Shown here piece after piece: positions 1 through 41,089 of a stretch of DNA of 41,089 nt. Made by a program: the position numbers and the translations under genes. Source of the DNA: Bacteroidota bacterium (GTDB taxonomy: Bacteria > Bacteroidota > Ignavibacteria > Kryptoniales > JAKASW01). The stretch spans positions 1 to 41,089 of the forward strand of contig JAMCXB010000050.1 in the NCBI GenBank assembly GCA_023480735.1. The letters are read 5' to 3'. A model generated the notes under the pieces. It was not told where the DNA came from. It searched no databases and was given only the letters and a program-made list of their open reading frames with translations. The number at the start of each line of letters is the position of its first letter. Positions within the stretch are counted from its first letter, which is position 1.

Positions 1-515
1 GTAATTCTGAACGCGACGTCCGAACGGAGTTCTTCCGGGAATTCCTCCAGCACATCGGCGGCCAGCTCGGACGCAAGGTGGCTCATTATCAGCGCAATCG
101 TCTGGGGATGCTCCTTTTGCAGGAAATTCGCCAGCTGTTTCGGCTCGGCTTTCTTCAGGATCGAAAAGCCCTTTACCATCGTCAGCTCTTTTACCTTCTC
201 TATGACTTCGCCGGCTTTTAGCGCCCCGAGAGCCTTCTCGAGGACGGAATGGGCATACTCCAGCCCTCCCTTGACAATATATTCCTGTGCAAGGCTGAGT
301 TGCTGGAACTCCTCTATCACGCGGTTGATAACACCGGAGTGGACACCCTGCATGTTGGTAATCTCTACGGTCAGCTTCTCGACTTCGCCCTGGTCGAGGT
401 GCTTGAAAATATGTGCGGCGCTCTCCACATCGAGCGCTATCATGAGAACTGCAGCCTTTTGCCTGCCGGTCAGCTGTTCGAATGTAATGGAGGATCTTGA
501 AACTTCTTTACCCAT
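1..515 (-). CDS. fliG: Flagellar motor switch protein FliG (3' part cut by window edge)
   Basis: FliG forms the cytoplasmic rotor ring that couples stator torque to the MS ring and, with FliM/FliN, sets rotation direction. Translating the minus strand from the ATG at 515 gives 171 codons running off the window edge, starting MGKEVSRSSITFEQLTGRQK. Typical FliG N-terminal and middle features follow: QKAAVLMIAL, then LEKAL and an HPQTIALIMSHL segment with the EHPQ signature of the middle domain, and ELRSDVAFRI at the edge. The start overlaps the fliF stop codon as TGATG, implying translational coupling. The C-terminal torque-generating charged helix lies outside the window. Identity is clear from sequence and from position after fliF. 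Confidence 0.95.
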   Translation of the reverse strand, partial: MGKEVSRSSITFEQLTGRQKAAVLMIALDVESAAHIFKHLDQGEVEKLTVEITNMQGVHSGVINRVIEEFQQLSLAQEYIVKGGLEYAHSVLEKALGALKAGEVIEKVKELTMVKGFSILKKAEPKQLANFLQKEHPQTIALIMSHLASELAADVLEEFPEELRSDVAFRI

Positions 516-2077
516 CACTCCCCGCCTTCAGTAAGCCAGACTTTAAGAAGCTTAGCAGCATCCAGGGGTTTTGTCTGGATATAACTGCTCACGTCTTCTT
601 TTATCCGAGTCGCTCTTAGTATTTCCTCGCTGTACTCGATCGCTTGAATCCCTTCCAGGCGCTCTCCGTGATGCTCCGCTGAGGAGGCGGCAGTCGACAT
701 CGACGTTTTACCCTGGGTCAGTATTGCCATCGGTTCGGTCGGCGCGCTTTCATTCTTCTTTAATCTCTTGAAAATTGACAGGAAGACGATGACTGCGCCT
801 ATCATTGCCACAAGTATTACAAGCTTGTCCGAATAGTCCTGTATCCGGAATCCCTGGTTCTGCTTGAGCAGAAACTCCTGATCGCTGTTTTCGAAGGGAA
901 CGTTGACCAGAGAGATATCGTCACCTCGCGTAGCGTCGAAGCCGATCGCGCTCTTGACGATGTTAGTCAACTGTGTAAGCTCTTGCTGGTTTCTCGGAGT
1001 GTACTCGACCGTCCTTTCCTTCCCCTTGTCGATCGCCGTATATTTACCGTTCACGAGAACAGCTACCGAAAGCCTCTTCACGCCGCCCGTGCTGCCTACT
1101 ATCCTCTCTACCGTCTTGCCGACGTCGTAATTGGTAACCGAATTAGCCTGTGATTGGCCGGTTGAAGACGTATCTCCCGGAACGGTTGCGCGGTTTTGCA
1201 TCGTCTGTTCGCTGAGCACAACGCTGTTCGGGTCGTACTGCTCGGTTGTCTTCTCGACCTGATTGAAATCAAGATCCGCCGTCACACGCACTATCGCATT
1301 GCCCGGCCCCAGAACCGCATCGAGCATCGTCTGAGCCTTGTTGGCCAGGTACGAGTCGACTTTATCCTGCACATCGTATTGCGCCGATGTCATCGCGTCA
1401 ACGCCATCGCTCTTTCTTGACAACATGTTCCCGCGAGAGTCGACTATCGTTACATTGTTTGCATCCAGCCCTTCGACGCTTGCCGCGACGAGGTGTTGTA
1501 CGCCGCTGATTTCTCCAGCACTCAGATGTGCGCCATCCCTCAGTTTCAGGAAAACCGAGGCGGTGGTTTTCTGCTGCTGGCTCTCGAAGAGAGCCTTCTC
1601 CGGTATGACAATGTGAACGCTCGCGCCCTGCACTTCCTCGAGTTGGAGGATGGTCCTCTCCAGTTCCCCTTCAAGGGCCCTTTTGTAATCGACTTTTTCG
1701 GTAAAATCCGTCATCCCAAACGTGGGTTTGTCGAAGATCTCATAACCGACCGTGCTTGATTGGGGAAGCCCTGCACCTGCCATCTGCAAACGCAGTTCGT
1801 ACACCTTGTCCTTTGGAACCAGTATCGCTTTGCCGCCCTCGCTTATCTCGTATGGAATAGACTGCTGCTTCAGCTTCTCCATTATCTTCGAGGCGTCCTT
1901 GGCCTCCAGGTTGGAAAAAAGCACCCCGTACGTCGGTTGGTTTGCCCACCTTACGAGCAGAACCAATGCAATTATCGATACAATTACGGAAAGTCCTATT
2001 CCGACCTTTTGCTTGAGAGTCAGCTTCTTCAGTACAGAGCTGAACTGCGAAGAAAAACCTGAAAGGGAGTTTGCCAT
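515..2077 (-). CDS. fliF: Flagellar MS-ring protein FliF
   Basis: FliF oligomerises in the inner membrane into the MS ring, the base on which the rotor and export gate assemble. The 520-residue protein has the family layout: a first membrane segment at about residues 25-46, a periplasmic region with the YscJ-like ring-building domain (LFSNLEAKDASKIMEKLK, then VHIVIPEKALF), a second membrane segment at about 425-445 (LVILVAMIGAVIVFLSIF), and a cytoplasmic tail ending LLKVWLTEGGE that matches the FliG-binding tail. Length is normal to slightly short for the family. It lies 11 bases after fliE and overlaps fliG, in a standard fliE-fliF-fliG order. No oddities seen. Confidence 0.97.
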   Translation of the reverse strand: MANSLSGFSSQFSSVLKKLTLKQKVGIGLSVIVSIIALVLLVRWANQPTYGVLFSNLEAKDASKIMEKLKQQSIPYEISEGGKAILVPKDKVYELRLQMAGAGLPQSSTVGYEIFDKPTFGMTDFTEKVDYKRALEGELERTILQLEEVQGASVHIVIPEKALFESQQQKTTASVFLKLRDGAHLSAGEISGVQHLVAASVEGLDANNVTIVDSRGNMLSRKSDGVDAMTSAQYDVQDKVDSYLANKAQTMLDAVLGPGNAIVRVTADLDFNQVEKTTEQYDPNSVVLSEQTMQNRATVPGDTSSTGQSQANSVTNYDVGKTVERIVGSTGGVKRLSVAVLVNGKYTAIDKGKERTVEYTPRNQQELTQLTNIVKSAIGFDATRGDDISLVNVPFENSDQEFLLKQNQGFRIQDYSDKLVILVAMIGAVIVFLSIFKRLKKNESAPTEPMAILTQGKTSMSTAASSAEHHGERLEGIQAIEYSEEILRATRIKEDVSSYIQTKPLDAAKLLKVWLTEGGE

Positions 2078-2088
2078 GTTCTACTAAT

Positions 2089-2388
2089 TCACACCTGCAT
2101 TTGCATTATCTGCTTGTACGCATCAAGCATCTTGTTCCGTACCTGCAACAAGAGATCGAAGCTGACTTTTGCTTTCTCCATTGCGATCATCACTTCATGA
2201 ACGTCCGCCGCCTGTCCCGACGCCATTTTGTCCATGGCATCATTAGCCTTGTTCTGCAGATCATTAACGTTATTTACAAATCCGTCAAGGGTCTGCTCAA
2301 AACTGCTTGTGACATCCTGCGCGCTCTTGCTCGCCGAAATATCCGGTGACATCTGGCTTAGCATCGACTGAACATCGCCTACTCGCAT
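2089..2388 (-). CDS. fliE: Flagellar hook-basal body adapter FliE
   Basis: FliE joins the MS ring to the proximal rod and is needed for export of rod subunits. The 99-residue protein has the family's C-terminal signature: DVHEVMIAMEKAKVSFDLLLQVRNKMLDAYKQIMQMQV, described here by its key parts HEVMIAMEKA, SFDLLLQVRNK and the YKQIMQMQV end. The middle carries the usual SFEQTLDGFVNNVN segment. The length is typical. It starts one base after the upstream 91-residue unknown and is followed 11 bases later by fliF. Confidence 0.95.
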   Translation of the reverse strand: MRVGDVQSMLSQMSPDISASKSAQDVTSSFEQTLDGFVNNVNDLQNKANDAMDKMASGQAADVHEVMIAMEKAKVSFDLLLQVRNKMLDAYKQIMQMQV

Positions 2389-2389
2389 C

Positions 2390-2665
2390 TTACGCCTTTC
2401 GGTTTATTATTTGCCCCGGTTCAATGGAGGCCTTGATACCGTTGGGAGAATAAGTCTTATGTGAATTGATTTGAGATATGGAGTCGGGGAAAAGTTTGGC
2501 AAAAAAGGCCCTCTCGGCACTTGTCAATCCGGTATGAGGAGAAACCCCCGCACTTTGCCCCTGTGATTTCTGTGGTGCCGACGCTTCTTTCGCACCTGCC
2601 GCAGATCCCTTCCCGGAGACCGCGGACACATATGAAATGTTGCTAGATATTGAACCAACTTTCAT
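2390..2665 (-). CDS. Unknown 91-residue protein inside the flagellar operon
   Basis: I do not recognise a family. The protein starts MKVGSISSNISYVSAVSG, has a low-complexity Ser/Ala/Gly/Lys-rich stretch (about residues 17-45), then a compact, more conserved-looking C-terminal half containing LTSAERAFFAKLFPDSISQI and ending GQIINRKA. No signal peptide, membrane segment or cysteine is visible. A Shine-Dalgarno GAGGTG lies a few bases before the ATG, and the gene sits 8 bases after flgC and one base before fliE, so it is surely translated as part of this operon. The flexible N-terminus resembles secreted flagellar axial proteins, so a small export substrate, rod or hook accessory factor is possible, but this is inference from context only. 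Confidence 0.8.
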   Translation of the reverse strand: MKVGSISSNISYVSAVSGKGSAAGAKEASAPQKSQGQSAGVSPHTGLTSAERAFFAKLFPDSISQINSHKTYSPNGIKASIEPGQIINRKA

Positions 2666-2673
2666 CTTTCACC

Positions 2674-3168
2674 TCAAATGTCAATCGAGTCTTTGATGAT
2701 ATTCTTGGAAGCATTGATAGCGGTGACATTCGCCTCATAAGACCGGCTGGTCGTAATCATGTCCACCATTTCAGTCACTACATTTATCTTGGGCTCATTA
2801 ACATACCCGTTTGCATCGGCATTAGGATTAGAAGGATCATAAACCATCTTCGTTGCAGTAGGATCCTGGACGACCCTCCCGGTGACTTCCCTTACGGTGT
2901 AGTCGGGTACGGCTATGCTGGGGTCGGTTAGCTGCATGTGACCCGGACTCGATGTCTCCAGAGGAATAAGCTGGCTGCTGAGTTGGTCGCCGAACGAGAT
3001 CGCTTTTCCAGGCACAGCCTGCACGACCTGCTTCTCGTACGGCTGTCCGTTTGCGCCCACCGTGTCGGCATTAGCAAGGTTGCTCGCTATAGCATCCATC
3101 CTCTTGCGCTGTAACGCAAGACCTGAAGCGCTGATATCGATTGCCGAAAACATGTCTCCTATTTTCAT
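2674..3168 (-). CDS. flgC: Flagellar proximal rod protein FlgC
   Basis: FlgC is a subunit of the proximal rod. The protein opens with the rod-protein motif FSAIDISASGLALQRKRMD followed by SNLANADT, and closes with the flagellar C-terminal motif around VNVVTEMVDMITTSRSYEANV and ASKNIIKD (the family pattern: EMV.MI...R.YEAN). Length (164 residues from this start) is slightly longer than the usual 130-150 because of the middle loop. I chose the ATG at 3168; a GTG directly upstream at 3171 overlaps the flgB stop codon and could also serve, adding one residue. Order flgB-flgC is standard. Confidence 0.95.
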   Translation of the reverse strand: MKIGDMFSAIDISASGLALQRKRMDAIASNLANADTVGANGQPYEKQVVQAVPGKAISFGDQLSSQLIPLETSSPGHMQLTDPSIAVPDYTVREVTGRVVQDPTATKMVYDPSNPNADANGYVNEPKINVVTEMVDMITTSRSYEANVTAINASKNIIKDSIDI

Positions 3169-3170
3169 CA

Positions 3171-3554
3171 CTATTGCCCATTTATGCTTTTGTCTATAAG
3201 GTTCAGTGTATCCGACATAAGCCTTGCGGCCAATTTGAACTTCAGCTGGTTCTTCGCAAGGTCTGCCATCTCCTGCTCGATACTGACATTATTGGCACCG
3301 CTCGCAAGAAAACTGTTCGGGTCGACTTTCAGCTCGGGCTGCACCTGCTCAACGTTCCTGCTGAGTGAGACGTCGTTGTTCGAGTCTGCAATTGCGCTGG
3401 AGAGTTCGTTCTGGAAACTGACATATACGCGCCTGTAATTAGGAGTCCCAATGTTAGCTATATTGCTTGCGATTGCCTTGTTCTGGATGGCAAACGCATC
3501 CATCTCTTTCTCGAGTAAGGGAACTCTGCTCCTGTCAAAAAGATTTATCTTCAT
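3171..3554 (-). CDS. flgB: Flagellar basal-body rod protein FlgB
   Basis: FlgB is a proximal rod subunit exported by the flagellar type III system. The N-terminus has the rod-protein motif with AIQNKAIASNIANIGTPNYRR, and the C-terminus has the coiled segment with IEQEMADLAKNQLKFKLAARLMSDTLNL, both normal for FlgB. The start is taken at the ATG at 3554 because a GGGAG Shine-Dalgarno lies 7 bases upstream; an in-frame TTG two codons earlier has no suitable site. The ribosome site lies inside the end of the preceding 45-residue ORF, which suggests coupled translation. 127 residues, normal length. Confidence 0.95.
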   Translation of the reverse strand: MKINLFDRSRVPLLEKEMDAFAIQNKAIASNIANIGTPNYRRVYVSFQNELSSAIADSNNDVSLSRNVEQVQPELKVDPNSFLASGANNVSIEQEMADLAKNQLKFKLAARLMSDTLNLIDKSINGQ

Positions 3555-3556
3555 TC

Positions 3557-3694
3557 TCAAACTCCCAGATAATTTGTCAACGAATCATCTTCTGCGCCTT
3601 CAACAATAGTATCGGCTTCCTCATCACCCGTTATAATAACCGCCACCGCAGACGCGGCAGCAATCACAGCTAATAGAATCAAGACACTTTTCAT
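3557..3694 (-). CDS. 45-residue membrane microprotein, first gene of the flagellar operon
   Basis: This short ORF is below most length cut-offs but is well supported by context. It has an AGGAG Shine-Dalgarno 7 bases before its ATG, ends two bases before the flgB ATG, and starts about 19 bases after the predicted sigma-54 transcription start. The product begins MKSVLILLAVIAAASAVAVI, a single hydrophobic segment (residues about 3-21), followed by an acidic tail rich in Glu and Asp (TGDEEADTIVEGAEDD) and ending NYLGV. It may be a single-pass inner-membrane peptide or, less likely, an exported peptide with an uncleaved signal. No family recognised. It could act as a leader that couples translation to flgB, or be a small flagellar factor. 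Confidence 0.65.
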   Translation of the reverse strand: MKSVLILLAVIAAASAVAVIITGDEEADTIVEGAEDDSLTNYLGV

Positions 3695-3724
3695 TCCGAC
3701 GCTCCTTTACTCCACGCACTATCT

Positions 3725-3739
3725 TCAACGTTTGTGCCA
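3725..3739 (-). promoter_or_regulatory. Sigma-54 (-24/-12) promoter for the flagellar operon
   Basis: On the minus strand the sequence TTGGCACAAACGTTGAA matches the sigma-54 consensus TGGCAC-N5-TTGC: the -24 element TGGCAC is perfect and the -12 element reads TTGA. Spacing between the GG and the last pair is the required 10 bases. The predicted start is near 3713, 19 bases before the ATG of the microprotein, with its Shine-Dalgarno between. Sigma-54 control of basal-body genes is well known in other flagellated bacteria. This promoter would need an activator such as the two encoded later in the window. Confidence 0.65.
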
Positions 3740-4046
3740 ATGGGAAAACAAATATTCTAGTCGAATTTGGGGCTGCTCTTCCGCTGCTTGATTAATATTC
3801 TCCATCACTGTGCACTATTCACCAGACCGCTCTTCGCCCTGCCTGGCTTACACTGCTTCATCAGGATTCCGCTCGCTCATTGAGACTACAACCGGATGTT
3901 GCAACTCAAATACTCGTCACAAATTTGCTGCACACAAGGAGGAACCGCAGGCTACTATTGTTCAAACTCCCGGCTAATATTCTGCATGATCGGGGTCCGT
4001 CGGGATACAAACTTCAGAAAACACAAGGAATTCCGAGGAAATGGTG

Positions 4047-4061
4047 TGGCACACCAATTGT
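4047..4061 (+). promoter_or_regulatory. Sigma-54 (-24/-12) promoter for the chemotaxis operon
   Basis: The plus strand reads TGGCACACCAATTGT: a perfect -24 TGGCAC, correct 10-base spacing, and TTGT in place of TTGC at -12. The predicted start is near 4073, only about 10 bases before the ATG at 4083 (4 before that at 4077), so the transcript would have almost no leader. That fits the absence of a visible Shine-Dalgarno for the first gene, or it means the true first start is further inside. Mirror-image arrangement with the flagellar promoter increases confidence in both. Confidence 0.55.
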
Positions 4062-4082
4062 GATTAGCAAAAGCGAATGCCT

Positions 4083-4463
4083 ATGAAAACCATATTAATA
4101 CATGAAAAAGATGCCGAGCTCCTCTCAGCGTGGGCAAGTTATCTGTCTCAAGATGATCTGGCGGTGTTCACTTCGGCCGATGCACTTGAAGCGGCAGAGA
4201 TTGTATCCATGGTCAAAGTGGATTCGGTAGTTATCTCTTCCAACGATCCAGCCACTTTTCTTCTCATTGCGGGAGTCCTGAAGGGCAGAAAAATGCCGGT
4301 AAACGTCGTGGCGATTTCGCAGATGCATTCTTCAGCGCTGCAGCTGCTTCTCGAGACTGAAAACTTCGTCAGGCTGGAATCCCCATTCACATTTGGCACA
4401 CTCGAGGACGTAGTGAGAGGTGCCAATCTAAAACCAAAGGCGATGCAAAATGCTCTTGCTTAA
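4083..4463 (+). CDS. Degenerate response-regulator receiver-like protein
   Basis: The 126-residue protein has the size and pattern of a CheY-like receiver: strand-like KTILIHEKD at the start, then alternating helices and hydrophobic strands (VDSVVIS, PVNVVAIS) and a C-terminal helix. The catalytic residues are absent: the acidic pair after the first strand reads HEKD, the position of the phosphorylated Asp after DSVVIS is a Ser/Asn region (VVISSNDP), and the conserved Lys-Pro near the end reads ESPF. It is therefore probably a non-phosphorylated pseudo-receiver. No Shine-Dalgarno is visible; a start two codons earlier (4077) is possible. It is the first gene of the chemotaxis operon and overlaps the next gene by 14 bases. 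Function unknown; a protein-interaction role is likely. Confidence 0.7.
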   Translation: MKTILIHEKDAELLSAWASYLSQDDLAVFTSADALEAAEIVSMVKVDSVVISSNDPATFLLIAGVLKGRKMPVNVVAISQMHSSALQLLLETENFVRLESPFTFGTLEDVVRGANLKPKAMQNALA

Positions 4464-5019
4464 GAAGACTTCCGTTTTGACTGTTTCAGCAATCGTGGCT
4501 TTTATGGCGATGCTGGGAACACCTCGGGCGGCCGGAACGAGTGCTACTCCGCTCCAGTCATTGTATATGATGAAGCAGCTTGTGCCCAAAGTCACCACAG
4601 TCGGAATAATTTGGAATCAATCGACAATTAACACCTCCAGCCTATTGCCGGAAATAAACCGCGCTTCGCTGTCGGTAGGCGTTAAAGTCGTTGTCGAGGA
4701 TGTGGAACAGATACAGGACGTATCGGCAAAGTTCAGGGATCTCGTACAGAACTATCATATCCAGGTTCTTTGGATATTGCAGGATGACGATCTCTACGGG
4801 AGTTCGATTGTTAAGGGATATCTCATCAAGAATTCGACTTTGAGCGGTGTTGCACTTTTTGCGCCGGGCACCGATTGGGTGTCTGCCGGGGCATGTGCGG
4901 CGTTGATGTCCGTAGGCGGAAATGCAAAGCTCTTTGTTAACCAGAAAACCCTCAACGCGCTCGGGCTGACGGTCCCTCAGCAGTACGCGCAGACGACTCA
5001 ATTCCTAGCCACGAAATAA
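4450..5019 (+). CDS. Exported half-length ABC_sub_bind-like periplasmic protein
   Basis: The 189-residue protein begins with a signal peptide (positive MLLLKK, hydrophobic to about residue 22, likely cleavage after residues 25-28 near PRAAG). The mature part resembles one lobe of the ABC_sub_bind/TrpX family (PF04392): MKQLVPKVTTVGIIWN, a Ser-rich strand-helix, SAKFRDLVQNYHIQVLWILQDD and late GLTVPQQYAQ. Family members are usually over 300 residues with two lobes, so this is about half length. No ABC permease or ATPase is near. It precedes a receptor with a periplasmic domain, so it may be a ligand adaptor for that receptor, or another periplasmic factor. The start overlaps the previous gene. 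Confidence 0.65.
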   Translation: MLLLKKTSVLTVSAIVAFMAMLGTPRAAGTSATPLQSLYMMKQLVPKVTTVGIIWNQSTINTSSLLPEINRASLSVGVKVVVEDVEQIQDVSAKFRDLVQNYHIQVLWILQDDDLYGSSIVKGYLIKNSTLSGVALFAPGTDWVSAGACAALMSVGGNAKLFVNQKTLNALGLTVPQQYAQTTQFLATK

Positions 5020-5028
5020 GAGATACTA

Positions 5029-6927
5029 ATGAATACGAACCAATTTTTAGCCAACGCAAAGCTACGCAAAAAGTTTTCGATCCTACTCGCCGGGATAATG
5101 CTCTTCGCATGGGTTCTCCTGTTTGCCTATTCGAGATACTCATTGAACGTCACGGAACAGCAGTTCAACCAAAGAGCCATTCTCTTGGCTGAGACTATGG
5201 GCGCTCAATCTCAGTACAGTTTGATGATGGGCGATGCTACCGGGTTATCGGAGTCACTGAACAACGTGATTTCGGCGGGAGACGCCCTTGCCGGTGCATT
5301 TTACGACCAAAACGGGAAGTTGCTGGCGCAAGTAAACTTCAACTCCGTCGAATGGACGCCCCCTCAGTTTGCTTCCCTGACAGAATCCATGCAGTCGTCG
5401 AAAACGAACGGCGGTGTTCCTGTAATTATCGCGGCAGAGAGGATTGTAAATAAATCGACGCATCAGACGCTTGGATATGTTGCGGTCGCCACATCCTCTC
5501 AGACACTGGAGGCCGAAAAGGACAGCGGGTTGCTCCTTTCTGTAGTTACATTCGTCATCTTCGCCATGTTCGGCTGGCTTGCCCTGGTCCTGTTGAGCAA
5601 AGCAATTACAAGCCCGGTGAACATTCTGAAACAATCCGCCCAGAAGGTGGCATCCGGCGATTTTCAGGTAAGGGTCGAGCTTAATCAGGGTGATGAAATC
5701 GGCGAGCTTGCCGCTGCATTCAATATAATGATTGAAAACAGCAAGAAGTCTATGGATGAAATTAACCGGAAGACTGAGCAGGCCAACGAAGCGAGAAAGT
5801 TCGCCGAAAAGATGCAGAAGGATTCCGAGGAGCAGCAGGAATATCTCAAGATGCAATTCGGGAAAATATCAGCGGTGATCGAAGCCGTCACTAAAGGCGA
5901 CCTCACAAAAGAGTTGGCTGTAGAAAAGGACGATGAAGTTGCGACGCTGATGCTGAAGATCAACCAGATGATACACGACCTCAACTCACTCATTGGAGAA
6001 GTACATACTGCGGGCAACTCTTTGGCTCAAGCCTCGGCACAGATTTCCTCGGCAGCCGAGGAAATGTCGACGGGTGCAGGTGAACAGGCGAGCCAGACTC
6101 ATGAAGTCGCCACGGCCGTGGAGCAGATGTCAAAAACCGTAATAGAGTCTTCGAAGAACGCCAATGAAGCAGCCGAGATGGCAAAGAAAGCCTCCGAGCT
6201 TGCGAACGTCGGCGAGAAGGTATTTCAAGAGACCATCAGCGGGATGGGGAGAATCGCTCAGCTCGTGAAAAAGTCGGCGGAAATCGTAGATACCCTCGGC
6301 AAATCGAGCGCGCAGATCGGAGAGATTATCCAGGTTATAGATGACATAGCGGACCAGACAAATCTTCTTGCCCTTAACGCAGCTATCGAAGCGGCAAGAG
6401 CCGGAGAGCAAGGACGCGGGTTCGCCGTCGTCGCCGACGAGGTCCGCAAGCTCGCGGAACGAACGACCTCGGCCACGAAAGAAATAGCCGGCATGATCAA
6501 AAGAATACAGCAGGAAACCACACAGGTCGTCCTGGCGATGAGGGAAGGCAACACCGAGGCAGAAAACGGGACAAAACTCGCCGACAAAGCGGCCAATTCC
6601 CTTTCTCAGATTATCGCTTCGGTAAACAGCGTCGTAGGTATGATAAACCAAATTGCTGCTGCCAGCGAGGAGCAGTCTTCTACAAGCGAACAAATTTCAC
6701 ACAATGTCGAAAGCATATCTTCAGTCGCAGGCCATGTCTCCACCGCGACAGTTGATCTTGCACGCACGGCAGAGAACCTTAACACTCTCACCGAGCACTT
6801 AAGTGAATTGATCGAACGTTTTCACCTTGACTCAAGGACGGAACAGAAGAGTTCGTACGCTGTCAGGGAGAACGGTAAGATTGTGCCGACGCACAACGGC
6901 CATTCCAACGGGACAAAAAGGAGCTAA
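5029..6927 (+). CDS. Methyl-accepting chemotaxis receptor with periplasmic sensor domain
   Basis: A 632-residue transmembrane receptor. Residues about 17-38 form the first membrane segment and about 172-200 the second, framing a periplasmic sensor of about 130 residues that contains [15 protein letters not shown], which resembles PAS-like (Cache/CHASE) folds. A HAMP linker follows ([19 protein letters not shown]), and a second HAMP-like unit is at about 280-325 ([19 protein letters not shown]). The signalling hairpin has the canonical tip ([20 protein letters not shown], then [18 protein letters not shown]) and a methylation segment [15 protein letters not shown]. No C-terminal CheR-tethering pentapeptide is present. 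The gene is 3 bases before cheW. Ligand unknown. Confidence 0.95.
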
Positions 6928-6930
6928 GAA

Positions 6931-7422
6931 GTGACTGCAAACAACCAATCGAACGAGACAATCTACCAGCTGGTCAGCTTCGTCGTAGAGGACGAAGAGT
7001 TCGGAGTCGACATCCTGAAGGTACAGGAAATTATCCGGACCGTCGAAATAACTCGAGTTCCCAAATCACCGGAATTCGTCGAGGGCGTAATCAACCTTCG
7101 CGGAAAGATCGTCCCGGTAATCGATCTCAGGAGACGATTCGGAATAGAGAAGCGCGAACGCGACAATGAGACGAGAATAATTGTCGTCGAACTTACCGAC
7201 AAGGTGGTCGGCTTCCTCGTTGACAAAGTCAAGGAGGTCATCCGGGTCGAAAAAAGCATTATCGAACCTCCGCCCGAACTAACCACCAGCATCAGTTCAA
7301 ACTACATCACCGGTGTTGCAAAACTTCAGGACAGGCTGCTGATTCTGCTCGATCTGGACAAGGTCTTGTCCGGAGAAGAACAGGAACACCTATCCGAGGT
7401 TGAGGCAGGCGGAGTTGTATAG
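6931..7422 (+). CDS. cheW: Chemotaxis coupling protein CheW
   Basis: CheW links receptors to the CheA kinase in the signalling array. The 163-residue product covers the whole CheW fold: [23 protein letters not shown], the [25 protein letters not shown] core (highly conserved), [21 protein letters not shown], and [11 protein letters not shown] near the end. The start is a GTG with an AAGGAG site about 8 bases upstream. It lies between the first and second receptor genes. Length is normal. Confidence 0.97.
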
Positions 7423-7484
7423 TTACACCGCATTTACCGTTTAGATCCCTTTCCGACAAATCCGTAAACGAGGTGGGCAAACCT

Positions 7485-9650
7485 ATGCACTGGATAAATA
7501 ATATCCGACTTTCGACACGCACCATTATCTCTTTTGGCACTGCTGCTGTGGTGCTGGTGCTTTGCACTTTGTTCCTTACAAGCACAATTGACAAATACGC
7601 TGCAACGGGCAGCAAAACACTGCCAAGAAATCTAACCGGGCTACAGGCTTACGACGAACTATATGCGTATTCGCTGAAAGCTGAGTCGGCAGGAGAAGAC
7701 GCCCTCCTGGACGACTCTTCAGCCGCAGCAAAATACCAGAGCGCTGCCGACGGATTCACACAGGAGATGGACGCATTGCTGAATAAGCACGATGCATCGG
7801 ACACAGACACATTGACGGAAATATCGCAAATCTGGAGCGCCATACGACAAAGACAGGCGCAGCTGCAGAGTTCAGCGCCGTCGCGATACGCCAGGAGCAG
7901 ACTCGCTTCTTCCGGCGATTTGAAGGAACAATACTCAAACCTTCGGGCAAAGATCTCTCCATTGTCCGAATCCGGAGCCGAACGGATTTCTCTTGCCGGG
8001 CTGCAAGAAGTAAACAGTGCCGCGCAACTCGACCGGGTAATGTGGTATCTTACGGGTTTCCTGGTCATAGCAATATTCGGCGCCGCCTTCGCTTGCTACC
8101 GATCTCTGATTGTCCCGCTGCGACTCTTTAAGGAAGTGACGTGTAAAATATCCGACGGGAAGTTCGGTTCCCTCGTCGACTTGAAGACAAAAGACGAGTT
8201 CGGAGAACTTGCCGATTCGTTCAATGGCATGTCTATGGACATAGCAAAGCTTGCCTCCTATTTGAACGCAGTGGGAAATCCCGTCTATGCAGTCGACAGA
8301 CAGTTTACGGTCCAGTTTGCAAACTCCGCGGCCCTCCGGCTTGCGGGCAAGGAATATGACGACGTGGTCGGAAAAAAGAAATGCCATGATGTTTTCGGAC
8401 TCCCGTTCTGCAAGAGTGCCAGCTGTCCGGTTTCAAGGGCATGGGACGAGAGAAGGATGATCACAGGCGAATCGAACGCGGTGCAGAACGATAAAGAAAT
8501 CCCCGTCCTATATCAGGCCGCGTCCGTTCTTGATCTGGAAGGAAATGCGATAAGAGGAGTCGAAGTACTGACCGATATCAGTGAAATGAAGGCATTCGCC
8601 AACAAGCTCGAAACTCAGCGGTTGTATCTCTCAAAGAGCGTGAACAGTCTTCTCAAGGAGATGAGCCGGTTGGCCGAGGGCGATCTAACCGTTGCCATGG
8701 ATGTCAAGGAAAACGATGAGATAGGGAGACTTTTTGACGGCTTCAACAGGGCCGTTTCGAATTTCAGAACAATTGTCGAGCAGGTAATCCAATCGGTTCG
8801 ATCGACAGCGGGAGCTTCGTCAGAGATCAGCAATTCAGCGGAGATACTTACTGCCGGCGCACACGAGCAATCCACCCAGGCCGGCGAGGTGGCGGCGGCG
8901 GTCGAAGAGATGACGAGAACCGTGATAGACAATGCGAGAAACGCAGCCGGCGCAGTCGAGGCAGTTACGGAAAACGGTAAGGTAGCGCAGGACGGTGGCG
9001 AGGTGGTCCAGAGGGCGGTACTCAAGATTAAGGAGATCGCAGAAGTTGTCAAGAAGTCAACAGACACCGTCAATCAACTCGGCCAGCTCAGCGGCGAAAT
9101 CGGCGAGATCGTCTCGGTAATCGACGACATTGCCGACCAGACAAACCTCCTCGCGCTAAATGCCGCAATAGAGGCAGCTCGCGCCGGCGAAGAAGGAAGA
9201 GGGTTCGCGGTTGTCGCTGACGAAGTCAGGAAACTCGCTGAGCGTACATCTCAGGCGACGAAACAGATTTCATCGATGATAAAGAATATCCAGGCCGGCA
9301 CCACAGAAGCTGTGGAGACAATGCGCCGCGGAAATGAGCAGGTCACAGAGGGCATCATGCTGGCGGACCAGGCTGACGAGTCATTGAAAAATGTCGTCAG
9401 CAACGCGCGGAGCATCATTGACATGATCAATCAAATTGCCGCCGCCAGCGAGGAACAGTCGTCGGCAAGCGAGCAGATATCCAGAAACGTCGAGGCCATT
9501 TCATCGGTATCTTCCGATTCGGCAAAAGGAATATCGCAGATCGCAAAAGCGGCAGACGGCCTCAGCAAATTGACAGTTGATCTGCAGAGGATCACAAGCA
9601 AGCTCATAGTTGAACCAGACAGGAACCTTGCATTCAGCTCTCCCAAATAA
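7485..9650 (+). CDS. Methyl-accepting chemotaxis receptor with cysteine-bearing PAS domain
   Basis: A long receptor (721 residues from this start). Membrane segments at about residues 10-32 and 184-208 flank a helical periplasmic domain, probably a four-helix bundle. HAMP follows, then a cytoplasmic PAS domain (about 262-365, starting [15 protein letters not shown]) with three cysteines spaced in [19 protein letters not shown], then a second HAMP-like unit ([20 protein letters not shown]) and the signalling domain with the tip [20 protein letters not shown]. The cysteine-bearing PAS may sense redox state or bind a cofactor; related Cys-containing PAS domains occur in many environmental kinases. 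I prefer the ATG at 7485, 9 bases after GAGGTG, over a GTG at 7473 that lies inside that site. Confidence 0.93.
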
Positions 9651-9686
9651 TGAACATTTTACAAATATATATAGCGAAGAACATCA

Positions 9687-11438
9687 ATGGAAAAACTTTC
9701 ACGTCTTAATATCACAACAAAGATTATATGGGCGGTAGTGTTATCTACGGCGCTTTCACTCGCTTCAGCTTTAGTCGGGAATTATTTCTTGATGGCGGTT
9801 TCAACATTTCTTTGTCTTACGATTGCGTCGCTCACGGCTGCGGGTATAAGAAAAGAAATCAACGCATTAAGGAAAAATGCCGAGATCATCTCGGACGGGA
9901 ATTACGACATACCGTTCGACGAATCCTCAATTACAGAGATCGGCAGGCTATCAGCGTCGATGAGCAGGATGGCCAATCACTTCAGGGACGATTCTGCCGT
10001 GTCGCACAGCATCCAGACAAGTATAGAGAGCCCTCTGTTCACTGCCGACAAAGACACAGTCTTAACCTTTCTAAACAAATCCGCATGTGAGCTGATGGAC
10101 GTGGTTCCGGAAGAAGTAGTTGGAAAGAAGACCACAAAGGAACTCTTCGGCTCGGACAAGGCCACGCGGAGCGCGCTGGCAGGACATTCTATGTCCGCCT
10201 ATGAGGTCAACATAAGAAACCGCAGGGGCGAATCAATTCCTGTGATAGCCAGCTCGGGTCCTCTCAGGAAGTCCAACGGAGAAATCGTCGGGTCGTTTCT
10301 TACCTTCATAGATTTGCGGCAGAGTATCACCAAGCAGCGAGAATACCTCGAGCAGCAGGTAAAGCCCATTGAGCAGGCCGTGCTCGCAGTCGCAGGAGGA
10401 GATCTCACCGCTTCGGTGCATATCAGCGAAGACAATCAACTTTACGAACTCGGCATGCAGGTTCAGAAAATGATTACCGGCTTAAGTTCTACACTCGGTC
10501 AGGTATTCGAAGCTTCAAATTCCGTTACAAGCGCCGCCTCACAAATCAGCAGTTCGACTGAGGAACTGGCGGCCGGTTCGCAGGAACAGTCGGCACATGG
10601 GAGCGAAGTGGCTGCGGCCGTGGAAGAGATGACGAAAACTGTGATTGAAAGCTCCGGGAATGCTGCAAATGCAGCGGAAGTTGCCAGAACCAGCGGGCGG
10701 GCGGCAAAAGAGGGAGGCGCAGTTGTCGAACAAACGGTCAAGAAGATACGCGAGATTGCAGACGTCATACAAAACTCCGCCTCGACGGTCGAGCAGCTAG
10801 GCAGCTCCACCGATCAGATCGGAGAAATCGTTTCCGTCATCGACGATATAGCAAACCAAACGAATCTCCTCGCCTTGAACGCGGCGATCGAAGCCGCTCG
10901 TGCGGGAGAGGAAGGGAGAGGTTTCGCAGTAGTAGCCGATGAAGTGAGAAACCTTGCGGAAAGAACGACTCAGGCCACAAAACAAATCGCGTCGATGATC
11001 AGAAGCCTGCAGGCTGAAGCCACTGAAGCGGTAAAATCCATGAGGCTCGGCAGCGAAGTAGTGACCGAAGGGATTAAACTCGCCGACAAGGCAGGAGAGT
11101 CGCTCAAGGCCATAGTAGAAAACACAGAATGCTCGGTAGATATGATTACACAAATCGCTGCTGCAAGCGAGGAACAATCATCAACAAGCGAAGAGATCTC
11201 GAAGAACGTCGAATCCATCTCGACAGTATCAATTCAATCAGCAGCGGGCATATCACAAATTGCAAAGGCGGCCGATGATCTCAGCGGGCTCACAGAAAGC
11301 CTTCGGAATCTCGTTCACCGCTTCAAGCTTGACCGGGAACCGGCAGAGCCAATGCTTCCCTTCGGTTCTCAAGCTGCGGTATCCGGCAGTTCTTCGGCGT
11401 TCCGGTCTGAAAGAGTCCGAGAAGACAGGAGGCTTTAA
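9687..11438 (+). CDS. Methyl-accepting receptor with membrane anchor and cytoplasmic PAS
   Basis: A 583-residue receptor with a hydrophobic hairpin at residues about 12-52 and almost no periplasmic loop, so it is not expected to bind an external ligand. A short HAMP-like segment follows, then a PAS domain at about 112-215 ([24 protein letters not shown], later [14 protein letters not shown]), so the input is probably an intracellular cue. The signalling domain has the tip [20 protein letters not shown], one residue different (Asn for the usual Asp) from the other two, and methylation-type segments [16 protein letters not shown] and [15 protein letters not shown]. No C-terminal tether. It is directly joined to fapA: the stop and next ATG read TAAATG. 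Confidence 0.93.
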
Positions 11439-12779
11439 ATGACAGACGTAATTGCGAAGGGCATAAGAGTCGAAATATCACAAGACGGTTACGAGGCATA
11501 CATAGTCGTAGACGAATCAGACCTTCAACCATCAGACATCCAGGCAGCGCTGGAGACAAGTGGAGTCGTATATGGGCTGGATAGCAACTCCGCGTTTGAG
11601 GCGCTGAACAATTTAGGCAAACAGGTTCTCGTGGCATCCGGTTCTCGACACACAGACGGGAACGACGGCTGGTTCGAACGGATCAAGAAACGCGAAGAGA
11701 CCGATGGGGAAGCGAAATTCGGAATCTCGAACGTCTATGCCGGAGAAACATTCGGGATTATCCATAAGCCCTCACCCGGCAGCGTCGGGGTGGATGTGTA
11801 CGGCAAAAAAATTCAGCCAAAATCAGGCAAGAGCATAAACATCTTCACGGGTCCGAATATCAAGCGAGTCGAATCAGAGGACCTGATTAGTCTCGAAGCA
11901 ATGGTAGACGGCAATCTCAAGATGGGAAGTGCGAGTGCAGAAATAATTACGGAATACGTCATAAGAGGAGACATCGATTATTCAGATGGTGAAATAGAGT
12001 TTGCCGGGTCGTTAAAGATCCTCGGAGACGTCAAAGGAAGCGGCAGCCTGAAGGTCAAGCACGACGTTTACGTTCAGGGCTCCGTCGAGGATGCGAGAAT
12101 AATCGCCGGCGGAACAGTGAAGATAAAGGGAAGTTTCGTTGGACGAGGCGATGGCCTGATACGGGCTGCGGGCGACGTCGAGCTCAACGTAGTCCTCAAT
12201 CAAATGATTGAATCCGGCTCCTCCATTACAGTCATTAAGGAATGCGTCAATGCGCACCTTATAGCAACTGAAGACATAGTCGGACACAATGCAACAGTAA
12301 TGGGAGGCGTGGTCACCGCAGGGAATAGAATCGAGATACGAACTCTCGGCGGTGAGTTATATTCCACAACCAAAGTGAAGCTCGGCACTCTCGAATTGCT
12401 TACGGAAGATATCTTCGCCATTAACAAGGAGATCGACCTTCAGAAAAAAGCCTCCGAACAGCTCAAAAACGAGATATACTTGCTCGTTCGGGACAGGATA
12501 GACAATAACAACTTCACCAACGAGAAGGCAAATCTCCTGAAGCTCCTGCAAACGAGGCTTCAAGAACAGAACGAGTCGATTAAGCAATTGACCGAAAGGA
12601 AGCAGGACGCTTCGGCCGTCATTAGCCGGAAAAGAAACTGCACACTCACGGTCCTCGGCAATCTCCATCAAAGCGTAGTTGTGGAAATAAACGGCGTGCG
12701 GTTCGCGCTTAAGCAGAGTTACAACAACGTCACCTTTCAAGAATCGAAGGGCGAGATCATTCGCACCAATAATTTGTGA
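11439..12779 (+). CDS. fapA: FapA/DUF342 family polymer-like protein
   Basis: The 446-residue protein belongs to the FapA (DUF342) family. In Vibrio, FapA acts in polar flagellar assembly and cell pole matters, but its biochemical role is not settled. Visible family features are the N-terminal region (EAYIVVDESDLQPSDIQAALE), the start of the beta-helical part at KPSPGSVGVDVYGKKIQPKSG, repeated glycine-rich beta strands (FAGSLKILGDVKGSG, YVQGSVEDARIIAGGTVKIKG, FVGRGDGLIRAAGDVEL, NAHLIATEDIVGHNATVMGG), and a C-terminal coiled coil (about 325-400) with a short domain after it. It is placed between a receptor and a HEAT-repeat gene, an unusual position within chemotaxis genes. Confidence 0.9.
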   Translation: MTDVIAKGIRVEISQDGYEAYIVVDESDLQPSDIQAALETSGVVYGLDSNSAFEALNNLGKQVLVASGSRHTDGNDGWFERIKKREETDGEAKFGISNVYAGETFGIIHKPSPGSVGVDVYGKKIQPKSGKSINIFTGPNIKRVESEDLISLEAMVDGNLKMGSASAEIITEYVIRGDIDYSDGEIEFAGSLKILGDVKGSGSLKVKHDVYVQGSVEDARIIAGGTVKIKGSFVGRGDGLIRAAGDVELNVVLNQMIESGSSITVIKECVNAHLIATEDIVGHNATVMGGVVTAGNRIEIRTLGGELYSTTKVKLGTLELLTEDIFAINKEIDLQKKASEQLKNEIYLLVRDRIDNNNFTNEKANLLKLLQTRLQEQNESIKQLTERKQDASAVISRKRNCTLTVLGNLHQSVVVEINGVRFALKQSYNNVTFQESKGEIIRTNNL

Positions 12780-12785
12780 TGAGAA

Positions 12786-14162
12786 ATGACAGATAGACTA
12801 ATCGAACAGCTGCATACTTCCGACCCGTCGGAGAAAAGAATAATTCTTGAAGCACTCTACGATCATTACAACAGCGACATGGTGCTGGAGGAAGCGGCTC
12901 AATTGTTGGCCGATGATGATCGCGGAGTTCGCGAGGCTGCTTCCCGCGTGCTGGTCCTTGCTTCAAGCGACAAAGCCGCATCGCTCACAGCCCCGCACAT
13001 ATCGAACACGAATATCGCAGTGCGGAATCTTGCCGGCGATTCTCTCGTCCGAATGAACGTGGCGGCCGTCAACTCGCTTCTCCCGTATGTCGACTCTGCG
13101 GACAAAGATACACGGAAATTCGCGATCGATCTCCTCGCTCAGCTGCCCGCTACCCTCGATGCGATCAACCGAATAGCGGCCCGCCTCTCCGATTCCGACA
13201 CGAATGTGGTCTGCGCATCGATAGATGCATTGGGAGCGCTTCATGCAAGAGCATACCTCGGTCGAATTCTAGATATGTTTGACAGTGCGGCTTACGCCAG
13301 ACCGAACATCGTCAATGCAGTGGCAAAACTAACCCACAACGGAGAATCGGATTTCTTCCTGAAGGCACTGACGGATGAAGATCCCGTCGTGCAGCTGGCC
13401 GCGGCCGAAGCCCTCGCCGCCCGGAAGGACCCGGCAGTTCTGGATGCATTATTACAGAAGCTGGACTCGGTATCAGAACTCGCGAGGCCGGTCGTCCTTC
13501 ACTCGATCGTTATCCTGCTCGAATCGGGAGACTACAGCGGGAAATTGTCTAACCGCTTGAAGGATTATCTCATTGAAATGCTCGACGACATCGACCCCGT
13601 TTACGTCCGTACCGCCGTTCGAGGACTGAGACATTTTATAGACGAGAAAGTCCTTTGCGCCCTCATTGACCACGCAGGAAAGGCGGACACGATCGACCGC
13701 GCAATCGTCTCAGTGATGGAAGAGCGTCCGCAAGTGGCCGTCCCGCTGCTATTGAAGCGCACCTCCGGGCAGCCGAACAAGATTCCACTGGTGAAAATAC
13801 TCATAACGATGATTGACAACCTTGTCGCCAGGGGCAGCGCGGAGGCACATTCAGATATTTTGGAGGAGGTTGCGAACCGGGTTTCGAAGGACTTCTATGA
13901 ACTGGACGTCGAGACAAAGACAGCATCAATGAACACCTACAGCAACCTTGGGACCCATCTTTCAATGCAGATTATGAAGGCGGCATTGGATGACCCGGAA
14001 CCGTCGGTTAAGAATTACGCTATTGATCTGACGACAAAACTCGGACCCCAATTTTTCCTTAAACAACTCGAAAGGCTCACTGACGACTCTGATCAGGAGG
14101 TTTGTGATGCAGCTGCGGCAATTTTGAGGACGATGAAGCAGAGCTACAAGGAGCAGGACTAA
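12786..14162 (+). CDS. HEAT-repeat protein of the chemotaxis operon
   Basis: A 458-residue all-helical repeat protein. Repeats recur about every 30-35 residues with the pattern VREAASRVLV, VRNLAGDSLVRM, TRKFAIDLLAQL, NVVCASIDALGAL, VVQLAAAEALAARKDPAVLDAL, YVRTAVRGLRHFI, SVKNYAIDLTTKLG and EVCDAAAAILRTM, typical of HEAT or HEAT-like (PBS-lyase type) repeats. No signal peptide, membrane segment or catalytic motif is visible, so it is probably a cytoplasmic scaffold. It lies 6 bases after fapA and 4 before cheR, so it is expected to be co-expressed with them. What it binds cannot be told from the sequence. Confidence 0.85.
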   Translation: MTDRLIEQLHTSDPSEKRIILEALYDHYNSDMVLEEAAQLLADDDRGVREAASRVLVLASSDKAASLTAPHISNTNIAVRNLAGDSLVRMNVAAVNSLLPYVDSADKDTRKFAIDLLAQLPATLDAINRIAARLSDSDTNVVCASIDALGALHARAYLGRILDMFDSAAYARPNIVNAVAKLTHNGESDFFLKALTDEDPVVQLAAAEALAARKDPAVLDALLQKLDSVSELARPVVLHSIVILLESGDYSGKLSNRLKDYLIEMLDDIDPVYVRTAVRGLRHFIDEKVLCALIDHAGKADTIDRAIVSVMEERPQVAVPLLLKRTSGQPNKIPLVKILITMIDNLVARGSAEAHSDILEEVANRVSKDFYELDVETKTASMNTYSNLGTHLSMQIMKAALDDPEPSVKNYAIDLTTKLGPQFFLKQLERLTDDSDQEVCDAAAAILRTMKQSYKEQD

Positions 14163-14166
14163 CGAA

Positions 14167-15039
14167 ATGGGTTACACACAAACACCTAACACTCTTTACC
14201 CGCAAAGCACAAAACTGTCCGAAGAGACCTTTCAACTTCTGAGAAAATATATCTACGAAAGAACCGGAATTTTCTTCGCAGACAACAAGAAGTATCTCCT
14301 TGAGAGCAGAGTGGGGCGGCGACTTTCAGCGTTAAGGCTGGATAGCTTTCCTGAGTACTACAACGCGCTGATGAACGGCATCGGCACCAGCGAGCTGCCG
14401 CACCTGATAAACTCCGTCACAATAAACGAGACTTTCTTCTTCAGGAACGATCCGCAGTTCATCGCTCTTGAAACGCTCATTCTTCCCGAACTCATCAAAA
14501 AGCGAATTGAACAAGGCATATACAACATAAAGATTTGGAGCGCCGCCAGTTCAACGGGCGAAGAGCCGTATACCATTGCTCTTCTTATCAGAGAAAAGAT
14601 TCAGGCAAGATATCCTTCCATAAAATTTGAAATCGTCGGGACCGACATTAACACACAGGTCCTCGACGTAGCAAGGAGGGCTGCCTACAAGGAATATTCG
14701 ATCAGGAATATTCCCAAAGTCTATATGGATAAATATTTCGAAATTCATGGAGATCAATTCCTTCTGAAAGACGAAATAAAGAGAATGGTCAGGTTGAATC
14801 AAATGAACCTGTTCGACAGGGGCATGATGCGAACCATGCGTAATTTCGATGTTGTGTTCGCCGCAAATGTCCTGATTTATTTCGACTTCAATTCGAAGCA
14901 AGTCGTAGTGTCGTCAATTTACGACAGCCTGAACAAAGGGGGATACTTCTTTGTGGGCTATTCGGAGACTCTCTATGGTTTGACACAGGCATTCAAGCCC
15001 GTGCATTTCGAAAAAGCAATTGCGTACCGAAAGGAGTGA
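14167..15039 (+). CDS. cheR: Chemotaxis receptor methyltransferase CheR
   Basis: CheR methylates glutamates of receptors with S-adenosylmethionine. The 290-residue product has the N-terminal helical domain (EETFQLLRKYIYERTGIFF, then RVGRRLSALRL), the NETFFFRND segment, the SAM-binding motif WSAASSTGEEPYTIAL, EIVGTDINTQVLDVARRA and the late FAANVLIYFDF and GGYFFVGYSETL motifs, all as in CheR. Length is normal. None of the receptors in the window ends in a pentapeptide tether, so docking would be on the receptor body. Confidence 0.97.
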   Translation: MGYTQTPNTLYPQSTKLSEETFQLLRKYIYERTGIFFADNKKYLLESRVGRRLSALRLDSFPEYYNALMNGIGTSELPHLINSVTINETFFFRNDPQFIALETLILPELIKKRIEQGIYNIKIWSAASSTGEEPYTIALLIREKIQARYPSIKFEIVGTDINTQVLDVARRAAYKEYSIRNIPKVYMDKYFEIHGDQFLLKDEIKRMVRLNQMNLFDRGMMRTMRNFDVVFAANVLIYFDFNSKQVVVSSIYDSLNKGGYFFVGYSETLYGLTQAFKPVHFEKAIAYRKE

Positions 15040-15045
15040 GGAACT

Positions 15046-15411
15046 TTGGCAAAAGCAGTAATGGTCGTTGACGACTCTGAATCCATCAGGAAATTTCTCG
15101 TGTACGCGCTTCGAGCCCAGGGCGTTTCTGTCGTTGCCGCGCGGGATGGAATGGATGCACTCGAAAAGCTGTCGCTGAACAGGGTGGATCTAATAATCAC
15201 GGACCTCAACATGCCAAATATGGACGGGTTCGAATTTCTCAAGGCATTGCGTGAAGACCGCGAATATTTTCAAGTCCCTGTAATCATATTATCATCACTT
15301 AGCGGCGAGCAGGATGTCGAGGCGGGGCTCAAGCTGGGAGCGAATTCATATCTCGTGAAACCGTTTGATCAAAAGCGGATTCAATATGAAGTAGCAAAGT
15401 ATATAAACTGA
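15046..15411 (+). CDS. CheY-like single-domain response regulator
   Basis: A 121-residue stand-alone receiver. The acidic pair is at D9-D10 (VVDDSES), the phosphorylated residue is D53 (ITDLNMPNMDG), the switch serine lies in ILSSLSG (about residues 82-84), and the conserved lysine is K105 (LVKPFD). There is no output domain. It starts with TTG; AGGAG and GAGG sites lie upstream of it, while an in-frame ATG at 15061 would cut the first strand. It directly precedes a second CheY-type gene, to which it is clearly but not closely related, so the two may have different roles, for example motor control versus phosphate sink. Confidence 0.9.
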   Translation: MAKAVMVVDDSESIRKFLVYALRAQGVSVVAARDGMDALEKLSLNRVDLIITDLNMPNMDGFEFLKALREDREYFQVPVIILSSLSGEQDVEAGLKLGANSYLVKPFDQKRIQYEVAKYIN

Positions 15412-15425
15412 GGAGATAACGATAA

Positions 15426-15797
15426 ATGAAATTTCTTGTGGTTGACGATTCACAAACAATGCGCAGGATTGTAACCAACGCCCTCAAGGGTATAGGTTAT
15501 GACGACATCATCGAAGCGGAGGACGGCAAGGATGCCTTCGCAAAGCTCTATATCGAGAAGATCGACTTCATAATAACGGACTGGAATATGCCGAACATGA
15601 ACGGGCTGGAGTTCACGAAGGCAGTGCGCGGAAGCGAGGAGCAATACAGCAACCTGCCCATTCTCATGGTTACCACCCGCGGAATGAAGGAAGATGTAAT
15701 GGAAGCGCTGCAGGCAAAGGTGAACAATTATGTCGTGAAGCCCTTTACTCCGCAGGTCCTGAAGGAAAAAATCGATCTAATACTCAAAACACTATAA
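15426..15797 (+). CDS. cheY: Chemotaxis response regulator CheY
   Basis: A 123-residue receiver very close to classic CheY: acidic pair D7-D8 in LVVDDSQTMRRIV, phosphorylated D52 in FIITDWNMPNMNGLEF (the DWNMP form is characteristic of motor-binding CheY), T83/T84 in MVTTRG, K105 in VVKPFT, and the final helix EKIDLILKTL. It is expected to bind the motor switch FliM when phosphorylated. Good ribosome site (GAGGAG) upstream. It is followed 11 bases later by the CheZ-like gene. Confidence 0.96.
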   Translation: MKFLVVDDSQTMRRIVTNALKGIGYDDIIEAEDGKDAFAKLYIEKIDFIITDWNMPNMNGLEFTKAVRGSEEQYSNLPILMVTTRGMKEDVMEALQAKVNNYVVKPFTPQVLKEKIDLILKTL

Positions 15798-15808
15798 GAG
15801 AGGGCAAT

Positions 15809-16639
15809 ATGGATTCAAAGAACCTCGGGGGAATCTTAGACAAAATAAATGAGTTGCGTGCTCTGTTCATATTTGGTCAGCGGGTAATCCCATTCTTGGA
15901 GGAGTTATTTTACTTCGTACACGACATCGTACCTGTTCTTGAAGAAATCAACGCTTCTATCTATGAAAGTGCCAGCAAGATGCCGCGAGCGTCTTCTCAG
16001 TTGAACAAGGTTACTCAGGCAACCGAACTCGCGACGACAGAAATACTCGATAACCTGGACGGCGTCATTTCCAGATTAAACACGATCGATTCGCACTTCC
16101 AGACGGCTACCGAAGATCTTGCCGCAATTGACAAGCTGGACGACAGCTTACTCGATGTCATTAAGTCTTCACTTGACGGCAGTCATCAGGAAGCGCTCCG
16201 GGAAATATCCGGTCTGCAAGAGCGGAAGCGTTCTCATCTCAAGGCAGTTAAGTTGAATGCAACGGGCCTTGAACAGAGCCTTAAGGAGATCCGCGCAAAG
16301 TCCAACGATATCATGATCTCCCTGCAGGTTCAGGACATCACGTCGCAGCAGATCGCCTCGGTAAATCACCTCATCGGCTCGGTGCAGGAAAGGCTGTCTA
16401 ATCTCATAGACAGATTCAAGATCAGCGGCGCGGAACTCATCAACGAAATAGAGAGAACCGATCACCGCACATTTGATCCCAACGCGTCTTACGACAGGTC
16501 CGATGAAAGACAGAAATCCGCAGACGTGATCGTAAGCAAGTCGGCTTCAGCACAGGGTAATTCCGACGGGCCGGGAAAAAATCCTGTCAATCCAACATCT
16601 CAGGAAGAGATCGACAAACTTTTCGGAAAGGGGGCTTAG
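15809..16639 (+). CDS. cheZ: CheZ-like CheY-P phosphatase
   Basis: CheZ speeds dephosphorylation of CheY-P. The 276-residue helical protein carries the diagnostic active-site helix LQVQDITSQQIASV, with D176 and Q180 in the spacing of the catalytic Asp and Gln of CheZ (DxxxQ), preceded by a long helix. The C-terminus QEEIDKLFGKGA, after a flexible Pro/Ser/Gly-rich linker, resembles the CheY-binding tail of CheZ. The N-terminal 90 residues are a helix-rich part with a receptor- or CheA-like look. It sits between cheY and cheA. CheZ outside Proteobacteria is less usual, and no CheC or CheX is seen in the window. Confidence 0.85.
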   Translation: MDSKNLGGILDKINELRALFIFGQRVIPFLEELFYFVHDIVPVLEEINASIYESASKMPRASSQLNKVTQATELATTEILDNLDGVISRLNTIDSHFQTATEDLAAIDKLDDSLLDVIKSSLDGSHQEALREISGLQERKRSHLKAVKLNATGLEQSLKEIRAKSNDIMISLQVQDITSQQIASVNHLIGSVQERLSNLIDRFKISGAELINEIERTDHRTFDPNASYDRSDERQKSADVIVSKSASAQGNSDGPGKNPVNPTSQEEIDKLFGKGA

Positions 16640-16644
16640 GACAC

Positions 16645-18483
16645 ATGGCAGAACATCCGATGTTTTCGGAAGAGCTGAAAGAAATCGTTGACAGCTTCAT
16701 TGTTGAGACGAACGACATATTCGAGAAACTCGATAACGAGATACTTGAGCTGGAAAAGAGACCGGAAGACAAGGATCTAATTAATTCTATTTTTCGCGCC
16801 GTACATACCGTAAAAGGAACCTCAGGGTTTCTAAGTTTCGAGCAGATGAGCGTCATCGCGCACAGGTTCGAAGATGTCTTGAATAAACTTCGACGCGAGG
16901 AATTGAGATTCCAACCGGCAATGCTTGACGTCATGTTTGAGTCGTTTGACCAAATGAAAGCCCTGCTGCGGCAGGTCGTCGATCATGATATTCATGACAT
17001 CGACTTTTCGGACACAATTAGAAGACTCGAATCACTTTCCAAGGGAATCCTGCCGGAAAAGGCGAAAGATGCGTCAAATGAACAGCCTGAGGCGGCTCCG
17101 GTATCAGAACCTGTGATCGCCAAGAGTGTCGGTCCAGTCGAAACCGAGCAGCACACAATGGACGAGGGACAGGCTTCCCCGGCGAGAGAATCGGTGCCCC
17201 AGGACGCATCACAGACCCACCCGCAGGCATCTCAATCTCAAAAGCCCGACAAGATTGCCGATACAACAATCCGAGTCGATGTCGGAAGGCTCGATCATCT
17301 GATGAACCTTGTCGGAGAACTCGTCCTCGGAAGGAATCGGCTTTCACAGATTGTATCCTCATCCAAAGACGATGAAGGGGGCGAAGATTTCTCCCACCAA
17401 TTGGCAGAAACGAGTGCGCAAATAGATTTCATTACCACCGAGCTGCAGACTGCAGTGATGAAGACGAGAATGGTCCAAATCGGGAGAGTGTTCAACAGGT
17501 TCCCCCGGCTCGTCCGCGACATAGCCAGGGAATTCGACAAGGACATCGATCTTGTCATTGAGGGTGAAGAGACGGAACTCGATAAGTCCATCATAGAGGA
17601 GATAAGCGACCCGCTGGTTCATTTGATCAGGAATGCGGCGGACCATGGAGTCGAGGAACCGGAAAGAAGAGAAAAAGCCGGTAAGGCCAGACGCGGCACA
17701 ATCCGCCTCACAGCAGGTCACGAAGGGAACCATATAATCATAGAAATCCAGGATGACGGCGCGGGCATGGATCCCGAAATATTGAAACGGAAGGCCATCG
17801 AAAAAGGAGTCATTACCGCCGAAGAAGCCCACGAGATGAAGACCGAAGATGCATACAACCTGATATTCATCCCGGGGTTCAGCACTGCACAGAAGGTAAG
17901 CAGTGTTTCGGGGAGAGGCGTCGGCATGGATGTGGTCAAGACCAACATCACAAAGCTTAACGGGATAATAGCCGTAGAATCCGAGGTCGGAAAGGGTACA
18001 AGATTCGTTCTGAAGCTACCCCTCACACTCGCAATCATCCAGGGTCTCCTTGTGGCAGTTGGAACCGAGACTTTTGCAATTCCACTCAACTCAGTTCTCG
18101 AAGTCGTGCATACATCGAAGTCGGATGTCTCAACCGTTAACGGCCGCGAGGTAATCAGGCTGCGGGAGACAGTCCTGCCGCTGGTGAACATATCCGATAT
18201 CCTCGACGTCCCCTTACAGGGTGAAGAGCTGCGCGGCTTCTACACAGTAGTAGTTGGAGTCGCAAATCACAAGTTCGGGATAGTCGTGAATCGGCTGATC
18301 GGGCAGAAAGAAATCGTGATCAAACCTCTCGGAGCTTATCTGAAGAACATAGAGGGAATAGCGGGTTCTACAATTCTCGGCGACGGCCGTGTAATAATGA
18401 TACTGGATGCCGGTGAACTCCTGAGGCTCGCACAGAAAGGAACACTTTCCAAGGCCGCGGTAGGCAGTGAGGCAGAGCTGTAG
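16645..18483 (+). CDS. cheA: Chemotaxis histidine kinase CheA
   Basis: CheA phosphorylates itself and then CheY and CheB. The 612-residue protein starts with an Hpt domain; the phosphorylated His is H54 in FRAVHTVKGTSGFL. A linker of about 75 residues rich in Glu, Ala, Pro and Gln (about 130-205) follows in place of the CheY/CheB-binding P2 domain. The dimer domain begins at DTTIRVDVGRLDHLMNLVGELVLGRN. The ATP site has HLIRNAADHGVE, DDGAGMDPE, and GRGVGMDVV. The CheW-like regulatory domain starts near GLLVAVGTETFAIPL. Shorter than the usual 650-700 residues because of the missing P2. Confidence 0.97.
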   Translation: MAEHPMFSEELKEIVDSFIVETNDIFEKLDNEILELEKRPEDKDLINSIFRAVHTVKGTSGFLSFEQMSVIAHRFEDVLNKLRREELRFQPAMLDVMFESFDQMKALLRQVVDHDIHDIDFSDTIRRLESLSKGILPEKAKDASNEQPEAAPVSEPVIAKSVGPVETEQHTMDEGQASPARESVPQDASQTHPQASQSQKPDKIADTTIRVDVGRLDHLMNLVGELVLGRNRLSQIVSSSKDDEGGEDFSHQLAETSAQIDFITTELQTAVMKTRMVQIGRVFNRFPRLVRDIAREFDKDIDLVIEGEETELDKSIIEEISDPLVHLIRNAADHGVEEPERREKAGKARRGTIRLTAGHEGNHIIIEIQDDGAGMDPEILKRKAIEKGVITAEEAHEMKTEDAYNLIFIPGFSTAQKVSSVSGRGVGMDVVKTNITKLNGIIAVESEVGKGTRFVLKLPLTLAIIQGLLVAVGTETFAIPLNSVLEVVHTSKSDVSTVNGREVIRLRETVLPLVNISDILDVPLQGEELRGFYTVVVGVANHKFGIVVNRLIGQKEIVIKPLGAYLKNIEGIAGSTILGDGRVIMILDAGELLRLAQKGTLSKAAVGSEAEL

Positions 18484-18484
18484 A

Positions 18485-19573
18485 ATGTCGATCAGAGTAT
18501 TGGTTGTAGACGACTCAGCCTTCATGCGAAAGGCGATCTCAATGATGCTAGAAAGCGATCCTGAAATCGAAGTGGTGGGGACTGCCAGGGATGGAATCGA
18601 GGCGACGGAGAAGGTAAAGGATCTGAAGCCCGACTTGATGACGATGGACGTAGAAATGCCCCGGATGGACGGGATAACCGCAGTAAAAAAGATCATGAAA
18701 GAGAACCCTCTTCCTATTCTGATGGTCAGCTCGCTTACAGTAGAGGGCGCGCGTGCAACGGTTGACGCGATGGCGGCTGGTGCAGTAGATTTCATCCCCA
18801 AACAGTTATCTTACGTCTCCCTGGACATTACGAAGATCAAAGACGATCTAATTTTCAAGATTAAGTCCATAGGGCGCAACCGCTCCAGGGCCTTTTCTAG
18901 AGTAGTGTCTTCCAAGACCTTCGCCCCGAAGAAAGCATCTCCGCTAAAATTCCTGAGTGCACAGATTGCTACTATAGGAATTTCCACAGGCGGACCTTTT
19001 TCTCTCCAGAAGGTCATTCCCTTCCTTCCAGAGGATTTCCCTCTCCCCATTGCAATAGTCCAGCACATGCCGCCGCATTTCACCAAATCGCTTGCGGAGA
19101 GGCTTGACTCAATCAGCCGAGTAGAAGTGTTTGAAGCAGAAGACGGGATGGAGTTGAAAAAAGGGACAGTATACATTGCCCCTGGCGGACTTCACTTGAA
19201 ATTCAAGCGAAGCGGAGTCAAGGTACTGATTAACATATCGAAAGATCCTTCCGATACACTTCACCGTCCGTCAGTGGATGTCATGTTCAGTTCGGCATTT
19301 GAAATATTCGGCGGAAGGGTTCTTGCCACGGTGATGACAGGGATGGGAAAGGACGGGCTGGAGGGTGCAAAGCTTATAAAGTCCGCCGGAGGTAAGATAA
19401 TCGCTCAAGACGAGGAGACATGCGTCGTTTACGGAATGCCTAAGGCGATCGTCGATGCCGAACTCGCAGATGCGGTTCTTCCGCTGGAAGAGATTGCATC
19501 CGCAATCTCCAATGCGGTTTCCACGGGCACCACTTCCTTCAGTTCCAAGCAGATCGATCCATCTAAATTATAG
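18485..19573 (+). CDS. cheB: Chemotaxis receptor methylesterase CheB
   Basis: CheB removes methyl groups from (and deamidates) receptors when phosphorylated. Receiver domain with D10 in VLVVDDSAF and phosphorylated D55 in MTMDVEMPRMDG, then the esterase domain with the catalytic Ser in GISTGGPFSL, His in VQHMPPHFT and Asp in MTGMGKDGLEG. The ATG at 18485 follows the cheA stop by one base; an open frame extends six codons upstream into cheA but that start is unlikely. Length 362 residues, normal. It is the last gene of the chemotaxis operon and faces the DksA-type gene. Confidence 0.97.
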   Translation: MSIRVLVVDDSAFMRKAISMMLESDPEIEVVGTARDGIEATEKVKDLKPDLMTMDVEMPRMDGITAVKKIMKENPLPILMVSSLTVEGARATVDAMAAGAVDFIPKQLSYVSLDITKIKDDLIFKIKSIGRNRSRAFSRVVSSKTFAPKKASPLKFLSAQIATIGISTGGPFSLQKVIPFLPEDFPLPIAIVQHMPPHFTKSLAERLDSISRVEVFEAEDGMELKKGTVYIAPGGLHLKFKRSGVKVLINISKDPSDTLHRPSVDVMFSSAFEIFGGRVLATVMTGMGKDGLEGAKLIKSAGGKIIAQDEETCVVYGMPKAIVDAELADAVLPLEEIASAISNAVSTGTTSFSSKQIDPSKL

Positions 19574-19599
19574 AATGGCGGGCTATACCAGGTAATTGA

Positions 19600-19959
19600 T
19601 CACTGTGCCCCGTCTTCTTTCAATCTTGAATGGAAAGACGGGGCCAACATTCTCTCACACCCGTCACAGAATTTTGAGAGCGGATTTCTCCGAAGTTTGG
19701 GGAATTCTATTTCATTTCTGCAAAGTAGGCAGTACCCATAGTTCCCTGTGAAAAGCCTCTGAAGAGCGTCAAACAGATCAAGCAAATCCTCATCGGCTCT
19801 GAAGGACTCAAATCGTCTGATTTCCGTTACTACCGACTCTGATTGCAATTCATTCTCAACTAGCGAAGCTGGCACAAATTCCCCGTACCTCTCGGATAGA
19901 ATCGAACGAACCCGCGAGAATATTTCGCTCTTCAACACCGCCAAATTCTTCTCGTCCAT
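19600..19959 (-). CDS. DksA/TraR-type C4 zinc-finger protein
   Basis: A small zinc-finger regulator of the DksA/TraR type, which act with RNA polymerase's secondary channel. The four cysteines are C77, C80, C98 and C101 (CLLC...CDGC), preceded by a helical part with acidic residues (ADEDLLDLFDALQRL). I chose the ATG at 19959, 8 bases after GGAGG, giving 119 residues; the frame stays open for another 70 codons upstream but that part has no family match and no good start site. It is convergent with cheB. It lacks the classic DxxDxA tip exactly, so its effect on polymerase cannot be predicted. Confidence 0.8.
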   Translation of the reverse strand: MDEKNLAVLKSEIFSRVRSILSERYGEFVPASLVENELQSESVVTEIRRFESFRADEDLLDLFDALQRLFTGNYGYCLLCRNEIEFPKLRRNPLSKFCDGCERMLAPSFHSRLKEDGAQ

Positions 19960-20655
19960 TCTCATGCCCTCCATTCCTAAGAACCACGCCCGCAACAGCT
20001 TTGACATCGGTACCAGAAACATCAACCCGCCGTTCAACGCACTTCGTCCTCCCGATGAGGACTCGCTCTCTGAAATGTCTTGCAGATATTTCATGACGCT
20101 GGAATCAGCGGGGTAACAATCTAAGGCATTAAACTTTCGGCTCGTTATTCCGGCGACTACTCTTACCAATTGAATGTCGTGATTTTCGTTGTGAATGTCA
20201 ATTACGGTAACTTACGACCGCGACAACACGCGACGGCGGCGGGCCAATTAGAAAAGTGCAGTGAGAGAGGTCTGAACCTTGCTAAGCTTACCTAAGTCTC
20301 CAACGAATATGACCTGTGAGACGAAAATCTTCGCAGGGTTTGAGTCCCTTTAGAATCAAAGCAGCTCGCTACCTACCGTAATGCCTCACTGAAAGGGTTA
20401 TTTCTCTCGCAAAGGCGCCAAGAACGCAAAGAAATGTTGACGAGCGGTTCGCTTTGCTTTGCGGCTTGGCGAGAAACCATAAGTGTGGGGTTACCTACCT
20501 ACCCTATCCTGAACTTGCTTTTGAGCTTAAGCTTGACTATTGTTGTGCTAATTGCGCATCGGGCCGGCTTTATCCGCGCATGGTATGTCGATGCTATAGT
20601 GAAATAAGACGGCCCAAGAGATATACTCAAAGACAGACAAATCAGGGAGCAGAAG
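19960..20655. other. Long gap with no gene except a repeat
   Basis: About 700 bases between the divergent DksA-type and CoA-binding genes. The part 19960-20170 is an open frame continuing the DksA-type ORF upstream without any recognised product. The repeat copy at 20386-20482 (separate entry) is the only structured element seen. No tRNA, riboswitch or clear promoter recognised; the stretch 20220-20380 has nothing I can name. Confidence 0.4.
20386..20482 (+). repeat. Dispersed palindromic repeat, copy A
   Basis: A roughly 97-base element that opens with TCACTGAAAGGGT, runs through GCAAAGGCGCCAAGAACGCA, and ends with GGCGAGAAACC. The outer arms are partly complementary to each other (the CGCAAAG-rich left arm against the CTTTGCGGCTTGGCGAG right arm), so the transcript could fold as an imperfect hairpin. 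A second copy in the opposite orientation lies at 25574-25664, about 80% identical by eye, with a 5-base gap. Confidence 0.75.
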
Positions 20656-21096
20656 ATGGAACAGGCGATCAAAGACTTTGTTCAATTGAAACGCTTCGCG
20701 GTTGTCGGAGTCTCCCGCAGCAAAAACAAGTTCGGCAATACTATCCATCGGGAGCTTAAGGAACGAGGTTACAAGGTCTATGGCGTGAACCCGGCCCTAT
20801 CCGAAATCGGTGGCGACAAATGTTATTCCGGGTTGTCAGAGCTCATGGGCAAAGTGGACGGCGCAATTCTATGCGTGGCACCAAATTCAGTCGAGCAGAT
20901 CCTGCGCGAAGCAGCAAGCCTCGGCATTCGTCACGTTTGGCTGCAGCAAGGTGCGGAAAATCCTGGCGTCCTTGAGTTTGCAAGAGGCTTGAACCTCAGC
21001 CTGGTTACGGGAAAGTGCATCCTGATGTATGCAGAGCCGGTAGACTCTTTTCACGCCGTCCATCGCTTCTTCGTGAGATTGCTCGGAAAGCTCTGA
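20656..21096 (+). CDS. CoA-binding domain protein (YccU-like)
   Basis: The 146-residue protein is a Rossmann-like CoA_binding_2 domain: FAVVGVSRSKNKFGNTIHREL at the nucleotide end, VYGVNPALSEIGG, the DGAILCVAPNSVEQILREA stretch, VWLQQGAENPGVLEFA and the closing CILMYAEPVDSFH. This family corresponds to YccU of E. coli and to archaeal CoA-binding proteins; the biological role is not settled. A GGGAG site lies 8 bases upstream of the ATG. Single gene with repeats on one side. Confidence 0.85.
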   Translation: MEQAIKDFVQLKRFAVVGVSRSKNKFGNTIHRELKERGYKVYGVNPALSEIGGDKCYSGLSELMGKVDGAILCVAPNSVEQILREAASLGIRHVWLQQGAENPGVLEFARGLNLSLVTGKCILMYAEPVDSFHAVHRFFVRLLGKL

Positions 21097-21250
21097 GACG
21101 TCGAAGCGCATTTGCATCTCTTGTCTGTGCCGCACATACGCAGGAGACGACGTGCTTTCATGGCATATCGATGTTCGTTCAGCTGAATCCTGGCGAAGAT
21201 AGATCTGCATACAGATGCATCGGAGTGTTCTCTAAACGTCTCAGCTTTAG

Positions 21251-21279
21251 TTGACTTTGATTTATTCTCTCGCTAATCT
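21251..21279 (+). promoter_or_regulatory. Possible sigma-70 type promoter for the GlsB-like gene
   Basis: TTGACT (5 of 6 to the -35 consensus) is followed after 17 bases by TAATCT (weak -10). Predicted start near 21286, giving a leader of about 90 bases that holds the two hairpins. Spacing is ideal but the -10 match is poor, so this is tentative. Confidence 0.3.
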
Positions 21280-21311
21280 ATCGATGCGTGCCTGTTGACG
21301 CGGCCGCAGCT

Positions 21312-21355
21312 CCCGGCCTTTGCCGGGCAGAGGGTGATTCATTCGAATTATCACC
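21312..21355 (+). promoter_or_regulatory. Two adjacent hairpins in the GlsB-like gene leader
   Basis: CCCGGC-CTTT-GCCGGG (21312-21327) makes a strong 6-pair stem with a 4-base loop, followed by GGTGAT...ATCACC (21333-21355), a 6-pair stem with an 11-base loop. The second ends about 12 bases before the AAGGAGG site. No T-run follows, so a terminator is unlikely; leader control or RNA stability is possible. Confidence 0.4.
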
Positions 21356-21378
21356 GAAAATAAAAAAGGAGGGTGTAT

Positions 21379-21666
21379 ATGATTGGAATGGATTTCATCA
21401 GCTTTCTGATCTTACTGGTAATCAGTGTCGTCGTGTCCCTCGTTCTCCACTTCTTCCTCAAGACTAGTGTCAGGGGAGGCTTAGAGTCTCTATTCGGGAA
21501 GATTGTCTGGGGATGGATAGGAGCCTGGTTGGGTTCGCCAGTATTTGGTTACTGGTTCCCAGGGCTTAATTACCATGCGGTATATATCATTCCCGCAATC
21601 CTTGGCTCCCTCGCACTACTTGTTCTCATGGTCGATCTTGTGAAATCGGTAAAGGGGACACCCTGA
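21379..21666 (+). CDS. GlsB/YeaQ/YmgE family small membrane protein
   Basis: A 95-residue, three-segment membrane protein: residues about 5-27 (FLILLVISVVVSLVLHFFL), a Gly-rich middle segment with GKIVWGWIGAWLGSPVFG (characteristic of the transglycosylase-associated family), and 64-88 (YIIPAILGSLALLVLMVDLV). Such proteins are stress-linked in enterobacteria but the molecular function is unknown. ATG at 21379 chosen because GGAGG lies 6 bases upstream; a GTG two codons earlier overlaps that site. Confidence 0.75.
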   Translation: MIGMDFISFLILLVISVVVSLVLHFFLKTSVRGGLESLFGKIVWGWIGAWLGSPVFGYWFPGLNYHAVYIIPAILGSLALLVLMVDLVKSVKGTP

Positions 21667-21682
21667 AAACTCGTAACGAAAC

Positions 21683-21724
21683 AGCCCACATCACAAATGC
21701 AGTTGACACTCCAGGATGTGGGCT
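21683..21724. terminator. Inverted repeat between convergent genes, possible bidirectional terminator
   Basis: AGCCCACATC at 21683-21692 and GATGTGGGCT at 21715-21724 are perfect 10-base inverted repeats with a 22-base loop. They lie between the end of the GlsB-like gene and the end of the DUF72 gene on the other strand. The T-run after the stem is weak, so intrinsic termination is plausible but not certain. Confidence 0.4.
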
Positions 21725-21755
21725 CTGCTTATCCGTCCACTCATCTCTCTCTCCC

Positions 21756-22724
21756 TCACGAAAATAAGTCGCCGACTGGACTCACGTCAACCTTCAGAGC
21801 AATTCTCGCCAGCTCAGGAAAATATTTCAACACCGTATCGGGCATCCGAACTCTCTCCTGGTTGCGAACTCTCTTTACAAGCTCCAGCGCGTTCGCAACG
21901 GCTTTTCCCATCGGGTGGTTGTTAGCCACTACATAAATCCGGCTGCATTTCTCCTTCACCCTCAGGATTTCCTTTTCTATCCCGTCAAGTTCAGCACTGT
22001 TATAGAGATAGTCGTACCGCGCGTTCCTGTCCGCGTCGTCCCGCGCACCGGGTCTGGCGGCCTCCCTCTCTTTCGCCAGCGACCTCCTGCTCTCCTTCCA
22101 CATGCTTGTGTTCCTGCCGTGGAGGCGTACGTACCCGGTCTGCCCCAAAATGCTTGTGTCGAACCCGGTCATGTCATCGAGTTCCGGTTGATCTGTGGCG
22201 ATCACGTTCAGATTTGTCCTTCCGATGAAATCTCTTCCCTCGTTGGTGAACCACGATTTGTGCCTCAGCTCAAAGAACAGTCGTGAATCCGGAAAGCTGT
22301 CGAGCAGTTGAGCGATTCGCCCCCTTGATGCTTCATTGTCTCTGAAAAACTCCGAGAACTGGACCAAGACGCCTCCTAGTTTTCCCTTCCCAAGGAAGGG
22401 TTTCAGAAACGACAGGACTATCCTCCTGTTCATCTCAAAATCGCTTCCCCGGTCTCCGCTGCCATGAGTAAATTCACGGAAGAGTTTGATTGTGAAGACG
22501 AAGTCCGGGTTACTGTCGACCTCGGCAAGCCATTTTTCCCCCACGTCCGGTGTAAAATGGCGATAGAACGTACTGTTCACTTCGACACAATCAAAGAAGC
22601 CGGCGTAGAACCCTAGCCGGGAAAACCCCTTAGGTGTCTTCTCGGGATAGAACGGTCCAACCCAGTCGGTGTAGCTCCATCCCGATGTTCCTACAAAGAA
22701 CTCTGGCGGATCTTTTTGGCTCAT
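21756..22724 (-). CDS. DUF72 (YecE-like) family protein
   Basis: DUF72 is a TIM-barrel-type family of unknown function, found in most bacteria. Visible marks are FFVGTSGWSYTDWVGPFYPE at the start, VEVNSTFYRHF, FELRHKSWF, TGYVRLHGRN and the YNSAE segment. Length (322 from this start) is somewhat longer than the usual 240-280 because of a Lys/Arg/Ala insert after YVRLHGRN (ESRRSLAKEREAARPGARDD). The ATG at 22724 lies 10 bases after AGGAG; an ATG at 22733 is one base from that site and is less likely. Its Shine-Dalgarno region is duplicated in inverted form inside the adjacent polyferredoxin. Confidence 0.85.
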   Translation of the reverse strand: MSQKDPPEFFVGTSGWSYTDWVGPFYPEKTPKGFSRLGFYAGFFDCVEVNSTFYRHFTPDVGEKWLAEVDSNPDFVFTIKLFREFTHGSGDRGSDFEMNRRIVLSFLKPFLGKGKLGGVLVQFSEFFRDNEASRGRIAQLLDSFPDSRLFFELRHKSWFTNEGRDFIGRTNLNVIATDQPELDDMTGFDTSILGQTGYVRLHGRNTSMWKESRRSLAKEREAARPGARDDADRNARYDYLYNSAELDGIEKEILRVKEKCSRIYVVANNHPMGKAVANALELVKRVRNQERVRMPDTVLKYFPELARIALKVDVSPVGDLFS

Positions 22725-22728
22725 GTCA

Positions 22729-22750
22729 TGCATTCTCCTGGAGCACGGTC
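22729..22750 (+). repeat. 22-base inverted repeat, left copy (in DUF72 leader)
   Basis: Perfect partner of 23108-23129 on the other strand. It contains the Shine-Dalgarno site AGGAG of the DUF72 gene (read on the minus strand). The flanks differ immediately outside. It is not part of any other copy seen in the window. Confidence 0.85.
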
Positions 22751-22912
22751 GTGTCAGAGGCTTTCCGTTTCATGCTCGATATAATAACGAAGAACTCTTC
22801 GCATTGAAAGTCAATTCGGGTCCAATGCTTCTAACCAGGATTCGTTTGCCTTTCTAGATTTCAGGATCAGCGCTTGTCTGTGGCACCGGCTTCTCTCTCG
22901 TTTCTGGCAGTT

Positions 22913-24486
22913 TCAGAACGGAAACTCGTTAATGCCTGCCGCCGCTTTCGGCTGTGTGACCGCAGGCTTCTTAGCCGTGCCGTGAACAGGTTTAGCGCTC
23001 ACAACGATTGCTTTCTTCGGCATTACGGGACAGGCATTTTCACAAGCGCCGCATCCGATGCAGAGTTTGTCGTCGACTTCCGGCAGAAGAAGTGTGCCCT
23101 CGTAAGGGACCGTGCTCCAGGAGAATGCAGGACCGCCTTGGTCGGGCAATGCTCCGAACATGCCGAGCAGTCCTTTTTCTTTGCCACGACGATGCAATCG
23201 TCCTTGTTGAACTTCGCGCTGCCGATCTGTGTCAGCTTCTTCGCCGCAACATCCGTCTTAAGAATGGCGCCGGTGGGACAGACTTCACCGCACACGGTGC
23301 AATCGTAATTACAGTAACCAAACTCGTATTTCATCATCGGCTGAGACATCCCCGCCAGCCCATATTCCAGAAAGGATGGTTTCAGGACATTTGTAGGGCA
23401 TGATACCACACACAGGTGGCACGCAGTGCACAGACTCGTAAAGCGCCCGATGCTGATCGATCCGGGCGGAGATATCGGCTGCCGGCTGCTCGACACTACT
23501 ATCCCGCTCTCCACAACGCCCGGCGCAATAAGCAATGCGGCTGCCGGCACCCCGACATTCTTGAAGAATTCCCTCCTACCCGAGTCAAATACAACCGGTT
23601 CAGGTCTTCCTTCTCTTCCAAGCCTGTTCGCGTATTCTATAGCATTTGTGGGACAGGCAGGGAGGCAATTGAAGCAGCCGACACAGGCGCTGAAGTCAAT
23701 GCGTCTTGCTTCGCTGTCGATACATTGCGCCTTACAGACCCTGTCGCACGCGCCGCAATCGTTGCAAAGGTCACCCCTGATAACGAGCCGGACTGCCGAG
23801 ATGCGCGACATAAGACTAAGGATTGCACCTGCGGGACAGAACGAGTTACAGAACAACCGCCCCTCGGTCATACTCAAGTAAACCACGGTGGCAAAAAACA
23901 AGAGAGCGAAAAAGAGCATGCCGACCTCATGGATGCGGACCGGGATATCGTAGAAGAGATAAATCCCAAAGTGACCCAACAAACCCGCCAGGACATTATT
24001 AACCAGGAGGATTACGGGGAGTGCAAAGCCGGCAATTAGTCGTCCATAGTTGCTGAAAGGGTCGAGCAAATCGCCGACAATCATACTCCCGCTGAGCACG
24101 GCCATGACGGCGCCGACGGCAAGAATTGGATATTGCAGCCATTGCGGCGCTTTGTAGTGCTTGAACCGCTTGCGGTGGTTTATCTTCCTGGAGACTCTGA
24201 CAAGGATGTCCTGCAGCGTTCCAAACGGACAAATTGTGGAACAATAGACCCGGCCAAACAGAAGTGTCATTGCAACGACAAATATCAGTCCGCCAACTGC
24301 TACTGCCCCGCCGGACATGATGGTCTTGAGAAGAACCGGCACGATCTGTAATGACGTCACGTACGTCACGAACTTTGAGGGAATCAGATGCCATGGATCA
24401 AGGAATAACGCGGTCGTCATGACAAGGAAGGTCAGGGAAACGACGACACGAATTTTCCTGACAGTCTTCCATCCGAATTTTGTCAA
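22913..24486 (-). pseudogene. Membrane polyferredoxin (NapH/NosR-like), broken by an 11-base insertion
   Basis: An iron-sulfur membrane protein of about 520 residues. Five membrane segments (about 15-30, 60-78, 118-140, 149-170, 188-205) carry two NapH/NosR-type CxxxCP motifs (CSTICP 82-87, CNSFCP 213-218), followed by two 4Fe-4S sites (CNDCGACDRVC, CVGCFNCLPAC). A twin-arginine-like RREFFK (304-309) and a hydrophobic stretch come next, then NapG-like clusters CTACHLC, CNYDCTVCGEVC, CSACSEHC. The frame is lost after residue 454 but continues in another frame with VPYEGTLLLPEVDDKLCIGC to a stop at 22913. Removing the 11 bases 23114-23124 restores AVLHTVPYEG. TTG start, overlapping the DUF362 gene by 4 bases. 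It may instead be a sequencing or assembly error. Confidence 0.8.
23108..23129 (-). repeat. 22-base inverted repeat, right copy (inside the polyferredoxin)
   Basis: On the minus strand this is identical to 22729-22750. The core 11 bases (23114-23124) carry the reversed copy of the DUF72 Shine-Dalgarno and cause the frameshift. Sequence on both sides (ACGGTC and TGCAT) reads as normal polyferredoxin coding sequence. Confidence 0.85.
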
Positions 24487-25394
24487 ATCGTTATCCGCTT
24501 TATCTTAAGGTTCTCCAGGTCTACGCGTCCGATCTTCATTTCCGCTGCGATACGGATATGGCGCACATCGTCGGGCTGCATCCCGTAGAGTTTCGCACCC
24601 GCCGCGTCCAGTGTCACTATGTCTGCGGAAATCAGCTGGGCCTTCATAGTCACCACATCATTAACCGACACTCCGCGCGGCCCGTTTTGTTTCATGACAT
24701 AGTACGCGTCGAGAACATTTAGAGCTGGTTTCCTGTACGTCGCAAAGTCGGCGATGCATTGGTGAAGATCTGTCCGGTGCCAGTACTCTCTGTCCCATAC
24801 GTTTCCCATCATGTTCTTCAACCCGGCAGTCAGTTTCGAGCCGCTGTGACATTTGAGGATGGGCACGTTGATGAACACATCCGAATCAAGAATCACCTCG
24901 TGTTCCCGGGTTGAAGTGAGCGCCTTCCCTTTATTGATCGATACCTTGTCGTAATAGCTTGGGCTTCCTCCGGGGACCATCTTGCCGCCCGTGTCCTTGA
25001 CGGCCTTCTCGATGCCGCTGTGAGCGTAGCAGCGCTGCCATTCATCGCACGGGTGGTCGACAACACTTACTTCCCTTGCTCCCGCCTCAAAGCAATGCTG
25101 AATGATTCTCGAAACCAGCTTCGGATTCGTATTGCCGCCGCGCTCGGGAGAGACATCCCAGCCGATGTTCGGTTTGACAACGACCTTGTCCCCCTTCTTG
25201 ACAAACGTCCTCATTCCGCCAAGAGCCTTGATTCCCCAGTCAAACATCGTATCCGGTTCCCCGCCTTTCACTGCGACCAGGTCGTAAGGCAACGGCGCTC
25301 CTCCCAGCACTTCAAACATTCTTCCCGTCTTCATGAATGCACCGAATGCGATTGAGGCCCCCAGGCTCTGCTTCACAAAAGTTCGTCGATCCAT
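24483..25394 (-). CDS. DUF362 family protein with Tat-type signal
   Basis: A 303-residue DUF362 protein. The N-terminus MDRRTFVKQSLGASIAFGAF has a twin-arginine motif (R3-R4-T-F-V-K) and a hydrophobic stretch, so export by the Tat path is likely. Family marks include GDKVVVKPNIGW, the GGNTNP segment, DVFINVPILKCHSGSKLTAGLKNMMG, and the end DAAGAKLYGM. No 4Fe-4S motif of its own is visible. The gene lies directly before the membrane polyferredoxin and overlaps it, a pairing I know from other environmental genomes; the reaction is unknown. A GGGAG site precedes the ATG. Confidence 0.85.
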   Translation of the reverse strand: MDRRTFVKQSLGASIAFGAFMKTGRMFEVLGGAPLPYDLVAVKGGEPDTMFDWGIKALGGMRTFVKKGDKVVVKPNIGWDVSPERGGNTNPKLVSRIIQHCFEAGAREVSVVDHPCDEWQRCYAHSGIEKAVKDTGGKMVPGGSPSYYDKVSINKGKALTSTREHEVILDSDVFINVPILKCHSGSKLTAGLKNMMGNVWDREYWHRTDLHQCIADFATYRKPALNVLDAYYVMKQNGPRGVSVNDVVTMKAQLISADIVTLDAAGAKLYGMQPDDVRHIRIAAEMKIGRVDLENLKIKRITI

Positions 25395-25471
25395 AAACAG
25401 CTCCCTTTGTTCATTCTAAATCAATACTTCAAATTATTTTTCAATCGTTCATTATTCAAGCGTAATCCTTC

Positions 25472-25570
25472 AGAAGGTGTGAATATTTGGTTTTCTGGTA
25501 CGTGAAGCCCTCAAAATCCGAAGAGAATTCGATGGGGAATCGGCTGCCTAGGATTTTTTTCACACCTTCT
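25472..25570. repeat. 99-base stretch with 12-base perfect inverted ends
   Basis: AGAAGGTGTGAA (25472-25483) and TTCACACCTTCT (25559-25570) are exact inverted repeats with 75 bases between. The size and end structure resemble a small non-autonomous element (MITE), but there is no visible target duplication or other copy in the window. It could also be a long-loop hairpin. Confidence 0.45.
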
Positions 25571-25573
25571 CAT

Positions 25574-25664
25574 TTACGGTCTCTCGCCGAGTCGCAAAGC
25601 GAATCGTTTGTTGTTTTCTCTTTGCGCCCTTCGCGGCTTTGCGAGAACAATGACCCTTTCAGTG
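25574..25664 (-). repeat. Dispersed palindromic repeat, copy B
   Basis: Opposite-orientation partner of 20386-20482. On the minus strand it reads TCACTGAAAGGGTCATTG, then CTCGCAAAGCCGCGAAGGGC, then TTCGCTTTGCGACTCGGCGA. It starts 3 bases after the 12-base inverted end of the 99-base stretch. Confidence 0.75.
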
Positions 25665-25964
25665 AGCCGATACATTCAAGCACGAAGAATTGTTGACATT
25701 TATTTCCGTACCGAGTAAACTTAAGCGTTCTCCATGGTGGGTTGCCGGCTCGTACACATCTCACTTCCCACAATTCGCACATCCAGAAATATCCAGTCTC
25801 AAGAGAGACCACGCTGTTTGCAAGCAAGTCACTTTGATCGCGGCAAGGTGTCGACCTTAATCCGACGGGCAAAAGACTCGCGATTCTAACATTTCGTCAG
25901 CCTGATTAACCTTTGCCGTCAGCAATATCCGGAAAAAGCGAAAACAAACTGAAAGGAGGAATAA

Positions 25965-26906
25965 ATGAAACGGAGCCTTAGTTTCATAGTATCGGCCACA
26001 TACTCAACGTTGATCTTTCTGCTTGCATTCTTGTCGGAATCCAATGCACAGAAGATTGAGCCTCCATGGTCGACTTTTCCGCAAAGCGGAAAGGAGTTCA
26101 CCATCCCAGGCATCGACAACGTCCCTGATCTGCACGGCGATGTTAACGATCCCGATCTGGTTGTCTTTTTTGCCGGCAACCAGTTCATGGTCGTCCCTGA
26201 CCTGATCAAGGCATTCAAGACAGAGTACCCCCAATACAAGCGCATTTTTGTTGAGACGCTGCCACCTGGAATACTTCTGGATCAGATTGAACAGGGTGCA
26301 ATAGTCATCGGAAACATGAGAATCTCCCTGCTGCCGGATATCTTCACGGCGGGCAAAGTGCGCCTTGAAGGAGTCCAGAAGGACAAAAACTGGTTCGGCG
26401 AAACTGTGGATTATGCTCGAAACCGGTTGGCAATCATGGTGTATAAGGGTAATCCAGACCAGATAACTTCCTTGAGAGACCTTGGGAAACCGGGTATAAG
26501 AGTGAGCATGCCTAACCCGCAATGGGAAGGCGTTGCTCGAACTATCATGGCCACCTTCAAGAAGGCAGGAGGTGATAAACTAGTCACTGAGATCATGGAC
26601 AACAAAGTGAAAGCGGGAACGACATTCCTAACGCACATACACCACAGACAGACTCCGATTCGTATTATGGAGAAGAAATCGGACGCAGGCCCGGTCTGGT
26701 ATACCGAGGCGAAATTTCAGATGATGATTGGCAACCCGATCGACCTCGTGGAAATTCCCGCAGAGGTAAATACGGAGGTCATCTACACAGCAGCCGCCCT
26801 GAAGAATGCGCCGCACTCCCAGGCCGCAAAGGACTTCATGAAATTTCTAAAGAGTAAGACGAGCTCCGGCATTTATCAGAAGTACGGCTTCATGCCTGTA
26901 GAATGA
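25965..26906 (+). CDS. Exported substrate-binding protein (ModA-like fold)
   Basis: A 313-residue protein with a Sec signal peptide (MKRSLSF..., cleavage near SNA-Q at about 28). The mature part looks like a periplasmic binding protein of the molybdate/extracellular type: DLVVFFAGNQFMVVPDLIKAF, VETLPPGILLDQIEQGAI, RNRLAIMVYKGNP, SLRDLGKPGIRVSMPNP and PHSQAAKDFMKFLKS near the end. A His cluster (H224, H226, H227, in THIHHRQTP) is unusual for ModA and may bind a metal or sulfur ligand. There is no permease or ATPase gene next to it, so it may act as a sensor or carrier within the periplasm. GGAGG site before the ATG. Confidence 0.75.
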   Translation: MKRSLSFIVSATYSTLIFLLAFLSESNAQKIEPPWSTFPQSGKEFTIPGIDNVPDLHGDVNDPDLVVFFAGNQFMVVPDLIKAFKTEYPQYKRIFVETLPPGILLDQIEQGAIVIGNMRISLLPDIFTAGKVRLEGVQKDKNWFGETVDYARNRLAIMVYKGNPDQITSLRDLGKPGIRVSMPNPQWEGVARTIMATFKKAGGDKLVTEIMDNKVKAGTTFLTHIHHRQTPIRIMEKKSDAGPVWYTEAKFQMMIGNPIDLVEIPAEVNTEVIYTAAALKNAPHSQAAKDFMKFLKSKTSSGIYQKYGFMPVE

Positions 26907-26957
26907 ACTCTTGGTATGTGATAGAAATTCTAACTGCATCACAGGAGGAGAAACAAC

Positions 26958-27785
26958 ATGAGACAGAAAGCGCTCGTTTTAATAGCGGCACTGACTATGT
27001 TGGTTGCAGCTTTTGCCATGTCCGGATCGAGAGATCATGTTTTCGCCGAAGGGCCGAGTGTACCCATTCAGAAGACGGAGGCCGGCATGTCATCGACAAA
27101 TGTAAAATACAATCCGCCATTGCCGAAAGATGCGCCAATAAGCATTAGAGACGCGGTAATGCTCGGTTATGATATTATGAACCACACCAGAACCTATGCC
27201 GGCAAATACGTCGGGAACACACTTAATTGTTCCAACTGCCATTTCAAAGAAGGTTCTACCGAAGGCGGCAAAAATGGCGGACTCTCTTTGGTTGGAGTGA
27301 CAACAAAGTATCCTGAATACCGATCCATAGCCGACGGTGTTGTCGACATTGTTTCCCGAACAAACAGTTGTTTCGAAAGAAGCATGGACGGAAAACCGTT
27401 GCCCCCGAACAGCAGGGAGATGGTTGGTTTAATCACCTATTTCCAATGGATATCAAAAGGACTCCCCATATACGAAAAGATTCCCTGGTTGGGTCTAAAG
27501 CATATCAAGAGCAACCATAAGCCAAATCAGGTGGAAGGTAAAAAGATATTCTCCTCTGCTTGTGCGTCGTGCCACGGCGCCGACGGCCTCGGAACAAAGA
27601 TAGCGCCGCCGCTTTGGGGAAAAGAATCTTTCAATGACGGTGCAGGGATGGCAGGTTTGGCGAATCTCGTAGCTTTTGCCCATGATAATATGCCTTATCT
27701 CGTTTCCAATCTCACGGGAAACGAAGCCCTGGATGTAGCGGCATTCGTCACCAGTCAACCGAGACCACATTTTACAGCAAAATGA
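26958..27785 (+). CDS. TsdA-like dihaem cytochrome c (thiosulfate dehydrogenase family)
   Basis: A 275-residue exported cytochrome. The signal peptide ends at about residue 30. Two haem-binding sites are seen: CSNCH at 91-95 and CASCH at 202-206. C138 in NSCFERSMDGKPLPPNSREM matches the cysteine axial ligand region of TsdA, and M245 in DNMPY is a plausible ligand of the second haem. TsdA joins two thiosulfates into tetrathionate (or acts in reverse) and passes electrons to cytochromes. The family match is from motif recognition. The GGAGG site lies 8 bases before the ATG. It sits between a binding protein and a DsrE-like gene. Confidence 0.8.
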   Translation: MRQKALVLIAALTMLVAAFAMSGSRDHVFAEGPSVPIQKTEAGMSSTNVKYNPPLPKDAPISIRDAVMLGYDIMNHTRTYAGKYVGNTLNCSNCHFKEGSTEGGKNGGLSLVGVTTKYPEYRSIADGVVDIVSRTNSCFERSMDGKPLPPNSREMVGLITYFQWISKGLPIYEKIPWLGLKHIKSNHKPNQVEGKKIFSSACASCHGADGLGTKIAPPLWGKESFNDGAGMAGLANLVAFAHDNMPYLVSNLTGNEALDVAAFVTSQPRPHFTAK

Positions 27786-27914
27786 ATTTCGGTTGAGAAG
27801 GACCGGTTTCCCGAACAGTCGTTATGAATTGATAATCTTCGGGCAGACTTGATGATCGGCTGATCAGTAAGAGTAAATTCATTTCACAACTTGAGAATTA
27901 AGAGGAGGATCGTT

Positions 27915-28463
27915 ATGAAAAGCGTCACAGCTTTCTTTTTTGCGATTGTACTAATCGCAAGCTGGTCGAATCTTGCACATGCGCAGGCCAAATGGGAATA
28001 TCCCGTCATAAAAGGATACGGCCCCGTACACCCGCTGCCGGATGCTGCCATCCAGCCGGATAAGTCTCTGAACTACAAGATACTCTTCGATATCACGCAA
28101 GCAGCCAAGGAGAAAGGTAAAGTCAATCCTGCGCTGGACCACCTGGCACGGCTGATCAACGTTTTTGCGTCAGCTGGCATGATGCCGGACAAGATGAAAC
28201 TCGTGGCGATCATTCACGGACCAGCGACGCCCGTCGTGTTGAACAACGAAGAGTTCAAATCGAAATTCGGCATCGATAACCCCGATATCAAACTGATCAA
28301 TGACTTGAAGAAGAGCGGCGTGGTGTTTTATGTGTGTGGTCAGGCTCTGGCTGACAATAGTTACGAGCATAAATGGGTGAACAAGGGGATAACTATAGCG
28401 TTGTCTGCGCTGACGGTCGTACCGACTTATCAACTGCGAGGCTACGCTCTGATGGCGTGGTAA
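27915..28463 (+). CDS. Exported DsrE/DsrF-fold protein
   Basis: A 182-residue protein with a signal peptide (cleavage near AHA-Q, about residue 24). The mature part has the DsrE/F fold: NYKILFDITQAAKEKGKV, ALDHLARLINVFASAGM, KMKLVAIIHGPATPVVLN and a single conserved cysteine C141 in VVFYVCGQAL, the site where DsrE-type proteins carry persulfide. Most DsrE proteins are cytoplasmic, so an exported form is worth noting. The frame is open upstream from TTG at 27891, but the ATG at 27915 follows GAGGAGG, so it is chosen. It is the last gene of the module and faces the NtrC-type gene. Confidence 0.8.
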   Translation: MKSVTAFFFAIVLIASWSNLAHAQAKWEYPVIKGYGPVHPLPDAAIQPDKSLNYKILFDITQAAKEKGKVNPALDHLARLINVFASAGMMPDKMKLVAIIHGPATPVVLNNEEFKSKFGIDNPDIKLINDLKKSGVVFYVCGQALADNSYEHKWVNKGITIALSALTVVPTYQLRGYALMAW

Positions 28464-28492
28464 GCAGCCTTCGGCGCAGTTCAGATCCGGCG

Positions 28493-29857
28493 TCACCCCT
28501 GAATCAGGTTATATTCCTTTATCTTCCTGTAAAGGGTCTTCCGGTCAATGCCGAGTATTTGCGCTGCCTTCGATTGGTGCCAGTTGGTTCGCTGGAGAAT
28601 TTTGACGATGTACCGCTTCTCGACCTCCGAAAGCGGCATGTTGTCGGCAGCCAGATCATCGATAAGATCCGACGATTTCATCTGGAAGAGATGGTCCGGA
28701 AGATCTTTGCAGTCTATCACGTCGCTTCCTGAGAGCGCAATACTTCGTTCGATGACGTTTTCCAGCTCGCGGACGTTTCCCGGCCATGTATAGCGCATCA
28801 GACAGGACGAAGCCTCGTGGGTCATTTGAATGTTCGGCTTTCCGAATTGCTCACCGTATTTCTTCATGAAATGTTCGGTCAGAATCTGAATGTCTTCCGT
28901 CCTGTCTTTCAGATCGGGCACCAGTATAGAGATAACGTTGAGCCTGTAGAAAAGGTCTTCCCTGAATTGATCGTGCTTGATGAGCTCTTTCAGATCCCGG
29001 TGAGTCGCGGCGATGACTCTGACGTCGACCTTCTTGACCTCGTCGCTTCCGACCGGCCGCACTTCGCCAGTTTCCACCACCCTCAACAATTTTGCCTGCG
29101 AGCCGAGCGGCATGTCTCCGATCTCGTCGAGGAAGAGCGTTCCTCCGTTTGCCGTCTCGAAAAGTCCTCGCCTAGAAGTAACAGCACCGGTGTAAGCCCC
29201 CTTTTCATGTCCGAACAGTTCGCTCTCCAGCAGGGATTCAGGTATCGCGCTGCAGTTCACCGTAACGAGAGGCATGGCCTTCCTGTCACTGTTATAATGA
29301 ATTGCCTTTGCGATCAGCTCCTTTCCGGTGCCGCTCCTGCCGATTACGAGCACGTTACTTCGAGCATGCGATATCCGCTGTATGAGCGAAAATATATCCT
29401 GCATCGCCTTGCTCTTGCCGATGATATTGGAGAACGAATATTTTCGCTCCACTTCCTGGCGGAGGAATTCGACTTCCCTCTGAAGCCTGCGTTGCTGCGT
29501 CGCTCGTTCCAGCAGTGAAAGAATCTCATCTATATTGAACGGCTTGCTTACATAGTCGTAAGCCCCCGCCTTCATCGCGTTGACTGCAGAATCCACAGAA
29601 CCGAAGGCGGTGATCATGATGACCATCGTGTCCTTTTCCAGATCCTTTATCCTCTTCAGGATATCCATTCCGGAAGCGCGCGGCATCTGGATATCCGTTA
29701 TCACTATGTCGTAGTTCTTGTCGTCGACGAGGGACAACGCCTTCGTGCTGTCCGATGTTGTCTCCACGGTGTAACCGGCACGCTTGAGAAACTTCTCCAG
29801 CATTGCCAGCATGTTTACATCGTCATCAACCGCTAGAATTGAAATGTCTGCTCTCAT
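28493..29857 (-). CDS. NtrC-type sigma-54 response regulator
   Basis: A 454-residue regulator with three domains: receiver (D11-D13 acidic cluster, phosphorylated D55 in IVITDIQMPRASG), AAA+ activator (Walker A GRSGTGKELIA, GAYTGA form of the GAFTGA sigma-54 contact loop, Walker B LFLDEIGDM, arginine-finger region FYRLNVISI), and a Fis-type helix-turn-helix (HQSKAAQILGIDRKTLYRKI). It overlaps the histidine kinase gene by 4 bases (ATGA) and is surely its partner. Regulon unknown; sigma-54 sites are present in the window. Confidence 0.95.
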   Translation of the reverse strand: MRADISILAVDDDVNMLAMLEKFLKRAGYTVETTSDSTKALSLVDDKNYDIVITDIQMPRASGMDILKRIKDLEKDTMVIMITAFGSVDSAVNAMKAGAYDYVSKPFNIDEILSLLERATQQRRLQREVEFLRQEVERKYSFSNIIGKSKAMQDIFSLIQRISHARSNVLVIGRSGTGKELIAKAIHYNSDRKAMPLVTVNCSAIPESLLESELFGHEKGAYTGAVTSRRGLFETANGGTLFLDEIGDMPLGSQAKLLRVVETGEVRPVGSDEVKKVDVRVIAATHRDLKELIKHDQFREDLFYRLNVISILVPDLKDRTEDIQILTEHFMKKYGEQFGKPNIQMTHEASSCLMRYTWPGNVRELENVIERSIALSGSDVIDCKDLPDHLFQMKSSDLIDDLAADNMPLSEVEKRYIVKILQRTNWHQSKAAQILGIDRKTLYRKIKEYNLIQG

Positions 29858-31893
29858 ACCTGTTTCCGAATGGATCCTTCCAAAACCGTGTTGTTATAAA
29901 CTGGAAAGCTCAATTTAAATGTTGTCCCTTTCTCAACCGAGCTTTCGACCAAGATAGTCCCTTTATGATCCTGCACGATTCTTTGCGTTATCGCCAGTCC
30001 CAGCCCCGTTCCCTTTCCCACCTCTTTCGTCGTGAAGAACGGATTGAATATTTTCTCCAGGTTTTCCTCCGGTATTCCGCATCCCGTATCGGAGATTAGA
30101 ACTTCTACGAAATCCTCGTCCCGTCCGCTCTGCCTGCCGGACGAGATCGTCAGCCTTCCGCCACTTTCCATGGAATGGACCGCGTTCACTATTAAATTTA
30201 GGAAAACTTCCTGTAGTTGGGCAGCATCTCCGAAAACATAAGGAAGATCGTTTTCAAGATGCAGGTGGAGCCCGATCGACGATTTGTCGAGCTGGTTCTT
30301 CAGCAACTGGAGAACGCTCTCAATTTCCGCATTGAGCTGGACCGGTTTCGAGCGCAGTCTTTTCGGCCTTGCAAAATCGAGAAGCTGCTGGATAAGCTTT
30401 GCGATTCTGTTCGTCTCGCCGACAATCGCCTTCAGCTCGTCGTAGTTTCTCTCTCCCGATTTCATGTCCATCATCAGATACTCGGCGTTGCCGAGGATAA
30501 TGTTCAGGGGCGTGCCGATCTCATGTGCAATACCGGCAGATATCTGTCCGATGAATGAAAGCTTCTCAGTCTGGCGAAGCTCCATCTCATATTGCTTGAG
30601 CTGTGTCACATCCCGCATGATCAGGGCAGTACCTATAAATGTTCCTTCCTCGTCTTTGAGAACGCTGCCTGTGAGGCTTACGATAACCCTCCGTCCGGAT
30701 TTTGTAACACAGTCGAGCTCATAGTTCTTGACGACTCCCTCATTGCGGATTCGGTCCAGGATCACCTCATCATCGCCAATCAACCTCTTCTCCGGCGGCA
30801 GGAGTATCGAGAAGGGCTGCCCGTTTGCCTCGTCAGGCTGGAATTCAAAAAGGAGAGCCGCCCCCTTGTTCCACGAGACAATCATCCCGCGCTCATCCAA
30901 TCCGACAATCGCGTCGGCCGAATTCTCGGTCAATATTGAAATGTAATGTTCCTTCGAAGTCACTTCCTCTTCGAGCAAGAACCGTTTCAGACCGTATCCG
31001 AGCTGATCGGCCATGGCAAGGAATATATTGAGGTTCTCGTCCTGGAGCTCGGGTATCGTGCCTTCGCGGAGTGGAGCCGAGGGATAGGCCAGCAGGAGGA
31101 GACCGATCAGCGAGTCGCCCGCCGAGACGGGAAGCATCAGGACAATTCTGCGATGCCCGAACACCTCCTGCGTTATGGCGTAACTTCTTCGGGCGCTTGA
31201 TTCGCCGGCAAACTGATCTGCCAACTCGTCGATAAAGCTCCCGTCCCTGTCACGATTCAGCGGAGCGGGGCTCGGTGCTCCTTCCGGGACTGCCGATTCG
31301 AAGACCAGCCGTTGAATATTCTGGTCGAACGCAAAGAACTCGACTGCGTTCGCATGAGACTCTTCTTTTATTATTACGATTGCCGCCTTCAACGCCTCGC
31401 CGTATGTACTGGCCGAGCCGATAGCATCCGTAAACCGAAGGAGTGTTTCGCGCTGGCGCTCGATTACCCTGCGTCTTGAAATATTGACTTCACTCTGGTG
31501 AGCCTGATAAGCGTTCGCATACTGATATATAATCTCATGGAAGCACCCGTCGACCCTCCTGGAATAGCTGAAGATGTCCCGTTCGTTCTGCATCTTCCGC
31601 CGCACGACGGAAACGATTGCGTCTTCACCTAGTAAGAACGTCTCATGCACCGAAGTAAGAGTCAGGAGGCCGTTATAAGGCGGCTTTGCAATCCGCTCGG
31701 TAAATTTCATCAGGCGCGAGCCGCCGAGATTATTCAACAGATCGAGAATGCAATGAAGGAGTTCCGTGATCTGACTACGGTAGAACGGAATCTGCGTACT
31801 GCCGGAATACTTCGGGATAGACTCTATCGATGAGACCCATTTTTCGGTTATGGCATCGAAATTATTCGTTACTATCTGTACTAGCTCGTCCAT
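29854..31893 (-). CDS. Multidomain sensor histidine kinase
   Basis: A 679-residue soluble kinase with no membrane segment. N-terminal helical domain (1-150, somewhat like RsbRD/phytochrome-helical inputs), GAF-like domain (about 165-310, with [10 protein letters not shown] near its end), PAS domain (about 320-435, [26 protein letters not shown]), phospho-acceptor helix with H457 in [11 protein letters not shown], and ATPase domain ([30 protein letters not shown]). It would phosphorylate the overlapping NtrC-type regulator. The signal is unknown, but is cytoplasmic. Confidence 0.93.
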
Positions 31894-31977
31894 ACCATTC
31901 TATTCTGCCGCATGAAACCGAACGCCACAATTTCACATATCGGTTCATCGGCGGTATCAATAATAAACCTCAACGAA

Positions 31978-32742
31978 TCAACTCTTGACTCCGAAGTATG
32001 CCGTAGCAATTCCGTAAGTAAGTGGTACTGATTTCACATCCTTGAATTTTGCATTTTTCATGACGGTCTCGAAATCACGTCCGTCCGGGAAGGCCGACAC
32101 AGAATCGGGAAGGTAGGAGTACGCGGCGGGGTCTTTTGAAATCATCTTTCCGAGCAGCGGCAGAATCCTCCTGAAATAAAAGAAGTACAACTGCTTCACC
32201 GGAAAAACCTTCGGTTTGGAAAACTCCAGTACGACCAGCCTTCCGCCGGTTTTAAGCACTCTTTGCATTTCGGCCAGCCCCTTCTCAAGACTCCCGAAGT
32301 TCCTCACGCCGAAAGCCACCGCAGTAACGTCAAAAGTGTTGTCTGAAAAAGGGAGCTCCTCGGCATTTGCCTGGACAATCTCAACCTTACCGTCCAGCTG
32401 CATCCTGCTCTTCTTGGCGTTGAAAGTCCGGATCATATTCTCCGCAAAATCAACGGAGACTACCCTCGAAGGATCAGACTTCGCAGCCTCAATCGAAAGG
32501 TCGCCTGTTCCACACGCGATATCGAGAAACGAATTTGCCGGCCGAAGGCCTGATATCCTGATCGCGCGCTTCCGCCAGTAACGGTCTATGCCTGCGCTCA
32601 GGAAGTGATTGAGGAAGTCGTAATGGCCGGAAATACCGTTAAACATCCGGCGCACGTATCTGCTCTTTTCCGTCGGGTCTAGCGAATGGTCGGCCAATCC
32701 AACCCCTTCCGGATCCTTATCGTGTATCTCAGCGTTGCTCAT
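31978..32742 (-). CDS. ubiE: Demethylmenaquinone/ubiquinone methyltransferase
   Basis: UbiE/MenG uses S-adenosylmethionine to methylate the ring of the quinone precursor, normally the last step of menaquinone synthesis. The 254-residue product has YVRRMFNGISGHYDFLNHFLS at the front, the SAM site FLDIACGTGDLSIEA, NAEELPFSDNTFDVTAVAFGVRNF (the family signature), and GGRLVVLEFSKP. The ATG at 32742 is chosen; an ATG 7 codons upstream at 32763 would overlap the TPR gene by 35 bases instead of 14. In an FCB organism, the product is probably menaquinone. Confidence 0.92.
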   Translation of the reverse strand: MSNAEIHDKDPEGVGLADHSLDPTEKSRYVRRMFNGISGHYDFLNHFLSAGIDRYWRKRAIRISGLRPANSFLDIACGTGDLSIEAAKSDPSRVVSVDFAENMIRTFNAKKSRMQLDGKVEIVQANAEELPFSDNTFDVTAVAFGVRNFGSLEKGLAEMQRVLKTGGRLVVLEFSKPKVFPVKQLYFFYFRRILPLLGKMISKDPAAYSYLPDSVSAFPDGRDFETVMKNAKFKDVKSVPLTYGIATAYFGVKS

Positions 32743-33709
32743 CCGTTCTCGACTTAAGCTCATCGATTTTCTTGCGGTAGAGCTCTTCCTTCTCCGGTTT
32801 CTTCTTCATCAGAATTGTATATGCTTCAATGGCCGTTTCCATTTGTCCCTGCTGTTCAAAGATGATTGCGAGAGTCTCTGTGACGATTTCCGGCGTCAGT
32901 TCAATTCCGCCGTCCTCTTCGCGGTTCGCCGGACGATTCTCAGCAGGTTTGATCGGAGCGGCAGATTCCAGTTTCCTGGCAAGAATCTCGACATCGAATT
33001 CGAACTCCTGGTCCTCAGATTTTTCAGGCCCTTTCTGATCGGGTGCATTTCTTTCCTTAGAAGATTCGTCCGAGAATTCTCGCGCGACCTTGTCGATAAT
33101 CGCCCGTGCAGTGTTGATTCCCTTTTCTTCTTCAGGGCGTTCCTTGCTTCGCTCTTTGACAACGTCCTTCGGCTTCCCTGCCGGAGCCGGCGGCTTGGTG
33201 AGGCTTGCCTGAACAGGCGACAGTTCCTCACCGATTATCGCATCCAGCCCGGGTATCAGATAGTCTTCCTGCGAGCCGGGCGCCGGTCTCGCCTTAAGAG
33301 TCTGCTCGACGGTTTTCATAATGTCGCTGCCGGAGGACGCACTCTTTCGATATTGCTCTGCCAGTTTTCTGCCGATTGAATCCGCCTGTTCCTGGCTTTC
33401 AAGTTCTCCCTTCAACCTCTCGATTATTTGTGACCCCGGATGGAGCTGATCTGCTTTTTGAAGTTCCTTCCTTGCGTCGATGTAGAGTCCTGCGCGCATC
33501 ATGGCCATTGCAAGGACTGCGTGACCGGTCGAATAATTGGGGTGGGCTATCACCCCTCGCTGGGCCACAGACAGCGCTTCCCCGACTCTGTCAATGTCCA
33601 GATAGAAATATGAAAGCATGGCAAAGAATGATGACGCGGAGTTCTTCCGTACTCTCTCCTCGAGAAACTGAAGAAGCCTCACATCCTTGCCGCCGTATTG
33701 ATAATTCAT
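32729..33709 (-). CDS. TPR-containing protein with long charged linker
   Basis: The 326-residue protein starts with tetratricopeptide-like helices (FFAMLSYFYLDIDRVGEALSVA, then HAVLAMAMMRAGLYIDARKELQKA, residues about 15-80), continues with a Lys/Glu/Pro-rich linker (about 120-240, e.g. KPKDVVKERSKERPEEEKG) and ends with another TPR-like motif (ETLAIIFEQQGQMETAIEAYTILM). No signal peptide or membrane segment. It probably bridges proteins. No specific role recognised; it sits between a glycosyltransferase and ubiE. Confidence 0.75.
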   Translation of the reverse strand: MNYQYGGKDVRLLQFLEERVRKNSASSFFAMLSYFYLDIDRVGEALSVAQRGVIAHPNYSTGHAVLAMAMMRAGLYIDARKELQKADQLHPGSQIIERLKGELESQEQADSIGRKLAEQYRKSASSGSDIMKTVEQTLKARPAPGSQEDYLIPGLDAIIGEELSPVQASLTKPPAPAGKPKDVVKERSKERPEEEKGINTARAIIDKVAREFSDESSKERNAPDQKGPEKSEDQEFEFDVEILARKLESAAPIKPAENRPANREEDGGIELTPEIVTETLAIIFEQQGQMETAIEAYTILMKKKPEKEELYRKKIDELKSRTDEQR

Positions 33710-33780
33710 ATTAGCTATTGGTAAAAACGGAACAGCAGCCGGTCTGATTCATGACGCACACATCCGACAAGAAGCATCGG

Positions 33781-35301
33781 CTATTCAACGATTCGATCCG
33801 CAGCGGGCTGAGCGCTGGGCACAACTCTGACGGCTGCCTTCCTTGCCATAACTGCCTGTTTTATTGAAAGATACGAGATAGTGCTGAAACCAACGAAATA
33901 AAGTAATTGAAACGGAACTGCCGCGATCTCAAGATCCACGATTGACATTACGATCCCCGCAAGGCAATAGACCGCCAATACAACCTCGGCAATGGAAACC
34001 CAGTTGATTTTCCTCTGCGTGTATTTCTTGTCCGCCCACGATCCCTGCTTTCCCGTCACGCCGTACTTCGGAGTCCTGACGAACTCGGTCTTCTTGTTTA
34101 TCAATCCCTCTATGACAGCCTTAGTGTTGTTGACCGATAACCCCATGCTCCCCGCCATGAAAACAGGGAACAGGTATATCCTTCTTCTCCAATCACTATA
34201 AACATCCTTCTGACTGTAAAGATAGAAGACGAAAGACCCGAAGAATGCGAACACAAAACCGCTCATCAGCATGAACGTCGCATCAAATTGTCCGGAGTGC
34301 TTAATGAAGACGATGGGGACCTGAAGTATTCCTATGAGAAGAACGAACGGATAGACCATGCTTGCCGAGAGATGAATCGTGGAATGAATCTTGACCCTAA
34401 GGGGTAATTTCGATTTCCAAACCCGCGGCAGCAATTTTTTGGACGCTTCAATCGAGCCTTTGGTCCACCTGAATTGCTGCGAACGAAGACCGTTCACATC
34501 CGCCGGGAGCTCGGCCGGAGACGTGTACTCCTTCATGAAAACAAACTGCCAGCCTCTAAGCTGCGCCCGATAACTCAGGTCCAGGTCCTCAGCCAGTGTA
34601 TCGGCTTCCCAGTTGCCCGAGTCCTCGATGCAGCGCCGTCGCCAAATACCTGCGGTACCGTTGAAGTTTATGAAGAATCCGGCCTTGTTCCGCACCTGCT
34701 GCTCAATTACAAAGTGTCCGTCGAGTGCGATTGCCTGCGCTCGAGTGAGAATTGAGTAATCGCTGTTTATGTGTTCCCACCTGGTCTGGACTAATCCGAT
34801 CTTGTCATCGTAGAAATAAGGAAGAGTCCTCTTAAGAAAATCTGCCCGCGGTATAAAGTCGGCATCGAATATAGCGACGAATTCGCCCCTCGCCTGCGGA
34901 AGCGCATGTTTAAGAGCGCCTGCCTTGTAGCCCTGGCGGTTTCCACGTCTCACATGTTTGATATCGAACCCTTCAGCCGACTTTTCGATAATCTTCCGGG
35001 CTATAATTGCCGTCGTTTCGTCGGTTGAGTCGTCCAGCACCTGAACTTCAAGTTTGTCTTTGGGATAGTCCAACGAACAAATTGCATCGATCGCCCGGTT
35101 CACGACATACAGCTCATTGTAAACCGGGAGTTGCACCGTTACTGCGGGAAAGTCTTTCAGCTCCCCCACCTTGGCCACCTGTCTGTTCCGGTATTTGAAG
35201 TAATAGAAGATCATCAAGAAACCGTTCGAGCCGAAAATAAACGGAAAACTCAGAACGACTATGTACATTACCAACAACGCGTTTTCAACGCCCGTTGACA
35301 T
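33781..35301 (-). CDS. Membrane family 2 glycosyltransferase (cellulose-synthase-like)
   Basis: A 506-residue processive-type GT2. First membrane segment at about 9-32; catalytic domain with VTVQLPVYNELYVVNRAI, VQVLDDSTDETT (first Asp), IFDADFIPRADFL (DxD), GTAGIWRRRCIEDSGNW, DLDLSYRAQLRGW and the QQFRWTKGS motif of processive enzymes. Three or four membrane segments follow (about 313-340, 348-370, 438-490). The product and acceptor are unknown: candidates are an exopolysaccharide or a glycolipid. It lies in an operon with lptE, which suggests an envelope role. Confidence 0.88.
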   Translation of the reverse strand: MSTGVENALLVMYIVVLSFPFIFGSNGFLMIFYYFKYRNRQVAKVGELKDFPAVTVQLPVYNELYVVNRAIDAICSLDYPKDKLEVQVLDDSTDETTAIIARKIIEKSAEGFDIKHVRRGNRQGYKAGALKHALPQARGEFVAIFDADFIPRADFLKRTLPYFYDDKIGLVQTRWEHINSDYSILTRAQAIALDGHFVIEQQVRNKAGFFINFNGTAGIWRRRCIEDSGNWEADTLAEDLDLSYRAQLRGWQFVFMKEYTSPAELPADVNGLRSQQFRWTKGSIEASKKLLPRVWKSKLPLRVKIHSTIHLSASMVYPFVLLIGILQVPIVFIKHSGQFDATFMLMSGFVFAFFGSFVFYLYSQKDVYSDWRRRIYLFPVFMAGSMGLSVNNTKAVIEGLINKKTEFVRTPKYGVTGKQGSWADKKYTQRKINWVSIAEVVLAVYCLAGIVMSIVDLEIAAVPFQLLYFVGFSTISYLSIKQAVMARKAAVRVVPSAQPAADRIVE

Positions 35302-35322
35302 TTCGAATAACTCCTTCAGTAT

Positions 35323-35814
35323 TTACCAGTTTGTTACTAGAGCCAGAAGAATATCATCTGTTAATTTATCTTCGGCTTGTGTTAATCCAGCATCTCTGTT
35401 TGACGGACCCTGACTGGGATCGTACTCGCCCCAGTCGGAAAAGTCTTTTGTCCAGATAATCTTCTGCGTCTTCAAGTTCTGGAACTTGACAGACACGTTT
35501 ATGGTGATTCGCCATTTGCCAACCTGCTGGTTTCCCTGAACGGACGTGGGTTGTGTCGTCACACTGTTTACCACTCCGATCACTGCAGCATTTGCATTCG
35601 ACATATTTGTAACCTGATAAGTATTGTCGGCAACCAGTTTCTGTGTCAACATGTTTGTCAGATTGGTTCTCAGGTTAGGATCACCATAGCCACTTCTGTC
35701 ATCGAAAACCTGCACGGCAACGGAATGCACGCCCGGCGGGAGCGAGGCCCCGCGGAAGGAATAAGTACAGCCGAAAAGTGTCGCTGCAAGTGCCAGAATC
35801 GCGCAGTATTTCAT
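35323..35814 (-). CDS. lptE: LptE-like outer-membrane lipoprotein
   Basis: The 163-residue product begins MKYCAILALAATLFGC, a lipoprotein signal with lipobox LFGC. The mature protein has SFRGASLPPGVHSVAVQVFDD, NLRTNLTNMLTQKLV, and a middle YQVTN...VTTQPTSV block, consistent with the LptE family (LPS-assembly lipoprotein, plug of LptD) in its Bacteroidota/Chlorobi form. The ATG at 35814 overlaps the stop of the sigma-54 activator (TGATG) and has AGGA 6 bases before it. A TTG just upstream is open but less likely. Confidence 0.8.
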   Translation of the reverse strand: MKYCAILALAATLFGCTYSFRGASLPPGVHSVAVQVFDDRSGYGDPNLRTNLTNMLTQKLVADNTYQVTNMSNANAAVIGVVNSVTTQPTSVQGNQQVGKWRITINVSVKFQNLKTQKIIWTKDFSDWGEYDPSQGPSNRDAGLTQAEDKLTDDILLALVTNW

Positions 35815-36983
35815 CAAACATCCTTTAATTTATATTGTTGGAGCTTGCGATACAAAGAACGCATGCTTATGCCAAGCGCCTGCGCTGCCATACGTTTGTT
35901 CCCGTGGTACTTCTTTATCGCATTCTGAATAAGGTGTTTTTCCATTTCCTCCAGGTTCAGCTCTTTCCCATCCGAAGAATCCTCCATGTCGTCATGCTGT
36001 CCCGGGACATATTGCGGAACCGGCAACGCAAGTTTCCTTTCAGGTCTGTCTGCCTGAAAGAATGATTTCAAATCGACTATGTCGTTCTTGATCTCCCAGA
36101 GGGCCCTTAGAATCAGTTCGCGCTCGGATTCTTCGGGCGTCTTGTCAACGCGAACGGGTAACAGCCTGCTCGTCGTCTCGCCGGAATAGAACATTCCCGC
36201 TTTAGGCAAGTACTTTTCGATCGCTGCCGCATCCACCTGGTTCCCGCGCTCAAGAACTATCACACTCTCTACCAGGTTTCTTAACTCGCGCACATTCCCG
36301 GGCCATTCGAGTCCGCTGAGGATATCGATTGCCTCACGGGAGAAACCGCCGAACTCTATTCTGTTGCGCTCACAGAATTCCCGCGAAAACTTCTCGATGA
36401 AGATAGGTATGTCCTCGCGGCGGTCCCTTAAAGGCGGTATGTACAGGTTCACCGACCTCAGGCGGAAGTAGAGATCTTGGCGGAAATATCCCTTGGAAAC
36501 TTCGTCTTCCAGAAACTTGTTCGACGCGGCAATCACCCTGACGTCCGATCTCTGCGTCGTCGAGGATCCAACACGCATAAACTCTCCGGTTTCTATTACG
36601 CGGAGGAGCTTTACCTGTATCGGAAGAGGCATATCGCCGATCTCGTCGAGAAACAGGGTACCGCCGTCGGCAATCTCAAAATAGCCCTTGCGCGATTCCA
36701 CTGCGCCGGTGAACGCACCTCGCTGATGGCCGAACAACTCAGACTCAAGTATCCCTTCCGGAATCGCGCCGCAGTTTACCGCAACGATAGACTTATCGGA
36801 ACGCCCGCTCGCACCGTGAATGGCCCGAGCCGCGATTTCCTTTCCTACCCCGCTCTCGCCGTTTATCAGCACAGTTACGTCGGTAGGGGCGACTTTCATT
36901 ATCGTCGCAATGACGTCCTTCATCGCGGACGAAGTGCCGACGATTCCGAATTTTTCCTGAAATTCTTCCGCTGTCATTTCCAT
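35814..36983 (-). CDS. Stand-alone sigma-54 activator (AAA+ plus Fis domain, no receiver)
   Basis: A 389-residue PspF-like enhancer-binding protein: only about 15 residues before the AAA+ domain. Walker A GESGVGKEIAARAI, GAFTGA loop in HQRGAFTGAVESR, Walker B LFLDEIGDMPL, arginine-finger part YFRLRSVNLYIP, C-terminal region with REL-type helices, and a Fis helix-turn-helix at the end (KRMAAQALGISMRSLYRKL). With no receiver or other sensor, it must be controlled by binding partners or level. It is placed inside an envelope operon, between the MBL-fold gene and lptE. Confidence 0.93.
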   Translation of the reverse strand: MEMTAEEFQEKFGIVGTSSAMKDVIATIMKVAPTDVTVLINGESGVGKEIAARAIHGASGRSDKSIVAVNCGAIPEGILESELFGHQRGAFTGAVESRKGYFEIADGGTLFLDEIGDMPLPIQVKLLRVIETGEFMRVGSSTTQRSDVRVIAASNKFLEDEVSKGYFRQDLYFRLRSVNLYIPPLRDRREDIPIFIEKFSREFCERNRIEFGGFSREAIDILSGLEWPGNVRELRNLVESVIVLERGNQVDAAAIEKYLPKAGMFYSGETTSRLLPVRVDKTPEESERELILRALWEIKNDIVDLKSFFQADRPERKLALPVPQYVPGQHDDMEDSSDGKELNLEEMEKHLIQNAIKKYHGNKRMAAQALGISMRSLYRKLQQYKLKDV

Positions 36984-36984
36984 T

Positions 36985-37743
36985 CTATAATGTCAGGACT
37001 TGTCCGTCCTGAACGAGGTTCAACTTTTGGATTCCGAATTCCAAACTAAGCTTCTTTCTCCATTCGCCGTCATTCTCCAGCTCCATCGGAATGTGAGTAA
37101 AATAAAGAACGCCGCTTCTCTCCCCCGCCAGCGCAGCAATCTCATCGAGTGAGGGGTGCGTGGCTTCTATGAGAGACACCGAATCACGAATGTGACTCTT
37201 GACTTCATCTAGCGAATCCAGGTCGCTGCTGAAGAAGAACTTCTTGCCTTCTTCGCGGACGACGACTGAAAAGCTGACGGGATTTATTCCGGCTGCCTTT
37301 GACAATTCCATATACTTTACGAGATGATTGGTCTGTACGAATTCCAGCCTCACACAGTCCGACAGCTTAATCTCTCCGCCTGCCAGCGGCAACAACGAGA
37401 TCTTAAACGACATTCTGTCGTTGAAAATGAAGAAGTTATCCAGCCAGAGAGAGACGAAGTCCAACTGTGTAAACGGAATGTAGACCTCAATCGGCTCCTT
37501 CCTTCCGAGCACATGCATCGCCGTTAACACTGCCGGAAGCCCTCCGCAATGATCGGCATGCATGTGTGTAATGAATATTTTCTGTATTGAGGAGGGGTCC
37601 ACATCGGCATTCTGCAGTGCACGCAGGGCGTCGGAGCCGCAGTCTAGCAAGAACCGGTCATCCGAGGCTTCGACCAGATAGCAGCTGTTGAAGCGATGAG
37701 AGTCCGAATAAGCGGAACCAGATCCAAGTACCGTTATCTTCAT
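36985..37743 (-). CDS. Metallo-beta-lactamase-fold hydrolase (RNase Z-like)
   Basis: A 252-residue MBL-fold protein. The N-terminus MKITVLGSGSAYSD and the metal motif THMHADHCGGLPAVL (HxHxDH) are typical of the RNase Z/ElaC and related group; SSDLDSLD gives a further Asp and YFTHIP a late His. It is shorter than true RNase Z (about 300) and lacks an obvious exosite arm, so the substrate is unclear: candidates are RNA, phosphodiesters or nucleotides. It overlaps the SPOR gene by 4 bases. Confidence 0.8.
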   Translation of the reverse strand: MKITVLGSGSAYSDSHRFNSCYLVEASDDRFLLDCGSDALRALQNADVDPSSIQKIFITHMHADHCGGLPAVLTAMHVLGRKEPIEVYIPFTQLDFVSLWLDNFFIFNDRMSFKISLLPLAGGEIKLSDCVRLEFVQTNHLVKYMELSKAAGINPVSFSVVVREEGKKFFFSSDLDSLDEVKSHIRDSVSLIEATHPSLDEIAALAGERSGVLYFTHIPMELENDGEWRKKLSLEFGIQKLNLVQDGQVLTL

Positions 37744-38507
37744 TTTTGCACCACAATGCAGTCTATAGAACGTCTTTTCAGGTCCTGCGCATAGGCTTCC
37801 GCAGCTGCCCGGGTCGAGAAGCCCCCCGCGCCGACGGCATACAAAGTCCTGTTGCCGTCTACTTTTGTGAAAACCGTCGCTGATATTCCCCTATCCTTCA
37901 GGGTTGCAGCAAAGCTCCGTGCGTTCTGCGGAGTCGAAAACGCGCCGAACTGAACGGCAAACAGAATGGACGGTCTGACCGGGCCGACAGCTTTAGGTGG
38001 TTCGTTTGAAACCGGCGGCGCGGGCACTGTCGGTGGAAGATGAAGCGTATCTTCAAACCCAAGGGGATCCACCAGTTGAGTCATCATAGGTGAGTACTTG
38101 CGAAGTTCCAGATAATCGGTGTGTGCGTCGCCGTAATCCCCTGCGGCAAAATGATATTTATAGAGTTGAAGCAGTGCTTCTTGTGCAATCGGCTTGCCCG
38201 GATACTCGGCAATAATCTCTTTGTATGTATCCGCCGCCTCCACTGCGTCCGGCGTCAACGCGGCACGAACGAAAATAGCAAAGGGATCCGAGGGATCAGC
38301 CTCGGTGAGATACCTTCTCGCATCGTTGAGTTCCCCGGCTTTGAGGGACAGATAGGCTTGCTGGGCGTTCTGGTCCCCGGTTATGACCGTGCCCTGCGTC
38401 TTCTGCGATTCGTCTTCGCTGGAAAATCGCTGTGCGAGCGCGGCTCCGGGCCGGAATACAAACGTCATGACAAGACAAACAATAAAGAAGGCTATTACAC
38501 GATTCAT
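37740..38507 (-). CDS. Exported SPOR-domain protein with TPR-like part
   Basis: A 255-residue exported protein: signal peptide 1-25 (MNRVIAFFIVCLVMTFVF, cleavage near ALA-Q). The middle contains TPR-like helices (YLSLKAGELNDARRYLTEA, AQEALLQLYKYHFAAGDYGDA), then a Pro-rich linker and a C-terminal SPOR domain (about 184-255: FAVQFGAFSTPQNARSFAATL, LYAVGAGGFSTRAAAEAYA), which binds denuded peptidoglycan glycans at division sites. It may help cell division or envelope upkeep. Confidence 0.85.
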   Translation of the reverse strand: MNRVIAFFIVCLVMTFVFRPGAALAQRFSSEDESQKTQGTVITGDQNAQQAYLSLKAGELNDARRYLTEADPSDPFAIFVRAALTPDAVEAADTYKEIIAEYPGKPIAQEALLQLYKYHFAAGDYGDAHTDYLELRKYSPMMTQLVDPLGFEDTLHLPPTVPAPPVSNEPPKAVGPVRPSILFAVQFGAFSTPQNARSFAATLKDRGISATVFTKVDGNRTLYAVGAGGFSTRAAAEAYAQDLKRRSIDCIVVQK

Positions 38508-38508
38508 T

Positions 38509-39852
38509 TCAGTTGAGGTAGCCGACCACTTCTCCGAATAACGTTGCCATCGAGGCTCTGTCGATCTTTACTCTTACGACATCTCCAGGCTTCAGTGAGC
38601 CTTTCGGAAAAACTACGGTCTTGTTAGTATCCGTTCTGCCGCTTAGCTGCTCATCAGATTTCCTGCTTGTGCCGTCCACCATCACATCAAAGGTTCTGCC
38701 AATCAATGAACTGTTTATTTCGTAAGAGAGCTTCTGCTGAAGAGAAATAATCTCACTCAATCTCCTGGTCTTGACGTCATCAGGCACATCATCGCCCATC
38801 TTGTAAGCCGGAGTTCCCTCACGCGGGGAGTACTTAAACATGTATGCCCCATCATACCGGACCTCTTCCATCAGACTAAGAGTCTCCATGTGTTCGTCCT
38901 CTGTTTCCGTTGGGAAACCAGCAATAATATCCGTAGAAAGCGCCACATCAGGAATTCTGGCTCTGATTCTCCTTACCAACTCCAGATAGTGTCCCCTGGT
39001 ATATGTCCTGTTCATCGTTTCCAGGACGCGGCTCGATCCCGACTGGACAGGCAAGTGAATGTACTTGCAGAGGTTGTCGTGCCCGGCAATTGTATCTATA
39101 AGCTTGTCCGACAAATCCTGGGGGTGAGAAGTCGTAAACCTTACGCGGAGCGCTGGCTCAACCTTCGCAACCGCGGCCAGAAGGTCTGCAAAATCGTTGA
39201 CTCCATCGCGATACGAATTCACGTTCTGACCAAGGAGCGTCACTTCCCGGATTCCCTGTCTCACCAACTGCTCCACTTCGTTTACGACGCCTGCAAGCGT
39301 CCTGCTTCGTTCACGTCCTCTCGTAAACGGCACGATGCAGAAAGTACAAAACTTGTCGCAGCCGCGCATTACGGAGATCCATGCGGAGATACCTTCGGCC
39401 CTGAACGGTGTGATGTCATCGTAGGTCTCTGTACGTGAAAGTCTCACGCCCATTCCTTGCGTTCCAGCCAGCGCGCCCTCAAGAAGCTGAGGCAGTTTGC
39501 GGTATTCGTCCGGGCCCACCACGATATCGACCTTCCGGTCATCAAGCAGATTGGACCGAAGTCGTTCCGCCATGCATCCCAGCACTCCCACGACAAGGTT
39601 CGGCTTGTCCAGTCTCTGATTCCTTATAGTACCAAGCCTCTGCCGTATTTTCTCCTCCGCGTGCTCTCGAACACTGCAAGTGTTCAGAAGGACTACATCC
39701 GCATCGTTCATGGTATTTGTGGGTGAATAGCCGGACTTGCTCATTATTCCCAGGACAATCTCGGTATCGGCAAGATTCATCTGGCAGCCATACGTCTCCA
39801 CATAAACCTTCAATCTACTGTTGGGATCTATTTGCGCCAATTTGTCACTCAT
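38509..39852 (-). CDS. miaB: tRNA-2-methylthio-N6-dimethylallyladenosine synthase MiaB
   Basis: MiaB adds a methylthio group to N6-isopentenyladenosine at tRNA position 37 using radical SAM chemistry and two iron-sulfur clusters. The 447-residue product has the N-terminal motif with VYVETYGCQMNLADTEIV, the second and third cluster cysteines in NTCSVRE and VLGCMAERL, the radical-SAM CxxxCxxC in MRGCDKFCTFCIVPFTRGRERSR, and the TRAM domain at the end (RTFDVMVDG, SGRTDTNKTVVFP). Length is normal. It is the first gene of the ten-gene minus-strand operon. Confidence 0.97.
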   Translation of the reverse strand: MSDKLAQIDPNSRLKVYVETYGCQMNLADTEIVLGIMSKSGYSPTNTMNDADVVLLNTCSVREHAEEKIRQRLGTIRNQRLDKPNLVVGVLGCMAERLRSNLLDDRKVDIVVGPDEYRKLPQLLEGALAGTQGMGVRLSRTETYDDITPFRAEGISAWISVMRGCDKFCTFCIVPFTRGRERSRTLAGVVNEVEQLVRQGIREVTLLGQNVNSYRDGVNDFADLLAAVAKVEPALRVRFTTSHPQDLSDKLIDTIAGHDNLCKYIHLPVQSGSSRVLETMNRTYTRGHYLELVRRIRARIPDVALSTDIIAGFPTETEDEHMETLSLMEEVRYDGAYMFKYSPREGTPAYKMGDDVPDDVKTRRLSEIISLQQKLSYEINSSLIGRTFDVMVDGTSRKSDEQLSGRTDTNKTVVFPKGSLKPGDVVRVKIDRASMATLFGEVVGYLN

Positions 39853-40736
39853 ATGTAAAATTTCGTCAACAATTTAATTCTGCATAGAGGAATAAACAAA
39901 CCATCCGAAAATCGACTGGCGGTATGCCCCAATATGCCTCAAAACGAACGAGTTGCATCTATATCCTGGCCGAAATCCGTACAGAAAATCCCGGACGACA
40001 TGCGAGACGCTGTTGTCCCATCTGCTTGAGAAATCCTCCAACACTATCGGCGGCGCGGTCGCCCGGTTCCGGATCAACCGCAATGGCTGTGCAGGGTCGC
40101 CAATTCTTTTCTTTAATGGATGTTGAAGCGTAAACCGGCATTCAGTCCTCTGCATTTTTCTACTTCATACTCACCGCCATTGTTTCTCAACTTTTACCTC
40201 AACCTTTTCCCCATTCATTGAAGATGACCTCTCTTACTGCATGCTTGCAATGCGTATCGGCGGTGCGACTTGACAAAGTCCTGACGACCCGCTATACTTC
40301 CGCTACGACTACTTTCCGGGCTTCTGACGTTCGAGGGGAAATTGAAAAGATCCGGGAAGAAATGAGGAGGATTACCATTCGCCGGTCGTAGCGTAAACAG
40401 CGCACAGATGAACCGGAATTGAAGACGGAGGAGAACGAACTGATCGTGACCTTAATCAGGGATGGTACTGCGGAAAAAGCGGAGTGGAGTATCTTCCACC
40501 GTGCTTTGCGGTGGTTTACAGTTCGCAATCGTCAGAGAAGTTCTCGTAATTCAAAATTCTTGACGTATTGTGATCGGGGTTTCCCAGCAAATCTAAATTG
40601 CGAAAGCATTGTAGAAACCCACCTAACTCGCGGTGGTGTCGCCGCTTTCTCATGGATGACATGAAAACACATTCTTAGTTTTTATTGCGGGAGGAGAGAA
40701 GGTGAATTTTGTAAGGATAAATCTATGTAGGCGACA
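39853..40736. other. 880 bases without a convincing gene
   Basis: Between miaB and the last, partial gene. Several open frames of 60-95 codons overlap each other on both strands here and none has a Shine-Dalgarno or recognisable product. The plus strand near 40320-40390 encodes a charged VRGEIEKIREEMRRIT-type stretch, stopped at TAG, and could be a decayed gene end. No repeats or tRNA seen. Confidence 0.4.
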
Positions 40737-40740
40737 ATGA
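40702..40740 (+). CDS. Possible 12-residue leader ORF overlapping the lipoprotein start
   Basis: GTG at 40702 follows a GAGGAGAGAAG ribosome site and runs 12 codons (MNFVRINLCRRQ) to TGA, which overlaps the ATG of the lipoprotein gene (ATGA). The strong site and the overlap suggest that ribosomes reach the lipoprotein start by coupled translation. It may just be a chance frame. Confidence 0.35.
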   Translation: MNFVRINLCRRQ

Positions 40741-41089
40741 AGAAGCATTTGAATTCACAAGGGATTTGGCTTGCGGTGTTCTTATTTACGAACCTGTTCA
40801 CTTCCTGCAACAAGGACAGCAACCTGGTGGGTCCGGGAAAACCTCCTATCTGGACTCAGGAACAACTGCAGAGTTTGCAGGTTCGAGGTGTATGTGCCAC
40901 TGGCAATGTTATCATCGTGGGTGGTTATCCAATGAACACGTCATACGGTTATTTCTTTCGCTCGACTGACAACGGTGCCACGTGGGTAATGACAGACTCC
41001 TTCGGTGTAAATAACACTTCTCCCGGACTAAACTTCGTGATTTATCCGTCCTTCACGTTTCTTGTTGACGGTGCGGATATTCTTGCCGG
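40737..41089 (+). CDS. Exported lipoprotein with Asp-box (BNR-like) repeat, 5' part
   Basis: The frame is open from ATG at 40737 to the window end (117 codons). The N-terminus MKKHLNSQGIWLAVFLFTNL has a lipoprotein signal with a cysteine at residue 24 (FTSC). Residues 76-83, STDNGATW, form an Asp-box, found in sialidase/BNR beta-propellers and in large secreted FCB proteins. The rest of the protein, likely more such repeats, is outside. No strong Shine-Dalgarno of its own; see the leader ORF. Confidence 0.7.
   Translation, partial: MKKHLNSQGIWLAVFLFTNLFTSCNKDSNLVGPGKPPIWTQEQLQSLQVRGVCATGNVIIVGGYPMNTSYGYFFRSTDNGATWVMTDSFGVNNTSPGLNFVIYPSFTFLVDGADILA

Follow-up and report, generated by a model that had tools for sequence, protein, structure and literature searches.

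Three genuine, co-directional open reading frames on the + strand of the window (the whole 41,089-nucleotide stretch of DNA analysed here) encode a solute-binding protein (SBP), a diheme cytochrome of the TsdA type and a protein with the DsrE fold, and we propose, with a probability of about 0.55, that this trio constitutes a periplasmic thiosulfate/tetrathionate module. Judged from sequence comparisons, the exported proteins are probably a three-gene kit that captures and converts thiosulfate/tetrathionate outside the cell membrane. As a marker, TsdA or the Tat-exported thiosulfate dehydrogenase of the Acidithiobacillus type (TSD), together with an IHHR-type SBP and DsrE, would flag thiosulfate metabolism in bacteria seldom regarded as sulfur oxidisers. 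The features of the locus are as follows.

25953..25959, + strand: ribosome-binding site (AAGGAGG) of the SBP gene, from the sequence
25965..26906, + strand: exported SBP of the SBP_bac_11 family, 'IHHR' subfamily (H226, H227, R228 and H284 kept); ORF of 313 aa, Pfam, homologue rows, signal peptide by inspection
26943..26949, + strand: ribosome-binding site (AGGAGGA) of the cytochrome gene, from the sequence
26958..27785, + strand: TsdA-type diheme cytochrome c with CxxCH at 91-95 and 202-206, Cys138 ligand, Arg134, Ser142 and Met245; ORF of 275 aa, Pfam, TsdA structures, alignment rows
27901..27909, + strand: ribosome-binding site (AGAGGAGGA) of the DsrE gene, from the sequence
27915..28463, + strand: exported DsrE-fold protein with a single Cys141 in V-C-G-Q; ORF of 182 aa, Pfam, alignment rows, rough model

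Each of the three ATGs is preceded by an AGGAGG-type site, with 5, 8 and 5 bases from the end of the site to the ATG for SBP, cytochrome and DsrE, respectively; for DsrE, ATG 27915 was taken as the start rather than TTG 27891, where the ORF lister begins, because the ribosome site fits the former. By inspection, each of the three proteins begins with what looks like a signal peptide, and the intergenic gaps measure 51 bases (SBP-TsdA) and 129 bases (TsdA-DsrE), in agreement with a preliminary description of this DNA that had claimed strong ribosome sites, signal peptides and an arrangement as one unit. Scans of the window for promoters and terminators returned counts near chance (4 versus 3.5 and 5 versus 3.6, respectively).

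The cytochrome matched the Pfam SoxA-TsdA_cyt-c domain (4.7e-12) and a second cytochrome c domain, both above curated cut-offs, as well as the TsdA structures 4wqc (E 2.6e-37) and 4v2k (E 1.8e-36); a SoxA identity was rejected, the NCBIfam SoxA equivalog giving 47.6 bits with a cut-off of 110. Both heme sites (C91-C94-H95 and C202-C205-H206) are present in 45/45 TsdA rows, as are Arg134, the equivalent of Arg119 in Allochromatium vinosum, the heme-2 ligand equivalent Met245, and Cys138, which aligns with the heme-1 ligand cysteine of TsdA and is predicted to serve as that ligand; Ser142, equivalent to A. vinosum Ser127, is kept in 39 of the 45. The roles of the heme-1 cysteine, Arg119 and Ser127 follow PMC4423706. 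Arg109, a substrate-contacting residue, is less conserved in the family; in the window TsdA this position is Ile124, and Arg or Lys occupies it in 43/45 rows. Judged by these residues, and following a mechanism demonstrated for the family in other species, the window TsdA would interconvert two thiosulfates and one tetrathionate via a Cys138-S-thiosulfonate on heme 1, with electrons leaving through heme 2.

In vivo, the module could run in either direction, as thiosulfate oxidation or as tetrathionate reduction. Dedicated tetrathionate respiration, with the trio proteins acting as a tetrathionate reductase and electrons being fed to TsdA, we consider unlikely. PMC5146829 describes C. jejuni TsdA as a tetrathionate reductase with Asn-Met at heme 2, a pair found here as Asn244-Met245 in 45/45 rows; however, the same heme-2 residues occur in copies located by terminal oxidases, SoxB-like or YeeE genes, pointing to oxidation, and the Asn is not decisive for direction, because an N254K exchange left C. 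jejuni TsdA unadapted to oxidation (PMC5146829).

The third protein of the proposed thiosulfate/tetrathionate module matched the DsrE Pfam family (PF02635; E 8.3e-8, 32.9 bits versus a gathering score of 22.7), and the best four PDB matches of its rough model (pLDDT 59) are DsrE-like; 3MC3 of Sulfolobus was recovered both as a weak profile match (E 0.00018) and as a structural match to this model. Among NCBIfam models, TSD (NF052225, cut-off 300 bits) included, none matched it at E up to 0.1 or up to 5. Its sole cysteine, Cys141, is kept in 42/42 long and 9/9 short DsrE rows (51/51, a few near-duplicates included), and both cysteines that the preliminary description had singled out, Cys138 and Cys141, are found where it placed them and throughout the aligned relatives. 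Cys141 may accept or process thiosulfonate from tetrathionate in the manner of archaeal DsrE3A, which, according to PMC4175335, forms Cys-S-thiosulfonate with tetrathionate and does not react with thiosulfate itself.

The SBP matched SBP_bac_11 (E 1.5e-41, above the curated cut-off) and scored under the NCBIfam equivalog/subfamily cut-off for modA (34.8 versus 62.5), as well as those for CysP (21.7 versus 308) and sulfate-binding protein (25.6 versus 155.5); its single-sequence model was unusable (pLDDT 32). The HIHH cluster noted in the preliminary description is present as H224-I-H226-H227, but H224 varies, and the histidines kept in 30/30 homologue rows (near-duplicates and one fragment counted in) are His226 and His227, within I-H-H-R, plus His284. 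By this signature, IHHR with His284, the window SBP is a member of an orphan subfamily. It would use a cleft like that of ModA, furnished with the conserved histidines, to bind the oxyanion that the module shares (thiosulfate or tetrathionate), and would supply this oxyanion to the two enzymes or buffer it, rather than feed an ABC importer; we infer, as had been suggested earlier, that it hands over the sulfur substrate. The absence of a transporter claimed for this protein is borne out within the assembly (90% complete), since no ABC permease and ATPase lie adjacent to the SBP in the window and the six ABC permease-family matches in the genome are closest to PstC/PstA and two sugar-type pairs; the same genome holds a single SBP_bac_11 protein above the cut-off. 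Peptide-pattern scans of viral contigs gave no SBP or DsrE relative, and a phage collection yielded one weak SBP match (24.6% identity).

Two other roles for the SBP were weighed. The three histidines kept in every row, together with oxidases near several plasmid copies, could mark a helper protein related to metal (Cu or Zn) or to heme, with histidines that bind metal for cytochromes or oxidases. We hold this to be very unlikely: no oxidase was recognised beside the copies of the genus in the ORF lists read, the best solved-structure relatives are mostly molybdate or sulfate binders, plus PEB3, and the IHHR stretch aligns to the ModA segment preceding the D-A-G-x-V motif, which we take to be oxyanion-contacting. 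It is highly improbable that the SBP instead binds a ligand for a two-component or chemotaxis signalling protein without supplying substrate. The window does contain a chemotaxis cluster and, convergent and 29 bases downstream of the trio, a sigma-54 regulator and kinase pair, and some plasmid islands carry two-component genes; however, in the ORF list of three sister loci none could be made out next to the trio, and the region upstream of the trio is without a sigma-54-type match. A sigma-54 promoter tying the trio to the neighbouring regulator was rejected on this basis, the entire window giving 3 matches versus a shuffle mean of 5.8.

Conservation of the neighbourhood was assessed at 20 non-redundant SBP loci, drawn from genomes of the phylum and from plasmids, with near-identical copies collapsed at 90% identity; the Spirosoma SBP, which is split in two, was represented by one piece. 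Matches to the SBP were found in 30 plasmid records, 22 strong (at least 41% identity) and 8 weak, of which one served as a control region and one as a ModA example; 16 of the 22 strong records, with 18 SBP copies, were tallied, leaving out six near-duplicates and the second SBP place of Bradyrhizobium sp. SK17, and in 2 of these 16, which are unannotated, genes were identified by profile only. The trio recurs in the same order in 4/13 genomes of the genus, and at 11/20 SBP loci the SBP has both TsdA (within 5 kb) and DsrE (within 1.5 kb) nearby, so the three genes are conserved together, the point on which the preliminary description had staked its reading. TsdA alone is within 5 kb at 17/20 loci, and some thiosulfate dehydrogenase, heme TsdA and/or TSD, at 19/20; the three SBP-linked TSDs scanned all scored above 300 bits, where NCBIfam sets its cut-off for thiosulfate dehydrogenase (394.8, 342.3 and 415.9 bits). 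The plasmid islands also carry, as annotated or scored, DoxD, YeeE, sulfite/sulfate exporters and terminal oxidases, along with SoxB-like and SQR-like genes, both under equivalog cut-offs. YeeE and TSD had no match in the window's genome, and no oxidase or further sulfur gene was recognised adjoining the window trio among the subset of neighbours scanned.

These surroundings bear on the earlier suggestion of a periplasmic thiosulfate or polysulfide shuttle: they favour thiosulfate/tetrathionate chemistry and lend less support to polysulfide. A persulfide/polysulfide shuttle, in which the oxidation of sulfide or polysulfide loads DsrE with sulfane sulfur (Cys-S-SH), TsdA just drains electrons and the SBP delivers polysulfide, seems quite unlikely. 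DsrE-family cysteines are carriers of sulfane sulfur in other systems, and SQR-like, MBL-fold or Blh (sulfur transferase/dioxygenase) genes occur in some islands, but it is thiosulfate dehydrogenases that consistently neighbour the SBP (19/20 loci), and reading of the ORF lists, which were scanned in part, revealed no recognisable SQR-like gene next to the trio, either in the window or at the three sister loci. In addition, DsrE3A was inert to polysulfide, NaSH and glutathione persulfide (PMC4175335).

Close to the SBP, DsrE and TSD are mutually exclusive: DsrE is found (within 1.5 kb) at 12/20 loci and TSD (within 200 bases) at 8/20, with no locus having both or neither, and DsrE occupies the place of TSD in sister clusters. 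DsrE is not tied to the trio, most relatives being found apart from TsdA and SBP; outside the genus, neither accompanied it in any of the 29 loci that were fetched, out of 46 match rows, with flanks of at most 1.5 kb, and a scan of genome contigs gave one DsrE locus, on a 3.2-kb contig (L005) without TsdA or SBP.

Profile comparison suggests that the C-terminal half of TSD is DsrE-like, a remote relation. It matched the long DsrE profile at E 1.1e-5 (score 41.9) and the short one at E 3.2e-5 (38.3), with cysteines aligned in both; 60 column shuffles of each comparison reached scores of no more than 25.0 and 19.4, respectively. These values come from a second alignment of 11 rows, with three near-duplicates removed and five TSD-similar rows added, among them the very divergent L147; the gain over the first alignment (9 rows; weak, E 0.001 and 0.0012) is in part due to L147, without which the values are E 1.6e-4 (34.8, long) and 9.1e-4 (29.5, short). 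Pfam found no DsrE domain in TSD. The trio's DsrE protein looks like a relative of the puzzling thiosulfate-oxidising enzyme of mining bacteria. We tentatively raise the possibility that the Tat-exported TSD found in iron-oxidising acidithiobacilli is a cysteine enzyme with the DsrE fold and the exported DsrE its counterpart. In that case, DsrE or TSD would act on thiosulfate/tetrathionate as an enzyme free of heme, with the His-rich SBP as the protein dedicated to delivering its substrate, beside heme TsdA and plasmid-borne in at least two phyla.

Compared with known systems, the window cytochrome resembles TsdA of A. vinosum and Campylobacter jejuni in its two c-type heme sites, Cys ligand, Arg119/Ser127 equivalents and heme-2 Met, and differs in having Ile124 for Arg109 and in its company, no SBP or DsrE partner being mentioned in the portions of the TsdA literature available to us. 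The DsrE protein shares a predicted fold and an active-site cysteine with DsrE3A of Metallosphaera cuprina and 3MC3, but is exported and has one cysteine rather than Cys-X7-Cys, and no TusA or Hdr genes were recognised adjoining it. The SBP is alike in family and order of conserved segments to ModA, sulfate-binding and PEB3-AcfC type proteins, but falls below the cut-offs given above, has no permease partner and carries IHHR with His284. The preliminary description knew of no named pathway with this set; a related cluster is in fact known, tsd-sbp-doxDA of Acidithiobacillus ferrooxidans (AFE_0042-0044, AFE_0050-0048; PMC2621215, PMC6335251), which is the closest known system to the window trio. 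It has a Tat TSD, whereas the window has heme TsdA and DsrE with no DoxDA beside the trio. One of its two sbp copies, AFE_0043, was raised on sulfur relative to Fe(II), and the second, AFE_0049, was unchanged with sulfur (PMC2754497). Both systems place a periplasmic SBP, termed sulfate/molybdate binding protein in A. ferrooxidans, beside a thiosulfate dehydrogenase, and the putative homology between the window SBP and AFE_0043 runs through Gluconobacter oxydans, which has a similar organisation (PMC2621215) and whose SBP, next to TSD and DoxD, is a homologue of the window SBP.

The trio in the window is real and conserved. Its three ORFs run in the same direction, each exceeds the curated cut-off of its Pfam family, and all three have good ribosome sites and hydrophobic N-termini:

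25965–26906, co-directional with the other two: solute-binding protein (SBP), SBP_bac_11 domain
26958–27785, co-directional: cytochrome, SoxA-TsdA domain plus a second cytochrome c domain
27915–28463, co-directional: DsrE-fold protein

The genes upstream (DUF362 and polyferredoxin) are divergent, and those downstream (sigma-54 regulator and kinase) are convergent. The polyferredoxin (NapH-like) and DUF362 ORFs, at 23023–25394, overlap by four bases. Farther away, at 4450–19573, lies a chemotaxis cluster, in which the six proteins scanned include an ABC_sub_bind protein, three methyl-accepting proteins, CheA and CheB.

The preliminary description treated the three genes as one set, and the order SBP-TsdA-DsrE indeed recurs in 4 of the 13 genomes of the genus, with flanks in the three sister loci that differ from those in the window, as read from the ORF list. 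Across 395 sampled genomes of the phylum, eight, including the window's own, encode a strong SBP match (E < 1e-100); all eight also encode TsdA, within 1 kb of the SBP in seven. Close SBP relatives are also found on annotated plasmids of Hymenobacter, Spirosoma, Paraburkholderia, Burkholderia, Methylobacterium, Bradyrhizobium, Bosea and acetic acid bacteria. We grouped 30 SBP copies (12 from genomes, 18 from 16 plasmids) into 20 clusters at 90% identity; since these loci are mutually related, cluster counts do not represent independent events. TsdA lies within 5 kb of the SBP in 17/20 clusters, and either TsdA or TSD, the Tat-exported thiosulfate dehydrogenase of the Acidithiobacillus type, in 19/20; the lone remaining cluster (genome G397) has its TsdA on another contig. 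DsrE is found within 1.5 kb of the SBP in 12 clusters and TSD within 200 bases in 8, with no cluster having both and none having neither; at 5 kb, the two occur together in one cluster of 20. The core of the module is a thiosulfate dehydrogenase together with an orphan SBP, and the DsrE protein of the trio occupies the place where other loci have TSD.

In many proteobacterial islands, the gene preceding the SBP is annotated as 'transcriptional initiation protein Tat' or hypothetical. This gene is a TSD, as defined by the NCBIfam thiosulfate dehydrogenase model NF052225, against which the three SBP-linked copies scanned scored 394.8, 342.3 and 415.9 bits (cut-off 300). In the window's genus, TsdA sits between SBP and DsrE, and one member (G004) has TSD directly before the SBP, so both DsrE and TSD are found beside the SBP in this genus. 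The G004 TSD match is spread over two contigs, with a SoxA/TsdA domain ~2 kb before its other part. One Paraburkholderia and one Acetobacter plasmid each carry both kinds of locus, SBP-DsrE and SBP-TSD.

Profile comparison suggests that TSD and DsrE are likely related. The C-terminal part of TSD (11 aligned rows, including the divergent L147) matched long DsrE over 72 columns (E 1.1e-5, score 41.9) and short DsrE over 55 columns (E 3.2e-5, score 38.3), with the conserved cysteines in register in both. Reversed profiles scored 15 to 17, three unrelated profiles against TSD 13 to 19, and column shuffles (60 each) reached maxima of 25.0 (long) and 19.4 (short). Removing L147 gave E 1.6e-4 (34.8) for long and 9.1e-4 (29.5) for short DsrE, with reversed scores of 13.2 and 11.1; our first TSD alignment had given E 0.001 and 0.0012, respectively. 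A Pfam scan detected no DsrE domain in TSD; of 20 long DsrE rows, a single one hit the TSD model (E 0.16).

The window cytochrome matches solved TsdA enzymes over ~210 residues (4wqc, E 2.6e-37; 4v2k, E 1.8e-36). Following the numbering in PMC4423706, its Cys138 corresponds to the heme-ligating Cys123 of A. vinosum TsdA, Arg134 to Arg119 and Ser142 to Ser127. Among the examined loci, 45 TsdA rows matched at E <= 1e-30 once copies sharing the last 80 residues were removed; Cys138, Arg134, Asn244 and Met245 are invariant in these, and Ser142 is kept in 39. The two cysteines singled out in the preliminary description are retained in relatives, Cys138 in 45/45 TsdA rows and Cys141, the single cysteine of the window DsrE, in 42/42 long and 9/9 short homologue rows. 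Ile124 of the window TsdA is the odd one out, with Arg or Lys in 43/45 rows and Arg in the three genus sisters; it stands at the position of A. vinosum Arg109, which contacts thiosulfate (PMC4423706). The Asn-Met pair at heme 2 also occurs in the C. jejuni tetrathionate reductase (PMC5146829); being present in all 45 rows, it tells nothing about reaction direction. Other genus members encode small, exported-looking single-heme SoxA/TsdA-domain proteins of ~150 aa that lack the second cytochrome domain (L126, L127, L128), and genome G012 has a second full-length TsdA (L125, 1186–2001) on a different contig from its SBP and DsrE.

The trio SBP is the only SBP_bac_11 protein above cut-off in its genome, where the six ABC permease matches are nearest to Pst and sugar types; its own scores fall well short of the cut-offs for ModA, CysP and sulfate-binding proteins. 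Of the HIHH cluster highlighted earlier, the second and third histidines (H226, H227) hold in all 30 homologue rows, which include near-duplicates and one fragment, as does H284, while the first (H224) varies; I225 and R228 are kept in at least 95%. In profile alignments, this IHHR stretch falls on the ModA segment preceding the D-A-G-x-V motif, a segment that we take to line the oxyanion cleft. In 6/20 clusters, another SBP, which is AcfC/PEB3-like and has a YGPGGP start (L104, 7872–8645, and similar), is encoded no more than 5 kb from the IHHR SBP; the plasmid tables examined annotate no permease next to it. On the Spirosoma linguale plasmid, the SBP (L110, 8001–8917) is split over two overlapping ORFs, with no gene listed.

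DsrE relatives of the exported type are common across the phylum, with matches in 42/395 sampled genomes. Other genomes than the window's gave 46 match rows, of which we inspected 29 loci with flanks of up to 1.5 kb; none had TsdA or SBP nearby, so the family at large is not specific to the trio. A Sphingobium plasmid (L118) has a DsrE relative beside genes for multicopper oxidase, YeeE, TauE, an MBL-fold protein and rhodanese, adjacent to a mercury-resistance block. A rough AlphaFold model of the window DsrE (two sequences, pLDDT 59) had DsrE-like proteins as top structure matches, including 3MC3, DsrE3A of Sulfolobus, which the DsrE sequence profile also matched (E 0.00018). Archaeal DsrE3A reacts with tetrathionate to give Cys-S-thiosulfonate, and is unreactive with thiosulfate, polysulfide, NaSH, glutathione persulfide and sulfite (PMC4175335).

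For the trio, proposed earlier as a thiosulfate or polysulfide shuttle, a thiosulfate/tetrathionate reading is best supported; within it, we infer the SBP ligand, the reaction direction and any handover between the proteins. Our literature search, with most subscription papers outside its scope, found no description of the trio or of the TSD-DsrE relation, either of which may be published; in PMC11582611, the terms TsdA, DsrE and 'substrate-binding protein' occur and denote other proteins.

The closest known cluster is tsd-sbp-doxDA of A. ferrooxidans, present as two copies side by side (PMC6335251). According to Kikumoto 2013, as cited in PMC6335251, its AFE_0042 is a thiosulfate dehydrogenase that does not reduce either ubiquinone or horse cytochrome c. 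The sbp product is named a sulfate/molybdate binding protein in PMC6335251 and a periplasmic solute-binding protein in PMC2754497, which reports that, relative to Fe(II), AFE_0043 is higher on sulfur, with AFE_0049, the second copy, unchanged. Pyrite biofilm cells likewise show higher AFE_0043 (PMC6450195). A gene organisation similar to the A. ferrooxidans cluster is noted for Gluconobacter oxydans in PMC2621215, and the G. oxydans pGOX1 locus fits that organisation.
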